Source: Branchiostoma floridae (taxonomy: Eukaryota > Chordata > Leptocardii > Amphioxiformes > Branchiostomatidae). From it: DNA of 64,000 nt. The DNA is taken from positions 13,444,671 through 13,508,670 of the forward strand of contig NC_049988.1 in the NCBI RefSeq assembly GCF_000003815.2. Reading direction: 5' to 3'. The notes beneath the pieces were generated by a model, which was not told the DNA's origin, did not search any database, and worked only from the letters and a program-made list of their open reading frames with translations. Positions 1 to 64,000 of this stretch are shown piece by piece. The position numbers and the translations under genes were made by a program. Each line of letters starts with the position of its first letter. Positions within the stretch are counted from its first letter, which is position 1.

Positions 1-360
1 TCTGGGAAAGTACGAACTTTTTAACACATCGATCCTAGGTTGGTAACTCTGGTATTTGAAGGCATGACTGTTCCTTGTTCTTTTTTGAGCTGGATACTCA
101 TCATATCAGTCGATAGTCCACCAGTTTATTGGTCATTTTGTACATCATGCAAAGTCTTGACATTTTTCTTCAAGGTCTGCCCACAGGTAAGCAGGTCATG
201 TGAGGAACTAATCTCTAAGAAGATCCTGGACAGGGGACAGACAGTATCTATGTCCCGAAACAATCTCGACTTGCAAAGCAAGCTCCAGCTCCATTGGCCA
301 CAGTATCTTACTGGACTGTGCCTAACTGCGCTAGAAAAATGCCTTTTGTCTATGATGCAA
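1..360 (+). repeat. Dispersed repeat in intron 1 of array copy 1 (partial)
   Basis: This stretch reappears almost unchanged in intron 1 of copy 2 (about 5313-5920), copy 3 (about 10250-10860), copy 4 (about 14687-15260) and copy 5 (about 19594-20190). It was therefore present before those copies duplicated. In copy 6 it has been deleted together with most of intron 1. The window starts inside it. A short open frame across it is not conserved in the other copies, so I do not call it coding. Confidence 0.7.
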
Positions 361-661
361 ACATTAGTATGTTATTGGAAATCGCAGTGAAATCGCAGTG
401 AAAATCACAGTGTACAATGATTGAAACTGCATAAAAAATATTTCAAGTGAAAAGAGAATGATACTTGGCACAACATAGGTATGAAAGTATAAAACATATG
501 ATTTTGAGCCACTTTACGCATGCCTGGCACAATCTGTAGTATCGCCATTTGGCCTATTTGGTTTGTCCTGAGATACTAGTACCTGCTTAACACGTCAATT
601 GTCTGTGTTGTAGAAAGGTACAAGATGTAGACTGGTGTTTTTCTCCATTCTATCTATCCAG

Positions 662-3600
662 GCATAACCTTCGTTTCGGCAATTTTGGATCACATCGCGG
701 GTTTCTGAACAAACTGGACAACCACCCTGAGGAAACTGCGCTGTGTCAGTACCCACGGAACGACGATACCGAGTACACAGACGTAATGCCCATGGCGGCG
801 TACTACCCGGGGCAGACGGTCGTCCTAACCCACCCCACAAACGTACTACCTCTCTTTCATTACCAGTCCGATATGATTTCATAATTAGCAAGACTGAGTG
901 GACTAGTATCCAAATTCCAATGTTTGGAAGTTAAATTAAAAACAGTGTGGACGTACACAACAAAATGGCTGCACTAAAATGCGCTTGAAAATCGAGCCAA
1001 CTTTGCAATTTTTTGCCAACTTTTACTTGCGTTACACTGACGTGCGATGGACGGGTGAAGTACTAGTACATGACCTCTACATTTAGTAACTTATGCCTTT
1101 ATCTAGATGTGCATCGGGAAAATAGATATATCCGACAATGATAGCGTTCATTCAAGTGCTTTTGTTTTCTCTCGCATGACAAGAGGTCCGATATTCAAGT
1201 ACTGTTTGTCTTAAAGCATGTGTTATATTTACGTTTTTTTCGGTATATACTTTATACCTCCCTCATATTAGGCAAAAATCGATCGGACGACGATTCTGCG
1301 GCAATCGCCCGAGCCTCGCTTATCATAATAACTTTCTTGCACAACAATTGTACAAGGTACAAAGTATAGCTTATATGTGACAGGGACGGTTTTCAAGTGA
1401 AAAATGCGCGCAACCCTCTGTCGATCTTTGATATGGCCGATCCGAAGTTCTATCCATACGCCCGAAGATCGTGGATAATGTGAGGGAGGTATAACGGACG
1501 GGTGCTTTACAAATGATTTAGTTGTGCTTAAAGATCAGAATCCATGTGTGTTGTCGATATGTTGTACGGATGTTGCACGTAATTGTTGACCCACGATATG
1601 CCAATGACTGTCTTTTACCAGGGCCACGTGGCAGATGCGAGATGCAAGAACACCAACATCTACGACACAGAGAATCTGATCTTCGTGGTGGACGGAGACG
1701 AGGACCCCTGCTGTATCAACTCTACCAAACTCATAGTGGTTGAGGACATGGGAATATCGCCATATGGTTTGTATTGAGATACTTCTTTACTTAAGGGTTC
1801 GTATCATAATCAACGACGTTTATGTACTTATTCAAGCCCTACAACTAACACATGTGTCATCATCTAATGCAGCTCATAAAGAATATTAGCCACAGAACGG
1901 CAATTTGCATGTTATTCCATTTTTTACAAAACTGGATGCTTTGCTTTTTCGCTACGTATACGGTCCCATATGGAGAAAGAAGCCCTACGGGTAAATCTAT
2001 GGGCACCTTCGAACGTGACCCCTGCATGGCCACGTGGGACACGCTGCGACAACAGAGCTATATTTAGGCACAGCCGGGCCCCTGGATTATTCTAACTTAC
2101 ATTTAAGATAAATCCGGAACCCGGCTACAAATAATATGCTCCTTGAATGTTGGAATGGAATGGAATGCAATAGAATTGTTTTATCTTATTTGGTAGAAAA
2201 CTGCCAAAGCCTCAGTAAATTTGAAATATATTTCATATTTTGACATTCAGGGCCTGACATCGATCCTGTGCTGACCACCACCTACCCGAAGCCTGGGTTC
2301 CAGAACGCCCCCAAGTTCTGTGAGGATCCAGGAAGCGCCATGGGGACGTACAATTTCACCATTCCGCTGGACATGAAACCAGGTCAGGGTTTATATTAAA
2401 CGTTATTTAGTGTTTTTGGCTTGTGGACCAATTAATTGGACATAACCAACTTGTTTTGGCATCCGTCTGTCTCGGAAGACAATGGAGGCAGACAGGGTGG
2501 GTTTAAGGCGACCCGTCTGCCTGGCCTGCACTTTTTAAGGTGAAGGAGGGGTGTGCACTTCCTTCTCCACCACCCTCTCGTCCACTGGTGCACTTAGTCC
2601 TACAGGGGCAATTGTTTGCAACGTGTAAGACGGCCCCAGCAGATGCAGGTTTGTTATTTGGAGTTTCCGTCTCCTAGGAGGACTTCCGACCAAGGATGTA
2701 AGGGGTTCCTCCTACCCCTGACTCGTGTGTCATGGCGGGTGCGTCATGCCCGAACATGCCCCTATGGCCTGTCACCACAACAAGGCCTGTCACTGCCACT
2801 AGCCGAAGCTATGTACTCATTTACACCTGAGATAGGTGAGGAAAGTCGTGTAAAGTGCCTTTCCCAAGGGCACAAGATCGGTGACACGGCAAGCGGATTT
2901 GAACCCGGGACCTCTCGGGCCTGAGACCAACGCGCTCCCGATCGTGCCACGCGGTCCCACAATAACCAACATAACCAACTACATTCTCTCATATTAGCAA
3001 ATTTTAGCCTTCTAACAACAACATTTTGTTTTATGGGGGGGGGGGGGGCGCTGACTCGCGATTTTCAACATTGGCGAAGGTTCTTTACAAGTTCGACACG
3101 GAAAGTCCTGTATTGGCGTCAGAGAACCTTAGGCAATGTTAAAAATCGCAACCTAGAGTCAGATCAGCTAGAAGTCCTCGTATGAGGCTAAAGCTAAGGG
3201 CACAACCCGCCGTACGTGCAATTTGTCCGTACGTTTTTGGGAGGCCACGTCCACCACATATTTCTGAAAACGTTCAGGCTGTACAGGGCAGGATTCCCTA
3301 CGCGTTTGTACGGAGGCGGCACTTACCACTTACGGACCCCAAAAGATTGCCCACGTTTTGACACGTAGACAACACGCAGTTGCACGTACGGCGGGTTGTG
3401 CCCTTAGATTAAGCAAATACCATCCTCCACAGGCCGCCACACCTTCGTCTGGAAGTGGATCCGGGCTACTTGGGTCAGCCCCTTCACCACCTGCTGGGAG
3501 GCTGACGTGTTCGCCACCAAGGCGGAGAGAGACGCGCACTACACAGCTACGGTACATCAGTACCTCCATAAATGATGGATATTCATGGAGGTTATGTTTT

Positions 3601-4212
3601 CACTAGCGTTTGTGCGTCCGTTTGTTTGCCAACAAGATATCTCAGGAACGGCTGGATGCATTGGTTTCATACTGTTGCGTGAAAAATGGAAACGATTCGG
3701 TCCCTTTGGTACTGCAGCGGAACTTCTAGTCTTGATATCTCGTGTTCTGAACAAGCTACGGTTACAGTTTCTGGGTGTTAGGTAGCTCTTGTGTTCGGGA
3801 AGAAGTAACATAAGTAGGGGTATTAGTTTTAGAATTACAGTGGCATTTGTGTAAAAAAAATCCAAAGAGGATATGCGCCCATTTGCGCCATTTAGTGTGT
3901 TTTTTTTCGTCGAAGGGTCTGCGATAAGTTTGATACAGATTTTTTTCTAAAAGCCTAGAAGACAACAGTACACAGGTGAAGAAACTATACATGTATCTTT
4001 TTTGATTGCCTTTCACAAATATCCAGACTTGAAGCATTGGAACAATAACAAGATTTGATACGAGTCATACCTCGAAGTATAATCGTTCCCCTTCCCTGTC
4101 CCTCCAGGGCCAGTCTACCGTAGATCTGTGGGACTTCTACCAGATCAACACCATTGTTGACGGCCAGATCGTGGATCCGATAGATCCTGTGGATCAGATC
4201 CTCATCGGTTGA
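662..4212 (+). CDS. Array copy 1: secreted His-N-terminal protein, type A (exons 2-6; exon 1 outside window)
   Basis: Coding exons are 662-842, 1622-1766, 2251-2382, 3433-3551 and 4108-4212, each bounded by AG/GT and ending in TGA. Exon 1, with the signal peptide, lies upstream of the window. Exon 2 carries MPMAAYYPGQTVVLTHPTN; exon 3 starts GHVADARC and holds DGDEDPCC; exon 5 holds GRHTFVWKW and PFTTCWEADV. These are the positions that suggest a copper His-brace fold: the second His is the second codon of exon 3, and a Phe precedes the late Cys and Asp-Val strand. Exon 3 lacks the extra codon of type B copies. Intron 4 contains a SINE and a TIR element, and intron 2 a small TIR element. The exon structure is secure because it repeats in eight paralogues; the biochemical role is inference. 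Confidence 0.88.
1255..1491. mobile_element. Small TIR element in intron 2 of copy 1
   Basis: The ends are inverted repeats beginning TACCTCCCTCA and ending TGAGGGAGGTA, flanked by TA on both sides. Copy 6 has the uninterrupted site near 26471. Copies 2 and 4 keep only the left part, including the GATCAGACGACG segment, followed by a deletion. The same TIR family flanks the N gap at 60067-60428. No coding capacity is seen, so it is non-autonomous. Confidence 0.7.
2451..2970 (-). mobile_element. tRNA-headed SINE in intron 4 of copy 1
   Basis: Copy 1 has about 520 bp here that the other copies lack. The insertion is flanked by ATAACCAAC at 2442-2450 and again at 2962-2970 and 2971-2979, which is a target-site duplication. 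On the minus strand the first 75 bases (about 2960 down to 2885) look like a tRNA: a box A-like TGGCACGATCGGGAG and a box B-like GGTTCAAATCC. That is the usual internal Pol III promoter of a tRNA-derived SINE. The tail ends near GCCAAAACAAG. Confidence 0.75.
3035..3160. repeat. Poly-G tract plus imperfect palindrome in intron 4
   Basis: Fourteen G (3035-3048) precede a foldback. The left arm at 3058-3084 (GCGATTTTCAACATTGG...) pairs with the right arm at 3123-3149 (...CAATGTTAAAAATCGC). The palindrome occurs in intron 4 of the other type A copies and copies 3 and 6, and copy 5 keeps a shortened form. G-run length varies: 17 at 7905-7921, 16 at 17259-17274, 10 at 27487-27496, absent in copies 3 and 5. 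It looks like an old foldback element present before the duplications. Confidence 0.6.
3192..3409. mobile_element. Harbinger-like MITE just upstream of exon 5, copy 1
   Basis: Inverted ends AGCTAAGGGCACAACCCGCC and its complement are flanked by TAA at 3189-3191 and 3410-3412. The same insertion sits in copies 2, 4 and 6. Copies 3 and 5 have a plain GAGGCTAACCAAATAC at this point, which is the empty site or a clean loss. A 3-bp TAA/TTA duplication is typical of PIF/Harbinger transposons. There is no transposase, so it is a non-autonomous copy. The right end lies 23 bp before the exon 5 acceptor and must be compatible with splicing. Confidence 0.75.
3562..3870 (+). repeat. ACCTCCAT-type element fragment at start of intron 5
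   Basis: It starts 10 bp after the exon 5 donor with ACCTCCATAAATG and an inverted CATGGAGGTTATG, then AACAAGAT, GGCTGGATGCATTGG and GGTACTGCAGC motifs. These motifs recur in order in the full-length elements at 25228-26456 and 41690-42758. Equivalent fragments start at 8448, 13023, 17791, 22310 and 28010 in copies 2-6, so the insertion predates the expansion of copies 1-6. Confidence 0.6.
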
Positions 4213-4243
4213 TGGATGGATCAGGCCTCCATGACGTCATCGA

Positions 4244-4249
4244 AATAAA
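4244..4249 (+). terminator. Poly(A) signal of copy 1
   Basis: AATAAA lies 31 bp after the TGA stop and is kept at the same place in copies 2-6. A palindromic TGACGTCA sits between stop and signal, but it is not preserved in copies 2, 4 and 5. Confidence 0.7.
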
Positions 4250-4667
4250 TTTCAAACTGTGAAATATCATAGTGGCTTAATTCTTTGTTTCTGATATCTA
4301 TGTTTACCACAATCAAGTTCAAAACCAAGGTGACATAACGGATATAATTGACAGTTACTATGCTACAGCTGAAATGTGAAGCTTGATGTGTTACGCCGAA
4401 GGGCGGTTATACCGACCCTTGCTATACTGATACAGAAAAGGGATAGACAAAAGGTCTTTACCACATACCTGCATGCACCTGTTCTACAGCATATCAAAGC
4501 TAATGTCAATATTTAGTGCCGTTTATTTGTTTTTTATCCCCATTACTTCACACTAGTTTGTGTGCTTATCTGTAATGACGGTTTTAAATGACGCCATACG
4601 GTAACTATGAAATAAAACGGGTCGGCTTCTCTTCGTTCCTCTATAAGACCAAGTGTTGTCCCTCGCG

Positions 4668-4735
4668 ATGTGACTGGATCAGATCAGTCAGTCCGGATAC
4701 ACCAGGCTTGTGACCTATAAGTACAAACCGGCAGT
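4668..4735 (+). promoter_or_regulatory. Conserved distal upstream module of copy 2
   Basis: This block about 270-330 bp before the start codon includes GTCCGGATACACC, CTTGTGACCTATAA and ACAAACCGG. It is found before copies 3, 5 and 6, partly before copy 4, and in divergent copy 8 at 56665-56733 at nearly the same distance. The introns of copy 8 do not align with these copies, so the block looks selectively kept. A regulatory role is inference. Confidence 0.5.
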
Positions 4736-4870
4736 ATCCAAGTTCACCGGTGCACAGTTAATACACCGTCCGGAACTGGCTTAGTGTGGTACAGGTACAC
4801 CCTCTGCTTGGTGTTATCATGTACATATAATCATTGTCAACATTCGCTGCCGCTGATGTGATGCAATTCC

Positions 4871-4910
4871 CAGGAGAGGTGGGAGACCTTCCTGTCGTTC
4901 CCATCCTGCC
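4871..4910 (+). promoter_or_regulatory. Conserved proximal upstream module of copy 2
   Basis: AGGTGGGAGACCTTCC followed by GTTCCCATCCTGCC lies about 90-130 bp before the start codon. Versions occur before copies 2-6, copy 8 (about 56855-56893) and copy 9 (about 60694-60737), but not before copy 7. Confidence 0.5.
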
Positions 4911-4929
4911 ATAGCAAAGGGTAGGCAAA

Positions 4930-4938
4930 TATATATAT
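4930..4938 (+). promoter_or_regulatory. TATA box of copy 2
   Basis: An AT-rich TATATATAT lies 72 bp before the ATG. A TATA-like sequence sits 70-72 bp before the ATG in copies 2-6, 8 and 9, which supports a shared core promoter with a short 5' UTR containing GCAGTGTTGCGTCCTGTCG. Confidence 0.65.
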
Positions 4939-5001
4939 TGCAACTTGTACAGACGACGAGAAACAGTTGGCAGTTGTGAGCAGTGTTGCGTCCTGTCGAA
5001 A

Positions 5002-8000
5002 ATGAAGCTCTTCGTCGCGCTCTTGGCTGTCGGGCTGCCTGCCCTGGCCGCCGCCCACTCCTGGATCGTCTGTACGGACTACCTGGAGAACAACGGCTGG
5101 TACTGGGACCAGGCCAAGTGCAGGGGATGGCCAAGGGGTGCCCACAGGTAAGAGCTAATCATCATTTAGTTATGGACAGCAAAAGCTAGATAAAACGTTT
5201 GGGTCTTCGTATGCAACTTGAGTAACTTTGTGTTGGGAAATGGGCATAGCGACGACCTAGGAGAGACAGTGTAGTGGCTGTGATGGTCCCAAAGCTATCC
5301 TGGCCATGGTCGGTATCTGTATCTGTATATATAGCCGTTATAACCGCTCTTCGGCGTAACACACCAGCTTCGTAGGCACGCGGTGCGGCAGCAGCTGTTT
5401 ATATTACACTGAACGACCCGTCACACCTAACCTTTGCACATCTATCTGCAAGCGTTTCCTAAAAGTATCCACTGAAGATGCCCCTACTGTGCTAGGTGAT
5501 AGCAAATTCCACTCCACGATATTTCTAGGAAAGTACGAACTTTTTAACACATCGATCCTAGGTTGGTAACTCTGATACTTGAAGGCATGACTGTTTCTTG
5601 TTCTTTTTTGAGCTGGATACCCATCATATCAGTCGATACGTCCACCATTTTATTGGTCATTTTGTACATCATGCAAAATCTGGACATTTTCCTTCAAGGT
5701 CTGCCCACACGTAAGCAGGTCATGTGAGGACCTAATCTCTAAGAAGATCCTGGACAGGGGACAGACAGTATCTATGTACCGAAACAATCTCCACTTGCCA
5801 AGCAAGCTCCATTTGCCACAGCATCTTACTGGGCTGTGCCTAACTGCGCTAGAAAAATGCACCCGCTTTTCTACTTTCGGCTCCCCGCAATGCTTTTGTC
5901 TATGATGCCATTACTAGGATATTGGAAATCTCAGTAAAATCGCAGTGAAAATCGCAGTATACAATATTATTAATGATTGAAACTGCATCAAAAAATATAT
6001 CAAGTGAAAAGAGAATGATACTTGGCACAACATAGGTATGAAATTATAAAACATATGATTTTGAGCCACTTAACGAATGCCTGAGAAAATCTGTAGTATC
6101 GCCATTTGGCCTACTTGGTATTTGGTTTGTCCTGAGATACTGGTATCTGCTTAACACGTCAATTGTCTGTGTTGGAGAAACGGACAAGATGTAGACTGGT
6201 GTTGTTCTCCATTCTATCTATCCAGGCATAACCTTCGTTTCGGCGACTTTGGATCACATCGCGGGTTTCTGAACAAACTGGACAACCACCCCGAGGAAAC
6301 TGCGCTGTGTCAGTACCCACGGGGTGATAATCGGTTGTATACAGACGAGATGCCCATGGCGGCGTACTACCTGGGACAGAAGGTCGTCCTAACCCACCCT
6401 ACAAACGTACTACCTCTCTTTCATTACCAGTCTGATATGATTTCATAATTAGGAAGACTGAGTGAACTAGTATCCAAATTCCAATGTTTGGAAGTAAAAT
6501 TAACAACAGTGTGGACGTACACAACAAAATGGCTGCACTAAATTGCGCTTGAAAATCGAGCCAACTTTGCGATTTTTTGCCAACTTTTACTTGCGTTCAC
6601 ACTGACGTGCGATGTACGGGTGAAGTACTAGTACATGACCTCTACATTTAGTAACTTATGCCTTTATCTAGATGCGCATCGGGAAAATAGATATATCCGA
6701 CAATGATAGCGTTCATTCAAGTGCTTTTGTTTTCTCTCGCATGACAAGAGATCCGATATTCAAGTACTGTATGCCATAAAGCATGTGTTATATTTACGTT
6801 TTTTCAGTATATACTTTATACCTCCCTCACATTAGGCGAAAATCGATCAGACGACGGTTCTGTGGCAATCGCCCGAGCCTCGCTTACCATAATAACTTGC
6901 TTAAAGATCAGAATCCATGTGTGTTGTCGATATGTTGTACGGATGTTGCACGTATTTGTTGACCCACGATATGCCAATGACTGTCTTTTACCAGGGCCAT
7001 GTGGCAGATGCGAGATGCAAGAACACCAACATCTACGACACAGAGAATCTGATCTTCGTGGTGGACGGAGACGAGGACCCCTGCTGTATCAACTCTACCA
7101 AACTCATAGTGGTTGAGGACATGGGAATATCGCCATATGGTTTGTATTGAGATACTTCTTTACTTTAGGGTTCGTATCATAATCAACGACGTTTATGTAC
7201 TTATTCAAGCCCTACAACTAACCCATGTGTCATCATCTAATGCAGCTCATAAAGAATATTAGCCAGAGAACGGCAATTTGCATGTTATTCCATTTTTTTA
7301 CAAAACCGGATGCTTTGCTTTTTAGATACGTATACGGTCCCATACGGAGAAAGAAACCCTACGACTACGTGTGACTCTATGGGCTGTTTTTCTGCACCTT
7401 CGAACGTGACCCATGCGTGGCCACGTGGGACACGCTGCGACAACAGCCTATATTTAGGCACAGCCGGGCCCCTGGATTATTCTAACTTACATTTAAAATC
7501 AACCCGGAACCCGGCAACAAATAATATGCTCCTTGAATGTTGGAATGGTATGGAATGGAATAGAGTTGTTCTATCTTATTACGTAGAAAAGTGCCAAAGC
7601 CTCAGTAAATTTGAAATATATTTCATATTTTGACATTCAGGGCCTGACATCGACCCTGTGCTGACCACCACCTACCCGAAGCCTGGCTTCCAGAACGCAC
7701 CCAAGTTCTGTGAGAATCCAGGAAGCGCCATGGGGACGTACAACTTCACCATTCCGCTGGACATGAAACCAGGTCAGGGGTTATATTAACGTTATTTAGT
7801 GTATTTGGCTTGTGGACAAAATAATTGGACAGAACCAACTACATTCTCTCATATTAGCAAATTTTAGCCTCTTACGGAGCCTTCTAACAAGAACATTTTG
7901 TTCTGGGGGGGGGGGGGGGGGCTGACTCATGATTTTCAACATTGGCGACGGTTCTTTTTACAAGTTCGACGCCGAAAGTCCTGTCTTGGCGTTAGAGAAC

Positions 8001-9121
8001 CTTAGGCAATGTTAAAAATCGCAAACTAGAGTCAGATCAGCTAGAAGTCTTCGTATGAGGCTAAAGCTAAGGGCACAACCCGCCGTACATGCAATTTGTC
8101 CGTACGTTTTTTTTGGGGGGGGCGGGGACGCCACGTCCACCACATATTTCTGAAAACGTTCAGGCTGTACAGGGCAGGATTCCTTACGAGTTCGTACGGA
8201 GGCGGCACTTACCACTTACGGACCCCAAAAGATTGCCCACGTTTTGGCACGTAGACAACACGCAGTTGCACGTACGGCGGGTTGTGCCCTCAGCTTAAGC
8301 AAATACCATCCTCCACAGGCCGCCACACCTTCGTCTGGAAGTGGATCCGGGCCACCTGGGTCAGCCCCTTCACCACCTGCTGGGAGGCTGACGTGTACGC
8401 CACCAAGGCGGAGAGAGACGCGCACTACACAGCTACGGTACTTCAGTACCTCCATAAATGATGAATATTCATGCTATGTTTTCACTAGCGTTTGTGCGTC
8501 CGTTTGTTTGCCAACAAGATATCTCAGGAACGGCTGGATGCATTGGTTTCATACTGTTGCGTTGTTAAGGTTTGAAAAATGGAAAATGAAAAATGGATTC
8601 GGTCCCTTTGGTACTGCAGCGGAACTTACTTCTAGTCTTGATATCTCGAGTTCTGAACAAGCTACGGTAACAGTTTCTGAGTGTTAGGTAGCTCTTGTGT
8701 TCGGGAAGAAGTAACATAAGTAGGGGTATTAGTTTTAGAATTACAGTGGTATTTGTGGAAAAAAAATCCAAAGAGGATATGCGGCCATTTGCGCCATTTT
8801 GTGTTTTTTTTTTAATTTTCATCGAAGGGTCTGCGATAAGTTTGATACAGATTTTTTTTTCTGAAAGCCAAGAAGACAACAGTACACAGGTGAAGAAACT
8901 ATATCTTTTTTTGATTGCCTTTCACCAATATCCAGACTTGCAGCATTGGAACGATAACAAGATTTGATACGAGTCATACCTCGAAGTATAATCGTTCCCC
9001 TTCCCTGTCCCTCCAGGGCCAGTCTACCGTAGATCTGTGGGACTTCTACCAGATCAACACCATTGTTGACGGCCAGATCGTGGATCCGATAGATCCCGTG
9101 GATCAGATCCTCATCGGTTGA
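5002..9121 (+). CDS. Array copy 2: secreted His-N-terminal protein, type A (candidate copper His-brace protein)
   Basis: This is the first complete copy: exons 5002-5147, 6226-6406, 6995-7139, 7641-7772, 8319-8437 and 9017-9121, 275 residues. The start is the ATG of MKLFVALLAVGLPALAAA, an 18-residue signal peptide; cleavage after AAA would leave His19 as residue 1 (HSWIVCTDY). Other notable residues are His111 at the start of exon 3, the CC pair in DGDEDPCC, an N-glycosylation sequon in YNFTIP, G202-R-H-x4-W-x-W210, and PF219TTC222WEADV. N-terminal His, mid-protein His and a late Phe before C-x-x-x-D-V fit the copper site and last strand of lytic polysaccharide monooxygenases; family membership is inference. 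No transmembrane segment or GPI signal is seen. Exon 2 has an odd R-G-D-N-R-L segment where sisters read R-N-D-D-T-E. Intron 4 carries the TAA-flanked MITE. Confidence 0.9.
5313..5920 (+). repeat. Dispersed repeat in intron 1 of copy 2
   Basis: It begins with GTATCTGTATCTGTAT and continues through GGCGTAACACACCAGC. The front part also occurs alone near 34706-34773 and inverted in the spacers (for example about 4383-4440), so it is a repeat family and not just paralogy. The right boundary is uncertain. Confidence 0.55.
8065..8295. mobile_element. Harbinger-like MITE in intron 4 of copy 2
   Basis: Same insertion as at 3192-3409, flanked by TAA at 8062-8064 and 8296-8298, with inverted ends AGCTAAGGGCAC and GTGCCCTCAGCT. 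Its interior carries a G-rich expansion near 8115-8127. Confidence 0.75.
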
Positions 9122-9152
9122 TGGATGGATCAGGCCGCCATGATGTCATCGA

Positions 9153-9158
9153 AATAAA
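9153..9158 (+). terminator. Poly(A) signal of copy 2
   Basis: AATAAA 31 bp after the stop codon, same position as in the sister copies. Confidence 0.7.
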
Positions 9159-9869
9159 TTTCAAACTGTGAAATATCATAGTGGCTTGATTCTTTGTTTC
9201 TGATATCTATGAAGTTGAAAACCAAGGTGACTTAACGGGTATAATTGACAGTTACTATGCTACAGCTGAAATGCGAAGCTTGACGTGTTACGCCGAAGGG
9301 CGGTTATACCGACACTTGTTATACTGATACAGAAAAGGGATAGACAAAAGGTCTTTACATACCTGCATGCACCTGTTCTACAGCATATCAACGCTAATGT
9401 CAATATTTAGTGCCATTTATTTGTTTTTTATCCCCATTACTCCACACTAGTTTGTGTGTTTATCTGTAATGACGGTTTTAAATGACGCCATACGGTAACT
9501 ATGAAATAAAAGGGGTCGGCTTCTCTTCGTTCCTCTATGAGACCAAGTGTTGTCCCTCGAGATGTGACTAGATCAGATCAGTCAGTCCGGATACACCTGG
9601 CTTGTGACCTATAAGTACAAACCGGCAGTATCCAAGTTCACCGGTGCACAGTTTATACACCGTCCGGAACTGACTTTCTGTGGTACAGGTACATGTATCT
9701 TCAAATTTACTCTGGCCAGGTTTTCAACACCCTCTGCTTGGTGTTATCATGTACATATAATCATTGTCAACATTCGCTGCCGCTGATGTGATGCAATACC
9801 CAGGAGAGGTGGGAGACCTTCCTGTCGTTCCCATCCTGCCATAGCAAAGGGTAGGCAAATATATGTATT

Positions 9870-9878
9870 TATATATAG
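9870..9878 (+). promoter_or_regulatory. TATA box of copy 3
   Basis: TATATATAG lies 70 bp before the start codon. Confidence 0.65.
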
Positions 9879-9939
9879 CAACTTGTACAGACGACGAGAA
9901 ACAGTTGGCAGTTGTGAGCAGTGTTGCGTCCTGTCGAAA

Positions 9940-12900
9940 ATGAAGCTCTTCGTCGCGCTCTTGGCTGTCGGGCTGCCTGCCCTGGCCGCCGCCCACTCCT
10001 GGATCGTCTGTACGGACTACCTGGAGAACAACGGCTGGTACTGGGACCAGGCCAAGTGCAGAGCCTGGCCAAGGGGTGCCCACAGGTAAGAGGTAATCAT
10101 CATTTAGTTATGGACAGCAAAAGCTAGATAAAACGTTTGGGTCTTCGTATGCAACTTGAGTAACTTTGTGTTGGGAAATGGGCATAGCGACGACCTAGGA
10201 AAGACAGTGTAGTGGCTGTGATGGTCCCAAAGCTATCCTGGCCATGGTCGGTATCTGTATCTGTATCTATATAGCCGTTATAACCGCTCTTCGGCGTAAC
10301 ACACCAGCTTTGCTGGCACGCGGTGCGGCAGCAGCTGTTTATATTACACTGAACGACCTGTCACACCTTACTTTTGCACCTCTATCTGCAAGCGTTTTTT
10401 AAAACTATCCAATGAAGATGCCCCTACTGTGCTAGGTGATAACAAATTCCGCTCCACGATATTTCTGGGAAAGTACGAACTTTTTAACACATCGATCCTA
10501 GGTTGGTAACTCTGGTACTTGAAAACATGACTGTTTCTTGTTCTTTTTTGAGCTGGATACTCATCATATCAGTCGATACGTCCACCAGTTTATTGGTCAT
10601 TTTGTACATCATGCAAAGTCTGGACATTTTCCTTCAAGGTCTGCCCACAGGTAAGCAGGTCATGTGAGGAACTAATCTCTAAGAAGATCCTGGACAGGGG
10701 ACAGGCAGTATCTATGTACCGAAACACTTGCCAAGCAAGCTCCATTTGCCACAGTATCTTACTGGGCTGTGCCTAACTGCGCTAGAAAAATGCACCAGCT
10801 TTTCGATCTACTTTCGGCTCCCCGCAATGCTTTTGTCTATGATGCCAACATTAGTAGGATATTGGAAATCGCAGTGAAAATCGCACTGAAAATCGCAGTG
10901 TACAATGATTGAAACTGTATAAAAAATATTTCAAGTGAAAAGAGAATGATACTTGGCACAACATAGGTATGAAAGTATAAAACATATGATTTTGAGCCAC
11001 TTTACGAATGCCTGGCACAATCTGTAGTATCGCCATTTGGCCTACTTGGTATTTGGTTTGTCATGAGATACTAGTACCTGCTTAACACGTCAATTGTCTG
11101 TGTTGGAGAAACGGACAAGATGTAGACTGGTGTTTTTCTCCATTCTATCTATCCAGGCATAACCTTCGTTTCGGCAATTTTGGATCACATCGCGGGTTTC
11201 TGAACAAACTGGACAACCACCCTGAGGAAACTGCGCTGTGTCAGCACCCACGGAACGACGATACCGAGTACACAGACGTGATGCCCATGGCGGCGTACTA
11301 CGCGGGGCAGACGGTCGTCCTAACCCACCCCACAAACGTACTACTTCTCTTTTTATTACCAGTCGGATATGATTTCATGATAAGTGAGACTGAGTGGACT
11401 AGTATCCAAATTCTAGTGTTTGGAAGCGGATCGTCGGTCAAATAGTAGAAGATGGACAAAAGGAGGGAATAGTGTGCTAGGGGAGTCGGCCGGTCATAGG
11501 AGTCATGCATCAGTAAATAACATGACCTCTACATTTTGTAGCTAATGTATCTAGATGCGCATCGGAAAAACAGATCACTTCGAAAATTACAGCGTCCAGT
11601 CGAGCATCATTCAACGTATGAAATCCAATATCTAAGCATGCCGTAAAACATGCATAAAGGTTGCCTTTCGTCATGCTTTACGTCCGGATGCTTTACGAAT
11701 CATGTATGATGTCGATATGTTGGGGAGGGGGTAATAATTTGTACGGATGTTGCACGTTATTGTTGACCCATGACATACCCATGACTGTCTATTACCAGGG
11801 CCACGTGGCAGATGTGAGATGCAAGAACGACACCAACATCTACGACACTGAGAACCTGATCTTCGCGGTGGACGGAGACGAGGACCCCTGCTGTATCAAC
11901 TCGGACAAACTCATAGTGGTTGAAGACATGGGAATATCTCCTTACGGTTTGTAGAGAGACTCTTATTTACATTATGGTTCGTATCATAATCAACGACGTT
12001 TATGTACTTATTAAAGTCCTACAACAAACCCATGTGTCATCATCTAATGCAGCTCATAAAGAATATCTGAGAACGGCAATTTTCATGTTATTCCATTTTG
12101 GATGCTTTGCTTTATCGCTACTTATACGGTCCCATATGGAGAAAGAAACCCTACGGGTAAATCTATGGGCTGTTTTTCTGCACCTTCGAACGTGACCCCT
12201 ACGTGGCCAAGTGGGACAACCTGCGACAACAGAGCTATATTGAGGCACAGCCGGGCCCCTGGATTATTTTAACTTGCATTCAAAATCAACCCGGAACCCG
12301 GCAACAAATAATATGCTCCTTGAATGTTGGTATGGTATGGAATGGAATAGAGTTGTTTTATCTTATTACTTAGAAAAGTGCCGAAGCCTCAGTAGATTTG
12401 GAATATATTTCATATTTTGACGTTTAGGGCCTAACATCGACCCTGTGCTGACCACCACCTACCCGAAGCCTGGGTTCCAGAACGCACCCAAGTTCTGTGA
12501 GCATGAACGGGCATCAATGGGGACGTACAACTTCACCATTCCGCTGGATATGAAGCCAGGTCAGGTTTTATATTAACGTTATTTAATGTTTTTGGTTTGT
12601 GGACCAAATAATCGGCAATAACCAACTACATTATCTCATATCAGCAAATTCAAGCCTCCTACGCAGTTCTTCTAGCAGTGCTGGCTTTTGTTTTATGGAG
12701 GGGGCGCTGACTGGCGATTTTCAACATTGGCGAAGGTTCTTTACAAGTTCGGCGCGGAAAGTCCTGTCTTGACGTTAGAGAACCTTAGGCAATGTTAAAA
12801 ATCGCAAACTAGAGTCTAGTGTTCTTTCACAAAATAAAACCCAGCGCAGCTAGAAGTCTTCGTATGAGGCTAACCAAATACGTACGTCCACAGGTCGGCA

Positions 12901-13058
12901 CACCTTCGTCTGGAAGTGGATCCGGCAAATCAGGGTCAGCCCCTTCACCACCTGCTGGGAGGCTGACGTGTTCGCCACCAAGGCGGAGAGGGACGCGCAC
13001 TACACAGCTACGGTACTTCAGTACCTCCATAAAATATGTTTTCATTAGCGTTTGCGTA

Positions 13059-13106
<48 letters not shown>

Positions 13107-13566
13107 CAAGATAACTCAGGAACGGCTGGATGCATTGGTTTTATACTGATGCGTTGGGGTGTACAATTACAAACTTGAAATGATTAGATGCAGTGGGATT
13201 TTTGTAAAAAAGATTCCAAAGAGGAAAGGCGCCCATTTGCGCCATTTTGTGCCTTTTTTTAATTTTTCGTCGAAGGATCTGTGATAAGTTTGATACAGAT
13301 TTTTTTTCTGAAAGGCAAGAAGACAACAGTACACAGATGAACAAGTTTTATCGTTTTTCTTGCCCTTCACCAATATCAAGACTTGAAGCATTGGAACGGT
13401 AACAAGATTTGATACCAGTCACACCTCGAAGTCTAATCGTCCCCCTTCCCTGTCCCTCCAGGGTCAGTCTACCGTAGATCTGTGGGACTTCTACCAGATC
13501 AACACCATTGTTGACGGCCAGATCGTGGATCCGATAGATCCCGTGGATCAGATCCTCATCGGTTGA
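9940..13566 (+). CDS. Array copy 3: secreted His-N-terminal protein, type B
   Basis: Exons are 9940-10085, 11157-11337, 11799-11946, 12428-12559, 12894-13012 and 13462-13566, giving 276 residues. The signal peptide and His19 match copy 2. Exon 3 is one codon longer (GAC), which turns K-N-T-N into K-N-D-T-N and so creates an N-glycosylation sequon seven residues after the conserved His. Exon 4 reads CEHERASMG where type A reads CE(D/N)PGSAMG. Exon 5 reads WIRQIRVSPF. Introns 2 and 4 are shorter than in type A, the MITE before exon 5 is absent, and a (TG)n tract lies in intron 5. This copy pairs with copy 2 as the first unit of a two-gene duplication; its closest relative is copy 5. Confidence 0.9.
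10250..10860 (+). repeat. Dispersed repeat in intron 1 of copy 3
   Basis: Equivalent of the repeat at 5313-5920. Boundaries are approximate. Confidence 0.5.
13061..13104. repeat. (TG)22 microsatellite, intron 5 of copy 3
   Basis: Uninterrupted TG dinucleotides about 50 bp after the exon 5 donor. Copy 5 has the equivalent tract at 22348-22397; type A copies do not. Confidence 0.95.
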
Positions 13567-13597
13567 TGGATGGATCAGGCCTCCATGACGTCATCGA

Positions 13598-13603
13598 AAT
13601 AAA
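13598..13603 (+). terminator. Poly(A) signal of copy 3
   Basis: AATAAA 31 bp after the stop codon. Confidence 0.7.
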
Positions 13604-14305
13604 TTTCAAACTGTGAAATATCATAGTGGCTTAATTCTTTGTTTCTGATATCTATGTTTACCACAATCAAGTTGAAAACCAAGGTGACATAACGGATATA
13701 ATTGACAGTTACTATGCTACAGCTGAAATGCGAAGCTTGACGTGTTACGCCGAAGGGCGATTATACCGACCCTTGCTATACTGATACAGAAAAGGGATAG
13801 ACAAAAGGTCTTTACCACATACCTGCATGCACCTGTTCTACAGCATATCAAAGCTAATGTCAATATTCCGTGCCATTTATTTGTTTTTTATTCCCATTAC
13901 TTCACACTAGTTTGTGTGCTTATCTGTAATGACGGTTTTAAATGACGCCATACGGCAACTATGAAATAAAAGGGGTCGGCTTCTCTTCGTTCCTCTATAA
14001 GACCAAGTGTTGTCCCTCGCGATGTGACTAGATCAGATCAGTCAGTCCGGATACACCTGGCTTGTGACCTACAAGTTCACCGGTGCACAGTTTAAACACC
14101 GTCCGGAAACTTTGTGTGGTACAGGTACACGTATCTTCAAATTTACTCTGGCCAGGTTTTCAACACCCTCTGCTTGGTGTTATCATGTACATATAATCAT
14201 TGTCAACATTCGCTGCCGCTGATGTGATGCAATACCCAGGCAAGGTGGGAGACCTTCCTGTCGTTCCCATCTTGCCATAGCAAAGGGTAGGCAAATATAT
14301 ATATT

Positions 14306-14311
14306 TATATA
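14306..14311 (+). promoter_or_regulatory. TATA box of copy 4
   Basis: TATATA, 70 bp before the start codon. The final TAG of the sister boxes is CAG here. Confidence 0.6.
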
Positions 14312-14375
14312 CAGCAACTTGTACGGGCGACGAGAAACAGTTGGCAGTTGTGAGCAGTGTTGCGTCCTGTCGAAA

Positions 14376-17300
14376 ATGAAGGTCTTCGTCGCGCTCTTGG
14401 CTGTCGGGCTGCCTGCCCTGGCCGCCGCCCACTCCTGGATCGTCTGTACGGACTACCTGGAGAACAACGGCTGGTACTGGGACCAGGCCAAGTGTCGGGC
14501 CTGGCCAAGGGGTGCAAACAGGTAAGAGGTAATCATCATTTAGTTATGGACAGCAAAAGCTAGATAAAACGTTTGGGTCTTCGTATGCAACTTGAGTAAC
14601 TTTGTGTTGGGAAATGGGCATAGCGACGACCTAGGAGAGACAGTGTAGTTGCTGTGATGGTCCCAAAGCTATCCTGGCCATGGTCGGTATCTGTATCTGT
14701 ATCTATATAGCCGTTATAACCGCTCTTCGGCGTAACACACCAGCTTCGCAGGCACGCGGTGCGGCAGCAGCTGTTTATATTACACTGAACGACCTGTCAC
14801 ACCTTACTTTTGCACCTCTATCTGCAAGCGTTTTTTAAAACTATCCAGTGAAGATGCCCCTACTGTGCTAGGTGATAACAAATTCCGCTCCACGATATTT
14901 CTGGGAAAGTACGAACTCTGGTACTTGAAAACATGACTGTTTCTTGTTCTTTTTTGAGCTGGATACTCATCATATCAGTCGATACGTCCACCAGTTTATT
15001 GGTCATTTTGTACATCATGCAAAGTCTGGACATTTTCCTTCAAGGTCTGCCCACAGGTAAGCAGGTCATGTGAGGAACTAATCTCTAAGAAGATCCTGGA
15101 CAGGGGACAGGCAGTATCTATGTACCGAAACACTTGCCAAGCAAGCTCCATTTCCCACAGTATCTTACTGGGCTGTGCCTAACTGCGCTAGAAAAATGCA
15201 CCAGCTTTTCTACTTTCGGCTCCCCGCAATGCTTTTGTCTATGATGCCAACATTAGTAGGATATTGGAAATCGCAGTGAAAATCGCAGTGAAAATCGCAG
15301 TGTACAATGATTGAAACTGCATCACAAAATATTTCAAGTGAAAAGAGAATGATACTTGGCACAACATAGGTATGAAATTATAAAACATATGATTTTGAGC
15401 AACTTTACGAATGCCTGGCACAATCTGTAGTATCGCCATTTGGCCTACTTGGTATTTGGTTTGTCATGAGATACTAGTACCTGCTTAACACGTCAATTGT
15501 CTGTGTTGGAGAAACGGACAAGATGTAGACTGGTGTTTTTCTCCATTCTATCTATCCAGGCATAACCTTCGTTTCGGCAATTTTGGATCACATCGCGGGT
15601 TTCTGAACAAACTGGACAACCACCCTGAGGAAACTGCGCTGTGTCAGTACCCACGGAATGATGATACCGAGTACACAGACGTAATGCCCATGGCGGCGTA
15701 CTACCTGGGACAGAAGGTCGTCCTAACCCACCCCACAAACGTACTACCTCTCTTTCATTACCAGTCTGATATGATTTCATAATTAGGAAGACTGAGTGGA
15801 CTAGTATCCAAATTCCAATGTTTGGAAGTAAAATAAACAACAGTGTGGACGTACACAACAAAATGGCTGCCATAAATTGCGCTTGAAAATCGAGTCAACT
15901 TTGCGATTTTTTCCCAACTTTTACTTGCGTTCACACTGACGTGCGATGGACGGGTGAAGTACTAGTACATGACCTTTACATTTTTTAGTAACATATGCCT
16001 TTATCTAGATGCGCATCGGGAAAAGAGATATATCCGACAATGATAGCGTTCATTCAAGTGCTTTTGTTTTCTCTCGCATGACAAGAGATCCGATATTCAA
16101 GTACTGTATGCCTTAAAGCATGTGTTATATTTACTTTTTTTCAGTATATACTTTATACCTCCCTCACATTAGGCGAAAATCGATCAGACGACGGTTCTGT
16201 GGCAATCGCCCGAGCCTCGCTTATCATAATAACTTGCTTAAAGATCAGAATCCATGTGTGTTGTCGATATGTTGTACGGATGTTGCACGTTATTGTTGCA
16301 CCCGCGATATGCCAATGACTGTCTTTTACCAGGGCCACGTGGCAGATGCGAGATGCAAGAACACCAACATCTACGACACGGAGAACCTGATCTTCGTGGT
16401 GGACGGAGACGAGGACCCCTGCTGTATCAACTCTACCAAACTCATAGTGGTTGAAGACATGGGAATATCGCCATATGGTTTGTAGAGAGATACTTCTTTA
16501 CTCTAGGGTTCGTATCATAATCAACGACGTTTATGTACTTATTCAAGCCCTACAACTAACCCATGTGTAGGTTGCATCTAATGCAGCTCATAAAGAATAT
16601 TAGCCAGAGAACGGCAATTTGCATGTTATTCCATTTTTTTTACAAAACTGGATGCTTTGCTTTTTAGATACGTATACGGTCCCATACGGAGAAAGAAACC
16701 CTACGACTACGTGTAAATCTATGGGCTGTTTTTCTGCACCTTCTAACGTGACCCCTGCTTGGCCACGTGGGACACGCTGCGACAACAGAGCTATATTTAG
16801 GCACAGTCGGGCCCCTGGATTATTCTAACTTACATTTTTAAATTTTAAAAAATCAACTCGGAACCCAGCAACAAATAATATGCTCCTTGAATGTTGGAAT
16901 GGTATGGAATGGAATAGAGTTGTTTTATCTTATTACGTAGAAAAGTGCCAAAGCCTCAGTGAATTTGAAATATGTTTCATATTTGGACATTCAGGGCCTG
17001 ACATTGATCCTGTGCTGACCACCACCTACCCGAAGCCGGGGTTCCAGAACGCACCCAAGTTCTGTGAGAATCCAGGAAGCGCCATGGGGACGTACAACTT
17101 CACCATTCCGCTGGACATGAAACCAGGTCAGGGTTTATATTAACGTTATTTAGTGTATTTGGCTTGTGGACAAAATAATTGGACAGAACCAACTACATTC
17201 TCTCATATTAGCAAATTTTAGCCTCTTACGGAGCCTTCTAACAACAACATTTTGTTCTGGGGGGGGGGGGGGGGCGCTGACTCACGATTTTCAACATTGG

Positions 17301-18468
17301 CGAAGGTTCTTTTTACAAGTTCGACGCGGAAAGTCCTGTCTTGGCGTTAGAGAACCTTAGGCAATGTTAAAAATCGCAAACTAGAGTCAGATCAGCTAGA
17401 AGTCTTCGTATGAGGCTAAAGCTAAGGGCACAACCCGACATACGTGCAATTTGTCCGTACGTTTTTTTTTTGGGGGGGGGGGACGCCACGTCCACCACAT
17501 ATTTCTGAAAACGTTCAGGCTGTACAGGGCAGGATTCCCTACGAGTTCGTACGGAGGCGGCACTTACCACTTACGGACCCCAAAAGATTGCCCACGTTTT
17601 GGCACGTAGACAACACGCGGCGGGTTGTGCCCTCAGCTTAAGCAAATACCATCCTCCACAGGCCGCCACACCTTCGTCTGGAAGTGGATCCGGGCCACCT
17701 GGGTCAGCCCCTTCACCACCTGCTGGGAGGCTGATGTGTACGCCACCAAGGCGGAGAGAGACGTGCACTACACAGCTACGGTACTTCAGTACCTCCATTA
17801 ATGATGAATATTCATGTTATGTTTTCACTAGCGTTTGTGCGTCCGTTTGTTTGCCAACAAGATATCTCAGGAACGGCTGGATGCATTGGTTTCATACTGT
17901 TGCGTTGTTAAGGTTTGAAAAATGGAAAATGAAAAATGGATTCGGTCCCTTTGGTACTGCAGCCGAACCTACTTCTAGTCTTGATATCTCGTGTTCTGAA
18001 CAAGCTACGGTTACAGTTTCTGGGTGTTAGGTAGCTCTTGTGTTCGGGAAGAAGTAACATAAGTAGGGGTATTAGTTTTAGGATTACAGTGGCATTTGTG
18101 GAAAAAAAATCCAAAGAGGATATGCGGCCATTTGCGCCATTTTGTGTTTTGTTTTTTTTAAATTTTCATCGAAGGGTCTGCGATAAGTTTGATACAGATT
18201 CTTTTTTCTGAGAGCCAAGAAGACAACAGTACACAGGTGAAGAAACTATATCTTTTTTTGATTGCCTTTCACCAATATCCAGACTTGCAGCATTGGAACG
18301 ATAACAAGATTTGATACGAGTCATACCTCGAAGTCTAATCGTTCCCCTTCCCTGTCCCTCCAGGGCCAGTCTACCGTAGATCTGTGGGACTTCTACCAGA
18401 TCAACACCATTGTTGACGGCCAGATCGTGGATCCGATAGATCCCGTGGATCAGATCCTCATCGGTTGA
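14376..18468 (+). CDS. Array copy 4: secreted His-N-terminal protein, type A
   Basis: Exons are 14376-14521, 15560-15740, 16333-16477, 16995-17126, 17662-17780 and 18364-18468; 275 residues. It starts MKVFVALL, the only Leu3Val change among the visible signal peptides of this subfamily, with the same AAA/HSW junction. Exon 1 ends GANR where sisters have GAHR. Both candidate copper histidines, the eight cysteines, the YNFT sequon and PFTTCWEADV are kept. Intron 2 retains only the left part of the TACCTCCC element seen whole in copy 1. It is the type A member of the second two-gene unit, about 9.37 kb from copy 2. Confidence 0.9.
14687..15260 (+). repeat. Dispersed repeat in intron 1 of copy 4
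   Basis: Equivalent of the repeat at 5313-5920 with an internal deletion near 14915. Confidence 0.5.
17420..17638. mobile_element. Harbinger-like MITE in intron 4 of copy 4
   Basis: Same insertion as at 3192-3409, flanked by TAA at 17417-17419 and 17639-17641. Twelve bases of the right inverted repeat are missing compared with copies 1 and 2. Confidence 0.7.
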
Positions 18469-18499
18469 TGGATGGATCAGGCCGCCATGATGTCATCGA

Positions 18500-18505
18500 A
18501 ATAAA
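18500..18505 (+). terminator. Poly(A) signal of copy 4
   Basis: AATAAA 31 bp after the stop codon. Confidence 0.7.
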
Positions 18506-19213
18506 TTTCAAACTGTGAAATATCATAGTGGCTTAATTCTTTGTTTCTGATATCTATGAAGTTGAAAACCAAGGTGACTTAACGGGTATACTTGACAGTT
18601 ACTAGGCTACAGCTGAAATGTGAAGCTTGACGTGTTACGCCGAAGGGCGATTATACCGACCCTTGCTATACTGATACAGAAAAGGGATAGACAAAAGGTC
18701 TTTACCACATACCTGCATGCACCTGTTCTACAGCATATCAACGCTAATGTCAATATTTAGTGCCATTTATTTGTTTTTTATCCCCATTACTTCACACTGG
18801 TTTGTACGTGTTTATCTGTAATGACGGTTTTGAATGACGCCATACGGTAACTATGAAATAAAAGGGGTCGGCTTCTCTTCGTTCCTCTATAGATCTCTAT
18901 AAGACCAAGTGTTGTCCCTCGCGATGTGACTGGATCAGATCAGTCAGTCCGGATACACCTGGCTTGTGACCTATAAGTACAAACCGGCAGTATCTAAGTT
19001 CACCGGTGCACAGTTTATACACCGTCCGGAACTGACTTTCTGTGGTACAGGTACACGTATCTTCAAATTTACAGGTTTTCAACACCCTCTGCTTGGTGTT
19101 ATCATGTCCATATAATCATTGTAAACATTCGCTGCCGCTGATGTGATGCAATTCCCAGGAGAGGTGGGAAACCTTCCTGTCGTTCCCATCCTTCAATAGC
19201 AAATATATATATT

Positions 19214-19222
19214 TATATATAG
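19214..19222 (+). promoter_or_regulatory. TATA box of copy 5
   Basis: TATATATAG, 70 bp before the start codon. Confidence 0.65.
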
Positions 19223-19283
19223 CAACTTGTACGGGCGACGAGAAACAGTTGGCAGTTGTGAGCAGTGTTGCGTCCTGTCGAAA

Positions 19284-22200
19284 ATGAAGCTCTTCGTCGC
19301 GCTCTTGGCTGTCGGGCTGCCTGCCCTGGCCGCCGCCCACTCATGGATCGTCTGTACGGACTACCTGGAGAACAACGGCTGGTACTGGGACCAGGCCAAG
19401 TGCAGAGCCTGGCCAAGGGGTGCCCACAGGTAAGAGTTAATCATCATTTAGTTATGGACAGCAAAAGCTAGATAAAACGTTTGGGTCTTCGTATGCAACT
19501 TGAGTAAGTTTGTGTTGGGAAATGGGCATAGCGACGACCTAGGAGAGACAGTGTAGTGGCTGTGATGGTCCCAAAGCTATCCTGGCCATGGTCGGTATCT
19601 GTATCTGTATCTACGCTATTCGGCGTAACACACCAGCTTCGCAGGCACGCGGTGCGGCAGCAGCTGTTTATATTACACTGAACGACCTGTCACACCTTAC
19701 TTTTGCACCTCTATCTGCAAGCGTTTTTTAAAACTATCCAGTGAAGATGCCCCTACTGTGCTAGGTGATAACAAATTCCGCTCCACGATATTTCTGGGAA
19801 AGTACGAACTTTTTAACACATCGATCCTAGGTTGGTAACTCTGGTACTTGAAGGCATGACTGTTCCTTGTTCTTTTTTGAGCTGGATACTCATCATATCA
19901 GTCGATACGTCCACCAGTTTATTGGTCATTTTGTACATCATGCAAAGTCTGGACATTTTCCTTCAAGGTCTGCCCACAGGTAAGCAGGTCATGTGAGGAA
20001 CTAATCTCTAAGAAGATCCTGGACAGGGGACAGACAGTATCTATGTACCGAAACAATCTCCACTTGCCAAGCAAGCTCCATTTGCCACAGCATCTTACTG
20101 GGCTGTGCCTAACTGAGCTAGAAAAATGAACCAGCTTTTCTACTTTCGGCTCCCCGCAATGCTTTTGTCTATGATGCCAACATTAGTAGGATATTGGAAA
20201 TCGCAGTAAAATCGCAGTGAAAATCGCAGTGTACAATGATTGAAACTGCATCACAAAATATTTCAAGTGAAAATAGAATGATACTTAGCACAACATAGGT
20301 ATGAAATTATAAAACATATGATTTTGCGCCACTTAACGAATGCCTGGCACAATCTGTAGTATCGCCATTTGGCCTACTTGGTATTTGGTTTGTCCTGAGA
20401 TACTAGTACCTGCTTAACACATCAATTGTCTGTGTTGGAGAAACGGACAAGATGTAGACTGGTGTTGTTTTCCATTCTATCTATCCAGGCATAACCTTCG
20501 TTTCGGCAATTTTGGACATCATCGCGGGTTTCTGAACAAACTGGACAACCACCCTGAGGAAACTGCGCTGTGTCAGTACCCACGGAACGACGATACCGAG
20601 TACACAGACGTGATGCCCATGGCGGCGTACTACCCGGGGCAGACGGTCGTCCTAACCCACCCCACAAACGTACTACTTCTCTTTTTATTACCAGTCGGAT
20701 ATGATTTCATGATAAGTGAGACTGAGTGGACTAGTTTCCAAATTCTAGTGTTTGGAAGCGGATCGTCGGTCAAATAGTAGAAAATGGACAAAATGAGGGA
20801 ATAGTGTGCTAGGGGAGTCGGCCGGTCATAGGAGTCATGCATCGGTAAATAACATGACCTCTACATTTTGTAACTAATGTATCTAGATGCGCATCGGAAA
20901 AACAGATCACTTCGAAAATTACAGCGTCCAGTCGAGCATCATTCGCATGAAATCCAATATCTAAGCATGCCTTAAAACATGCATAAAGTTTGCCTTTCGT
21001 CGTGCTTTACGTCCGGATGCTTTACGAATCATGTATGGTGTCGATATGTTGGGGAGGGGGTAATAATTTGTACGGATGTTGCACGTTATTGTTGACCCAT
21101 GACATACCCATGACTGTCTATTACCAGGGCCACGTGGCAGATGTGAGATGCAAGAACGACACCAACATCTACGACACAGAGAACCTGATCTTCGCGGTGG
21201 ACGGAGACGATGACCCCTGCTGTATCGACTCGGACAAACTCATAGTGGTTGAAGACATGGGGATATCGCCTTACGGTTTGTAGAGAGACTCTTATTTACT
21301 GGTTCGTATCATAATCAACGACGTTTATGTACTTATTAAAGTCCTACAACAAACCCATGTGTCACCATCTAATGCAGCTCAGAAAGAATATCTGAGAACG
21401 GCAATTTTCATGTTATTCCATTTTGGATGCTTTGCTTTTTCGCTACTTATACGGTCCCATATGGAGAAAGAAACCCTACGGGTAAATCTATGGGCTGTTT
21501 TTCTGCACCTTCGAACGTGACCCCTACGTGGCCAAGTGGGACAACCTGCGACAACAGAGCTATATTGAGGCACAGCCGGGCCCCTGGATTATTTTAACTT
21601 GCATTCAAAATCAACACGGAACCCGGCAACAAATAACATGCTCCTTGAATGTTGGTATGGTATGGAATGAAATAGAGTTGTTTTATCTTATTACTTAGAA
21701 AAGTGCCGAAGCCTCAGTAAATTTGAAATATATTTCATATTTTGACGTTTAGGGCCTAACATCGACCCTGTGCTGACCACCACCTACCCGAAGCCTGGGT
21801 TCCAGAACGCACCCAAGTTCTGTGAGCATGAACGGGCATCAATGGGGACGTACAACTTCACCATTCCGCTGGATATGAAGCCAGGTCAGGTTTTATATTA
21901 ACGTTATTTAATGTTTTTGGTTTGTGGACCAAATAATTGGCAATAACCAACTACATTATCTCATATCAGCAAATTCTAGCCTCCTACGCAGTTCTTCTAG
22001 CAGTGCTGGCTTTGTTTTATGGAGGGGGCGCTGACTGGCGATTTTCAACATTGGCGAAGGTTCTTTACAAGTTAGGCAATGTTAAAAATCGCAAACTAGA
22101 GTCTAGTGTTCTTTCACAAAATAAAACCCAGCGCAGCTAGAAGTCTTCGTATGAGGCTAACCAAATACGTGCGTCCACAGGTCGGCACACCTTCGTCTGG

Positions 22201-22345
22201 AAGTGGATCCGGCAAATCAGGGTCAGCCCCTTCACCACCTGCTGGGAGGCTGACGTGTTCGCCACCAAGGCGGAGAGAGACGCGCACTACACAGCTACGG
22301 TACTTCAGTACCTCCATGAAATATGTTTTCATTAGCGTTTGCGTA

Positions 22346-22399
<54 letters not shown>

Positions 22400-22858
22400 C
22401 AAGATAACTCAGGAACGGCTGGATGCATTGGTTTTATACTGATGCGTTGGGGTGTACAATTACAAACTTGAAATGATTAGATGCAGTGGCATTTTTGTAA
22501 AAATAGATTCCAAAGAGGAAAGGCGCCCATTTGCGCCATTTTGTGCCTTTTTTAATTTTTCGTCGAAGGATCTGTGATAAGTTTGATACAGATTTTTTTC
22601 TGAAAGGCAAGAAGACAACACTACACAGATGAACAAGTTTTATCGTTTTTCTTGCCCTTCACCAATATCAAGACTTGAAGCATTGGAACGGTAACAAGAT
22701 TTGATACGAGTCATACCTCGAAGTATAATCGTGCCCCTTTCCTGTCCCTCCAGGGCCAGTCTACCGTAGATCTGTGGGACTTCTACCAGATCAACACCAT
22801 TGTTGACGGCCAGATCGTGGATCCGATAGATCCCGTGGATCAAATCCTCATCGGTTGA
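19284..22858 (+). CDS. Array copy 5: secreted His-N-terminal protein, type B
   Basis: Exons are 19284-19429, 20489-20669, 21128-21275, 21753-21884, 22181-22299 and 22754-22858; 276 residues. It shares the type B marks of copy 3: extra Asp codon in exon 3 with an N-D-T sequon, CEHERASMG in exon 4, WIRQIRVSPF in exon 5, no MITE before exon 5, and a TG tract in intron 5. Differences from copy 3 include GHHRGF (a GGATCACAT to GGACATCAT change) in exon 2 and DDDPCCIDS in exon 3. It is the type B member of the second two-gene unit, about 9.34 kb from copy 3. All splice sites are intact. Confidence 0.9.
19594..20190 (+). repeat. Dispersed repeat in intron 1 of copy 5
   Basis: Equivalent of the repeat at 5313-5920, missing part of its front end near 19612. 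Confidence 0.5.
22348..22397. repeat. (TG)25 microsatellite, intron 5 of copy 5
   Basis: Longer allele of the tract in copy 3, at the homologous position. Confidence 0.95.
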
Positions 22859-22889
22859 TGGATGGATCAGGCCTCCATCACGTCATCGA

Positions 22890-22895
22890 AATAAA
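22890..22895 (+). terminator. Poly(A) signal of copy 5
   Basis: AATAAA 31 bp after the stop codon. Confidence 0.7.
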
Positions 22896-23614
22896 TTTCA
22901 AACTGTGAAACATCATGGTGGCTTAATTCTTTGTTTCTGATATCTATGTTTACCACAATCAAGTTTGAAACCAAGGTGGCATAACGGGTATAATTGACAG
23001 TTACTATGCTACAGCTGAAATGTGAAGCTTGACGTGTTACGCCGAAGGGCGATTATACCGACCCTTGCTATACTGATACAGAAAAGGGATAGACAAAAGG
23101 TCTTTACCACATACCTGCATGCACCTGTTCTACAGCATATCAAAGCTAATGTCAATATTTAGTGCCATTTATTTGTTTTTTATCCCCATTACTTCACACT
23201 AGTTTGTGTACTTATGACGGTTTTAAATGACGGCATACGGTAACTATGAAATAAAAGGGGTCGGCTTCTCTTCGTTCCTCTATAAGACCAAGTCTTGTCC
23301 CTCGCGATGTGACTAGATCAGATCAGTTAGTCCGGATACACCTGGCTTGTGACCTATAAGTACAAACCGGCAGTATCCAAGTTCACCGGTGCACAGTATA
23401 TACACCGTCCGGAACTGGCTTTGTGTGGTACAGGTACATGTATCTTCAGATTTACCCTGGCCAGGTTTTAAACATCCTCTGCTTGGTGTTATCATGTACA
23501 TATAATCATTGTAAACATTCGCTGCCGCTGATGTGATGCAATTCCCAGGCAAGGTGGGAGACCTTCCTGTCGTTCCCATCCTGCCATAGCAAAGGGTAGG
23601 CAAATATATATATT

Positions 23615-23623
23615 TATATATAG
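23615..23623 (+). promoter_or_regulatory. TATA box of copy 6
   Basis: TATATATAG, 70 bp before the start codon. Confidence 0.65.
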
Positions 23624-23684
23624 CAACTTGTACGGGCGACGAGAAACAGTTGGCAGTTGTGAGCAGTGTTGCGTCCTGTCGAAA

Positions 23685-26600
23685 ATGAAGCTCTTCGTCG
23701 CGCTCTTGGCTGTCGGGCTGCCTGCCCTGGCCGCCGCCCACTCCTGGATCGTCTGTACGGACTACCTGGAGAACAACGGCTGGTACTGGGACCAGGCCAA
23801 GTGCAGGGCCTGGCCAAGGGGTGCCCACAGGTAAGAGTTAATCATCATTTAGTTATGGACAGCAAAAACTAGATAAAACGTTTGGGTCTTCGTATGCAAC
23901 TTGAGTAACTTTGCGTTGGGAAATGGGCATAGCGGCGACCTAGGGAAATTATAAAACATGATTTTGCGCCACTTAACGAATGCCTGGCACAATCTGTAGT
24001 ATCGCCATTTGGCCTATTTGGTTTGTCCTGAGATACTAGTACCTGCTTAACACGTTAATTGTTTGTGTTGGAGAAACGGACAAGATGTAGACTGGTGTTT
24101 TTCTCCATTCTATCTATCCAGGCATAACTTTCGTTTCGGCAATTTTGGAACACATCGCGGGTTTCTGAACAAACTGGACAACCACCCTGAGGAAACTGCG
24201 CTGTGTCAGCACCCACGGAACGACGATACCGAGTACACAGACGTGATGCCCATGGCGGCGTACTACCTGGGACAGAAGGTCGTCCTAACTCACCCCACAA
24301 ACGTACTACCTCTTTTTCATTACCAGTCTGATATGATTTCATAATTAGGAAGACTGAGTGGACTAGTATCCAAATTCCAATGTTTGGAAGTAAGGCCACA
24401 GCAAGTAAACTTTATGGATGACATCCTCTGCAGACGGCAAAAATAGTGAGATAGGGCGAAAAAAAACAAGATGGGTAAAAAAAACAAGAAGATGGCTAAA
24501 TTTTCCAAATATACGCTCTAATTGCAAAAAAAATTGAAGCGACGAAACATGGTATGACAGCCTATAAAGGTATTCATTTCTGTTTTCAAGACGTGTACTA
24601 GTGTAGTAAAGGTGACACTAGTGTGGTAGACTGGTTTCACTTACCAACTTGGCAACAACACTTGGCCATATTGGGACCACTTTTACAATTATCTAACTAA
24701 ATTTTTAGTTTCACTTCAATAACTACAGTCATGGCTACCTGGCTAGTGTCACTTCTACAAGTACAACCATTAGCCTACAACACAACATATTTGCCCATTT
24801 TGGTAATTCTCGTGATGTTGAGCATCTCCGAAGGAAAAAAAAATCTTGTTTTTTCTGATATCAGACGAAAAGTAATGCACGCGCTGATGTCATCCATAAA
24901 AGTTACTTGTTGTGGCCTAAAATTAAAAACAGTGTGGACGCACACAACAATATGGCTGCACTAAATTGCGCTTGAAAATCGAGCCAACTTTGCGATTTTT
25001 TGCCAACTTTTACTTGCGTTCACACTGACGTGCGATGGACGGGTGAAGTACTAGTACATGACCTCTAAGTTTAGTAACTTATGCCTTTATCTAGATGCGC
25101 ATCGGGAAAATAGATATATCCGACAATGATAGTGTTCATTCAAGTGCTTTTGTTTTCTCTCGCATGACAAGAGATCCGATATTCAAGTACTGTATGCCTT
25201 AAAGCATGTGTAAAATTTACGTTTTTTGCCTCCATGAAATGTCATGGAGGTTATATTTTACCCTGCGTTTGTCTGTCAACAAGATAACTCAAGACCGGCT
25301 GGGTGAATTGGTTTCATACTTGTTGTGTTGGTGAGGTGTGATGAAAGCTGGAAATGATTAGATTTTGGGCCCCCTAGCGGCTTCCCTTGGTACTGCAGCG
25401 CAACTTCCGGGTTCGCTATCTCGTGTTCTGAACAAGCTATGGTCACGATTTTGGGGTGTTAGATAGCTCTTGTGCTCAGAAATAAGTTTTGCCCCCCTAG
25501 CGGCTAGTTTTGGGATAGCAGGGGCATTTTTGTCAAAAACTTCTGAAGCATTCCAAATATCCCCAGTCTGCAGCTGGTTTGGTTCATTCCACCCCTCGCA
25601 GCTGTACCTGACAGTTGACGGGTTGCCAAGGCCCACGGGTCAGACTCCCTGACCCCCACGCGTCAATTTCCAGACGGGCGGACCGTACCAAGTAGTTCCC
25701 AGTTAGCAAAATGGGTAGGATTTGTTGGTAAAAAGGACTTTTCATAACTCATAACTCAAGAAGGGAACAACGGATTTTTATGATTTTTGGTTGTAGGTAC
25801 CTTAGACAATGTTGTACAAAATGAAATACTAATTATGCAAAATAGAAGTACATTTGCATAATTAATGAGAATATTCAATCATAGCAGTTTTTTCTATGTA
25901 TTTCTTGTCCCGGACGTGATATGGTATTGACATTTGGAAGGTTGATAGCTTTCAGTGTCATGACAAAGATGGAGAAAGTTTCAGCCCCCTAACATTTAAT
26001 TTCTAAACTGCAGAGGCATTTTTCTTAAGACATTGCAAAGAGGATAACTGCAGAAAGGATTGGCGGATTGGCATCATTGCAGGCTTGCAGGTAGTTTCGG
26101 CAAAGATGTTCATAATGATATACATGTTATGCAAATGAGGGTTTAATTTGCATAATTAATAAGGAAATTGTATAATTCCATTGTTTTCAATAACTGAACT
26201 TCCATGAATGTAACATATGTTAATTATGATAGGTGGAATATAAGCAGATACTAAGTATGGTAATGAGGAACTTACTTGCATAATTTATGTCAAATTTGCA
26301 AAACCGCTTTATGATTAATGATGGGAATTCAATAATTGTGATATATGTACGTAAGTAACAACACCATGAATATATTATGTTAATGTGTTTGTCTATTGCA
26401 GGAAATTCATAAAAGCTCTACATACTTCATGAAGGTATGAGGTCGCCGAACTCTAGTTCAGTATATACTTTACGTACGGGTGCTTTACAAATGCTTTAGT
26501 TGTGCTTAAAGATCAGAATCCATGTGTGTTGTCGATATGTTGTACGGATGTTGCACGTTATTATTGACCTGCGATATGCCAATGACTGTCTATTACCAGA

Positions 26601-28664
26601 ACCACGTGGCAGATGTGAGATGCAAGAACATCACCAACATCATCGACACAGAGAATCTGATCTTCGCAGTGGACGGAGACGAGGACCCCTGCTGTATCGA
26701 CTCGGACAAACTCATAGTTGTTGAGGACATGGGAATATCGCCATATGGTTTGTATTGAGATACTTCTTTACTTTAGGGTTCGTATCATAATCAACGACGT
26801 TTATGTACTTATTCAAGCCCTACAAATAACCCATGTGTCATCATCTATGCAGCTCATAAAGAATATTATGCAATTTGCATGTTATTCCATTTTTTTTACA
26901 AAACTGGATGCTTTGCTTTTTCGCTACTTATACGGTCCCATATGAAGAAAGAAACCCTACGGGTAAATCTATGGGCTGTTTTTCTGCACCTTCGAACGTG
27001 ACCCCTGCGTGGCCAAGTGGGACACGCTGCGACAACAGGGCTATATTTAGGCACAGCCGGGCCCCTGGATTATTTTAACGTGCATTCAAAATCAACCCGG
27101 AACCCGGCAACAAATTATATACCCCTTGAATGTTGGTATGGTATGGAATGGAATGGAATAGAGTTGTTTTATCTTATTACGTAGAAAAGTGCCAAAGCCT
27201 CAGTAAATTTGAAATATATTTCATATTTTGACATTCAGGGCCTGACATCGACCCTGTGCTGACCACCACCTACCCGAAGCCTGGGTACCAGAACGCACCC
27301 AAGTTCTGTGAGGATGAAGGAAGCGCCATGGCTACCTACAACTTCACCATTCCGCTGGACATGAAACCAGGTCAGGTTTTATATTAACGTTATTTAGTGT
27401 ATTAAGCTTGTGGACCAAATAATTGGACATAACCAACTACATTCTCTCATATTAGCAAATTTTAGCCTCTTACAACATTTTGTTCTGGGGGGGGGGCGCT
27501 GACTCACGATTTTCAACATTGGCGAAGGTTAATTCTTTACAAGTTCGACGCGGAAAGTCCTGTCTTGGCGTTAGAGAACCTTAGGCAATGTTAAAAATCG
27601 CTACCTAGAGTCAGATCAGCTAGAAGTCTTCGTATGAGGCTAAAGGCACAACCCGCCGTACGTGCAATTTGTCCGTACGTTTTTTTTGGGAGGCCACGTC
27701 CACCACATATTTCTGAAAACGTTCAGGCTGTACAGGGCAGGATTCCCTTCGAGTTCGTACGGAGGCGGCACATACGCTTACGGACCCCAAAAGACTGCCC
27801 ACGTTTTGGCACGTAGACAACACGCAGTTGCACGTACGGCGGGTTGTGCCCTTACCTTAAGCAAATACCATCCTCCACAGGCCGCCACACCTTCGTCTGG
27901 AAGTGGATCCGGCATCCCAGGGTCAGTCCCTTCACCACCTGCTGGGAGGCTGACGTGTTCGCCACCAAGGCGGAGAGAGACGCGCACTACACAGCTACGG
28001 TACTTCAGTACCTCCATAAATGATGAATATTCATGAAGGTTATGTTTTCATTAGCGTTTGTGCGTCCGTTTTTCTGTTTGAGTGTGCGCCAGAAAGATAA
28101 CTCAGGAACGGCTGGATGCATTGGTTTCATACTGTTGCGTTGTTAGGGTGTGAAAACTGGAATGATAAGATTATGGGCTCCCCAGTGACCTTTGATACTG
28201 CAGCAGAACTTGATATCTCGTGTTGGCTGTTAGCTCTTGTGGTCAGGAACGAGTAACATAAGAAAAGGCCCATCGCGGCTAGTTTTGGAATCGCAGTGGA
28301 GTTTGTGTAAAAAAAATTCCAGAGTATATGCGCCCATTTGCACCATTTTGTGATTCTTTCTAAATTTCATCGAAGAGTTAGTGATAACTTTGATACTGAT
28401 TTTTTTTTTTAAAGACAAGAAGACAACAGTATACAAGTGAACTTTGATCTTTTTTTCTTGACTTTCACCAATATCCTGGCTTTAAGCATTGGAACGATCA
28501 AAAGATATCATAAAATTCATGGCTCAAATCCTAACCATTACCCTTCCCTGTCCATCCAGGGCCAGTCTACCGTAGATCTGTGGGACTTCTACCAGATCAA
28601 CACCATTGTTGACGGCCAGATCGTGGATCCGATAGATCCCGTGGATCAGATCATCTCGGGCTGA
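23685..28664 (+). CDS. Array copy 6: secreted His-N-terminal protein, intermediate type
   Basis: Exons are 23685-23830, 24122-24302, 26600-26747, 27239-27370, 27881-27999 and 28560-28664; 276 residues. It mixes features. Exon 3 has the type B length but starts NHVADVRC like copies 8 and 9, and its extra codon is ATC, giving an N-I-T sequon. Exon 4 reads GYQNAPKFCEDEGSAMATYN; exon 5 reads WIRHPRVSPF; the last residues are IISG. The MITE before exon 5 is present, as in type A. Intron 1 is only 291 bp because the dispersed repeat was deleted. Intron 2 is the longest of the array because of two insertions, at 24394-24917 and 25228-26456. It sits at the edge of the copies 1-6 subfamily and may resemble its ancestor. 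Confidence 0.9.
24394..24917. mobile_element. Harbinger-like TIR element in intron 2 of copy 6
   Basis: Ends are GGCCACAGCAAGTAA and the complement of GGCCACAACAAGTAA; the similarity runs about 30 bp inward through TATGGATGACATC. It is flanked by TAA at 24391-24393 and 24918-24920. Copies 1, 2 and 4 have the uninterrupted site (TTTGGAAGT(T)AAA...). No open frame suggests a transposase. Confidence 0.8.
25228..26456 (+). mobile_element. CTAG-ended element in intron 2 of copy 6
   Basis: It begins GCCTCCATGAAATG with an inverted CATGGAGG and ends GGTCGCCGAACTCTAG, followed by TT. Copies 2 and 4 show the unfilled site as a T run followed by CAGTATATAC, so both borders are exact. A second copy lies at 41690-42758. 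The CTAG end and lack of long TIRs recall non-autonomous Helitrons, but the 5' end does not start with TC, so the class is open. Short frames inside it are not conserved. Confidence 0.7.
27644..27857. mobile_element. Harbinger-like MITE in intron 4 of copy 6
   Basis: Same insertion as at 3192-3409, flanked by TAA at 27641-27643 and 27858-27860; the outer six bases of the left end are shortened. Confidence 0.7.
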
Positions 28665-29756
28665 TGGGTGGATCAGACCTTCATGACGTCATCGAAATAA
28701 ATCTCAAACTGTGAAACATTATAGTGGCTTAGTTCTTTGTTTCTGATATCTATGTTTACCACAATCAAGTTCAAAACCAAGGTGACATAACGGATATAAT
28801 TGACAGTTACTATGCTACAGCTGAAATGCGAAGCTTGACGTGTTACGCCGAAGGGCGGTTATACCGACCCTTGCTATACTGATACGGAAAAGGGATAGAC
28901 AAAAGGTCTTTACCACATACCTGCATGCACCTGTTCTACAGCATATCAAATCTATTGTCGATATTTCGTGCCATTTATTTCTTGTTTTTATCCCCATTAC
29001 TCCACATTAGTCTATGTGTGTATCTGTAATGACGGTTTTAAATGACGCCATATGGTAGCTATTAAATAAAAAGGGGCATTCTTTCTCTTCGTTCCTCTAC
29101 AAGTTTGGTAAGTACTACTACTACTGCTGTCAGTCAGTTTGGTAAGTACACATCTTTGAATTGAGTCTTGATACCACACAAACATTTGAATATGAGAAAA
29201 ACATAATTATACATTTGCTAAGTTGTCCCAGCAGCCAGAACGTGTAATAGGATTTCAATACACACAGGCACAGCTAAATCGTGTTTTTGAGTGTATGATT
29301 ACCAACGAATGTACGTAGTAAATCACCCTGAGTACAAAAACAGTTCACCCAGAAGTATCTAACATATCCATATAACACTTGTGCTTGGTTGAATTGAAAC
29401 ACGCGTTCACTCCAATCACAAGACATTCTACGAGTCGCAAGACAAACCAGCTAAGGATCCACACATCTTCTGTGCGAGCTTTTGACCGTTAGAACTATTT
29501 CTAACACTAACAATTAACACAATGATTATATATAGGGCAGAAAGTTGCTGTTTGCCAGCGGATTTGCCCTACTTCAACAGAGATAACCTCGGCCCGTGGC
29601 CGGTAAAATCAACAGATGGCATAAGTATCTAAACAATACGTTTATTCTAAAGCGGCCTCCTTCCCTTTTATGTTTGCACTGAAATAAGTCCTCTAGGTCA
29701 TCTATTGGTATTTGAACCATGTGGCACTTTCCCTGCTACCCCGCACACAAGCGACG
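28665..29756. other. Spacer between copies 6 and 7
   Basis: The first 400 bp match the spacers of copies 1-6 (3' UTR, inverted repeat piece). From about 29100 the sequence is unlike the other spacers. A TTATATATAG at 29527-29536 is the only TATA-like site, about 225 bp before the copy 7 start, so copy 7 has a different promoter. No gene seen. Confidence 0.5.
28696..28701 (+). terminator. Poly(A) signal of copy 6
   Basis: AATAAA 31 bp after the stop codon. Confidence 0.7.
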
Positions 29757-32700
29757 ATGAAGCTTCTGACTGTGACCCTCGCCGCAGTGCTGCCTGCCCT
29801 GGCCGCCGCCCACTCCTGGATCGTCTGTACGGACTACCTGGAGAACAACGGCTGGTACTGGGACGAGGCCAAGTGTCGGGGGTGGCCACGGTCTGCCGCA
29901 CGGTAAGCTGAATTATTCGTTTGTCATGGACAGCGAAGACAACATTAAATGTTTAGGTCTTCATAAACAACTTGATTAACTTTGTGGTGGGAAATTAGCA
30001 TAATGGTGACCACTTGTTAGGCTAACGTCGCATTTCCAAACCTGGACCCGACCGGGCTGTTTGTGGAAACGGAAAAAAGACATGTATACGTAAAAATACA
30101 CAGATAATGCCGACGACTATTCTCATTACGTCTTATGTAGTTAATGTTTTTTTTCATCATAGTTTTTGTTTCCCAAAGCTGCCAAGCCGGGCCCCGGTAT
30201 GGAAATGTGACGTAGGCCTTTAAACAACATAGAAGAGACCGCGTATAGCAATTGTCCCAAAATTATGATATTTTCAATCGTGCATTGTAGGTACAACCTT
30301 AGATACGGGCGGTTTGGAAGACAGGACGAGTACGCACATCGCTTGGATGACCACCCCGAGTCCAACCCTCTGTGTGAGACGGTTAGAAACGACGCTACAG
30401 AGTACACGGACAGCACTCCCATGGCGGCGTACTACCTGGGGCAGACGGTCGTCTTACCACACCCAACTAACGTGAGAAAACTGTGCAGTCGTGTTTAAGT
30501 CTAATCTCCAAGCAGATCCTACGGTAGCATAAGATAGCATCAAAAGCTGGCAGAGGAGTGAAGCCGGCTTAGGAGTGTGTTTTGCTACCGGGGCAAATGT
30601 ACATCTCTTGACTGACTACACTCCTTGGCCAGTTTGGTACATCTTATGCCATTGTAGAATCTGCTTGAAGATTATTTAAGTCTACGTCACATTTCCAAAC
30701 CAGGACCCGGCCGGGCAACTTTTGGAAAGGGAAGGTGTGATAATAAGACACCAAACTAATAAAGACGTAAAGAGAATAGTTTGTGTATATTTTTTACGTA
30801 TACATTTTCGTCTCCAGAACTAGCCCGGCCGGGCCCCGGTTTGGGAATGAGACTTGGCTACCAGTGATTATTTTGCTGAGGTATAACAACCTCCGAGGAA
30901 ATGACGGTGGTTTTGTAGTCAGTCGGTGTGTCTGTTTGTGTGTGTGTGTGTGTGTGTGTGTAGTGGTGTTGGGACGAACGAACGAACGAACGTAGTGGTG
31001 TTTGTAAACAAGGAGAGAGAAGCGGTGTCACTAGGATACTTTTGATGATTCGGATACTTTTAAATGTATAAAGATGGTTTGGCTAGTCTTTTTGTCTGTA
31101 CTGCATGAAATACAACATTATTAGGGACACGTGGCTGATGCCCGATGCGCGAAGAAGACAGCGAAGGACATTGAGAACCTGATGTTTGTAGTGGACGGAG
31201 ACGAGGACCCCTGCTGTATTGACTCGGATAAACTCATCCAGATCATGGACATGGGGGTGTCGCCATATGGTACGTGACAGTACCTTGTTTCCTTAGGCAC
31301 TACTTAACATTTTAGATCCAAATCATCTTGGTGACCACAGATTAATGATATTTTTTTATGATTTTTTCTTTGCTATACTATGTGTTGCAAAATGGTGTAC
31401 ATTCACATAGATGTTACGTATACATGTATAGAGCATTATTGTGACAATAAGAATATACGTATTGCTAAAACTGTGAAGTCAAAAATCTTTCCCATATCAT
31501 CCCCTTTCCTATCGCACTTGGGCCAGTAGTGGAGTGTGTTCAACTCCTATTATGACCTATACTCTTTCTCTAATGTGCTGAGTGTTAAACAGAGAAAACA
31601 TTCTATCTTTTGGCAAGACCTTCTATAATGCAATTCGAACACTTACAACCAGTCACTACACCAGTCCCGATATGACATTTGTTCACCAGAAACATAAACT
31701 GGAAAAAAACTGTTCCCCTATAATTAGGTGAAAACATCGCGGACGAGCTGACCACCACATACCCGAAGCCTGGCTTCCAGAACGCCCCTAAGTTCTGTGA
31801 GGACCAAGGAAACGCCATGGCTACCTACAACTTTACTGTCCCCATGGACCTGGCTCCAGGTTAGGACAAGATCCATTCCTCTAGATGTGTGATAGTGCAC
31901 TTTAACATGTATCACGATTATCTACATGTACTACAACAATGTTTTGATAAGCTACAATGAAACGCCATGGCTACCTACAACTTCACCGTTCCCGTGGACC
32001 TGACTCCAGGTTAGGACATTTCTCTAGATGTGACAGGGCACTTAAATATGCATCAAGAAGATTTAAGAGTATGTACTTATGCAATGCTTAGTGTAACTGC
32101 TCGGTAAGTAGCTTTATCATCTTCTTGTATTGGTTGCAAACTACTGTATGTGATTATGACCTACATGAATATTGTGTGTATTAGACAATCTCACCAAGAT
32201 AATATTAGTAAAACTTCAAGAGACAAATTGTTCTTCACACATAGATATGTGACAGAAATAGCATACCCTCTATTCACTGCATTTATCACTCAGGTCGTCA
32301 CACTTTTGTCTGGAAGTGGATTCGAACCCGTACCGTTAACCCCTTCACTAGTTGCTGGGAGGCCGATGTGTTCAGCACTAAAGCACAGAGGGACGCGCAC
32401 TACCTGGCCACGGTACAAAACCCACTTTCTAAAAACAGCCAAATTAGACCACAGCACATTGAACAGTCTTCTTCAACCCTCTTTAATTCTTCAGTAAACC
32501 ATCTGTCACCTTCAAAATGTTAACTGAGGAATTCAAGAAGGTTGTGCTACGAAGAAACTTTGTTCAATTGATCTACCAACCTGGTGATACTATTTACCCC
32601 TAGACCACAGTACGTTCACTGCAAATAATAAAAAAACTGTTAGTTCTGTTGCATTACCAAGAAAAACCAGCAGGTGGTCCATTATCAACTATGACCTTTT

Positions 32701-33107
32701 GCCTTCCCAATATCTACCTACTAAATATCATTATGATCTGCCAAAAGCTGCTTACGGTATCGCTGGCCAAAATACACAGAAGCACAGACAAAACAACAGT
32801 TCTACAAGGTTCTGAAGTATTCTCCAAGCAGAAGAGCAAGTCGTTAACAATCCCAACTACTACTATATCTCCGACTCTGCTTGGATTACAGTTCTGAAGC
32901 TGTATACAAGTACATTTTGCAAAGCGTAGTTTGTTTAAACTTTATTTATTCATGAGCTCTTAAATCTATGCTCAAATTGGATGTATCTTTCTGCTTGTTC
33001 TACAGGGCCGCCCCACTGATGACATGTGGGATTTCTACCAGATCAATAACATTGTTGACGGAGAGATCGTGGATCCTCATGATCACGGGGAGATCATCAC
33101 AGGCTGA
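29757..33107 (+). CDS. Array copy 7: divergent secreted His-N-terminal protein
   Basis: Exons are 29757-29902, 30291-30471, 31125-31269, 31728-31859, 32294-32412 and 33006-33107; 274 residues. The signal peptide differs (MKLLTVTLAAVLPALAAA) but still ends before HSW. From 29789 to 29864 exon 1 is identical to copy 2, while bases before and after differ, which suggests gene conversion. Exon 2 begins YNLRYGRFG; exon 3 has GHVADARC and DGDEDPCCIDSDKLIQIMDM as in copies 8 and 9; exon 5 has WIRTRTVNPFTSCWEADV; the C-terminus is HDHGEIITG. All putative copper ligands and cysteines are kept. Upstream modules of the other copies are missing. The gene converges on the FET gene, whose 3' end begins about 480 bp downstream. 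Confidence 0.88.
30021..30218. mobile_element. MITE with GC-rich inverted ends, intron 1 of copy 7
   Basis: The left end ACGTCGCATTTCCAAACC pairs with a right end GGTATGGAAATGTGACGT; the arms continue through GGGCCCGG-like sequence. A relative lies at 30680-30858. No coding potential. Confidence 0.65.
30680..30858. mobile_element. Second MITE of the same family, intron 2 of copy 7
   Basis: The left arm ACGTCACATTTCCAAACCAG and right arm CCGGTTTGGGAATGAGACTT match the element at 30021-30218. The two insertions flank exon 2 of copy 7. Confidence 0.65.
30937..30961. repeat. TG microsatellite with adjacent (CGAA)n
   Basis: TG dinucleotides in intron 2 of copy 7, followed at 30974-30992 by four to five ACGA units. 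Confidence 0.85.
31959..32015 (+). pseudogene. Partial duplicate of exon 4 in intron 4 of copy 7
   Basis: AACGCCATGGCTACCTACAA and the following bases repeat the end of exon 4 (31809-31859), including its GTTAGGA donor. The product would read NAMATYNFTVPVDLTPG. No acceptor AG with a pyrimidine tract precedes it, and the first half of the exon is missing, so it is probably a relic. Confidence 0.7.
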
Positions 33108-33590
33108 TCAAGTTCATTGAGGAACACAAAGTTGACCAGAAATGAAAAAAAAAATATGGAGCAAAACTGAGTAATGGTTGTCTTTGTGGTATCTAAGTTG
33201 TTCCAGAAAAGTATTGTTTAGCACGCAAAAAAAACCTCAGGCACCAACTGGGTTAGTTTTTGTGGTTTCTTACAATCAGCTAAAGCCAAAGGTAGGGAAG
33301 ATATGTGAATATCACCATAGACTGATGGGCAGGTCTCTTATTTTTAAGATGAGATGAGACTAACTACATTGTAGTCTCTTTATGTAAAAGACTGTATAGT
33401 ACAGTCCTGTTGGAAGTGTGTACAGTACCGTACCTTTAACATTTTTATTCTAGCTAATCATGTAACATGCATATAGTACACATATTTTGTATGTTTTAAG
33501 TACTGTGGTAATGTTTATCAATCATTCTTCCACGCACAACTGCAACACAATGTCCAAACAAACACAAGAATAACAGGAATGAAGTAATAC
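33108..33590. other. Convergent spacer between copy 7 and the FET gene
   Basis: 3' flank of copy 7. No AATAAA is visible close after its stop; the region is AT-rich and has no repeat or gene I recognise. Confidence 0.5.
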
Positions 33591-33596
33591 TTTAAT
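33591..33596 (-). terminator. Candidate poly(A) signal of the FET gene
   Basis: On the minus strand this reads ATTAAA, about 370 bp after the TAG stop. It is the best signal found before copy 7 is reached. Confidence 0.45.
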
Positions 33597-33964
33597 GACC
33601 AAAGAGATAGTAAAATGGAAGTGCTTGTTGTAATGCAAGAGTTGCACCTAAAAAATCAACTTGGTCCTGCTCTCTCACAAGCTTATTTCATACAGTACAA
33701 GTATCACCACTGACGTACAAAAACAAGGAAATGTTCTCAAAAGTGTGAGTACACACAAAAAGCCAGGATTTCTCATGTGTTACTGATACTACACTACAAA
33801 CCTCGTAACAATACTCCTCGTATGAATCCCCCTCTTTAGTCTAAGGTTTAGTTTACAGACACCTTTACGTACTGGTACCTGACAAATCAGCATCAAAATG
33901 ACAAACACGAGAAAGAACAGATTGAGCTGATTGGTTGTCAGCTCTGTGTTTGTCGCTATCGGCT

Positions 33965-36900
33965 CTAATACGGGCGGTCCCTACGGTCTGATCTCATGTC
34001 ATCCCTGGAAGATATAACAAGGAAGAATGAATAACACAATTTCATAGCAAATGGAAGAACAAGTAAATCCAATTATAACTTATGTACAGAACAAAAATAT
34101 GGTAAGCAAACTTTTGCCTACTAACACCTTTTTTTACATTTGTTTGCTTACAACCATGGCCATCTTAATACATCAGGGCTCGAAATACTTTTTTCTGCAT
34201 ACCTGCACTGGTGCAGGTAACATTGAAAATTACCTGCACCAGACAAATTCTACCTGCACCACTCTAAATTTAGGAAGTATGAATCATACTAAAATTGTCC
34301 AGAAGCCATTGCTATTTTTTCTTTTGTACTTTATAGGTGGTAACAGCCAATGCAGCTAAGAACAATCAACATGCACCTACTAGTACATCATAGGACAGTT
34401 ATGTAAAGTTCTCTGTATAAAACCCAGTATATGGACCAGTGCAGGTTAGGTGCAGGCAGACACCAGAAATACCTGCACAGCTCCAATTTTAACTGCACTA
34501 ACCTGCATATGCAGGTGGTATTTCGAGCCCTGTACATTGAAAGCTATCGAACCTGTTGCAAGAAACTTATCTGTGGCAATCAATGGAATAAAAATCAATT
34601 AAAAAAAACTGAGGGTAACATAAAAATCATGAAACTAGGAAATGTGCCTACAGACTTTATGACAATATACAGTATTGGAATCATAACCAAGTTGATGTCA
34701 CAACAGATCTGTATCTGTATCTGTATTTACATAGCCAGTATAACCACCCTACGGCGTAACACACCAGCTTCGACATAACATTAACACATGACAGTCCTTA
34801 CCTCTTCCCCCTGCCTCTGAATCCCCCGCGGTCGCCCCCACGGCCGCCACGGAAGCCTCCGCGATCACCCCCGCGCCCACGGAACCCGCCACGATGGCCG
34901 CCAAAACCACCGCCGCCATGGCCTCCGTCATCTGGCACAGAAAAAACAAAATTTAAGCATGTCTGTCCTAAATACGAAGAAAATGATAAATGAATATCAC
35001 TTCTCCTTATGGTGTTTCAGTATACTTCAAACACTTATTTCCATTCTTACAGAAACGTATACATTCAAATACAGATGCATTCATCAAGTCACATAACACT
35101 GTCTGATACTGAAAGAAACCATACAAACTATTGTACTGTCAGTGCTCACATTGGCCAGGTGGTCCTGATGTCAAGGTGGTCACCTGTACAGGTTTGACTG
35201 CATCTTCAAAATGACAGTTCTTACAGTTTTACTGGTAGATATCACAAACATATTTTATGATATTCGGTTAACATACCTCCACCTGGCTTGGGTGCCTGGC
35301 ATCGGTTGCAGGAAGTTCTCCAGGAGAAGTTGGTGTTACCACATTCCCTACAGAGGAACAGACAAATAACAGTTACACACTCGTACATGTACAGGAATCA
35401 CTGTATATCCTAAAAGGTTGTTAAAAACAAAAGGAACGCAAGAAGTTGTCAGTTAACCAGAAAGTGATCTCGAAACAGTATAGTACACCAAAGCTTCTCT
35501 TCCACGAGAAAAAAAAAGATGCTATATGAAGTACCTGTGTGATTTCTCTTTCAACAAGCACAACGACTTATGGCTCTGCATCCTGTCCTAAGGACTGCAA
35601 CCCTTTCCAGTAATGTGTATGTCAGGTAGGCAAAGAGAGCCGGGATTCAAACTCATAACTTTTGGTCCAGAAGCAGGATCACTAAACTACGGACTATACA
35701 GACTACAACAGTTGTTTGCTAGTAGCCAAGAATATTGTCTTACGGGTTGGGACAGCTCCAGTCTCCCTCTCGCTGTTCCATGGACCGGCCACCATCACGT
35801 CCGCCTCCACGGCCTGAAATAAACAAACAAAAACCATCAACTTTTTTCTCATTCGAGATTCTCCCATAATGTTCAAGACTATCAAGTTACAGTAATGCAT
35901 TTAAAGTAATCCTTGCAGTAGGTACGTAATCAAATAATCATTTCAGAAATACTGCCATTTCTATTATTTCAGCAGACTGTTCTGTACGGTTTAATACAGT
36001 ACTTCATTTGGTTAAATTGCTATGGAACTCGACTTACCTCCACCACCACCGAAGTCTCTTGGTCCTGTAATTAAACACACAAAAGAGAAGTATCAATTCA
36101 ATGTAAGGGGTACAGGTATTCCTATTTCCTTTTTTTACTACTACTTTATTACATTTAAGAGTCATTGCACGAGAAAACCAGGCAAAACCAGGCAGAGGCC
36201 GGAAGATGGGGGTCGGCCAAATCCACTCAAACTTTTTATGTGTGATAGGTATGTGGAACTATGAACAGCCATATAGTTAAAACTCTCCAGCTATTTTTCG
36301 TTATGGCGTTCTGGGACCCCCCTCAGGGACCCTCTAAAATCCAACAATTTATGCCTGAAAATTACTGAAATTTCGATGGCTATTCTGAAAAATCTGATTA
36401 AGGTACGAACAAAAGTTTTGCAGTTCCATATAGCCTGGGTTCTTAAGTGTTACAGACCAAAAGTTGAAGATGATGTATTAAAGTTAAGAGGGTGTGTTAG
36501 GGGGTTACCTGAACCACTGAAAGCAGAATTTTTGTCACTGTAAATTTTAGTCATTTTTAAGGCGCAATAAAATCTATACCCAGTGGGTCTGGTGAATGGT
36601 TTTAATGTTGATAGAGAGAGGAACATCTACTTATTCAAAAACAATCGTCGTCTAATTGGGCCATACATAACGCGAGCCGTGAGAGGGGGGTCTTCATGGG
36701 GATTTTTCGGGTTTCGGTCTTTAGTAAATCGGGTGATTATATTACTCTATGGGGGGTAAGTCATGGCAAATGTTTGCAAAGTTGTTTGTGAACCATGCAT
36801 AATTGTCAAAATATCATGTTTGATTGGCAATATTAATTTGGGCTCCATATGGGGGATTTGGGGATACTATAAAAGCAATTTTGCTGATTTTATACATTTT

Positions 36901-39900
36901 ACTGTTGCTTTCTAATGTTTTGAAACTGGTATCTGTTCCTAAATTACTTTGTACCTACCAGATATGTCGTGCATAATAAGAAGGCTCTACATGGGGGTTA
37001 CCAGGACTCCACAAATGTGATACCATTGAATAGAAAGGGCACATGGATGCGGCTCTACTTCATACATATTGAGAATCATAGAACAAGACCACAACAAAGG
37101 TCAAGATTAACGCTTTTGGGGATGGATACGTGTACATTATACTTTTTTCATCAATACGGGTGCACTATAGGTACTGCTATAGACATGCTGATTAGGGAAC
37201 TGATGCGAGTCGGTTAATAAAAAAATGGCCGAAAAAATTTGCATCCATTATGGTGAGGTGGTGTGGTCAGGAAAGCTGAACAAATGACAAAACACACAGA
37301 GTATGATATACCAAACAGATTCTTGATTTTCATTCTTTCACATCTTCTCGTTTGACCTTGGAATTGAAGTTGGCATTCTAAGTAATTAGTACGCATTTAC
37401 GTTTGCCGATGTGTTTGCAATCTACGGCATATAGTGCTCATTTTGTAGCTGCTATGAATTACAGTATGGTTTAAATCTAAACGTTTTTTTCTGACAATGA
37501 AAAAAACTTGTAATCGATGTGCACACCACAAGCCAAAAACAAAGTCTTTGACGAATCCTTTACATAGAACTACATTAGATTTAAAAAATCTGATGAAACA
37601 TTTAGCTGTAATTGCTAACAGACTCTGGTCGGACCTAACACTAGACATATTGCAATTGGGTACAAAATCTCTTGAAAGCCTTTCTTTTTACATTTTTGGT
37701 AAAAAAACTATGAAAAAGCAATTTGCACATGTATGTGCATGTGCCTAGGATAGTTTCCAATAACTGTATGAAAGGAAGTGTTATGTAGCCTATAACGGGC
37801 AGATGAAAATGGTCTGATACAAGTTTTAGTTACTTTAGCTTTAATGATTCAAGGCCGTTGGTTATTGCCAGTTCACTCAAGTTTACATCTTTGAACATGA
37901 AAAGATGAATGTAGTCAATGCTAGTATATAGTGTGTTTGCCGTGTCTGCCACTCGCCTTCCTCTTCTATCCGTCTAAATTTAGTGTATTGACTCCATGTT
38001 AGTGGCCACAGATTCTGTGCTTTCATGCTGTCTCTGTGTTACTGAAAGGCTTGTACAATATTGTAATCTGCTTGGCCGTAATTTTTGTAATTTGTTACTT
38101 TAATTTATTATTTTGTAGCGTAATTTTGACAAAAGTGCTATATCACCACTTAAACAAAAGTAAACTGTCCTTTGCGTTTGAATTTGCGTCTCGACAGTTT
38201 ACTTGATACTAAAGGGGCTCTATATGTAAAGGGTTTGTGATAGATTTTGTTTTTGGTTTGTCCTTATGGTAATGAATGAATAGCAATTGATGTACAGCAC
38301 TTTGTGACCTAAACTGTGGGCTATGGTATATCGTAATTGATAAAAAAGTACAATGTACATGTAGTCATCATTTAAATAGCCTTATTGAATATTGACATGA
38401 TAAAGGCAACTTTTTTTCCAGCCATTTCTATATTCGTATACTCACATCAGTTCCAGAAATCAGCATGACCTTATAGTGGTGAATGAATAGTCATTAGGCA
38501 TATTAACAAACCATTGATGTAATGTTGTTTGTCTATAGCAGTACCTATAATGCACTCATATTGATGAAAAAAAGTATAATGTACACGTATCCATCCCCAA
38601 AAGCGTTAATCTTGACCTTTGTTGTGGTCTTGTTCTATGATTCTCAATATGTACATGTATGAAGTAGAGCCGCATCCATGTGCCCTTTCTATTCAATGGT
38701 ATCACATTTGTGGAGTCCTGGTAACCCCCATGTAGAGCCTTCTTATTATGCACGACATATCTGGTAGGTACAAAGTAATTTAGGAACAGATACCAGTTTC
38801 AAAACATTAGAAAGCAACAGTAAAATGTATAAAATCAGCAAAATTGCTTTTATAGTATCCCCAAATCCCCCATATGGAGCCCAAATTAATATTGCCAATC
38901 AAACATGATATTTTGACAATTATGCATGGTTCACAAACAACTTTGCAAACATTTGCCATGACTTACCCCCCATAGAGTAATATAATCACCCGATTTACTA
39001 AAGACCGAAACCCGAAAAATCCCCATGAAGACCCCCCTCTCACGGCTCGCGTTATGTATGGCCCAATTAGACGACGATTGTTTTTGAATAAGTAGATGTT
39101 CCTCTCTCTATCAACATTAAAACCATTCACCAGACCCACTGGGTATAGATTTTATTGCGCCTTAAAAATGACTAAAATTTACAGTGACAAAAATTCTGCT
39201 TTCAGTGGTTCAGGTAACCCCCTAACACACCCTCTTAACTTTAATACATCATCTTCAACTTTTGGTCTGTAACACTTAAGAACCCAGGCTATATGGAACT
39301 GCAAAACTTTTGTTCGTACCTTAATCAGATTTTTCAGAATAGCCATCGAAATTTCAGTAATTTTCAGGCATAAATTGTTGGATTTTAGAGGGTCCCTGAG
39401 GGGGGTCCCAGAACGCCATAACGAAAAATAGCTGGAGAGTTTTAACTATATGGCTGTTCATAGTTCCACATACCTATCACACATAAAAAGTTTGAGTGGA
39501 TTTGGCCGACCCCCATCTTCCGGCCTCTGCCTGGTTTTCTCGTGCAATGACTCTTAAGGCTTTTATAACACTATAAATGCACTGTTTGCATAGATTAGCT
39601 TCGCTGTAGATGAAGATTGGATTTGCGGTGTTTTTGAGTTCACAGTAGTCACTAGTCACAAACAGAATCAGAATTACTGATTTTGGAAACAGTCAGACGT
39701 TTCAGATAGCTCCGACTATCTTTCAACAGTGACACTTCCTATTGGTGACCTGTAACAGATTTTTGAAGATGCAGGTTTTAATGAAATTAACAACAATTAC
39801 CTCCGAAGCCACGTCCACCGCCGCCGCCGCGACCCCCTCCCCGTCCGAATGGCCCTGATCTGGGGCGCATCTGTGCCAGCTCCACCTTGATCTTGTTGCC

Positions 39901-42900
39901 AAGGAACTCTTTATCTGTAAGGACAATACGCAAGGATGAGACACACATGAGAACATGTATTAAAATGCCTGGAATAAGATTACCGGCTTGACAGCACAGG
40001 ACATAGTGATGTGCAAGATTTTAATTTCATCATGACTTGCTGTAAGTTCATTTAGTTTTGAGGGGACTGATAAAATGTAACATTACAGTCACAGGAAAAA
40101 TCAGTCTCTCATGGTGCTAATTGTTCACACAATTCTGTACCACACTAGCGAAGCAAGAGAAATGCACATTTGCATCATAATACATGTAAATTCAAGGAGG
40201 GGAGGTCACCACAAAGTTTATCTCAAAACCACTGTAAGCACATCAACATTTTGGGTAAATCCGTACCGTTGAACCAGTCGATGGCAGCCCGTGCTGAGTG
40301 TGCGTCGTCATAGGTAACTGTGGCCTCGCCCTTTGGTGACCCCGTCATCTTGTCCTTGTAGATCCAGATCTTGGGCTTGTGGGTCTTCTTGTCCATCTGG
40401 AGGATATCAAAAGGAATTTAAGTCAAGTCATGAAATAGTTGCAATTGTTTAAAGGCAAAACTCAAGTGTACATTATAATATGCATTACATGTATTTGTCA
40501 GGGGGTTCTCTATACGATGAGCAAATGTATGCAAGCTAAATTGACAATGTGACTTGATGTAATGCAGAGAAACCCTGCAGTAGACTGAATAGGAAAATAT
40601 CAACTTTCTCTTACAAGCTTTTAGACAAACTGATTAAACATCGCTTATAGCAGTCTGCCCAACATCCATCCAGCGGAAAGGGACCAGTTACAGCCTTGGA
40701 CAGTAAAGTTTGTGTTACACAGACTTCTTTTAGACAGTCACACAAGATAGACAAAATGTAGCATTGAGATGCAGCTACCTTGATGATGCCGATGGACCCA
40801 AAGTGGCTGGTGAGATGGCCTGCCAGTTCCTCCTCCCTCATGCTGGTGGGGAGATTCTGCACAAAGATGGTGTCCTGCTGCACCTGCATGTCTCCGTCTG
40901 TTGCGGGAACATCATTAACCTTTAGCACACTGACGCCAGCATCTGGCTCTACTTTACTCTCTACTGTACATGGGGTTTAAGAGACAAGGAGAAGGTTCAC
41001 CATGTTAGCACCTGGGATCAAAAGTCCAGTTATTATAGACAGATCCCATAGCCCCACACTCCTCCATCACCATGTGCAGGGCTCGAAATACCCCCTACAT
41101 ATGCAAGAGTTATAGTTCNNNNNNNNNNNNNNNNNNNNNNNNNNNNNNNNNNNNNNNNNNNNNNNNNNNNNNNNNNNNNNNNNNNNNNNNNNNNNNNNNN
41201 NNNNNNNNNNNNNNNNNNGTACACATTGTTATGGTGAAAGGAAGAGAATTTGCATACCGTTGCTTCGGCCACCATCAGAGCTACCCCCTCCTGTGAAGAG
41301 TGAACAAAACAGTAAGATATCTACTCACTAGTTAATGTTAATCTGCAATACATAGTCATAGCACATCAATTCAACATAGAACAACAGAGAACAAGTATAT
41401 TGAATGTAAAGATGAGTTTGTACTACACGGCACATGCTGGTTGACATTGACCGTCTACATGATCTAGAAACCTGAACTCTGAACTTGAAGATAACATTCA
41501 ATGATTGGTAACAAAAACTATTGCCATATACCCTTCATTATCATTATATCAGTAAATGTTTCAAATGTGTCTGAAGATAGCAAAAAACACATCAACCTAC
41601 TGGAAATCGATCATCTATGTGTTCAGTCAATAGTCACTTGAACACATTGCATAACAGCTATACCCATGGCCATATTATTACCTCCATGAAATGTCATGGA
41701 GGTTATATTTTACCCTGCGTTTGTGTGTCTGTCTGTGTGTTTGTGTGTGTGTGTGTGTGTAAACAAGATAACTCAAGAATGGCTGGGTGGATTGGTTTCA
41801 TACTTGGTGTGTTGGTAGTGTGTGATGAAAGCTGGAAATGATTAGATTTTGTGCCCCCTAGCAGCTCCCCTTGGTACTGCAGCGCAACTTCCGGTTTTGC
41901 TATCTTGGTGTTCTGAACATGCTATGGTCACGATTTTTGAGTGTTAGATAGCTCTTGCGCTCAGGAAGAAATGACATAAGTTTGGGCCCCCTAGCGTCTA
42001 GTTTTGGGATAGCAGGGGCGTTTTTGTCAAATACTTCTGAAGAGGATAACTCAAGAAGGGAACAACGGATTTTCATGATTTTCGGTATGTAGGTACCTTA
42101 GACAATGTTGTACATGATAAGATACTAATTATACAAAATAGGAGTACATTTGCATAATTAATGAGAATATTCTAACATAGCAGTTTTTTCAATGTATCTC
42201 TTGTTCCGGACATGCTATGGTCTTGACATTTAGGTGGTAGATAGCTTTTAGTGCCATACAAAAGTGGGACAAGTTTCAGCCCCCTAACATCTAATTGTGG
42301 AACTGCAGAGGAGTTTTTGTCAAGACACTCCAAAGAGGATAACTGCAGAAAGGAACGACGGATTGCCTGCATTTTAGGCATGCAGGTAGCTTGGGCAAAG
42401 ATGTTCATAATAATATGCATGTTATGCAAATGAGAACTTAATTTGCATAATTAATGAGGAAATTGTATAGTTCCATTGTTTTCAATAACTGGACCTCAAT
42501 ACATGTAACACATGTTAGTTAAGATAGGTGAAATATAAGCAGATACCAAATATGGTAATGAGGAACTTATTTGCATAATTCATGTAAAAATTGCAAAACC
42601 ACTTTATGATTAATGATGGGAATTTTATAATTGTGACACGTGTACGTTAGTCAATGATGACCAACACCATGCATGAATTATGTTAATGTGTTAGTCAATT
42701 GCATGAAATTTTCGAAAGCTCTAAATTTTCATGGAGGTATGAGGTCGCCGAACTCTAGTTAGTAATACTATTTTGCAACAACACTGTAAGGATGGGTATG
42801 TAGTGATTATGTAGATGGGACAGAACCAAAAATAAAATTGTATACACTTGTTGACTATCTACAACACCCTTTCATATGCTCAACAATTCCCCCAGTACCA

Positions 42901-45900
42901 TTGACTAGGTCTACCCATCCATTCACACATAACATGATTAGACCCATCAGTTTTAGCATTTGAATCTTGTTTAGGGTTATCTTTCATCATCAATGCTCTC
43001 CATTTGTTCTTGTCTCTGAGGTTTAACCATTTAAATGTATTTAATCACCCAGCATATCATTTGCTTGCCCTGTCAAACATGTACCATGCACACAAGTTGA
43101 GATAGATCTAACATAAACGTTGACACGTCAGAAGTTGCATGTGCCTACATCAGTTTATCATACCCAGTTTTGTGTACAAGCAAGACAAAAAACTTGCTTA
43201 GACCAGTTGAAGGAAACCCCAGCACTTTTCTTTTTTTAACGTTTATGATCTTGCTTAAACTCTTAAACACTTGTTTTATCGCAGTGTTTCAACAATACCA
43301 GCTTAGTTTCATATACTACCGGTATGTAACATACTTATGGTTATGTTGATCATAGAACTATATTTGTGCATGTTATTATCTTATCATGTGTGAGGTCATT
43401 TATGTACAACTTTGTATAGGCGTTTCTGTATCATGTACTGTAATTTGTTTAATGGATGTATATACATATATTTTGTAGTCGACATGTTGAAAATTTGTAC
43501 AAAATCAGTGATATTCAGTTTGTTCTTACAAACTGCGATGCTGATTCTTTTCTGAATAAAAAAAAAAAAAAAAAATGAATTCAACCTCTAGAACTTAAGT
43601 AGCTTCTCCACACATAGCCTTAGAAAGTAATCATTATATTGTTTAGAACCTCCATGGTGTTTTCTCTATACCCACAGCCATACTCTTACGCTGATAATTA
43701 TGGATTCCCCATCAAAAACTAAATTCTTTGTGTAACTTAAATTGTAATTGTAGTATTGACCCAAGTAGTTAATTACTAATCTGTACCTAAAAAGTCAGTT
43801 GTTTGCATTATCAAATCACACTCCTGACAATGTTACTATTAATTAGCACCCACACCATGTACATCCGTACACGTATTACACTACCACTTGCTTATTTTCA
43901 TGAAAATAGATTGAACATTCTGAACATTGAAGCATTCAATGTTGCTTGAAAACCTGTAAAATTGGCATTTCAAAGTTGCTCATGTAAAACATTTGTGGAA
44001 AACCATTGAAAACATTGTGTAAGTTATCTGAACTAATGTGGTTTGGCATTAAATTCTTCAACTTAAAAATTCATTTAAAAGGGATTCAAGTATGCTTTGC
44101 AGTCAAGAATGTTATGTATCCTAACTTTGACTGAACCATCTTGATCATATCAATTGTTAGTACACACAAAATGTACCCCATTCCTACTAGTTGACCTGGA
44201 GACCTTGCGGGTCAAAATACCAGTATGATCATCCTAATATCAATGTGGACAAGAAAATCATACACTGTAATCTACATTGTAATTGCTTTGTTAAGTTCAC
44301 ATGAGCTTAACCTCTTACCATTATAACAGCTTTGTCAATACTGTCAAACCTATGTGGGATCACACAGTCAAGTGATTCACAATAGGATATCAGTTGCTTT
44401 CAAAGTTAGATTTCTGTATCAGTGTTTCTGAAAATTGTGTATGAAGTCAGAGCCCTTGACTTGAAACCTGTGTATATACTAAATAACCCTAACATTGCTG
44501 TGATATGGACATTTCTAAGAGACCCTTCAACTTCAAGATGGTATGTTCTGCAATACCAGTGACATATTTGGTTAAGTGCATACCCTGGTTTTAAAGCACC
44601 CCGGTTATTCTAATAATACTATCCATTGCAAGTCTTTAGTTGAAAGGGTGTGAGAGTTGTTGGATGAAACCTTGTACCCAGCCCTATACCTGAACATTGT
44701 CACACCATTGACAATTTGCATAGGACTGAGACTTCCATCTACACAGTTGCACTACTGACTGCTGGAAAGTTTAGTTTAATTACCTTTTCAATCCTTGACA
44801 CATTAGGGTAGCGCCTTCAACAATAAACCTTGGTAGTTTGCACCCAATTTACTATAGTAGCCACATTTCATGTCAAACACACAAAAAATGGTGAAAATGT
44901 TCACTGAACTGTACCCCTATCCACGTCAACTTATATCAATGCTTATTATCACTATCACTTATCATATTGACCAGCTTTGAAAAGAGCACAATAAGGCTGT
45001 TAAACCCAAATGTTTGCGACAGAAGTAGCAGTTGATCGTAGCGCAACTAAAAATGTAACCAATTCTTTTCGCATGAACCCAAGCAGCACATTTTATTTTT
45101 AGTGTTTGATTCCTTTTGCCCGTTTTAGACCTGTTTTATCTTGCAGATCAAGTGGGGCACTGTCATTACTCATACCAAACCATTAACTCTATTTTGACTG
45201 ACTAGAATGATGGCACTCTTCAGACATTCATACAAATAAGCTCTGCCATACAAAGCAACCTGGATTTCTATGGAGTTTCATTTTGTCGCTGCATTTACCC
45301 AAAACTTGACATTAATTCTTAACATTAGGTTCTTATTGTTAAAATACCCGTATGTAAAATACGACATCCCTGACAAACACCTGTTGTATAACACACTCGA
45401 GTTGATCTTCTAACTTCCATACAAGGTACCCATCACATACATGCAACTTGTATTTCTTAACTTGTTTGTAAATTCATACCATCGCTGCATTTAATTAGTG
45501 CTGAAAATTAACCCCTCATATTAGGTTTTTTACGTTTAAATATCAATATGTAAAACTCAATGTACCTGCAAAACACCTGTACCTGTAGCTGATAGTGGTA
45601 GTGTTTATAAACTAGTCTACTATTTTACATTAAAAGTATTGTCTGTATGGTTTGCACTTTTGTTTAAAATATCAAAAATCTATTTAAAATGGCTTCTGTT
45701 GAATCTTCATCTTTAATGCAACTGTATATTGTATCTATTTTATCTGTTGGATAGGGTATCTTACACTTTCCACATCATTCACATTATGACCTGTCTTTAT
45801 TCCATTCCCAATGCACAACCTTTCCCAACATCTTACAACTTTCTGCGTTACCCATACATTGTCCTTTGTCTGTGTTGATTCCATTCCCAAAGTTATTTTC

Positions 45901-48900
45901 AAACCAGTCTACAGTTTTATGTTTCTAGTAATGTTCATGGGGTTAATACTTCTGTTTGCACATTGAAAATCTATGCAAAATTGCTTCTATTGTAAGTTTT
46001 GTAACACAATCTAAGAACTGAATGAAAGTTAGTATGTATAACTTACAATCAGCATGTACAATGTTTATCTTTAAATTCAATGCAACTGCTTGCAAATGTT
46101 GTACTTTCCTTAATCTCTGATCTCTTGGTAAATGCATCTTTTAACTTTCTGCATTATCCATACTTTGAACTATGACTGTTCATTCCATTCCCAATGCACA
46201 ACCTTTGTATATTGTCTCTTTTCCCCTATCAGTTATGAATATGAAGAAACAGTGACCACCCCACATCTGCACAATGAAGATGGGATAACCATTCTGAGAC
46301 TGACTGAACTGTTGACAATTGTACACGCAGCACTTACCGTATCCACCTTTAAATCCCCCGCGATCGCCGTATCCTCCGCGGTCGCTACAGAATAGGTGAC
46401 ATGATCAGGTTGAACCCATGACATTGGACGCCAGGGTCCGTTACCATGTACAGAGCATCGGAGGAAGCAGAGGTTTGCATCAATGTCTCACTCTCCTGTG
46501 TGAGGGGTGCCAAGCACCCAAACCTTTATGTTTGATAGGGGAGAAATCTGGCACAACCCAACACTAGGGTGGCATGAATAGAGCATCATAAACACTGCAA
46601 CCACAAATATAACAAGGTCAACTTCAAATACCATCTACAGTATATATCGTACTATGTACTAACAATAAGCATTCACTAGAGGCAAATCCTAGGCAGTTTG
46701 GACAGAACAGCTTATAAAGTAATGCTTTGTTTATCCATTGCAGGTTAAACACTTGTGCCTATGAAAATTGAAATGGTTATATAAGTTAAGACAATGCTAC
46801 CACATTGTCACCGTTCACCTTGAGTAATAGACACAAAAACAGTTGTTTGTTGTAGGCATTTATTAATTTTTTCAAAATTGGCTAACTTGTACAACATTAC
46901 ATATGATTAGACTGTTTGATACTTGTTTAATTAATATCTACATGTACCTTTGGGATCTACATGTACCTTTGGACTTCATATAGATATTTCACTATTTTCT
47001 CCACAAAATTATGTTTTTTACCCACACTGTTAACTTAGTGAGAATGAGGTACCAAGGGGGAAAGGTCACAAGCTGTCACAATGGCAGATGGATATTTTCT
47101 ACCATTTCCCTAAATATATNNNNNNNNNNNNNNNNNNNNNNNNNNNNNNNNNNNNNNNNNNNNNNNNNNNNNNNNNNNNNNNNNNNNNNNNNNNNNNNNN
47201 NNNNNNNNNNNNNNNNNNNGTTGACAGACCACACATGGATCATTACCATTTGAGGAATAAAACACTGATGGTCTACTTCTAGTATTTTCAGCTGGATACT
47301 TGAACCACTACCTTTTAGGTGTGGCCCTCCAGGTTAAAAGAGCTCTTAAGCATCTCCATCCAGCAGACTCGATCATGACCAAACAACCATTCAGGGCTGG
47401 TCTTCATTGATCTGTCCATGAAATATTATGACACACAGTTGTGTATGCCTTTTCAATACCACTTGGAATTGTTAATCCATGGAAAACCTGGAATGTTATT
47501 CTTCAAAAATTGTACTTCAAAAACTTAGCGTTGCTTGGGCTGTATTGAAATGTCGGGTAGTTATTCTACATAGCAAACATGGCCAACACACATCTGATTT
47601 GACTTCCACTTCCAGGTTTTTAAAAATTCACTTGTCCTATTGAGCACATACATATAGATCTACTTGCCCGAATTACTAGTAACTTTTCACTTGCCTGAAA
47701 TTCAAATAACATTTATCTCTGTATTTCCATTTCCAAGAATGGAATTTTTTATCACTGGCTCTATTTTTCTGTGTTGATGCCATGACTAAATGAAAATAAG
47801 CATGTACATCAAAATCTCACTCGTGCAAAAAATCTAACCTGATCAGTCAGGAGGGGTAGGACATACACTTGGCCCGAATAGCACTTTAACTTGTCTAACC
47901 CTGACTTATACTTAGTTAAACCCAAGTTTTATGACTTAAAGGTAGCAGAGTCAAGGATCCTGGACTGTGATACACGGTGGAACCTAATAGGATGGAGGAG
48001 GCCAGCTCCTTTCCTAGGCACATAGGCAGTACCATGAATCATCACAGCATATTGTTGAGTTCAGCACAAGTGGATCTGACCAGCAGGTACCATGCACATG
48101 TTGTTATTCAGTAACCAATCATATTCATAACTCAGTTTCTTGTTTCAAACTTGCAAGTTGATCTTCAGAGCAGGAACCCATGTTACATCTTAAAAGTTTT
48201 AAGGATAACCATTCCATAGTCCATTGTTCAAAAGCAAACCAAAAACACCTTGTTGTTCAAAGCCAAGGGCAAGACCACTGTATAGTGTTGAAGGAATACT
48301 TGTACTTGGGGAAACTGCTTGAACTTGAAGTCTTTTACTTCCACACAAGGTACATTGGAAAACTACATACAACCCATGTATGTTTTAGATTCTAAATACC
48401 ACTGCTTCTATGCTACTAGTCTACAATTTAGTCATTTGATATTGTTGATTGACCCTTTATCATTATGTCTACAATTTAACTTCTGGTCTATTCTCCAAGT
48501 GTTCCAGTGACAGCTGTTTGTAGTCCATATGACCTTGCAGCAAGTTTCCTCTTCTGATCATCCCAATAAGAAGCTGTGACACTCTGCCAGTGTCAGGGAC
48601 GCTGTTCTCCCTCTGGTTTCCAGTCCACCAAGTAACACCAGTTCCCATCACTCATGTATTCCTTAGTCTATTTGACTGTTGTAGCACCACAGAAGATCTG
48701 ACAGATAGCTTTGTTCATTCTTCTCGGACATACACTATAGTGATAGCATTTATCTCTTTTGTTGCCTGCCTCTTTCTTGGATGGGTCCTTGCTTGCTTAG
48801 CTTGTTCCCTTACTGTAGCCGTACCACTTCTGTTTTCACTTTGTTCCTTTACTTTGGGTAGATACCTCACAGCACCTACCCATTGTCCAGTCATGGACTT

Positions 48901-51900
48901 AGGAATCGTTCCCTTGCTGTACCGTTCTTCTTCTGATGACTTTTCTTGTATCATGTTATGGGTATGACCACTCTAAATGTTCTTTGCTTAGTATCTATAC
49001 AGTCATCAATGCAGACATTGTTCTGAAGTATTCCTTTCGCCCATCTGGCACTCAATATCATTCAATCAATGATCTTGGTATTCGAGGAACTTGGCTGACA
49101 GCTGCTTTTTTCAGTACCTTCAGTACTTATACTTAAGTTATGTTCTTGACCTTCTATAGCACCTCAGGAAAGACACTGTTGCTCTCTTCTTGAACCTTCT
49201 GTCTCTAACTTATCAGCTGATATAATAAGGAATATACGCTTCCAGGTATTGGTGGCAATGTTTTATGAAATGAAGTAGATGTATTAAGTAAAACTATTTC
49301 TACTTCTTGCCTTTTTATACTGTTGACTTTTATACAGTGACACTAACATGAGGACACCCATTGCAACATCCTGGTGGAAAATATGCTAAGTCACTTTCCT
49401 GCTTTATAGGTTGAATTGCAACCCATTGTTTCCTAGTCGTGATACCACACCAAAGGAAGAATACCTTGTTTGCTTATACTTGTACTTTAAGTGTAGTATA
49501 AATGCTTGAAGTTTGTTGTCCTCAAAATTCAGAATGTCAGTTTAGAGGACAGTGTTTTATATCTCTGTGGTCATTATGCAGTATGCTCTGTTGTCAGTAA
49601 AGGGAAACATGAGAAGAACCACTGCATCATAACAGTAATTTATAAGCACAATATTACCATATAATTCTAAGCATACTGGCAAGAATAAGAATAAAACAGT
49701 GTAGTGATAAAATGAGCTTCCTGTCTTCAAGTCTACAGTTCACTCCTGGTCTAAGAAAAGATATGATTGACACCTACCCGCCATAGCCGCCGCCGCCGCC
49801 ACGTCCGCCGCCGCCTCCCCTTCCACCACCACGACCTCTCCCGCGGTCGTCATAGCCTCCCGAGCGACCTCCATAGCCGCCGCCTCCGTAACCACCGCCT
49901 CCTACAAGAAGCATGTATCGTCAATATGTTGCCATTTTCTTTTGTGAACCATGGGCCTTGACTTATTTCATCCAAGAGGAGTGGCATACTGTTATGGCTT
50001 GTCTACATCTGTGGTTCCCAATATACACAATGCATCATTGCCATTTACCCACAATAATGCTATTTCAGTCTACAGTGGGAGGATTGCAATGCAGTACAGA
50101 TAATGGGGTGAGCTGTCTGTCATCTCTGATTGCTTTTATCATAAATATCGTAAGGACTAAAGCACTAAGGTTTGAAACAGTACAGTACAGTCAATAGGTA
50201 GTACTGTATGCCATACCAACTGTAAAGAGTGGTAGCATTATGTGAAAAGGTAGTCCCCAAAGCCCTTTAAAGGCCATAGGGGTACTGGGTTGTTATCTAA
50301 TGTGTCTTAGGGCATGAAATGGTAGGCGGAGCACTACGCACCTTGGTCAAATCCAGACCCGTTGCTGCCACCTCGGGAGCCGCCGCCACCACCACCGTAG
50401 CCTCCGGTAGGAGCGCTGCCGTATCCTCCCCCACCAGTGGAGCCAGTCATCCCGCCGTACCCACCACCGCCGCCACCACCCGTGGATGCGGGGGGCTCAC
50501 GCTGTCCGCCATAACCGCCAGTACTCGGCTGTGCGTCTGGCGTGCTCTGGGAACCGTAGCTGCCGCCGCCATAGCCAGTCGGCTGCTGGGCGCCTGCGCC
50601 ATATGAGCTCTGACCACCTAGAATTACAGAACAATCATGTTCTCTAAGCTATTGTCTCATTCCCCAATCTTTCGCTACCTAGCTTTGACTAGACGACGAC
50701 GAATACTGATACCAAATATAGTATTTTAACAACACGATTACTAGAACTTCAGAAGAGCTACCTTGTCCAGTCTGCCCATAGCCTGTTCCAGCCCCCGTGC
50801 TACTGTATCCAGAGCTCCCTGTGTAAGTAGTGCTGCCCTGTGTTTGCCCATAGGACCCTGCTGTAGAGTAGCTGCCCTGGGATTGTGCCTGGCCATACCC
50901 TCCCATCTGCGGTTGTTGAGAGGAGTCATAGCTGCCATACCCTCCAGTACCTTTAACAACAACACACACTCCTTTAGTTTAGACTTTAGTTATGCCTTTC
51001 CAAGTCCTGCTTGCTCAAAAATCATCACAAAACTGTTGAACTAAAAAGGCAACCATATAAGTGACTTATACTATTGATGAAAAATTCCATCCAAAACTAA
51101 AAAAATTATTTTTAGCTGTTTAAATAAGCCTTCATGGAGGAAACAATACCATTTATTTATTATTGGTTAGGCCTAGGAAAAAAAATGTTGTGTTTCCTGT
51201 AACGGTCCTGAAAAAAATAGGGTCGGTAGGTAGGGATTATCTTTTTTTTTTTTTTTTAGAAGTAGGCTTTGGTAAAAACTCATGAACATGGTACCTGACT
51301 TGAAACCTGCATTATTTCATAAGCTTGGACATTGTTGTGGTGCCCATCCATGTCAATATCTATCCATATACTATAGTATATGGCCTTCTTCAGTCAACAT
51401 TGACCATATGTATTGATAAAATCCTAATCAATATAAGCCCTACACTACAACGTCGACTGTGGCTAAACAGTCCTTGATACAAGAATGACAGTCTCTGCCA
51501 CATGGGGTGCATCTGTAGGCTGACTCAGGTCTGTTTCGCAGGAGTTCTTTTTGAAGGATCCGCTTTTCTTCTGCCGTCTGCTTTCACCTGTTTTTTTGTC
51601 TTCTTTTTGTTATGTTGATGTCATATTGCTGGCTGAACGTCATAATCTTCTTCTTAAATTGACAAAAAAGTCCTGAATTTTCTTGTAAAAATTGGGCATG
51701 GGTTCCCCACTATGACCCCTTACATTGTGACATTGGTGCCTTCAAGTTTAACAAGTGGAACAGTATACACAACTCCAATTCATATATTTCCTGCTTGGAA
51801 CTTTCCATGCAAATAACCATGGAAAAATGCTGAAAACAATGGGCAAAGCATCCCAATTAACTTTTATTATCTCGATCATGTTAGAAAAATAACATCAAAA

Positions 51901-54900
51901 GGTATAAAAAAAGTAGACAGAAAAATGTTGAAAACACTGGTAAAAGCATCCTCACTTAACTTTTATCATCTTCATCATGTTAGAAAAAAATAACACCAAA
52001 TTAAAACTATTTAAAAAGAAGACAACAAAAAACCTGACAGGTGCATTTACTAACAGGTGAATAATGAGATATCTGAAGCATTTCACTCATAAAAATTCCA
52101 ATAAGACCCACCCCCTCAAAAAGGTTTTCTATAAATGGTCCATCTTGAAGTTGATACAAGCAAGCAGGTTAAAAACAACCTCCTTATGAGACACCATTAT
52201 TTTGGGATATCTTACCCCTGGAAAAATGGTATGTTCCAACCTCATTTACATATTCAAAATGGCCGCTGTCGCGCGTCGTCAGAAATATATGTATGCTGTT
52301 TTCCATAGCAATTTTCTGCATTTTTGGTGGTTTTGAGACCTAAAAACCAAGACCAGAAGTGAAATAAAGGCACATATGACATTTTTATGGGTAATAATGC
52401 CACAATGACCCAGTCATGTTTCTGCTGTGTTGCGAAATTTCAACAGAGAAATTCCCATCTTGCACCATGTGCCTCGAACAGGGTACGTCATTTGGTAAGA
52501 TAAAAATTACTTTGCTCCTATAGCTAAACTTATTTTATGTCCTGTTAGTTGTGATTTATGATGTTAACAGAAGCAGATAGTGTTGTTTTGACTTTTTCTA
52601 CTTCATTAGGAATTTGCAGAACATGTTAAAAAACCGATTCTACAATGATGCACCAGTCAAATGTTCAAATCGAAAAATTTATGTCCTCTACTAGCCGCTG
52701 ACCCCAAAAAAAAGTCTAGGGTCGGCAGCTTTTTCTAGGGTCGGTCGGGTTACAGGAAACACAACATTTTTTTCCTAGGCCTTAGTAAGTTATCCCTATC
52801 ACATTGACTTTCTTTTAACTAAATCTTGTTCATGGTAGCTAATATGAAGCTCATATCTAGAGCAAACATGGATCGATATTGGGTCCATAAACTTAGCTCC
52901 ATATTCATGGATATAATTCCAAGTTTGTTTTTTTCTCCTTTATCTGACAATTCAAATCGATTACAGGGACATAAATATGATACCCATATAATTGGAATCA
53001 TTGTGCACATAGATAGAAACAGAAATTCATTACACAAACTAACTCAAACAATTCTCAAGACAGAATCAGATGGTTCAAGACAGATGGGAATGTTTCTATC
53101 AAAAATCCAGAAAAGCTGTCTCTCTCCATCCCTACCTGACTGTTGTGAGTAGGGAGCAGTCTGTGCTGCTGGCTGTTGCGAGGCGTAGGATGTCTGACTC
53201 TGCTGTCCATAGCTGGAGTAGCTGTCGGTTCCAGTGGAGCCTCCATAGGAGCCGTATCCTCCACCAGCGGCCGGCTGCTGTGGCTGCTGCTGCTGGCCGT
53301 ACGCCTGAAGTATACAATATCAGTTTTAAACTTTAACCCTGTGATATGCAATAACTCTGAGACATGCAATAAAGACCCATCGCAGGATTGCAGGGCCAAT
53401 CTTTAATAGCGATCTACAAATCAGGAGAGCTTGATTCTGTAAAGTGAACAAAATATACACAATAAAGAATCTTTTTATACATCACTGTATACCTTCTACA
53501 TTTTTGGTGGGTGGCTGTGGTATACAGGCACAAGTGTTGGTCTAGCCTGGGTGCCTTTCAATGTTCTACTACAGGCAGCTAGCATGATTTGCTTCAGCTC
53601 AATGGTTTGGACTGCCCAATCTGTGATATAGGCCCTTAAAATCTCTTTCATGCATTGAAGTGTTCTTGTTTTACCACAAGTAGAACCCTGTCACCTTTAA
53701 CAAATATTTGACTTTTTTAAAGCAGAAAAATGAAGAAAAGATTAGTTACCTGCTGTCCACTCTGTGCAGTTTGTCCATAGCCTGCTGAGCCTCCATAGCT
53801 GTAACTAAAGGGGGACAAAAACTAGTTAAAAATAGACCGTTCAGAGAATTCAGTACTGTACATAATTCACTTTGTCTTCACGGTACCAAACTTTCACGGT
53901 GTGAGAAAATTTAACTTGTTCTCGGAACTGAATATTCACTGTTGCGGCAGGTGCGCATAAAAAAGGCTGTGAATTATTTGTTATCAGTAATGATAAGTTC
54001 ACGTTACAGTCGTCACCGTGAAAACCGTGAACATAACAGTACATTGAAAAAATCAGGAATTAAGGTATTTTACATGTTCCTAGCAAGATAGAATATTATC
54101 TTGTTAAAACATGGGTAAGACCATTATGAATTTGAGGTGTAGCCGCAAATTTGACAAAAAAATACTTACTTTGGATGGGAGCCCGAGCCTCCACCATAAC
54201 TACCATAACCTGGAAAAGAAAGTCTTTTAGCACCTTCGTAACATAGTTAGAAAATCTAAGTAACAACACCAGCACCATATTTTTTTTAATATCTATGCAT
54301 GGTAAAAATACCCCCCCCCCCCGCTTGGTTTAGCCCGTTCTGCTAATTACTTGCTACCCACGCTGTACAAAATTCGCGAGTAGAAACCTGATATTTTAAC
54401 CTAAAAAGAAGAAGATCCAAGCTACAACAGGTATTCACGGGTATATTGTGTTGTTAGGCTTGTAGAATCACCCAAATTGTACCTCGATTTACTCCCAATT
54501 TTGCACTGCGGCTGTGGATAAAGAAGACAAAAGGCCACGGCCAAACACCATGCCGCCATCTTGTACTTGTAGCTCACATTTTCGCACATTTTACTGTCAA
54601 TGTGGGGAAAGAATTACGAATTTTCCTCCGAGCTTTCCTAAACATATTGTTCTAGGAACATGCAACGAGCAATCTGGGCTCTTTCCACGGTCGGAAAATG
54701 TCAATTCTTAGTCAACGTTTGCTCCAAAATAATTTGCAACGCGGCACACATGCAAGTGGCGTGGGTAGCCGGGTGTGGCTTGGCTATGTCCTTTCCACGC
54801 CGGTTTTGCGAACTAACCGCTCTTAAAACAAACAGAAATAGCCACTACACTGTCCATAGTAATTCCTGACATTTTTGGGTGACCAAAACTACGTCTGATT

Positions 54901-54946
54901 CCAATTCTAGCGCTAATTTGTTACCTTGATCTGCAGAAGACGCCAT
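33965..54946 (-). CDS. FET-family RNA-binding protein (FUS/EWSR1/TAF15-like)
   Basis: Seventeen minus-strand coding exons in consistent phase give 573 residues: 54925-54946, 54170-54209, 53750-53804, 53136-53304, 50762-50950, 50342-50617, 49778-49901, 46338-46384, 41258-41290, 40779-40963, 40267-40396, 39801-39914, 36038-36064, 35744-35813, 35277-35347, 34802-34931, 33965-34004. The protein starts [14 protein letters not shown]. Residues 1-250 are S/Y/G/Q-rich (prion-like); 251-318 hold RGG1; the RRM spans about 349-434 with TIFVQNLP and KGEATVTY; then RGG2; a RanBP2 zinc finger with C491, C496, C507, C510 and NFSWR; RGG3; and a PY-type nuclear signal ending DRRDRPY. FET proteins act in the nucleus in transcription, splicing and DNA-damage response. 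This appears to be the single pre-vertebrate-duplication orthologue, so I give no vertebrate symbol. Long introns surround tiny RGG1 exons (47, 33 nt). Confidence 0.95.
34174..34532. mobile_element. MITE with CAGGGCTCGAAATA ends in a FET intron
   Basis: Inverted ends CAGGGCTCGAAATAC and GTATTTCGAGCCCTG enclose 359 bp with repeated ACCTGCAC motifs. TACAT flanks both sides (34169-34173 and 34533-34537). A fragment with the same end begins at about 41075 and runs into the N gap at 41119. It lies in the last FET intron. Confidence 0.75.
34706..34773 (+). repeat. Fragment of the array intron 1 repeat family
   Basis: GTATCTGTATCTGTATTTAC followed by GGCGTAACACACCAGCTTCG matches the front of the repeat at 5313. 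It shows that the intron 1 repeat is dispersed. Confidence 0.6.
36159..39553. mobile_element. 3.4-kb element with about 1-kb terminal inverted repeats in a FET intron
   Basis: The left arm 36159-37185 and right arm 38530-39553 are near-identical inverted copies, differing by a 10-bp duplication, a 6-bp indel and a few substitutions. Outer ends start GAGTCATTGCACGAG and are flanked by TTAA (36155-36158 and 39554-39557). TTAA targets occur in piggyBac and Kolobok; the GA...TC end fits the purine start of Kolobok better than the CCY start of piggyBac. The 1.34-kb centre has only short frames and no transposase I recognise. It lies in the 3.7-kb intron between the exons at 39801-39914 and 36038-36064. 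Confidence 0.8.
41119..41218. other. Assembly gap (100 N)
   Basis: Run of N in a FET intron, 39 bp below the exon at 41258-41290. The left edge is a truncated CAGGGCTCGAAATAC element. Confidence 1.
41690..42758 (+). mobile_element. CTAG-ended element in a FET intron
   Basis: Second copy of the element at 25228-26456: starts ACCTCCATGAAATGTCATGG, includes a short GT tract, and ends GGTCGCCGAACTCTAG followed by TT. TT also precedes the left end. It is oriented antisense to the FET gene. Confidence 0.7.
42759..46337. other. Long FET intron, mostly unexplained
   Basis: About 3.6 kb of AT-rich, low-repeat sequence between RGG1 exons. It holds an AATAAA-led run of A at about 43555-43575 and degenerate repeats of a TTCCATTCCCAATGCACAAC motif near 45800 and 46175. 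I see no exon, RNA gene or complete mobile element. Confidence 0.5.
46385..49777. other. Long FET intron with an N gap
   Basis: About 3.4 kb between the exons at 49778-49901 and 46338-46384, including the gap at 47120-47219. Open frames of up to 125 codons (48590-48967) lack domain features. Nothing else is recognised. Confidence 0.5.
47120..47219. other. Assembly gap (100 N)
   Basis: Run of N in a FET intron. Confidence 1.
51170..52781. mobile_element. 1.6-kb TIR element in a FET intron
   Basis: The left end GGCCTAGGAAAAAAAATGTT pairs with a right end AACATTTTTTTCCTAGGCC; similarity continues through GTGTTTCCTGTAAC. TTA flanks both sides (51167-51169 and 52782-52784), as in Harbinger elements. 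The interior has no long frame. It lies in the intron between the exons at 53136-53304 and 50762-50950. Confidence 0.75.
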
Positions 54947-55029
54947 GACTGAGCTGATCGATGCTGAGGATTTGGGATTTGATGAGCTGGTCCGGTTTGG
55001 TCACGTGACAAGAAGGGCGCTTTTTACAA

Positions 55030-55039
55030 TCTCGCGAGA
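55030..55039. promoter_or_regulatory. TCTCGCGAGA promoter motif of the FET gene
   Basis: The perfect 10-bp palindrome lies 84 bp before the FET ATG. This motif is known from TATA-less housekeeping promoters in vertebrates, including RNA-binding protein genes. Position and sequence fit a core promoter element here. Confidence 0.6.
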
Positions 55040-55712
55040 TTTTCCGAGAGTAATCATCTCCAAGCTTCTCCAAGCAGATGTGGAAAGGGAATATCGCATA
55101 GTTTCTCAGGGCCTCTCAAGCTCTCGGTTGCAAAGGCCCTGGTCCATGGATGCTGTCTAGGGAAGGGGAGCGCGAAATCGATAAATTACTACAGACACTT
55201 GGAAAAATACATGAATGAAGACCTCATAAGTTTCCAGTAGTTGCAGACGATATAAATTTGCGAAGGTATTGTCAAATGGATACTAGTCCCGAATATCAGA
55301 CAGGTTCAAACCTCTACTTAGACGGACGGAGGCCTTTCAGATGCAGCAGATTTGTTAATCTTAATAACCTCAAAGCAAATTATAAGCTGGCAAAGCCGGG
55401 GTGTGGCCGACCTTGAAGTGTTCATTGACCACCGAATTTTACACGCTGTCGACCTGCAATGATTATTGCAACAGCTAGGGGGTCCCTATGGGTGCGCTGC
55501 CATGTCCACTGGGACCATCCAACATTGAGCAATAACGAGGAATGTCCTTTGATGTATATCGAACGTCACAAATTGGTAAACAGTGCTTATATCCACCTAG
55601 CAAGTAACTTATCTACAGCCTGAAACATCCTTCACACCGTGGACTACCTACAATGATAGAAATGCCAGTACCGGAGGGAATGGAGTCCATCCGACGGAAC
55701 CGACACCGAACT

Positions 55713-55804
55713 CCGGGGGTGTGGTGTTGACCCTCCCGGGGGTGTGGTGTTGTCCCTCCCGGGGGTGTGGTGTTGTCCCTCCCGGGGGTGTGGTGTTGCA
55801 CCTG
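55713..55804. repeat. 23-bp minisatellite, four units
   Basis: Four tandem units of CCGGGGGTGTGGTGTTG plus six bases (55713, 55736, 55759, 55782), with few changes. It ends 17 bp before the relic of a tenth array copy and may mark the break point. Confidence 0.9.
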
Positions 55805-55821
55805 TTGTGGTGTTGTGGTGT

Positions 55822-56378
55822 TGGCTGAGTGAAAGCCAAAGTAGTGTTGAGAATTAAAAGTTTCGGACAGGCGTATCAAACTCTGTGTTATCATCACTTT
55901 AAACTTTAGGAGGTACTTAAATGTATGACCCGTGTGAGGAGCTTACTATGTTTGAAAGTTGAAAGTTGTTCAACATGTTTGAAAGTTGAGCCACGTTTTA
56001 AATATAGAACCACTCTCGGCTGAATCTTCGTCTATATATACTCTATGGTAAAAATAAATTATTCTCTCCGTGTACGTACTGTGCTAGAATGATCACTGAA
56101 TTTATACATACGCAGTCTGTGTATAATTATGTAAGTGTGTATAGTTGCTGTGATATTGTAGCGACGGCTTCCACACCACATGCTCAAATCCCTCGGTGTA
56201 AAAAAAAAAGAGAAAGACAGATGGACTGAGTATGAACAGTGTTCAGCCTTTTAATTTCTAACCGACCTTAGATGAACTTCGACTTGAAAGTAGGACTTGG
56301 GATGGATAGAGTGGACTCCATCCCTTCCAAGATGCTGTTGATTTCATATGTTGACACGGCACCTCGGGTTCAACGTCC
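55822..56378 (+). pseudogene. 3'-end-only relic of a tenth array copy
   Basis: Starting at TGGCTGAGTGAAAGCC it aligns with the stop codon, 3' UTR and downstream flank of copy 8 (59579-60065), including TATCAAACTCTGTGTT, GAACAGTGTTCAGCC and CAACGTCCT. No coding exon precedes it; the body has been lost between here and the FET promoter. The matching AATAAA is changed to AATTAAAA. Confidence 0.75.
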
Positions 56379-56664
56379 TTAAGGGTGTTCTACGTCCCAG
56401 CTGTGAATGGATCGGATCAATCGCTGAGCATGCGTACATTTGGTCAACTTCTAAGTACAGACTTGGTGTGTTACGCCGTCTCCAGACATTGTGTTTTGAA
56501 AAAAAATAATTAGGCATCTTCAAATTTATTGTTACAGCCGGGTTTTCAGAACTTCTCCACGAACGTTTGGTGTTAACGTTATGTATTGATAGTTATGTCA
56601 ACATTTGCTGCCCGTTATCATCAGTGATAAAATACCCAACCAGGTGGGAGATCTAGAATTTCCC

Positions 56665-56733
56665 GTTGTGACTGGATCGGATCAATTGGTCCGGATACAC
56701 CTAGCTTGTGACCTATAATTACAAACCGGTAGT
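56665..56733 (+). promoter_or_regulatory. Conserved distal upstream module of copy 8
   Basis: TCCGGATACACCTAGCTTGT and ACCTATAATTACAAACCGG match the module at 4668-4735, at a similar distance (about 250-310 bp) from the start codon. Confidence 0.5.
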
Positions 56734-56907
56734 ACGAAAGTCAAATTTAGTCTTCAAATTTACTCTAGCCCGATTTTCAACACCCTCTACAACCTTGGCC
56801 GTTGGTGTTATGTTATCATTGTCAACATTTGCTGCCGTTTACGTAATAAAATACCCAGGCTAGGTGTGAGACCTTCCTGTCGTTCCATCCTGCCAAAGCA
56901 TATGGAT

Positions 56908-56916
56908 TATATATAA
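56908..56916 (+). promoter_or_regulatory. TATA box of copy 8
   Basis: TATATATAA, 71 bp before the start codon. Copy 9 has a TATAGAG at 60747-60753 in the same position. Confidence 0.6.
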
Positions 56917-56978
56917 TAATCTTGTAAGGACGACGAGTGATAGCTGGCAGTTGTGAGCAGTGTTGCGTCCTGTCGAAA

Positions 56979-59587
56979 ATGAAGCTCTTCGTCGCGCTCT
57001 TGGCTGTCGGGCTGCCTGCCCTGGCCGCCGCCCACTCCTGGATCGTCTGTACGGACTACCTGGAGAACAACGGCTGGTACTGGGATGCGGCAAAGTGTCG
57101 GGCCTGGCCGAGAAATGCAGAGCAGTAATTATAGATTCTTCTCTTTATTTTCTCTAATTCGTAAGGGTTAGTTAAGTTACTTAAACAGCCCACACAGTAC
57201 ATTTTTTTCTGTAAGTTGAATGCTGAAAGCTGAATGAAACATAGCCTGGATACCAGACCCCAGTCCGATCTCAAAAAATATCTACCGTGGAGACGCAATA
57301 GATATTTTTTTTAGATCGGGCTGGGGTCAGCTATCCAGGCTAAATGAAACAGAGATATAACGGAGAGGAAACACAAGATTTACTAGCTATTACGTTGAAT
57401 GCATTGTTTATTAAGTTAATCGTTCAAGACTTTATCATATGGTGAAGAAATATGAAAATAGATCTGTCGATCATTTCACAGACATTTTTGTTCCTTATAA
57501 GATAGAGCTGAGTGCATGATACACTTTGGTATATTTGTCATATTGTCTTTTTTACAAGATATATAGCTGTGATAGCACACACAAAATTGTACACATAATA
57601 TCTACAACACCTCTGGTTTCAGGTACAACCTTCGTGACAGAGTGTTCGGGGAAGCAGGCGGGACAGCAGGCTTTGTCCACCGACTTGACAATCATCCCGA
57701 GCTTACTCCACTGTGTAACGATCCAAGAGATGACGCCAACAGTTACCAGTTACCCATGGCGGCCTACTACCTGGGACAGAAGGTGGTTCTCACTCACCCA
57801 TTAAACGTAAGTCATTCACCAAGTACATGTATCTATCCTCAACTTTTGGCTTGTACGATATTTGTTGTATCTGATTGAAAATTCTGTTGAAAAACAAAAA
57901 AAACATTGTGCATTTGATTTATGTATCATCAATTTCGATGGAAGACTCAAAGACCGAGCTTTTCTACCATTTATGTGTGCTTTTTGTGCTTTGTGCTTGG
58001 TACGTGTATCTAAACTGTATGAAAAAAAATGAGACATTAAACATTTTTTTGCTGATTACATTTCCCAGCCTTGTGTCCTGAATACTCGTGTTTGCATTTT
58101 ATTTTCAACTTATAAAGACTACGAAGCCACCTGTGGATAGTGAACCAATATAGGCGCAAAATAGTGAGTGACATTATTTCTACATAGAACCACGCCAGTG
58201 ACCCAAACTGTGACATCAGTAACAAGAGAGGCCGCGCGGACACCGAGAACCTGATGTTTGTTGTGGACGGAGACGAGGACCCCTGCTGTATCGACTCGGA
58301 CAAACTCATCCAAATCATGGACATGGGGGTGTCGCCTTACAATCATGGTTGGTGTCATTCTTTGACTACATACTGTTAGGTAGCTTGACGCGGGTGAAGA
58401 CTATTGGAAAAGTGTGGTGATAACTTTACATAATCATTTATCTTCATGGACAAATGTGTGTCGCGCACATGCCATCATTTTTTTGCTACTTCAATAATTT
58501 TTGGACATTTTTTTACGAATCGACAGGTGATGTACAGTTCAGCGATGAAGTCCTCTCGACATACCCGAAGGTCGGTTTCCAGAACGCGCCCAAGTTCTGT
58601 GAGGATCCGGCAGACGCCATGGGGACCTACAACTTCACTATTCCTATGGACATGAAGCCAGGTAAGACAACTATTATACATAATAGTAGATATGACAAAA
58701 CAGACGTTGATATTTCCCTGAAGAATTTATAGGGAAATGATAGCACAGACGCGTCTTGTTATTGCATTTTCAAAGACGCCATATGTCAAACAAGAGTGTA
58801 ACCTACGTGTGTCCTATACTATTGTACATTTAACACATTAGTCTGATTAGACGTTCTTAAGATTTCCGTGAAAAAAGAACAGTAGTAAAATGATAAAACA
58901 GTCACAATGCATGAAACAAAGACTTATGAACGGGAAAGCGGGGCCACAAAATGTCTCAAAAAGTCGTTTTTCACTGCAATTAGTCAGGAAATACTACCAA
59001 TTATTGGATGGTCTCCATTTGAGATCTTTTTTAATCAGGTCGTCACACCTTCGTCTGGAAGTGGATTCGTGTCCCCTCAGTCAACCCCTTCACCACCTGC
59101 TGGGAGGCTGACGTGTTCGCTACGAAGGCCGAGAGGGACGCACACTACCTGGCCACGGTAATTCCTAATATGACCATCGTTTGTATGGACGTCATCTAGC
59201 TTTATTGGTGTATCTTACAAAATGCCCGGTAAAGAAATTGAGATAGATACATGTATTTGTTTTTTAACACACAGTCACAAGTGTATGTAGACATGTGTAA
59301 TGAATACATTATGCAGTATGAGAATTCCAAAACAAGGACACGTGTCTTTATCAAGTTTAGTTGACACATGATCCACTGAGCGTCATTTTTCCTTCCTTCT
59401 CATTCTTAAAATGACACAACATCTATTTGACAGTTTCAAAATTGTAGCATTGTAACGTACATTTCATTGACGTATTTTGCAGGGCCGGACCACGGAGGAC
59501 ATGTGGGACTTCTATGAAATCAACACCATCGTGGACGGGGTGATCGTGGATCCCGTGGATCCTGTGGACCCGGTCATCACTGGCTGA
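56979..59587 (+). CDS. Array copy 8: divergent secreted His-N-terminal protein
   Basis: Exons are 56979-57124, 57623-57806, 58188-58347, 58527-58661, 59039-59157 and 59483-59587; 282 residues. The signal peptide and HSWIVCTDY start are the same as in copy 2, and exon 1 is identical to it for the first 107 bases. Exon 1 ends ...GAGCA before GTAATT, a weaker donor than the AG/GTAAG of sister copies; reading through gives a stop at once. Exon 2 begins YNLRDRVFG and ends THPLN. Exon 3 starts NHASDPNC, is five codons longer than type A and ends PYNHG. Exon 5 has WIRVPSVNPFTTCWEADV, with the N-P-F spacing closest to known LPMOs. It is head-to-head with the FET gene, about 2 kb apart. Confidence 0.88.
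57243..57341. mobile_element. 99-bp foldback MITE in intron 1 of copy 8
   Basis: AGCCTGGATACCAGACCCCA pairs with TGGGGTCAGCTATCCAGGCT across nearly its whole length, through AAAAATATCTA / TAGATATTTTT. TA flanks both sides. Confidence 0.75.
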
Positions 59588-59611
59588 GTGAAAGCCAAAG
59601 TATTGTCGAGA

Positions 59612-59617
59612 AATAAA
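59612..59617 (+). terminator. Poly(A) signal of copy 8
   Basis: AATAAA 24 bp after the stop codon. Confidence 0.7.
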
Positions 59618-60066
59618 GGTTTCGTACAGCCGTATCAAACTCTGTGTTGTCATCACTTAAATATTGAGGAGGTACTAAAATCTTAAAGCGTGATCCATAT
59701 GAGAAGCTTACCATGTCATGTTTGAAAGTTTAGATGTAGAACCACTCTTGGCTGAATCTCAGTCTGTGGTAAAATAAATTATTCTCTCCGTATCTGAATG
59801 GTGCTAGAATGCTGACTTAATGTACTATGCGTATATACGTGTGTATATGTGCTCTGATATTGCAGCGACGACTCAAATCCCTTGGAATAAAGAACAATAG
59901 AAAGACGGACAGACGGAGCATGAACAGTGTTCAGCCTTTCCAACCGACCTTAGCCGACCTTTGACTTGATAGTAGGACTTGGGAGGGAAGGAGTGGGCAC
60001 CACCCCCTCCACCGGTTGTTGATTTTATCATAGTGTTAACACAACACCTGGAGCTCAACGTCCTAA

Positions 60067-60428
60067 TACCCCCCTCACATTAGGCGCGATTCGATCGGAC
60101 GACGAGTCTGCGAGCTCTAATTTACAAGGAGGCATGACCCTGATGCCGACAAAAAAAATGGCAGAGCTCCCCCTTCCCGTNNNNNNNNNNNNNNNNNNNN
60201 NNNNNNNNNNNNNNNNNNNNNNNNNNNNNNNNNNNNNNNNNNNNNNNNNNNNNNNNNNNNNNNNNNNNNNNNNNNNNNNNNNNNNNNNNNNNNNNNNNNN
60301 NNNNNNNNNNNNNNNNNNNNNNNNNNNNNNNNNNNNNNNNNNNNNNNNNNNNNNNNNNNNNNNNNNNNNNNNNNNNNGAGCTCGCAGACTCGTCGTCCGA
60401 CCGAATCGCGCCTAATGTGAGGGCGGTA
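60067..60428. mobile_element. TIR element whose interior is an N gap
   Basis: The left end TACCCCCCTCACATTAGGCG and the right end complementary to it run inward for about 50 bp through CGACGAGTCTGCGAGCTC. The relic at 56378 preserves the empty site (CGTCCTTAAGGG). The ends are related to those of the element at 1255-1491. The interior is unsequenced. Confidence 0.75.
60181..60377. other. Assembly gap (197 N)
   Basis: Run of N within the element at 60067-60428; the left arm continues about 60 bp to the gap and the right arm starts exactly at its edge, so long inverted repeats may have blocked assembly. Confidence 1.
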
Positions 60429-60818
60429 TTAAGGACTCTCTTAATCCCCCAGTACTAGTAACACATTCAATGGGCTATTAATACTCAAATAGTGTCCTGT
60501 TGCAGTATTATACCAAGTTTGATCGTTTTTCCAGAATGATGTTACAAATACTAGTGTTTAGTTGTTTCTTCGTCTTCGCCACAAAAAGAGCATTTCGAAT
60601 TATCTTTAATGTTACAAAGGTGCAACAAACCTTGATGTTATGTAATTTCTATCTTTGTCAACAAGTGCTGCCTGTTATGTGTGATAAAACACACAACCAG
60701 GTGGGAGATCTTCCTGCTGTTCCCATCCTGTCATGATAAAGGTACATATAGAGCAACACTTTGCACAGACGACTAGAGACCCGTTGGCAGTTGTGAGCAG
60801 TGTTGCGTCCTGTCGAAA

Positions 60819-63776
60819 ATGAAGCTCTTCGTCGCGCTCTTGGCTGTCGGGCTGCCTGTCCTGGCCGCCGCCCACTCCTGGATCGTCTGTACGGACTACC
60901 TGGAGAACAACGGCTGGTACTGGGATGCGGCTAAGTGTCGGGCCTGGCCGAGAAATGCACAGAGGTGAGTAAAGATTTTCGGGACGATTCTAAGTTCTCT
61001 AATTCGAGAAGTTTTCTAACAGCTCACACTGCGTTTGTAATTCCTTTTGTACCTTTCCTGCTGATTAAAAACAAGTGCTTTCAAAAAGGCTGACATTTTG
61101 CCAATGTTTGCGTGTGTGAACGTTTTTTTCTAGTTATTAGAATGTCATATAAATAGAACAGAGTAACTAAACCTGATATTGGCGCATGGAGAGATTCACA
61201 TATGTGCCTGAACTGCAGCAGATCTAGACGCCACCTGTTAAAATTTGCGTGAACTGCAGCAAATTTCACTACACATTGCCTGTTTTTGAGTGAGCTCTGT
61301 TGCGGGGCATTTTTAATTTTTTTTTTTTTTTTTATTTCTATTCGGCAAAAAAAAACGAAGCGGCGAATCCGTTAACCAAAGAAATAAATTGGTGTGGCCA
61401 AATGGATGTAAAAATTAGTATTTTAATGGTTGTAAAAAAGAAAAAAAAAGTTGAAAAAATCTACCTCCCCGGATTCGAACCGGGTGCATTGGTTCAGAAT
61501 GCGTAAACTTTACCACTGCGCTAGTGCGAACATGTTTAAGAAATGTCCGTTTTAACAGGTATACAAATGTTTGGCATGGATTGAACAGGTCCGTTCATCT
61601 CAACATCACAACGGCGACTACACTGGCCAGAAGGCATTTTGCGACTGCAAGTCGCAAAATGCAAAAACATACGAAAACGAACGCAAAGGTTGCAAGTTAT
61701 CGGTAAATACATAATCGGTAATCTATCGAAAATGAGTATATGTGGTTAATTTTGTCATCATTTAACAGACGTATTTCTCCTGGTATAAAGTTGACTAAAG
61801 CACATATATACTTTGGTATATTTGCAATGTTGTCACTATCTTTTATATAAGACAGACAGCTCAGCACAAGAAACTGTATAGATAGTGTCTACTTGTAACG
61901 TGTGTGGTTCCAGGTACAACCTTCGTGACAGAGTGTTCGGGACTTCTGGTGGTTATGTGCACCGTCTTGACGACCATCCCGAGCTTACTCCCCTGTGTAA
62001 CGACCCGAGAGATGATGCCAACGGTTACCAGCTACCCATGGCTGCCTACTACCTGGGACAGAAGGTGGTCATCAACCATCCAACAAACGTAAGTCACATG
62101 AGCTAGTATCTACACTTAGCTTTTGGCCTGTACGTAAAAATGTAGTCTCCAAGTAAAGGTTTCGGACGGGTGCTGGTAGTGGTCGCGCTTTCGGGACACA
62201 GGCGTTAAAAATCGCGACCATTGCGGCTAGCCCCCGACTGAAAACTATACTGTATCAACTGTATCAGTGCGCATTTTTGGGATTATGAATTATTCATTTG
62301 GATGGAATGGCCAAAAGTCCGAACCTTTTTACCATTTACATATGCTTTATTAGCTTGGTAAATGTATCTAAAACTTTATCAAAAGATAGACGTGTTACCT
62401 TTTTTGTTAATTACATTTCTGATCAACAGCAATGTTCCGTGAATACTAATACTTGCGTCAATGTTCTGTTTTCAATTCAACACTACGAAGCCAGCTGCTG
62501 TTTTTGCACCAATATAGTACTTCTCTAAGCAAAGGTTAGGTCAGGGAAAAGAAGTGGCCGGGATTTCTTACTGCTCCCTCCCCTCAACATTGAGCGGTAA
62601 GAAATCCCAATATACTTGTACCATCCCCAAGACCTCTGCATGGAGAATACCACATAATACATCGTTTTTCCACAGAACCACGTCAGTGACGCACAGTGTA
62701 ACATGAGAGGCCGTGCGGACACCGAGAACCTGATGTTTGTGGTGGACGGAGACGAGGACCCCTGCTGTATCGACTCGGACAAACTCATCCAAATCATGGA
62801 CATGGGGGTGTCGCCTTACAACCATGGTTGGTGTCATTCTTTATACATAGACTGTTTTGTATCTTTATGCCACTGTAGACTAGTCTGATTAGATATCGCT
62901 TATAGCAGCCCGTCCAACATCCGCCGGCCTCTGCGGGGAGGTGCCAGTTACAGCCCTGGAAAGCAGACTTTGTGTCACACAGACCGAGCTGTAGTTGACT
63001 TAGGAAACGTGTGCCACCAAGTTTAAATCGTCACTTGTTTTGTGGGACAAACATGTATAATTGCCTCCATTGAAAAGGTATTCAATGATTTGTTTTACAT
63101 ATTTTATGATTCGACAGGTGATGTACACTTTAGCGATGAGTTCCTCTCGACCTATCCGAAGCCTGGTTTCCAAAATGCGCCCAAGTACTGTGAGGATCCC
63201 GAAGACGCCATGGGAACCTACAACTTCACTATTCCTATGGACATGAAACCAGGTAAGACAACTATGATACAAAATGGTAGATATGACACAACGGACGTAC
63301 TGCACATCTCTGCGCATATTGAACATTATGAAAATCCGTTGTTTCTTTGTTCCGTCATTCTCCTTTGAAGATTTTGACAAAAGGGCCCCTTCCATTCCAA
63401 TGCAAGTTGCTAGTGGGCCCAAACATACACCACTTCTTCCTTGCATCACTACTATATATCAATTTTTCATGGAGATAACAAATACTTTCCGGACGCCAAC
63501 ACAGGGCCATTGAAAATTTTGCGGACTCGATCTTGTTTTCGCTATGTAACGTTAATAGTGTAGAAATTCCTTCAGAATCAGAGGTATCAAACACTGAAAT
63601 CAGTCATTGATTAACTAGTTATTAGGCGGTCTGAAGCAGCTGTTGTTTTTTTATCAGGTCGTCACACCTTCGTCTGGAAGTGGATCCGTGTCCCCGAAGT
63701 CAACCCCTTCACCACCTGCTGGGAGGCTGACGTGTTTGCTACGAAGGCCGAGAGGGACCACCACTACCTGCATACG
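60819..63776 (+). CDS. Array copy 9: divergent secreted His-N-terminal protein (exon 6 outside window)
   Basis: Exons are 60819-60964, 61914-62088, 62676-62826, 63118-63252 and 63658-63776; exon 6 lies beyond the window end. The signal peptide has one change (LPV for LPA) and ends before HSW. Exon 2 begins YNLRDRVFGTSGG, is two codons shorter than type A and ends VVINHPTN. Exon 3 starts NHVSDAQC and ends PYNHG. Exon 4 has FQNAPKYCEDPEDAMG with Tyr for Phe. Exon 5 has WIRVPEVNPFTTCWEADV and ends RDHHYLHT, with two extra histidines not seen in other copies. It is the closest relative of copy 8. All visible splice sites are intact. Confidence 0.88.
61634..61662. repeat. Perfect 13-bp hairpin in intron 1 of copy 9
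   Basis: GCATTTTGCGACT, a GCA loop, then AGTCGCAAAATGC. The region just before it (61441-61540) has a tRNA-like box B, GGTTCGAATCC, on the minus strand. Confidence 0.8.
62560..62608. repeat. 12-bp inverted repeat in intron 2 of copy 9
   Basis: GGGATTTCTTAC at 62560-62571 pairs exactly with GTAAGAAATCCC at 62597-62608, with a 25-bp spacer. Confidence 0.8.
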
Positions 63777-64000
63777 GTAAGGGCTCTTACTATGGCATTG
63801 TTCATAGAGTAACTCTGTATTCACTTAAATTCGTTCATGAAATGCCTATTGAAAAAATTTAAGCAGTAATGGGTAGTAGAATAAAGTATACCTATACGCA
63901 TCAAGGAATGAAGACATGTATCCGTGAATAGTTTCGTCAGGTTGGTACGTCACTGAATAAAGAGTCACCGAAACGTCGGTGTGAATAAGCCAATGGTTGC

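Follow-up and report, generated by a model that had tools for sequence, protein, structure and literature searches.

A tandem array of nine genes in the 64-kb stretch of DNA analysed here (the window) probably encodes secreted histidine-brace copper proteins of the lytic polysaccharide monooxygenase (LPMO) superfamily. According to this reading, which we hold with moderate confidence from sequence comparisons, the proteins would belong to DUF7492, lie outside CAZy families AA9–AA17 and perhaps act as oxidative polysaccharide enzymes. Its foundations are directly established: the gene models, purifying selection, a partial match to DUF7492, a match to the last strand of AA11 LPMOs, and an alignment register that places an array Phe on the AA11 Tyr. 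The link to LPMOs drawn by an earlier, sequence-only reading of this DNA stands in part. A segment of exons 4–5 matches the AA11 axial strand beyond shuffles, and four copies match DUF7492 in their N-terminal half; the likeness to AA10 that had been proposed is not supported against the AA10 enzyme CBP21.

A selected, expanded gene family

A tblastn search of the window with the exons of copy 8 recovered nine tandem gene copies on the plus strand, each with up to six exons. Copies 1–7 lie at 662–33107 and copies 8 and 9 at 56979–63776. Copies 2–8 are complete genes of six exons (copy 2, 5002–9121; copy 3, 9940–13566; copy 4, 14376–18468; copy 5, 19284–22858; copy 6, 23685–28664; copy 7, 29757–33107). 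Copy 1 (exons 2–6, 662–4212, from tblastn and splice sites) is without exon 1 and copy 9 (exons 1–5, 60819–63776) is without exon 6, both of which presumably lie beyond the window ends. Exon boundaries were placed by hand at splice sites close to the tblastn ends; all 44 acceptors are AG, all 44 donors are GT, and the spliced frames contain no internal stops.

Copy 8 illustrates the gene structure, running from an ATG at 56979 to a stop at 59585–59587 and encoding 282 amino acids. Exon 1 (56979–57124) encodes a putative 18-residue signal peptide, MKLFVALLAVGLPALAAA, followed by His1 of the predicted mature protein (HSWIVCTDY...). Exon 2 (57623–57806) includes PMAAYYLGQKVVLTHP, and exon 3 (58188–58347) carries His94, the candidate second brace His, as its second codon. 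The NFT sequon in exon 4 (58527–58661) is invariant in all nine copies. Exon 5 (59039–59157) encodes GRHTFVWKWIRVPSVNPFTTCWEADV, the AA11-like strand in which Phe208 aligns with the AA11 axial Tyr, and exon 6 with the stop (59483–59587) adds a short VDPVDPVDP tail. The exon 1 donor of copy 8 (57119–57130) reads GTAATT, as against GTAAGA, GTAAGC or GTGAGT in copies 2–7 and 9. Splicing may be weaker at this donor, and reading beyond it leads to an immediate stop.

The array is a real, selected and expanded gene family of a eukaryote, as its spliced genes show, and probably of an animal. Purifying selection is seen in dN/dS values of 0.10–0.49 for all 36 copy pairs, which are not independent of one another. 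Copies 1–6 form a young group (dS 0.04–0.17), copies 8 and 9 form a pair (dS 0.26), and the three sub-groups (copies 1–6, copy 7, and copies 8 and 9) are separated by dS of 0.68–1.22. Because many copies are young duplicates, with a mean column identity of 83%, invariance among copies is weak evidence on its own.

With that limit, most of the conserved features described in the sequence-only reading are present. The putative signal peptide directly adjoins His, reading ...LAAA and then His in all eight copies with exon 1. Cleavage right before His1 is predicted from the A-x-A rule, which upstream Ala sites in ...ALAAAH satisfy as well. Exon 3 has His as its second codon in nine of nine copies, and the eight reported invariant cysteines recur in all eight copies with exon 1, copy 1 retaining the six of exons 2–5. 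The exon 5 motif G-R-H...W-x-W is likewise found in every copy, with a spacing of H-x3-W and not the x4 first given. It continues as (N/S)-P-F-T-(T/S)-C-W-E-A-D-V throughout, as described, with N in copies 7–9 and S in copies 1–6. All three sub-groups retain both His1 and the exon 3 His. Trp and Tyr are frequent in the N-terminal loop (W3, Y9, W15, Y16 and W17).

Two further observations concern how the copies are arranged. A 7.2-kb block of two genes is duplicated at 5568–12753 and 14914–22077 with 95.7% identity. In addition, the 25 nt upstream of the ATG (for example 56954–56978) are identical in copies 2–6, 8 and 9, copy 7 being without the element. The preceding 25 nt, compared ungapped with copy 8, are 80–84% identical in copies 2–6 and 40% identical in copy 9. 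Gene conversion could explain the identical element, as could constraint on the 5′ leader.

Matches to DUF7492 and to the last strand of AA11

DUF7492 (PF24320) is a Pfam family without an assigned function and with a gathering cut-off of 27 bits. We scanned the eight precursors of copies 2–9, leaving out copy 1, which is without exon 1. Four passed the cut-off: copies 2 (28.9 bits), 3 (28.4), 5 (28.6) and 7 (27.7). Copy 4 fell below it at 23.2 bits, and the precursors of copies 6, 8 and 9 returned no PF24320 match or, for copies 6 and 9, any other Pfam match. By the Pfam threshold, then, membership of the array in DUF7492 is indicated by four of eight copies. The alignment begins at precursor residue 17, two before His1, and runs past the exon 3 His to residues 117–122. 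It spans part of the domain and not the whole, matching 101 to 106 of 265 profile positions, all within positions 2–107. Among the mature proteins, six of nine matched DUF7492 (best E 1.7e-5), the three matches detailed being under the cut-off; three reversed and two shuffled control sequences gave no DUF7492 match.

We take DUF7492 to be a fungal family whose members begin HSW and end EYYTTC. One fungal sequence, presumably a member, scored 346 bits against PF24320 (E 1.2e-103). Profile comparison of the nine-copy family with this single sequence gave a probability of just 11%, in an alignment that pairs NGHV with NNHA/NGHV and TTC with TTC. This fungal sequence alone found no match in the PDB and nothing at E≤0.1 among plasmid sequences, and a literature word search for DUF7492 found no mention of it.

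A second line of evidence comes from the PDB, in which 177635 sequences were searched at E≤10. With copy 9 as query, phmmer returned three matches (best E 0.0077), all of them AA11: 9exj, 4mah and 7p3u. The nine-copy profile retrieved the same three chains and no others in hmmsearch (best E 0.007). The best single stretches reached E 0.017 and 0.012, respectively. These individual E-values are modest, yet the three matches are exactly the AA11 family; passages of PMC12186267 refer to three AA11 structures in all. Profile–profile alignment with hhalign was stronger: the nine-copy profile matched the three AA11 sequences with E 2.2e-6 over 25 columns ending before the Phe. None of 120 column shuffles reached its score (45.2 versus a maximum of 24.5), and the reversed profile scored 19.0. 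When the presumed fungal DUF7492 sequence was added, the alignment grew to 46 columns, Phe included, with E 6e-7 and again no shuffle of 120 reaching the score; this longer alignment depends on that one added sequence. The corresponding PDB search placed 7p3u at E 0.0003 overall (best stretch 0.011), 9exj at 0.015 and 4mah at 0.056, followed by three unrelated chains at E 0.26–1.4.

The HMMER alignments set Phe208 on Tyr141, Asn/Ser206 on Glu139 and W-x-W on Trp129/Trp131 of AfAA11B, in which Tyr141 is the axial and Glu139 a second-sphere residue (passages of PMC12186267). In their last strand, the array proteins and AoAA11 (4mah), AfAA11A (7p3u) and AfAA11B (9exj) carry T/K-I-P, G, W-x-W and (F/Y)-x-x-C in register with one another. 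The array differs in carrying Phe with Asn or Ser where AA11 has an axial Tyr with Glu, and no significant similarity to AA11 was found in its N-terminal half. An N/Q/E-x-F/Y motif has been reported for LPMOs (PMC6950343, in part); N-P-F of copies 7–9 fits it, and copies 1–6 carry S-P-F.

The profile–profile search envisaged in the sequence-only reading supports kinship at the last strand and not around the second His. In the exon 2–3 region, nine local alignments with AA11 were non-significant (P 0.06–0.99). Full-length hhalign likewise gave no significant alignment of the first or the second His with AA11, and a composite query made up of the 123 N-terminal residues found no match in the PDB. 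A G-Q followed by Cys 17 residues on occurs in 4mah, 7p3u and copies 2–9, with the second His offset by one residue (+12 in 4mah and 7p3u versus +11 in the array copies).

Searches for other families returned little. The AA9 and AA10/AA15 Pfam models (PF03443 and PF03067, the latter of which we take to cover AA15 too) were absent from the matches of nine members at E≤10, although HMMER filters discard most matches above E ~0.1. This agrees with the earlier placement of the array outside the nameable families. No Egh16-like Pfam match and no NCBIfam family appeared among the nine members, and PHROGs gave two weak families, each in two of nine members (E 0.047 and 0.11). A relation to AA10 was rejected: CBP21, one AA10 enzyme, reached hhalign probabilities of 3.8% and 0.4%, and the AA10 Pfam model was unmatched. 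The AA10-like strand that had been claimed is nearer to AA11. The viral and genome contig collections yielded no tblastn-confirmed relatives, and a plasmid search yielded two matches, both at E 3. A degenerate DNA pattern for H-x-W-x-x-C-x-D-Y occurs at 51 loci (43 genome, 8 viral), and by eye no translation among them resembles a signal peptide plus relative.

A putative copper enzyme and its alternatives

The mechanism that we infer extends from the cleavage site and fold to the copper brace, catalysis and substrate. Removal of the signal peptide would expose His1 as the mature N-terminus. A single copper ion would then be coordinated by the amino group and ring of His1 and by His94 (in the mature numbering of copy 8), on a flat surface rich in aromatic residues; Phe208 would be axial by analogy with AA11. 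Once reduced, the copper would react with O2 or H2O2 and oxidise a C-H bond at the glycosidic linkage of a polysaccharide outside the cell, perhaps dietary chitin or cellulose. The Trp- and Tyr-rich N-terminal loop would suit the binding of a flat polysaccharide.

Several known systems offer partial parallels. A review of histidine-brace proteins names AA15 as the LPMO class whose range includes animals (PMC10952591, in part). Like the array, AA15 shows expansion in an animal, with >20 isoforms in Thermobia, and an axial Phe or Tyr (passages of PMC5823890 and PMC10952591), whereas the array proteins match no LPMO Pfam model. X325/Bim1 and Egh16-like/TrsA likewise carry a His at the start of the mature protein or close to it and stand outside the classical families, with an LPMO-like fold solved for X325 and modelled for TrsA (PMC7924993 and PMC12377627, in part). 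A literature search for lytic polysaccharide monooxygenase together with Branchiostoma returned a tunicate genome paper and a starch-binding study; passages of the former describe an LPMO orthologue group common to tunicates (PMC8704543).

An alternative that we consider rather unlikely is a protein that uses the histidine brace to bind or deliver copper without cutting polysaccharide, like X325/Bim1 or CopC. Such proteins share the brace, and X325 is described as having an LPMO-like fold and no detected activity (passages of PMC7924993 and PMC10952591). Moreover, Ser replaces the second-sphere N/Q/E in copies 1–6, at the position where the E139N variant of AfAA11B has an initial rate of 0.019 versus 0.088 per s for the wild type, about a fifth (PMC12186267, in part). 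Since this variant, the equivalent of the Asn of copies 7–9, retains about one-fifth of the rate, Asn alone would not rule out catalysis; Ser is not among the Glu139 variants in passages of PMC12186267. The axial site points the other way, as the fourth ligand of X325 is Asp (PMC10952591, in part) and all nine array copies have Phe at the AA11-aligned position. Having an aromatic residue where X325 has Asp would favour an enzyme over a copper carrier, if not decisively. The neighbourhood was uninformative on this question, a Pfam scan having covered six of the 113 ORFs kept from 33.1–56.9 kb.

Less probable again is a secreted beta-sandwich or lectin-like protein that holds no copper, in which His1 and the GxH..WxW strand would reflect LPMO-like ancestry or convergence. 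The non-significant likeness of the second-His region to AA11 speaks for it, as does the limited weight of invariant His residues among so many young duplicates. It sits poorly with a DUF7492 match that starts just before His1 and spans the exon 3 His, and with the retention of both residues across three sub-groups at the dS given above. That the array simply comprises divergent AA11 enzymes is very improbable, even with AA11 chains as the sole PDB matches at E≤10. AA11 membership was rejected, as the match is confined to the last strand and the axial Tyr with Glu is replaced by Phe with Asn or Ser; the AA11 N-terminal stretches SPL..DGS.FPCK and GSA.HGGGSCQ are also absent from the window proteins.

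The reading of the array as LPMO-superfamily copper proteins can be extended, more tentatively. DUF7492 might be an unrecognised LPMO family common to fungi and an animal lineage, and the array sub-groups (Asn-x-Phe versus Ser-x-Phe) might be functionally split copper enzymes outside AA15. If true, and if the array is indeed from an animal, it would represent a second animal LPMO branch and a candidate AA family, and DUF7492 would gain a testable function. The N-P-F and S-P-F copies would form a natural series of second-sphere variants beside a conserved brace. Such enzymes would also suggest that their host digests food oxidatively or remodels matrix.

Other elements in the window

The window holds no Rfam and no tRNA matches. 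On the minus strand, 40614–40976 and 53047–53319 are possible exons of a protein with an RRM and a SYGQ-rich region, FET-like by eye only. A minus-strand exon matched RRM_1 at E 0.006, under the Pfam cut-off, and a PDB search with the RRM-like exon gave ten matches at E≤1, led by other RRM proteins (E 0.029) and including no FET protein. An inverted repeat at 36184–37185 and 38530–39538, with arms of ~1.0 kb at 99.0% identity, is either a foldback element of recent origin or an artefact of the assembly. Finally, a direct repeat of ~0.7 kb with 86% identity occurs at 25751–26469, in intron 2 of copy 6, and at 42046–42769, between copies 7 and 8; it is perhaps a transposon.
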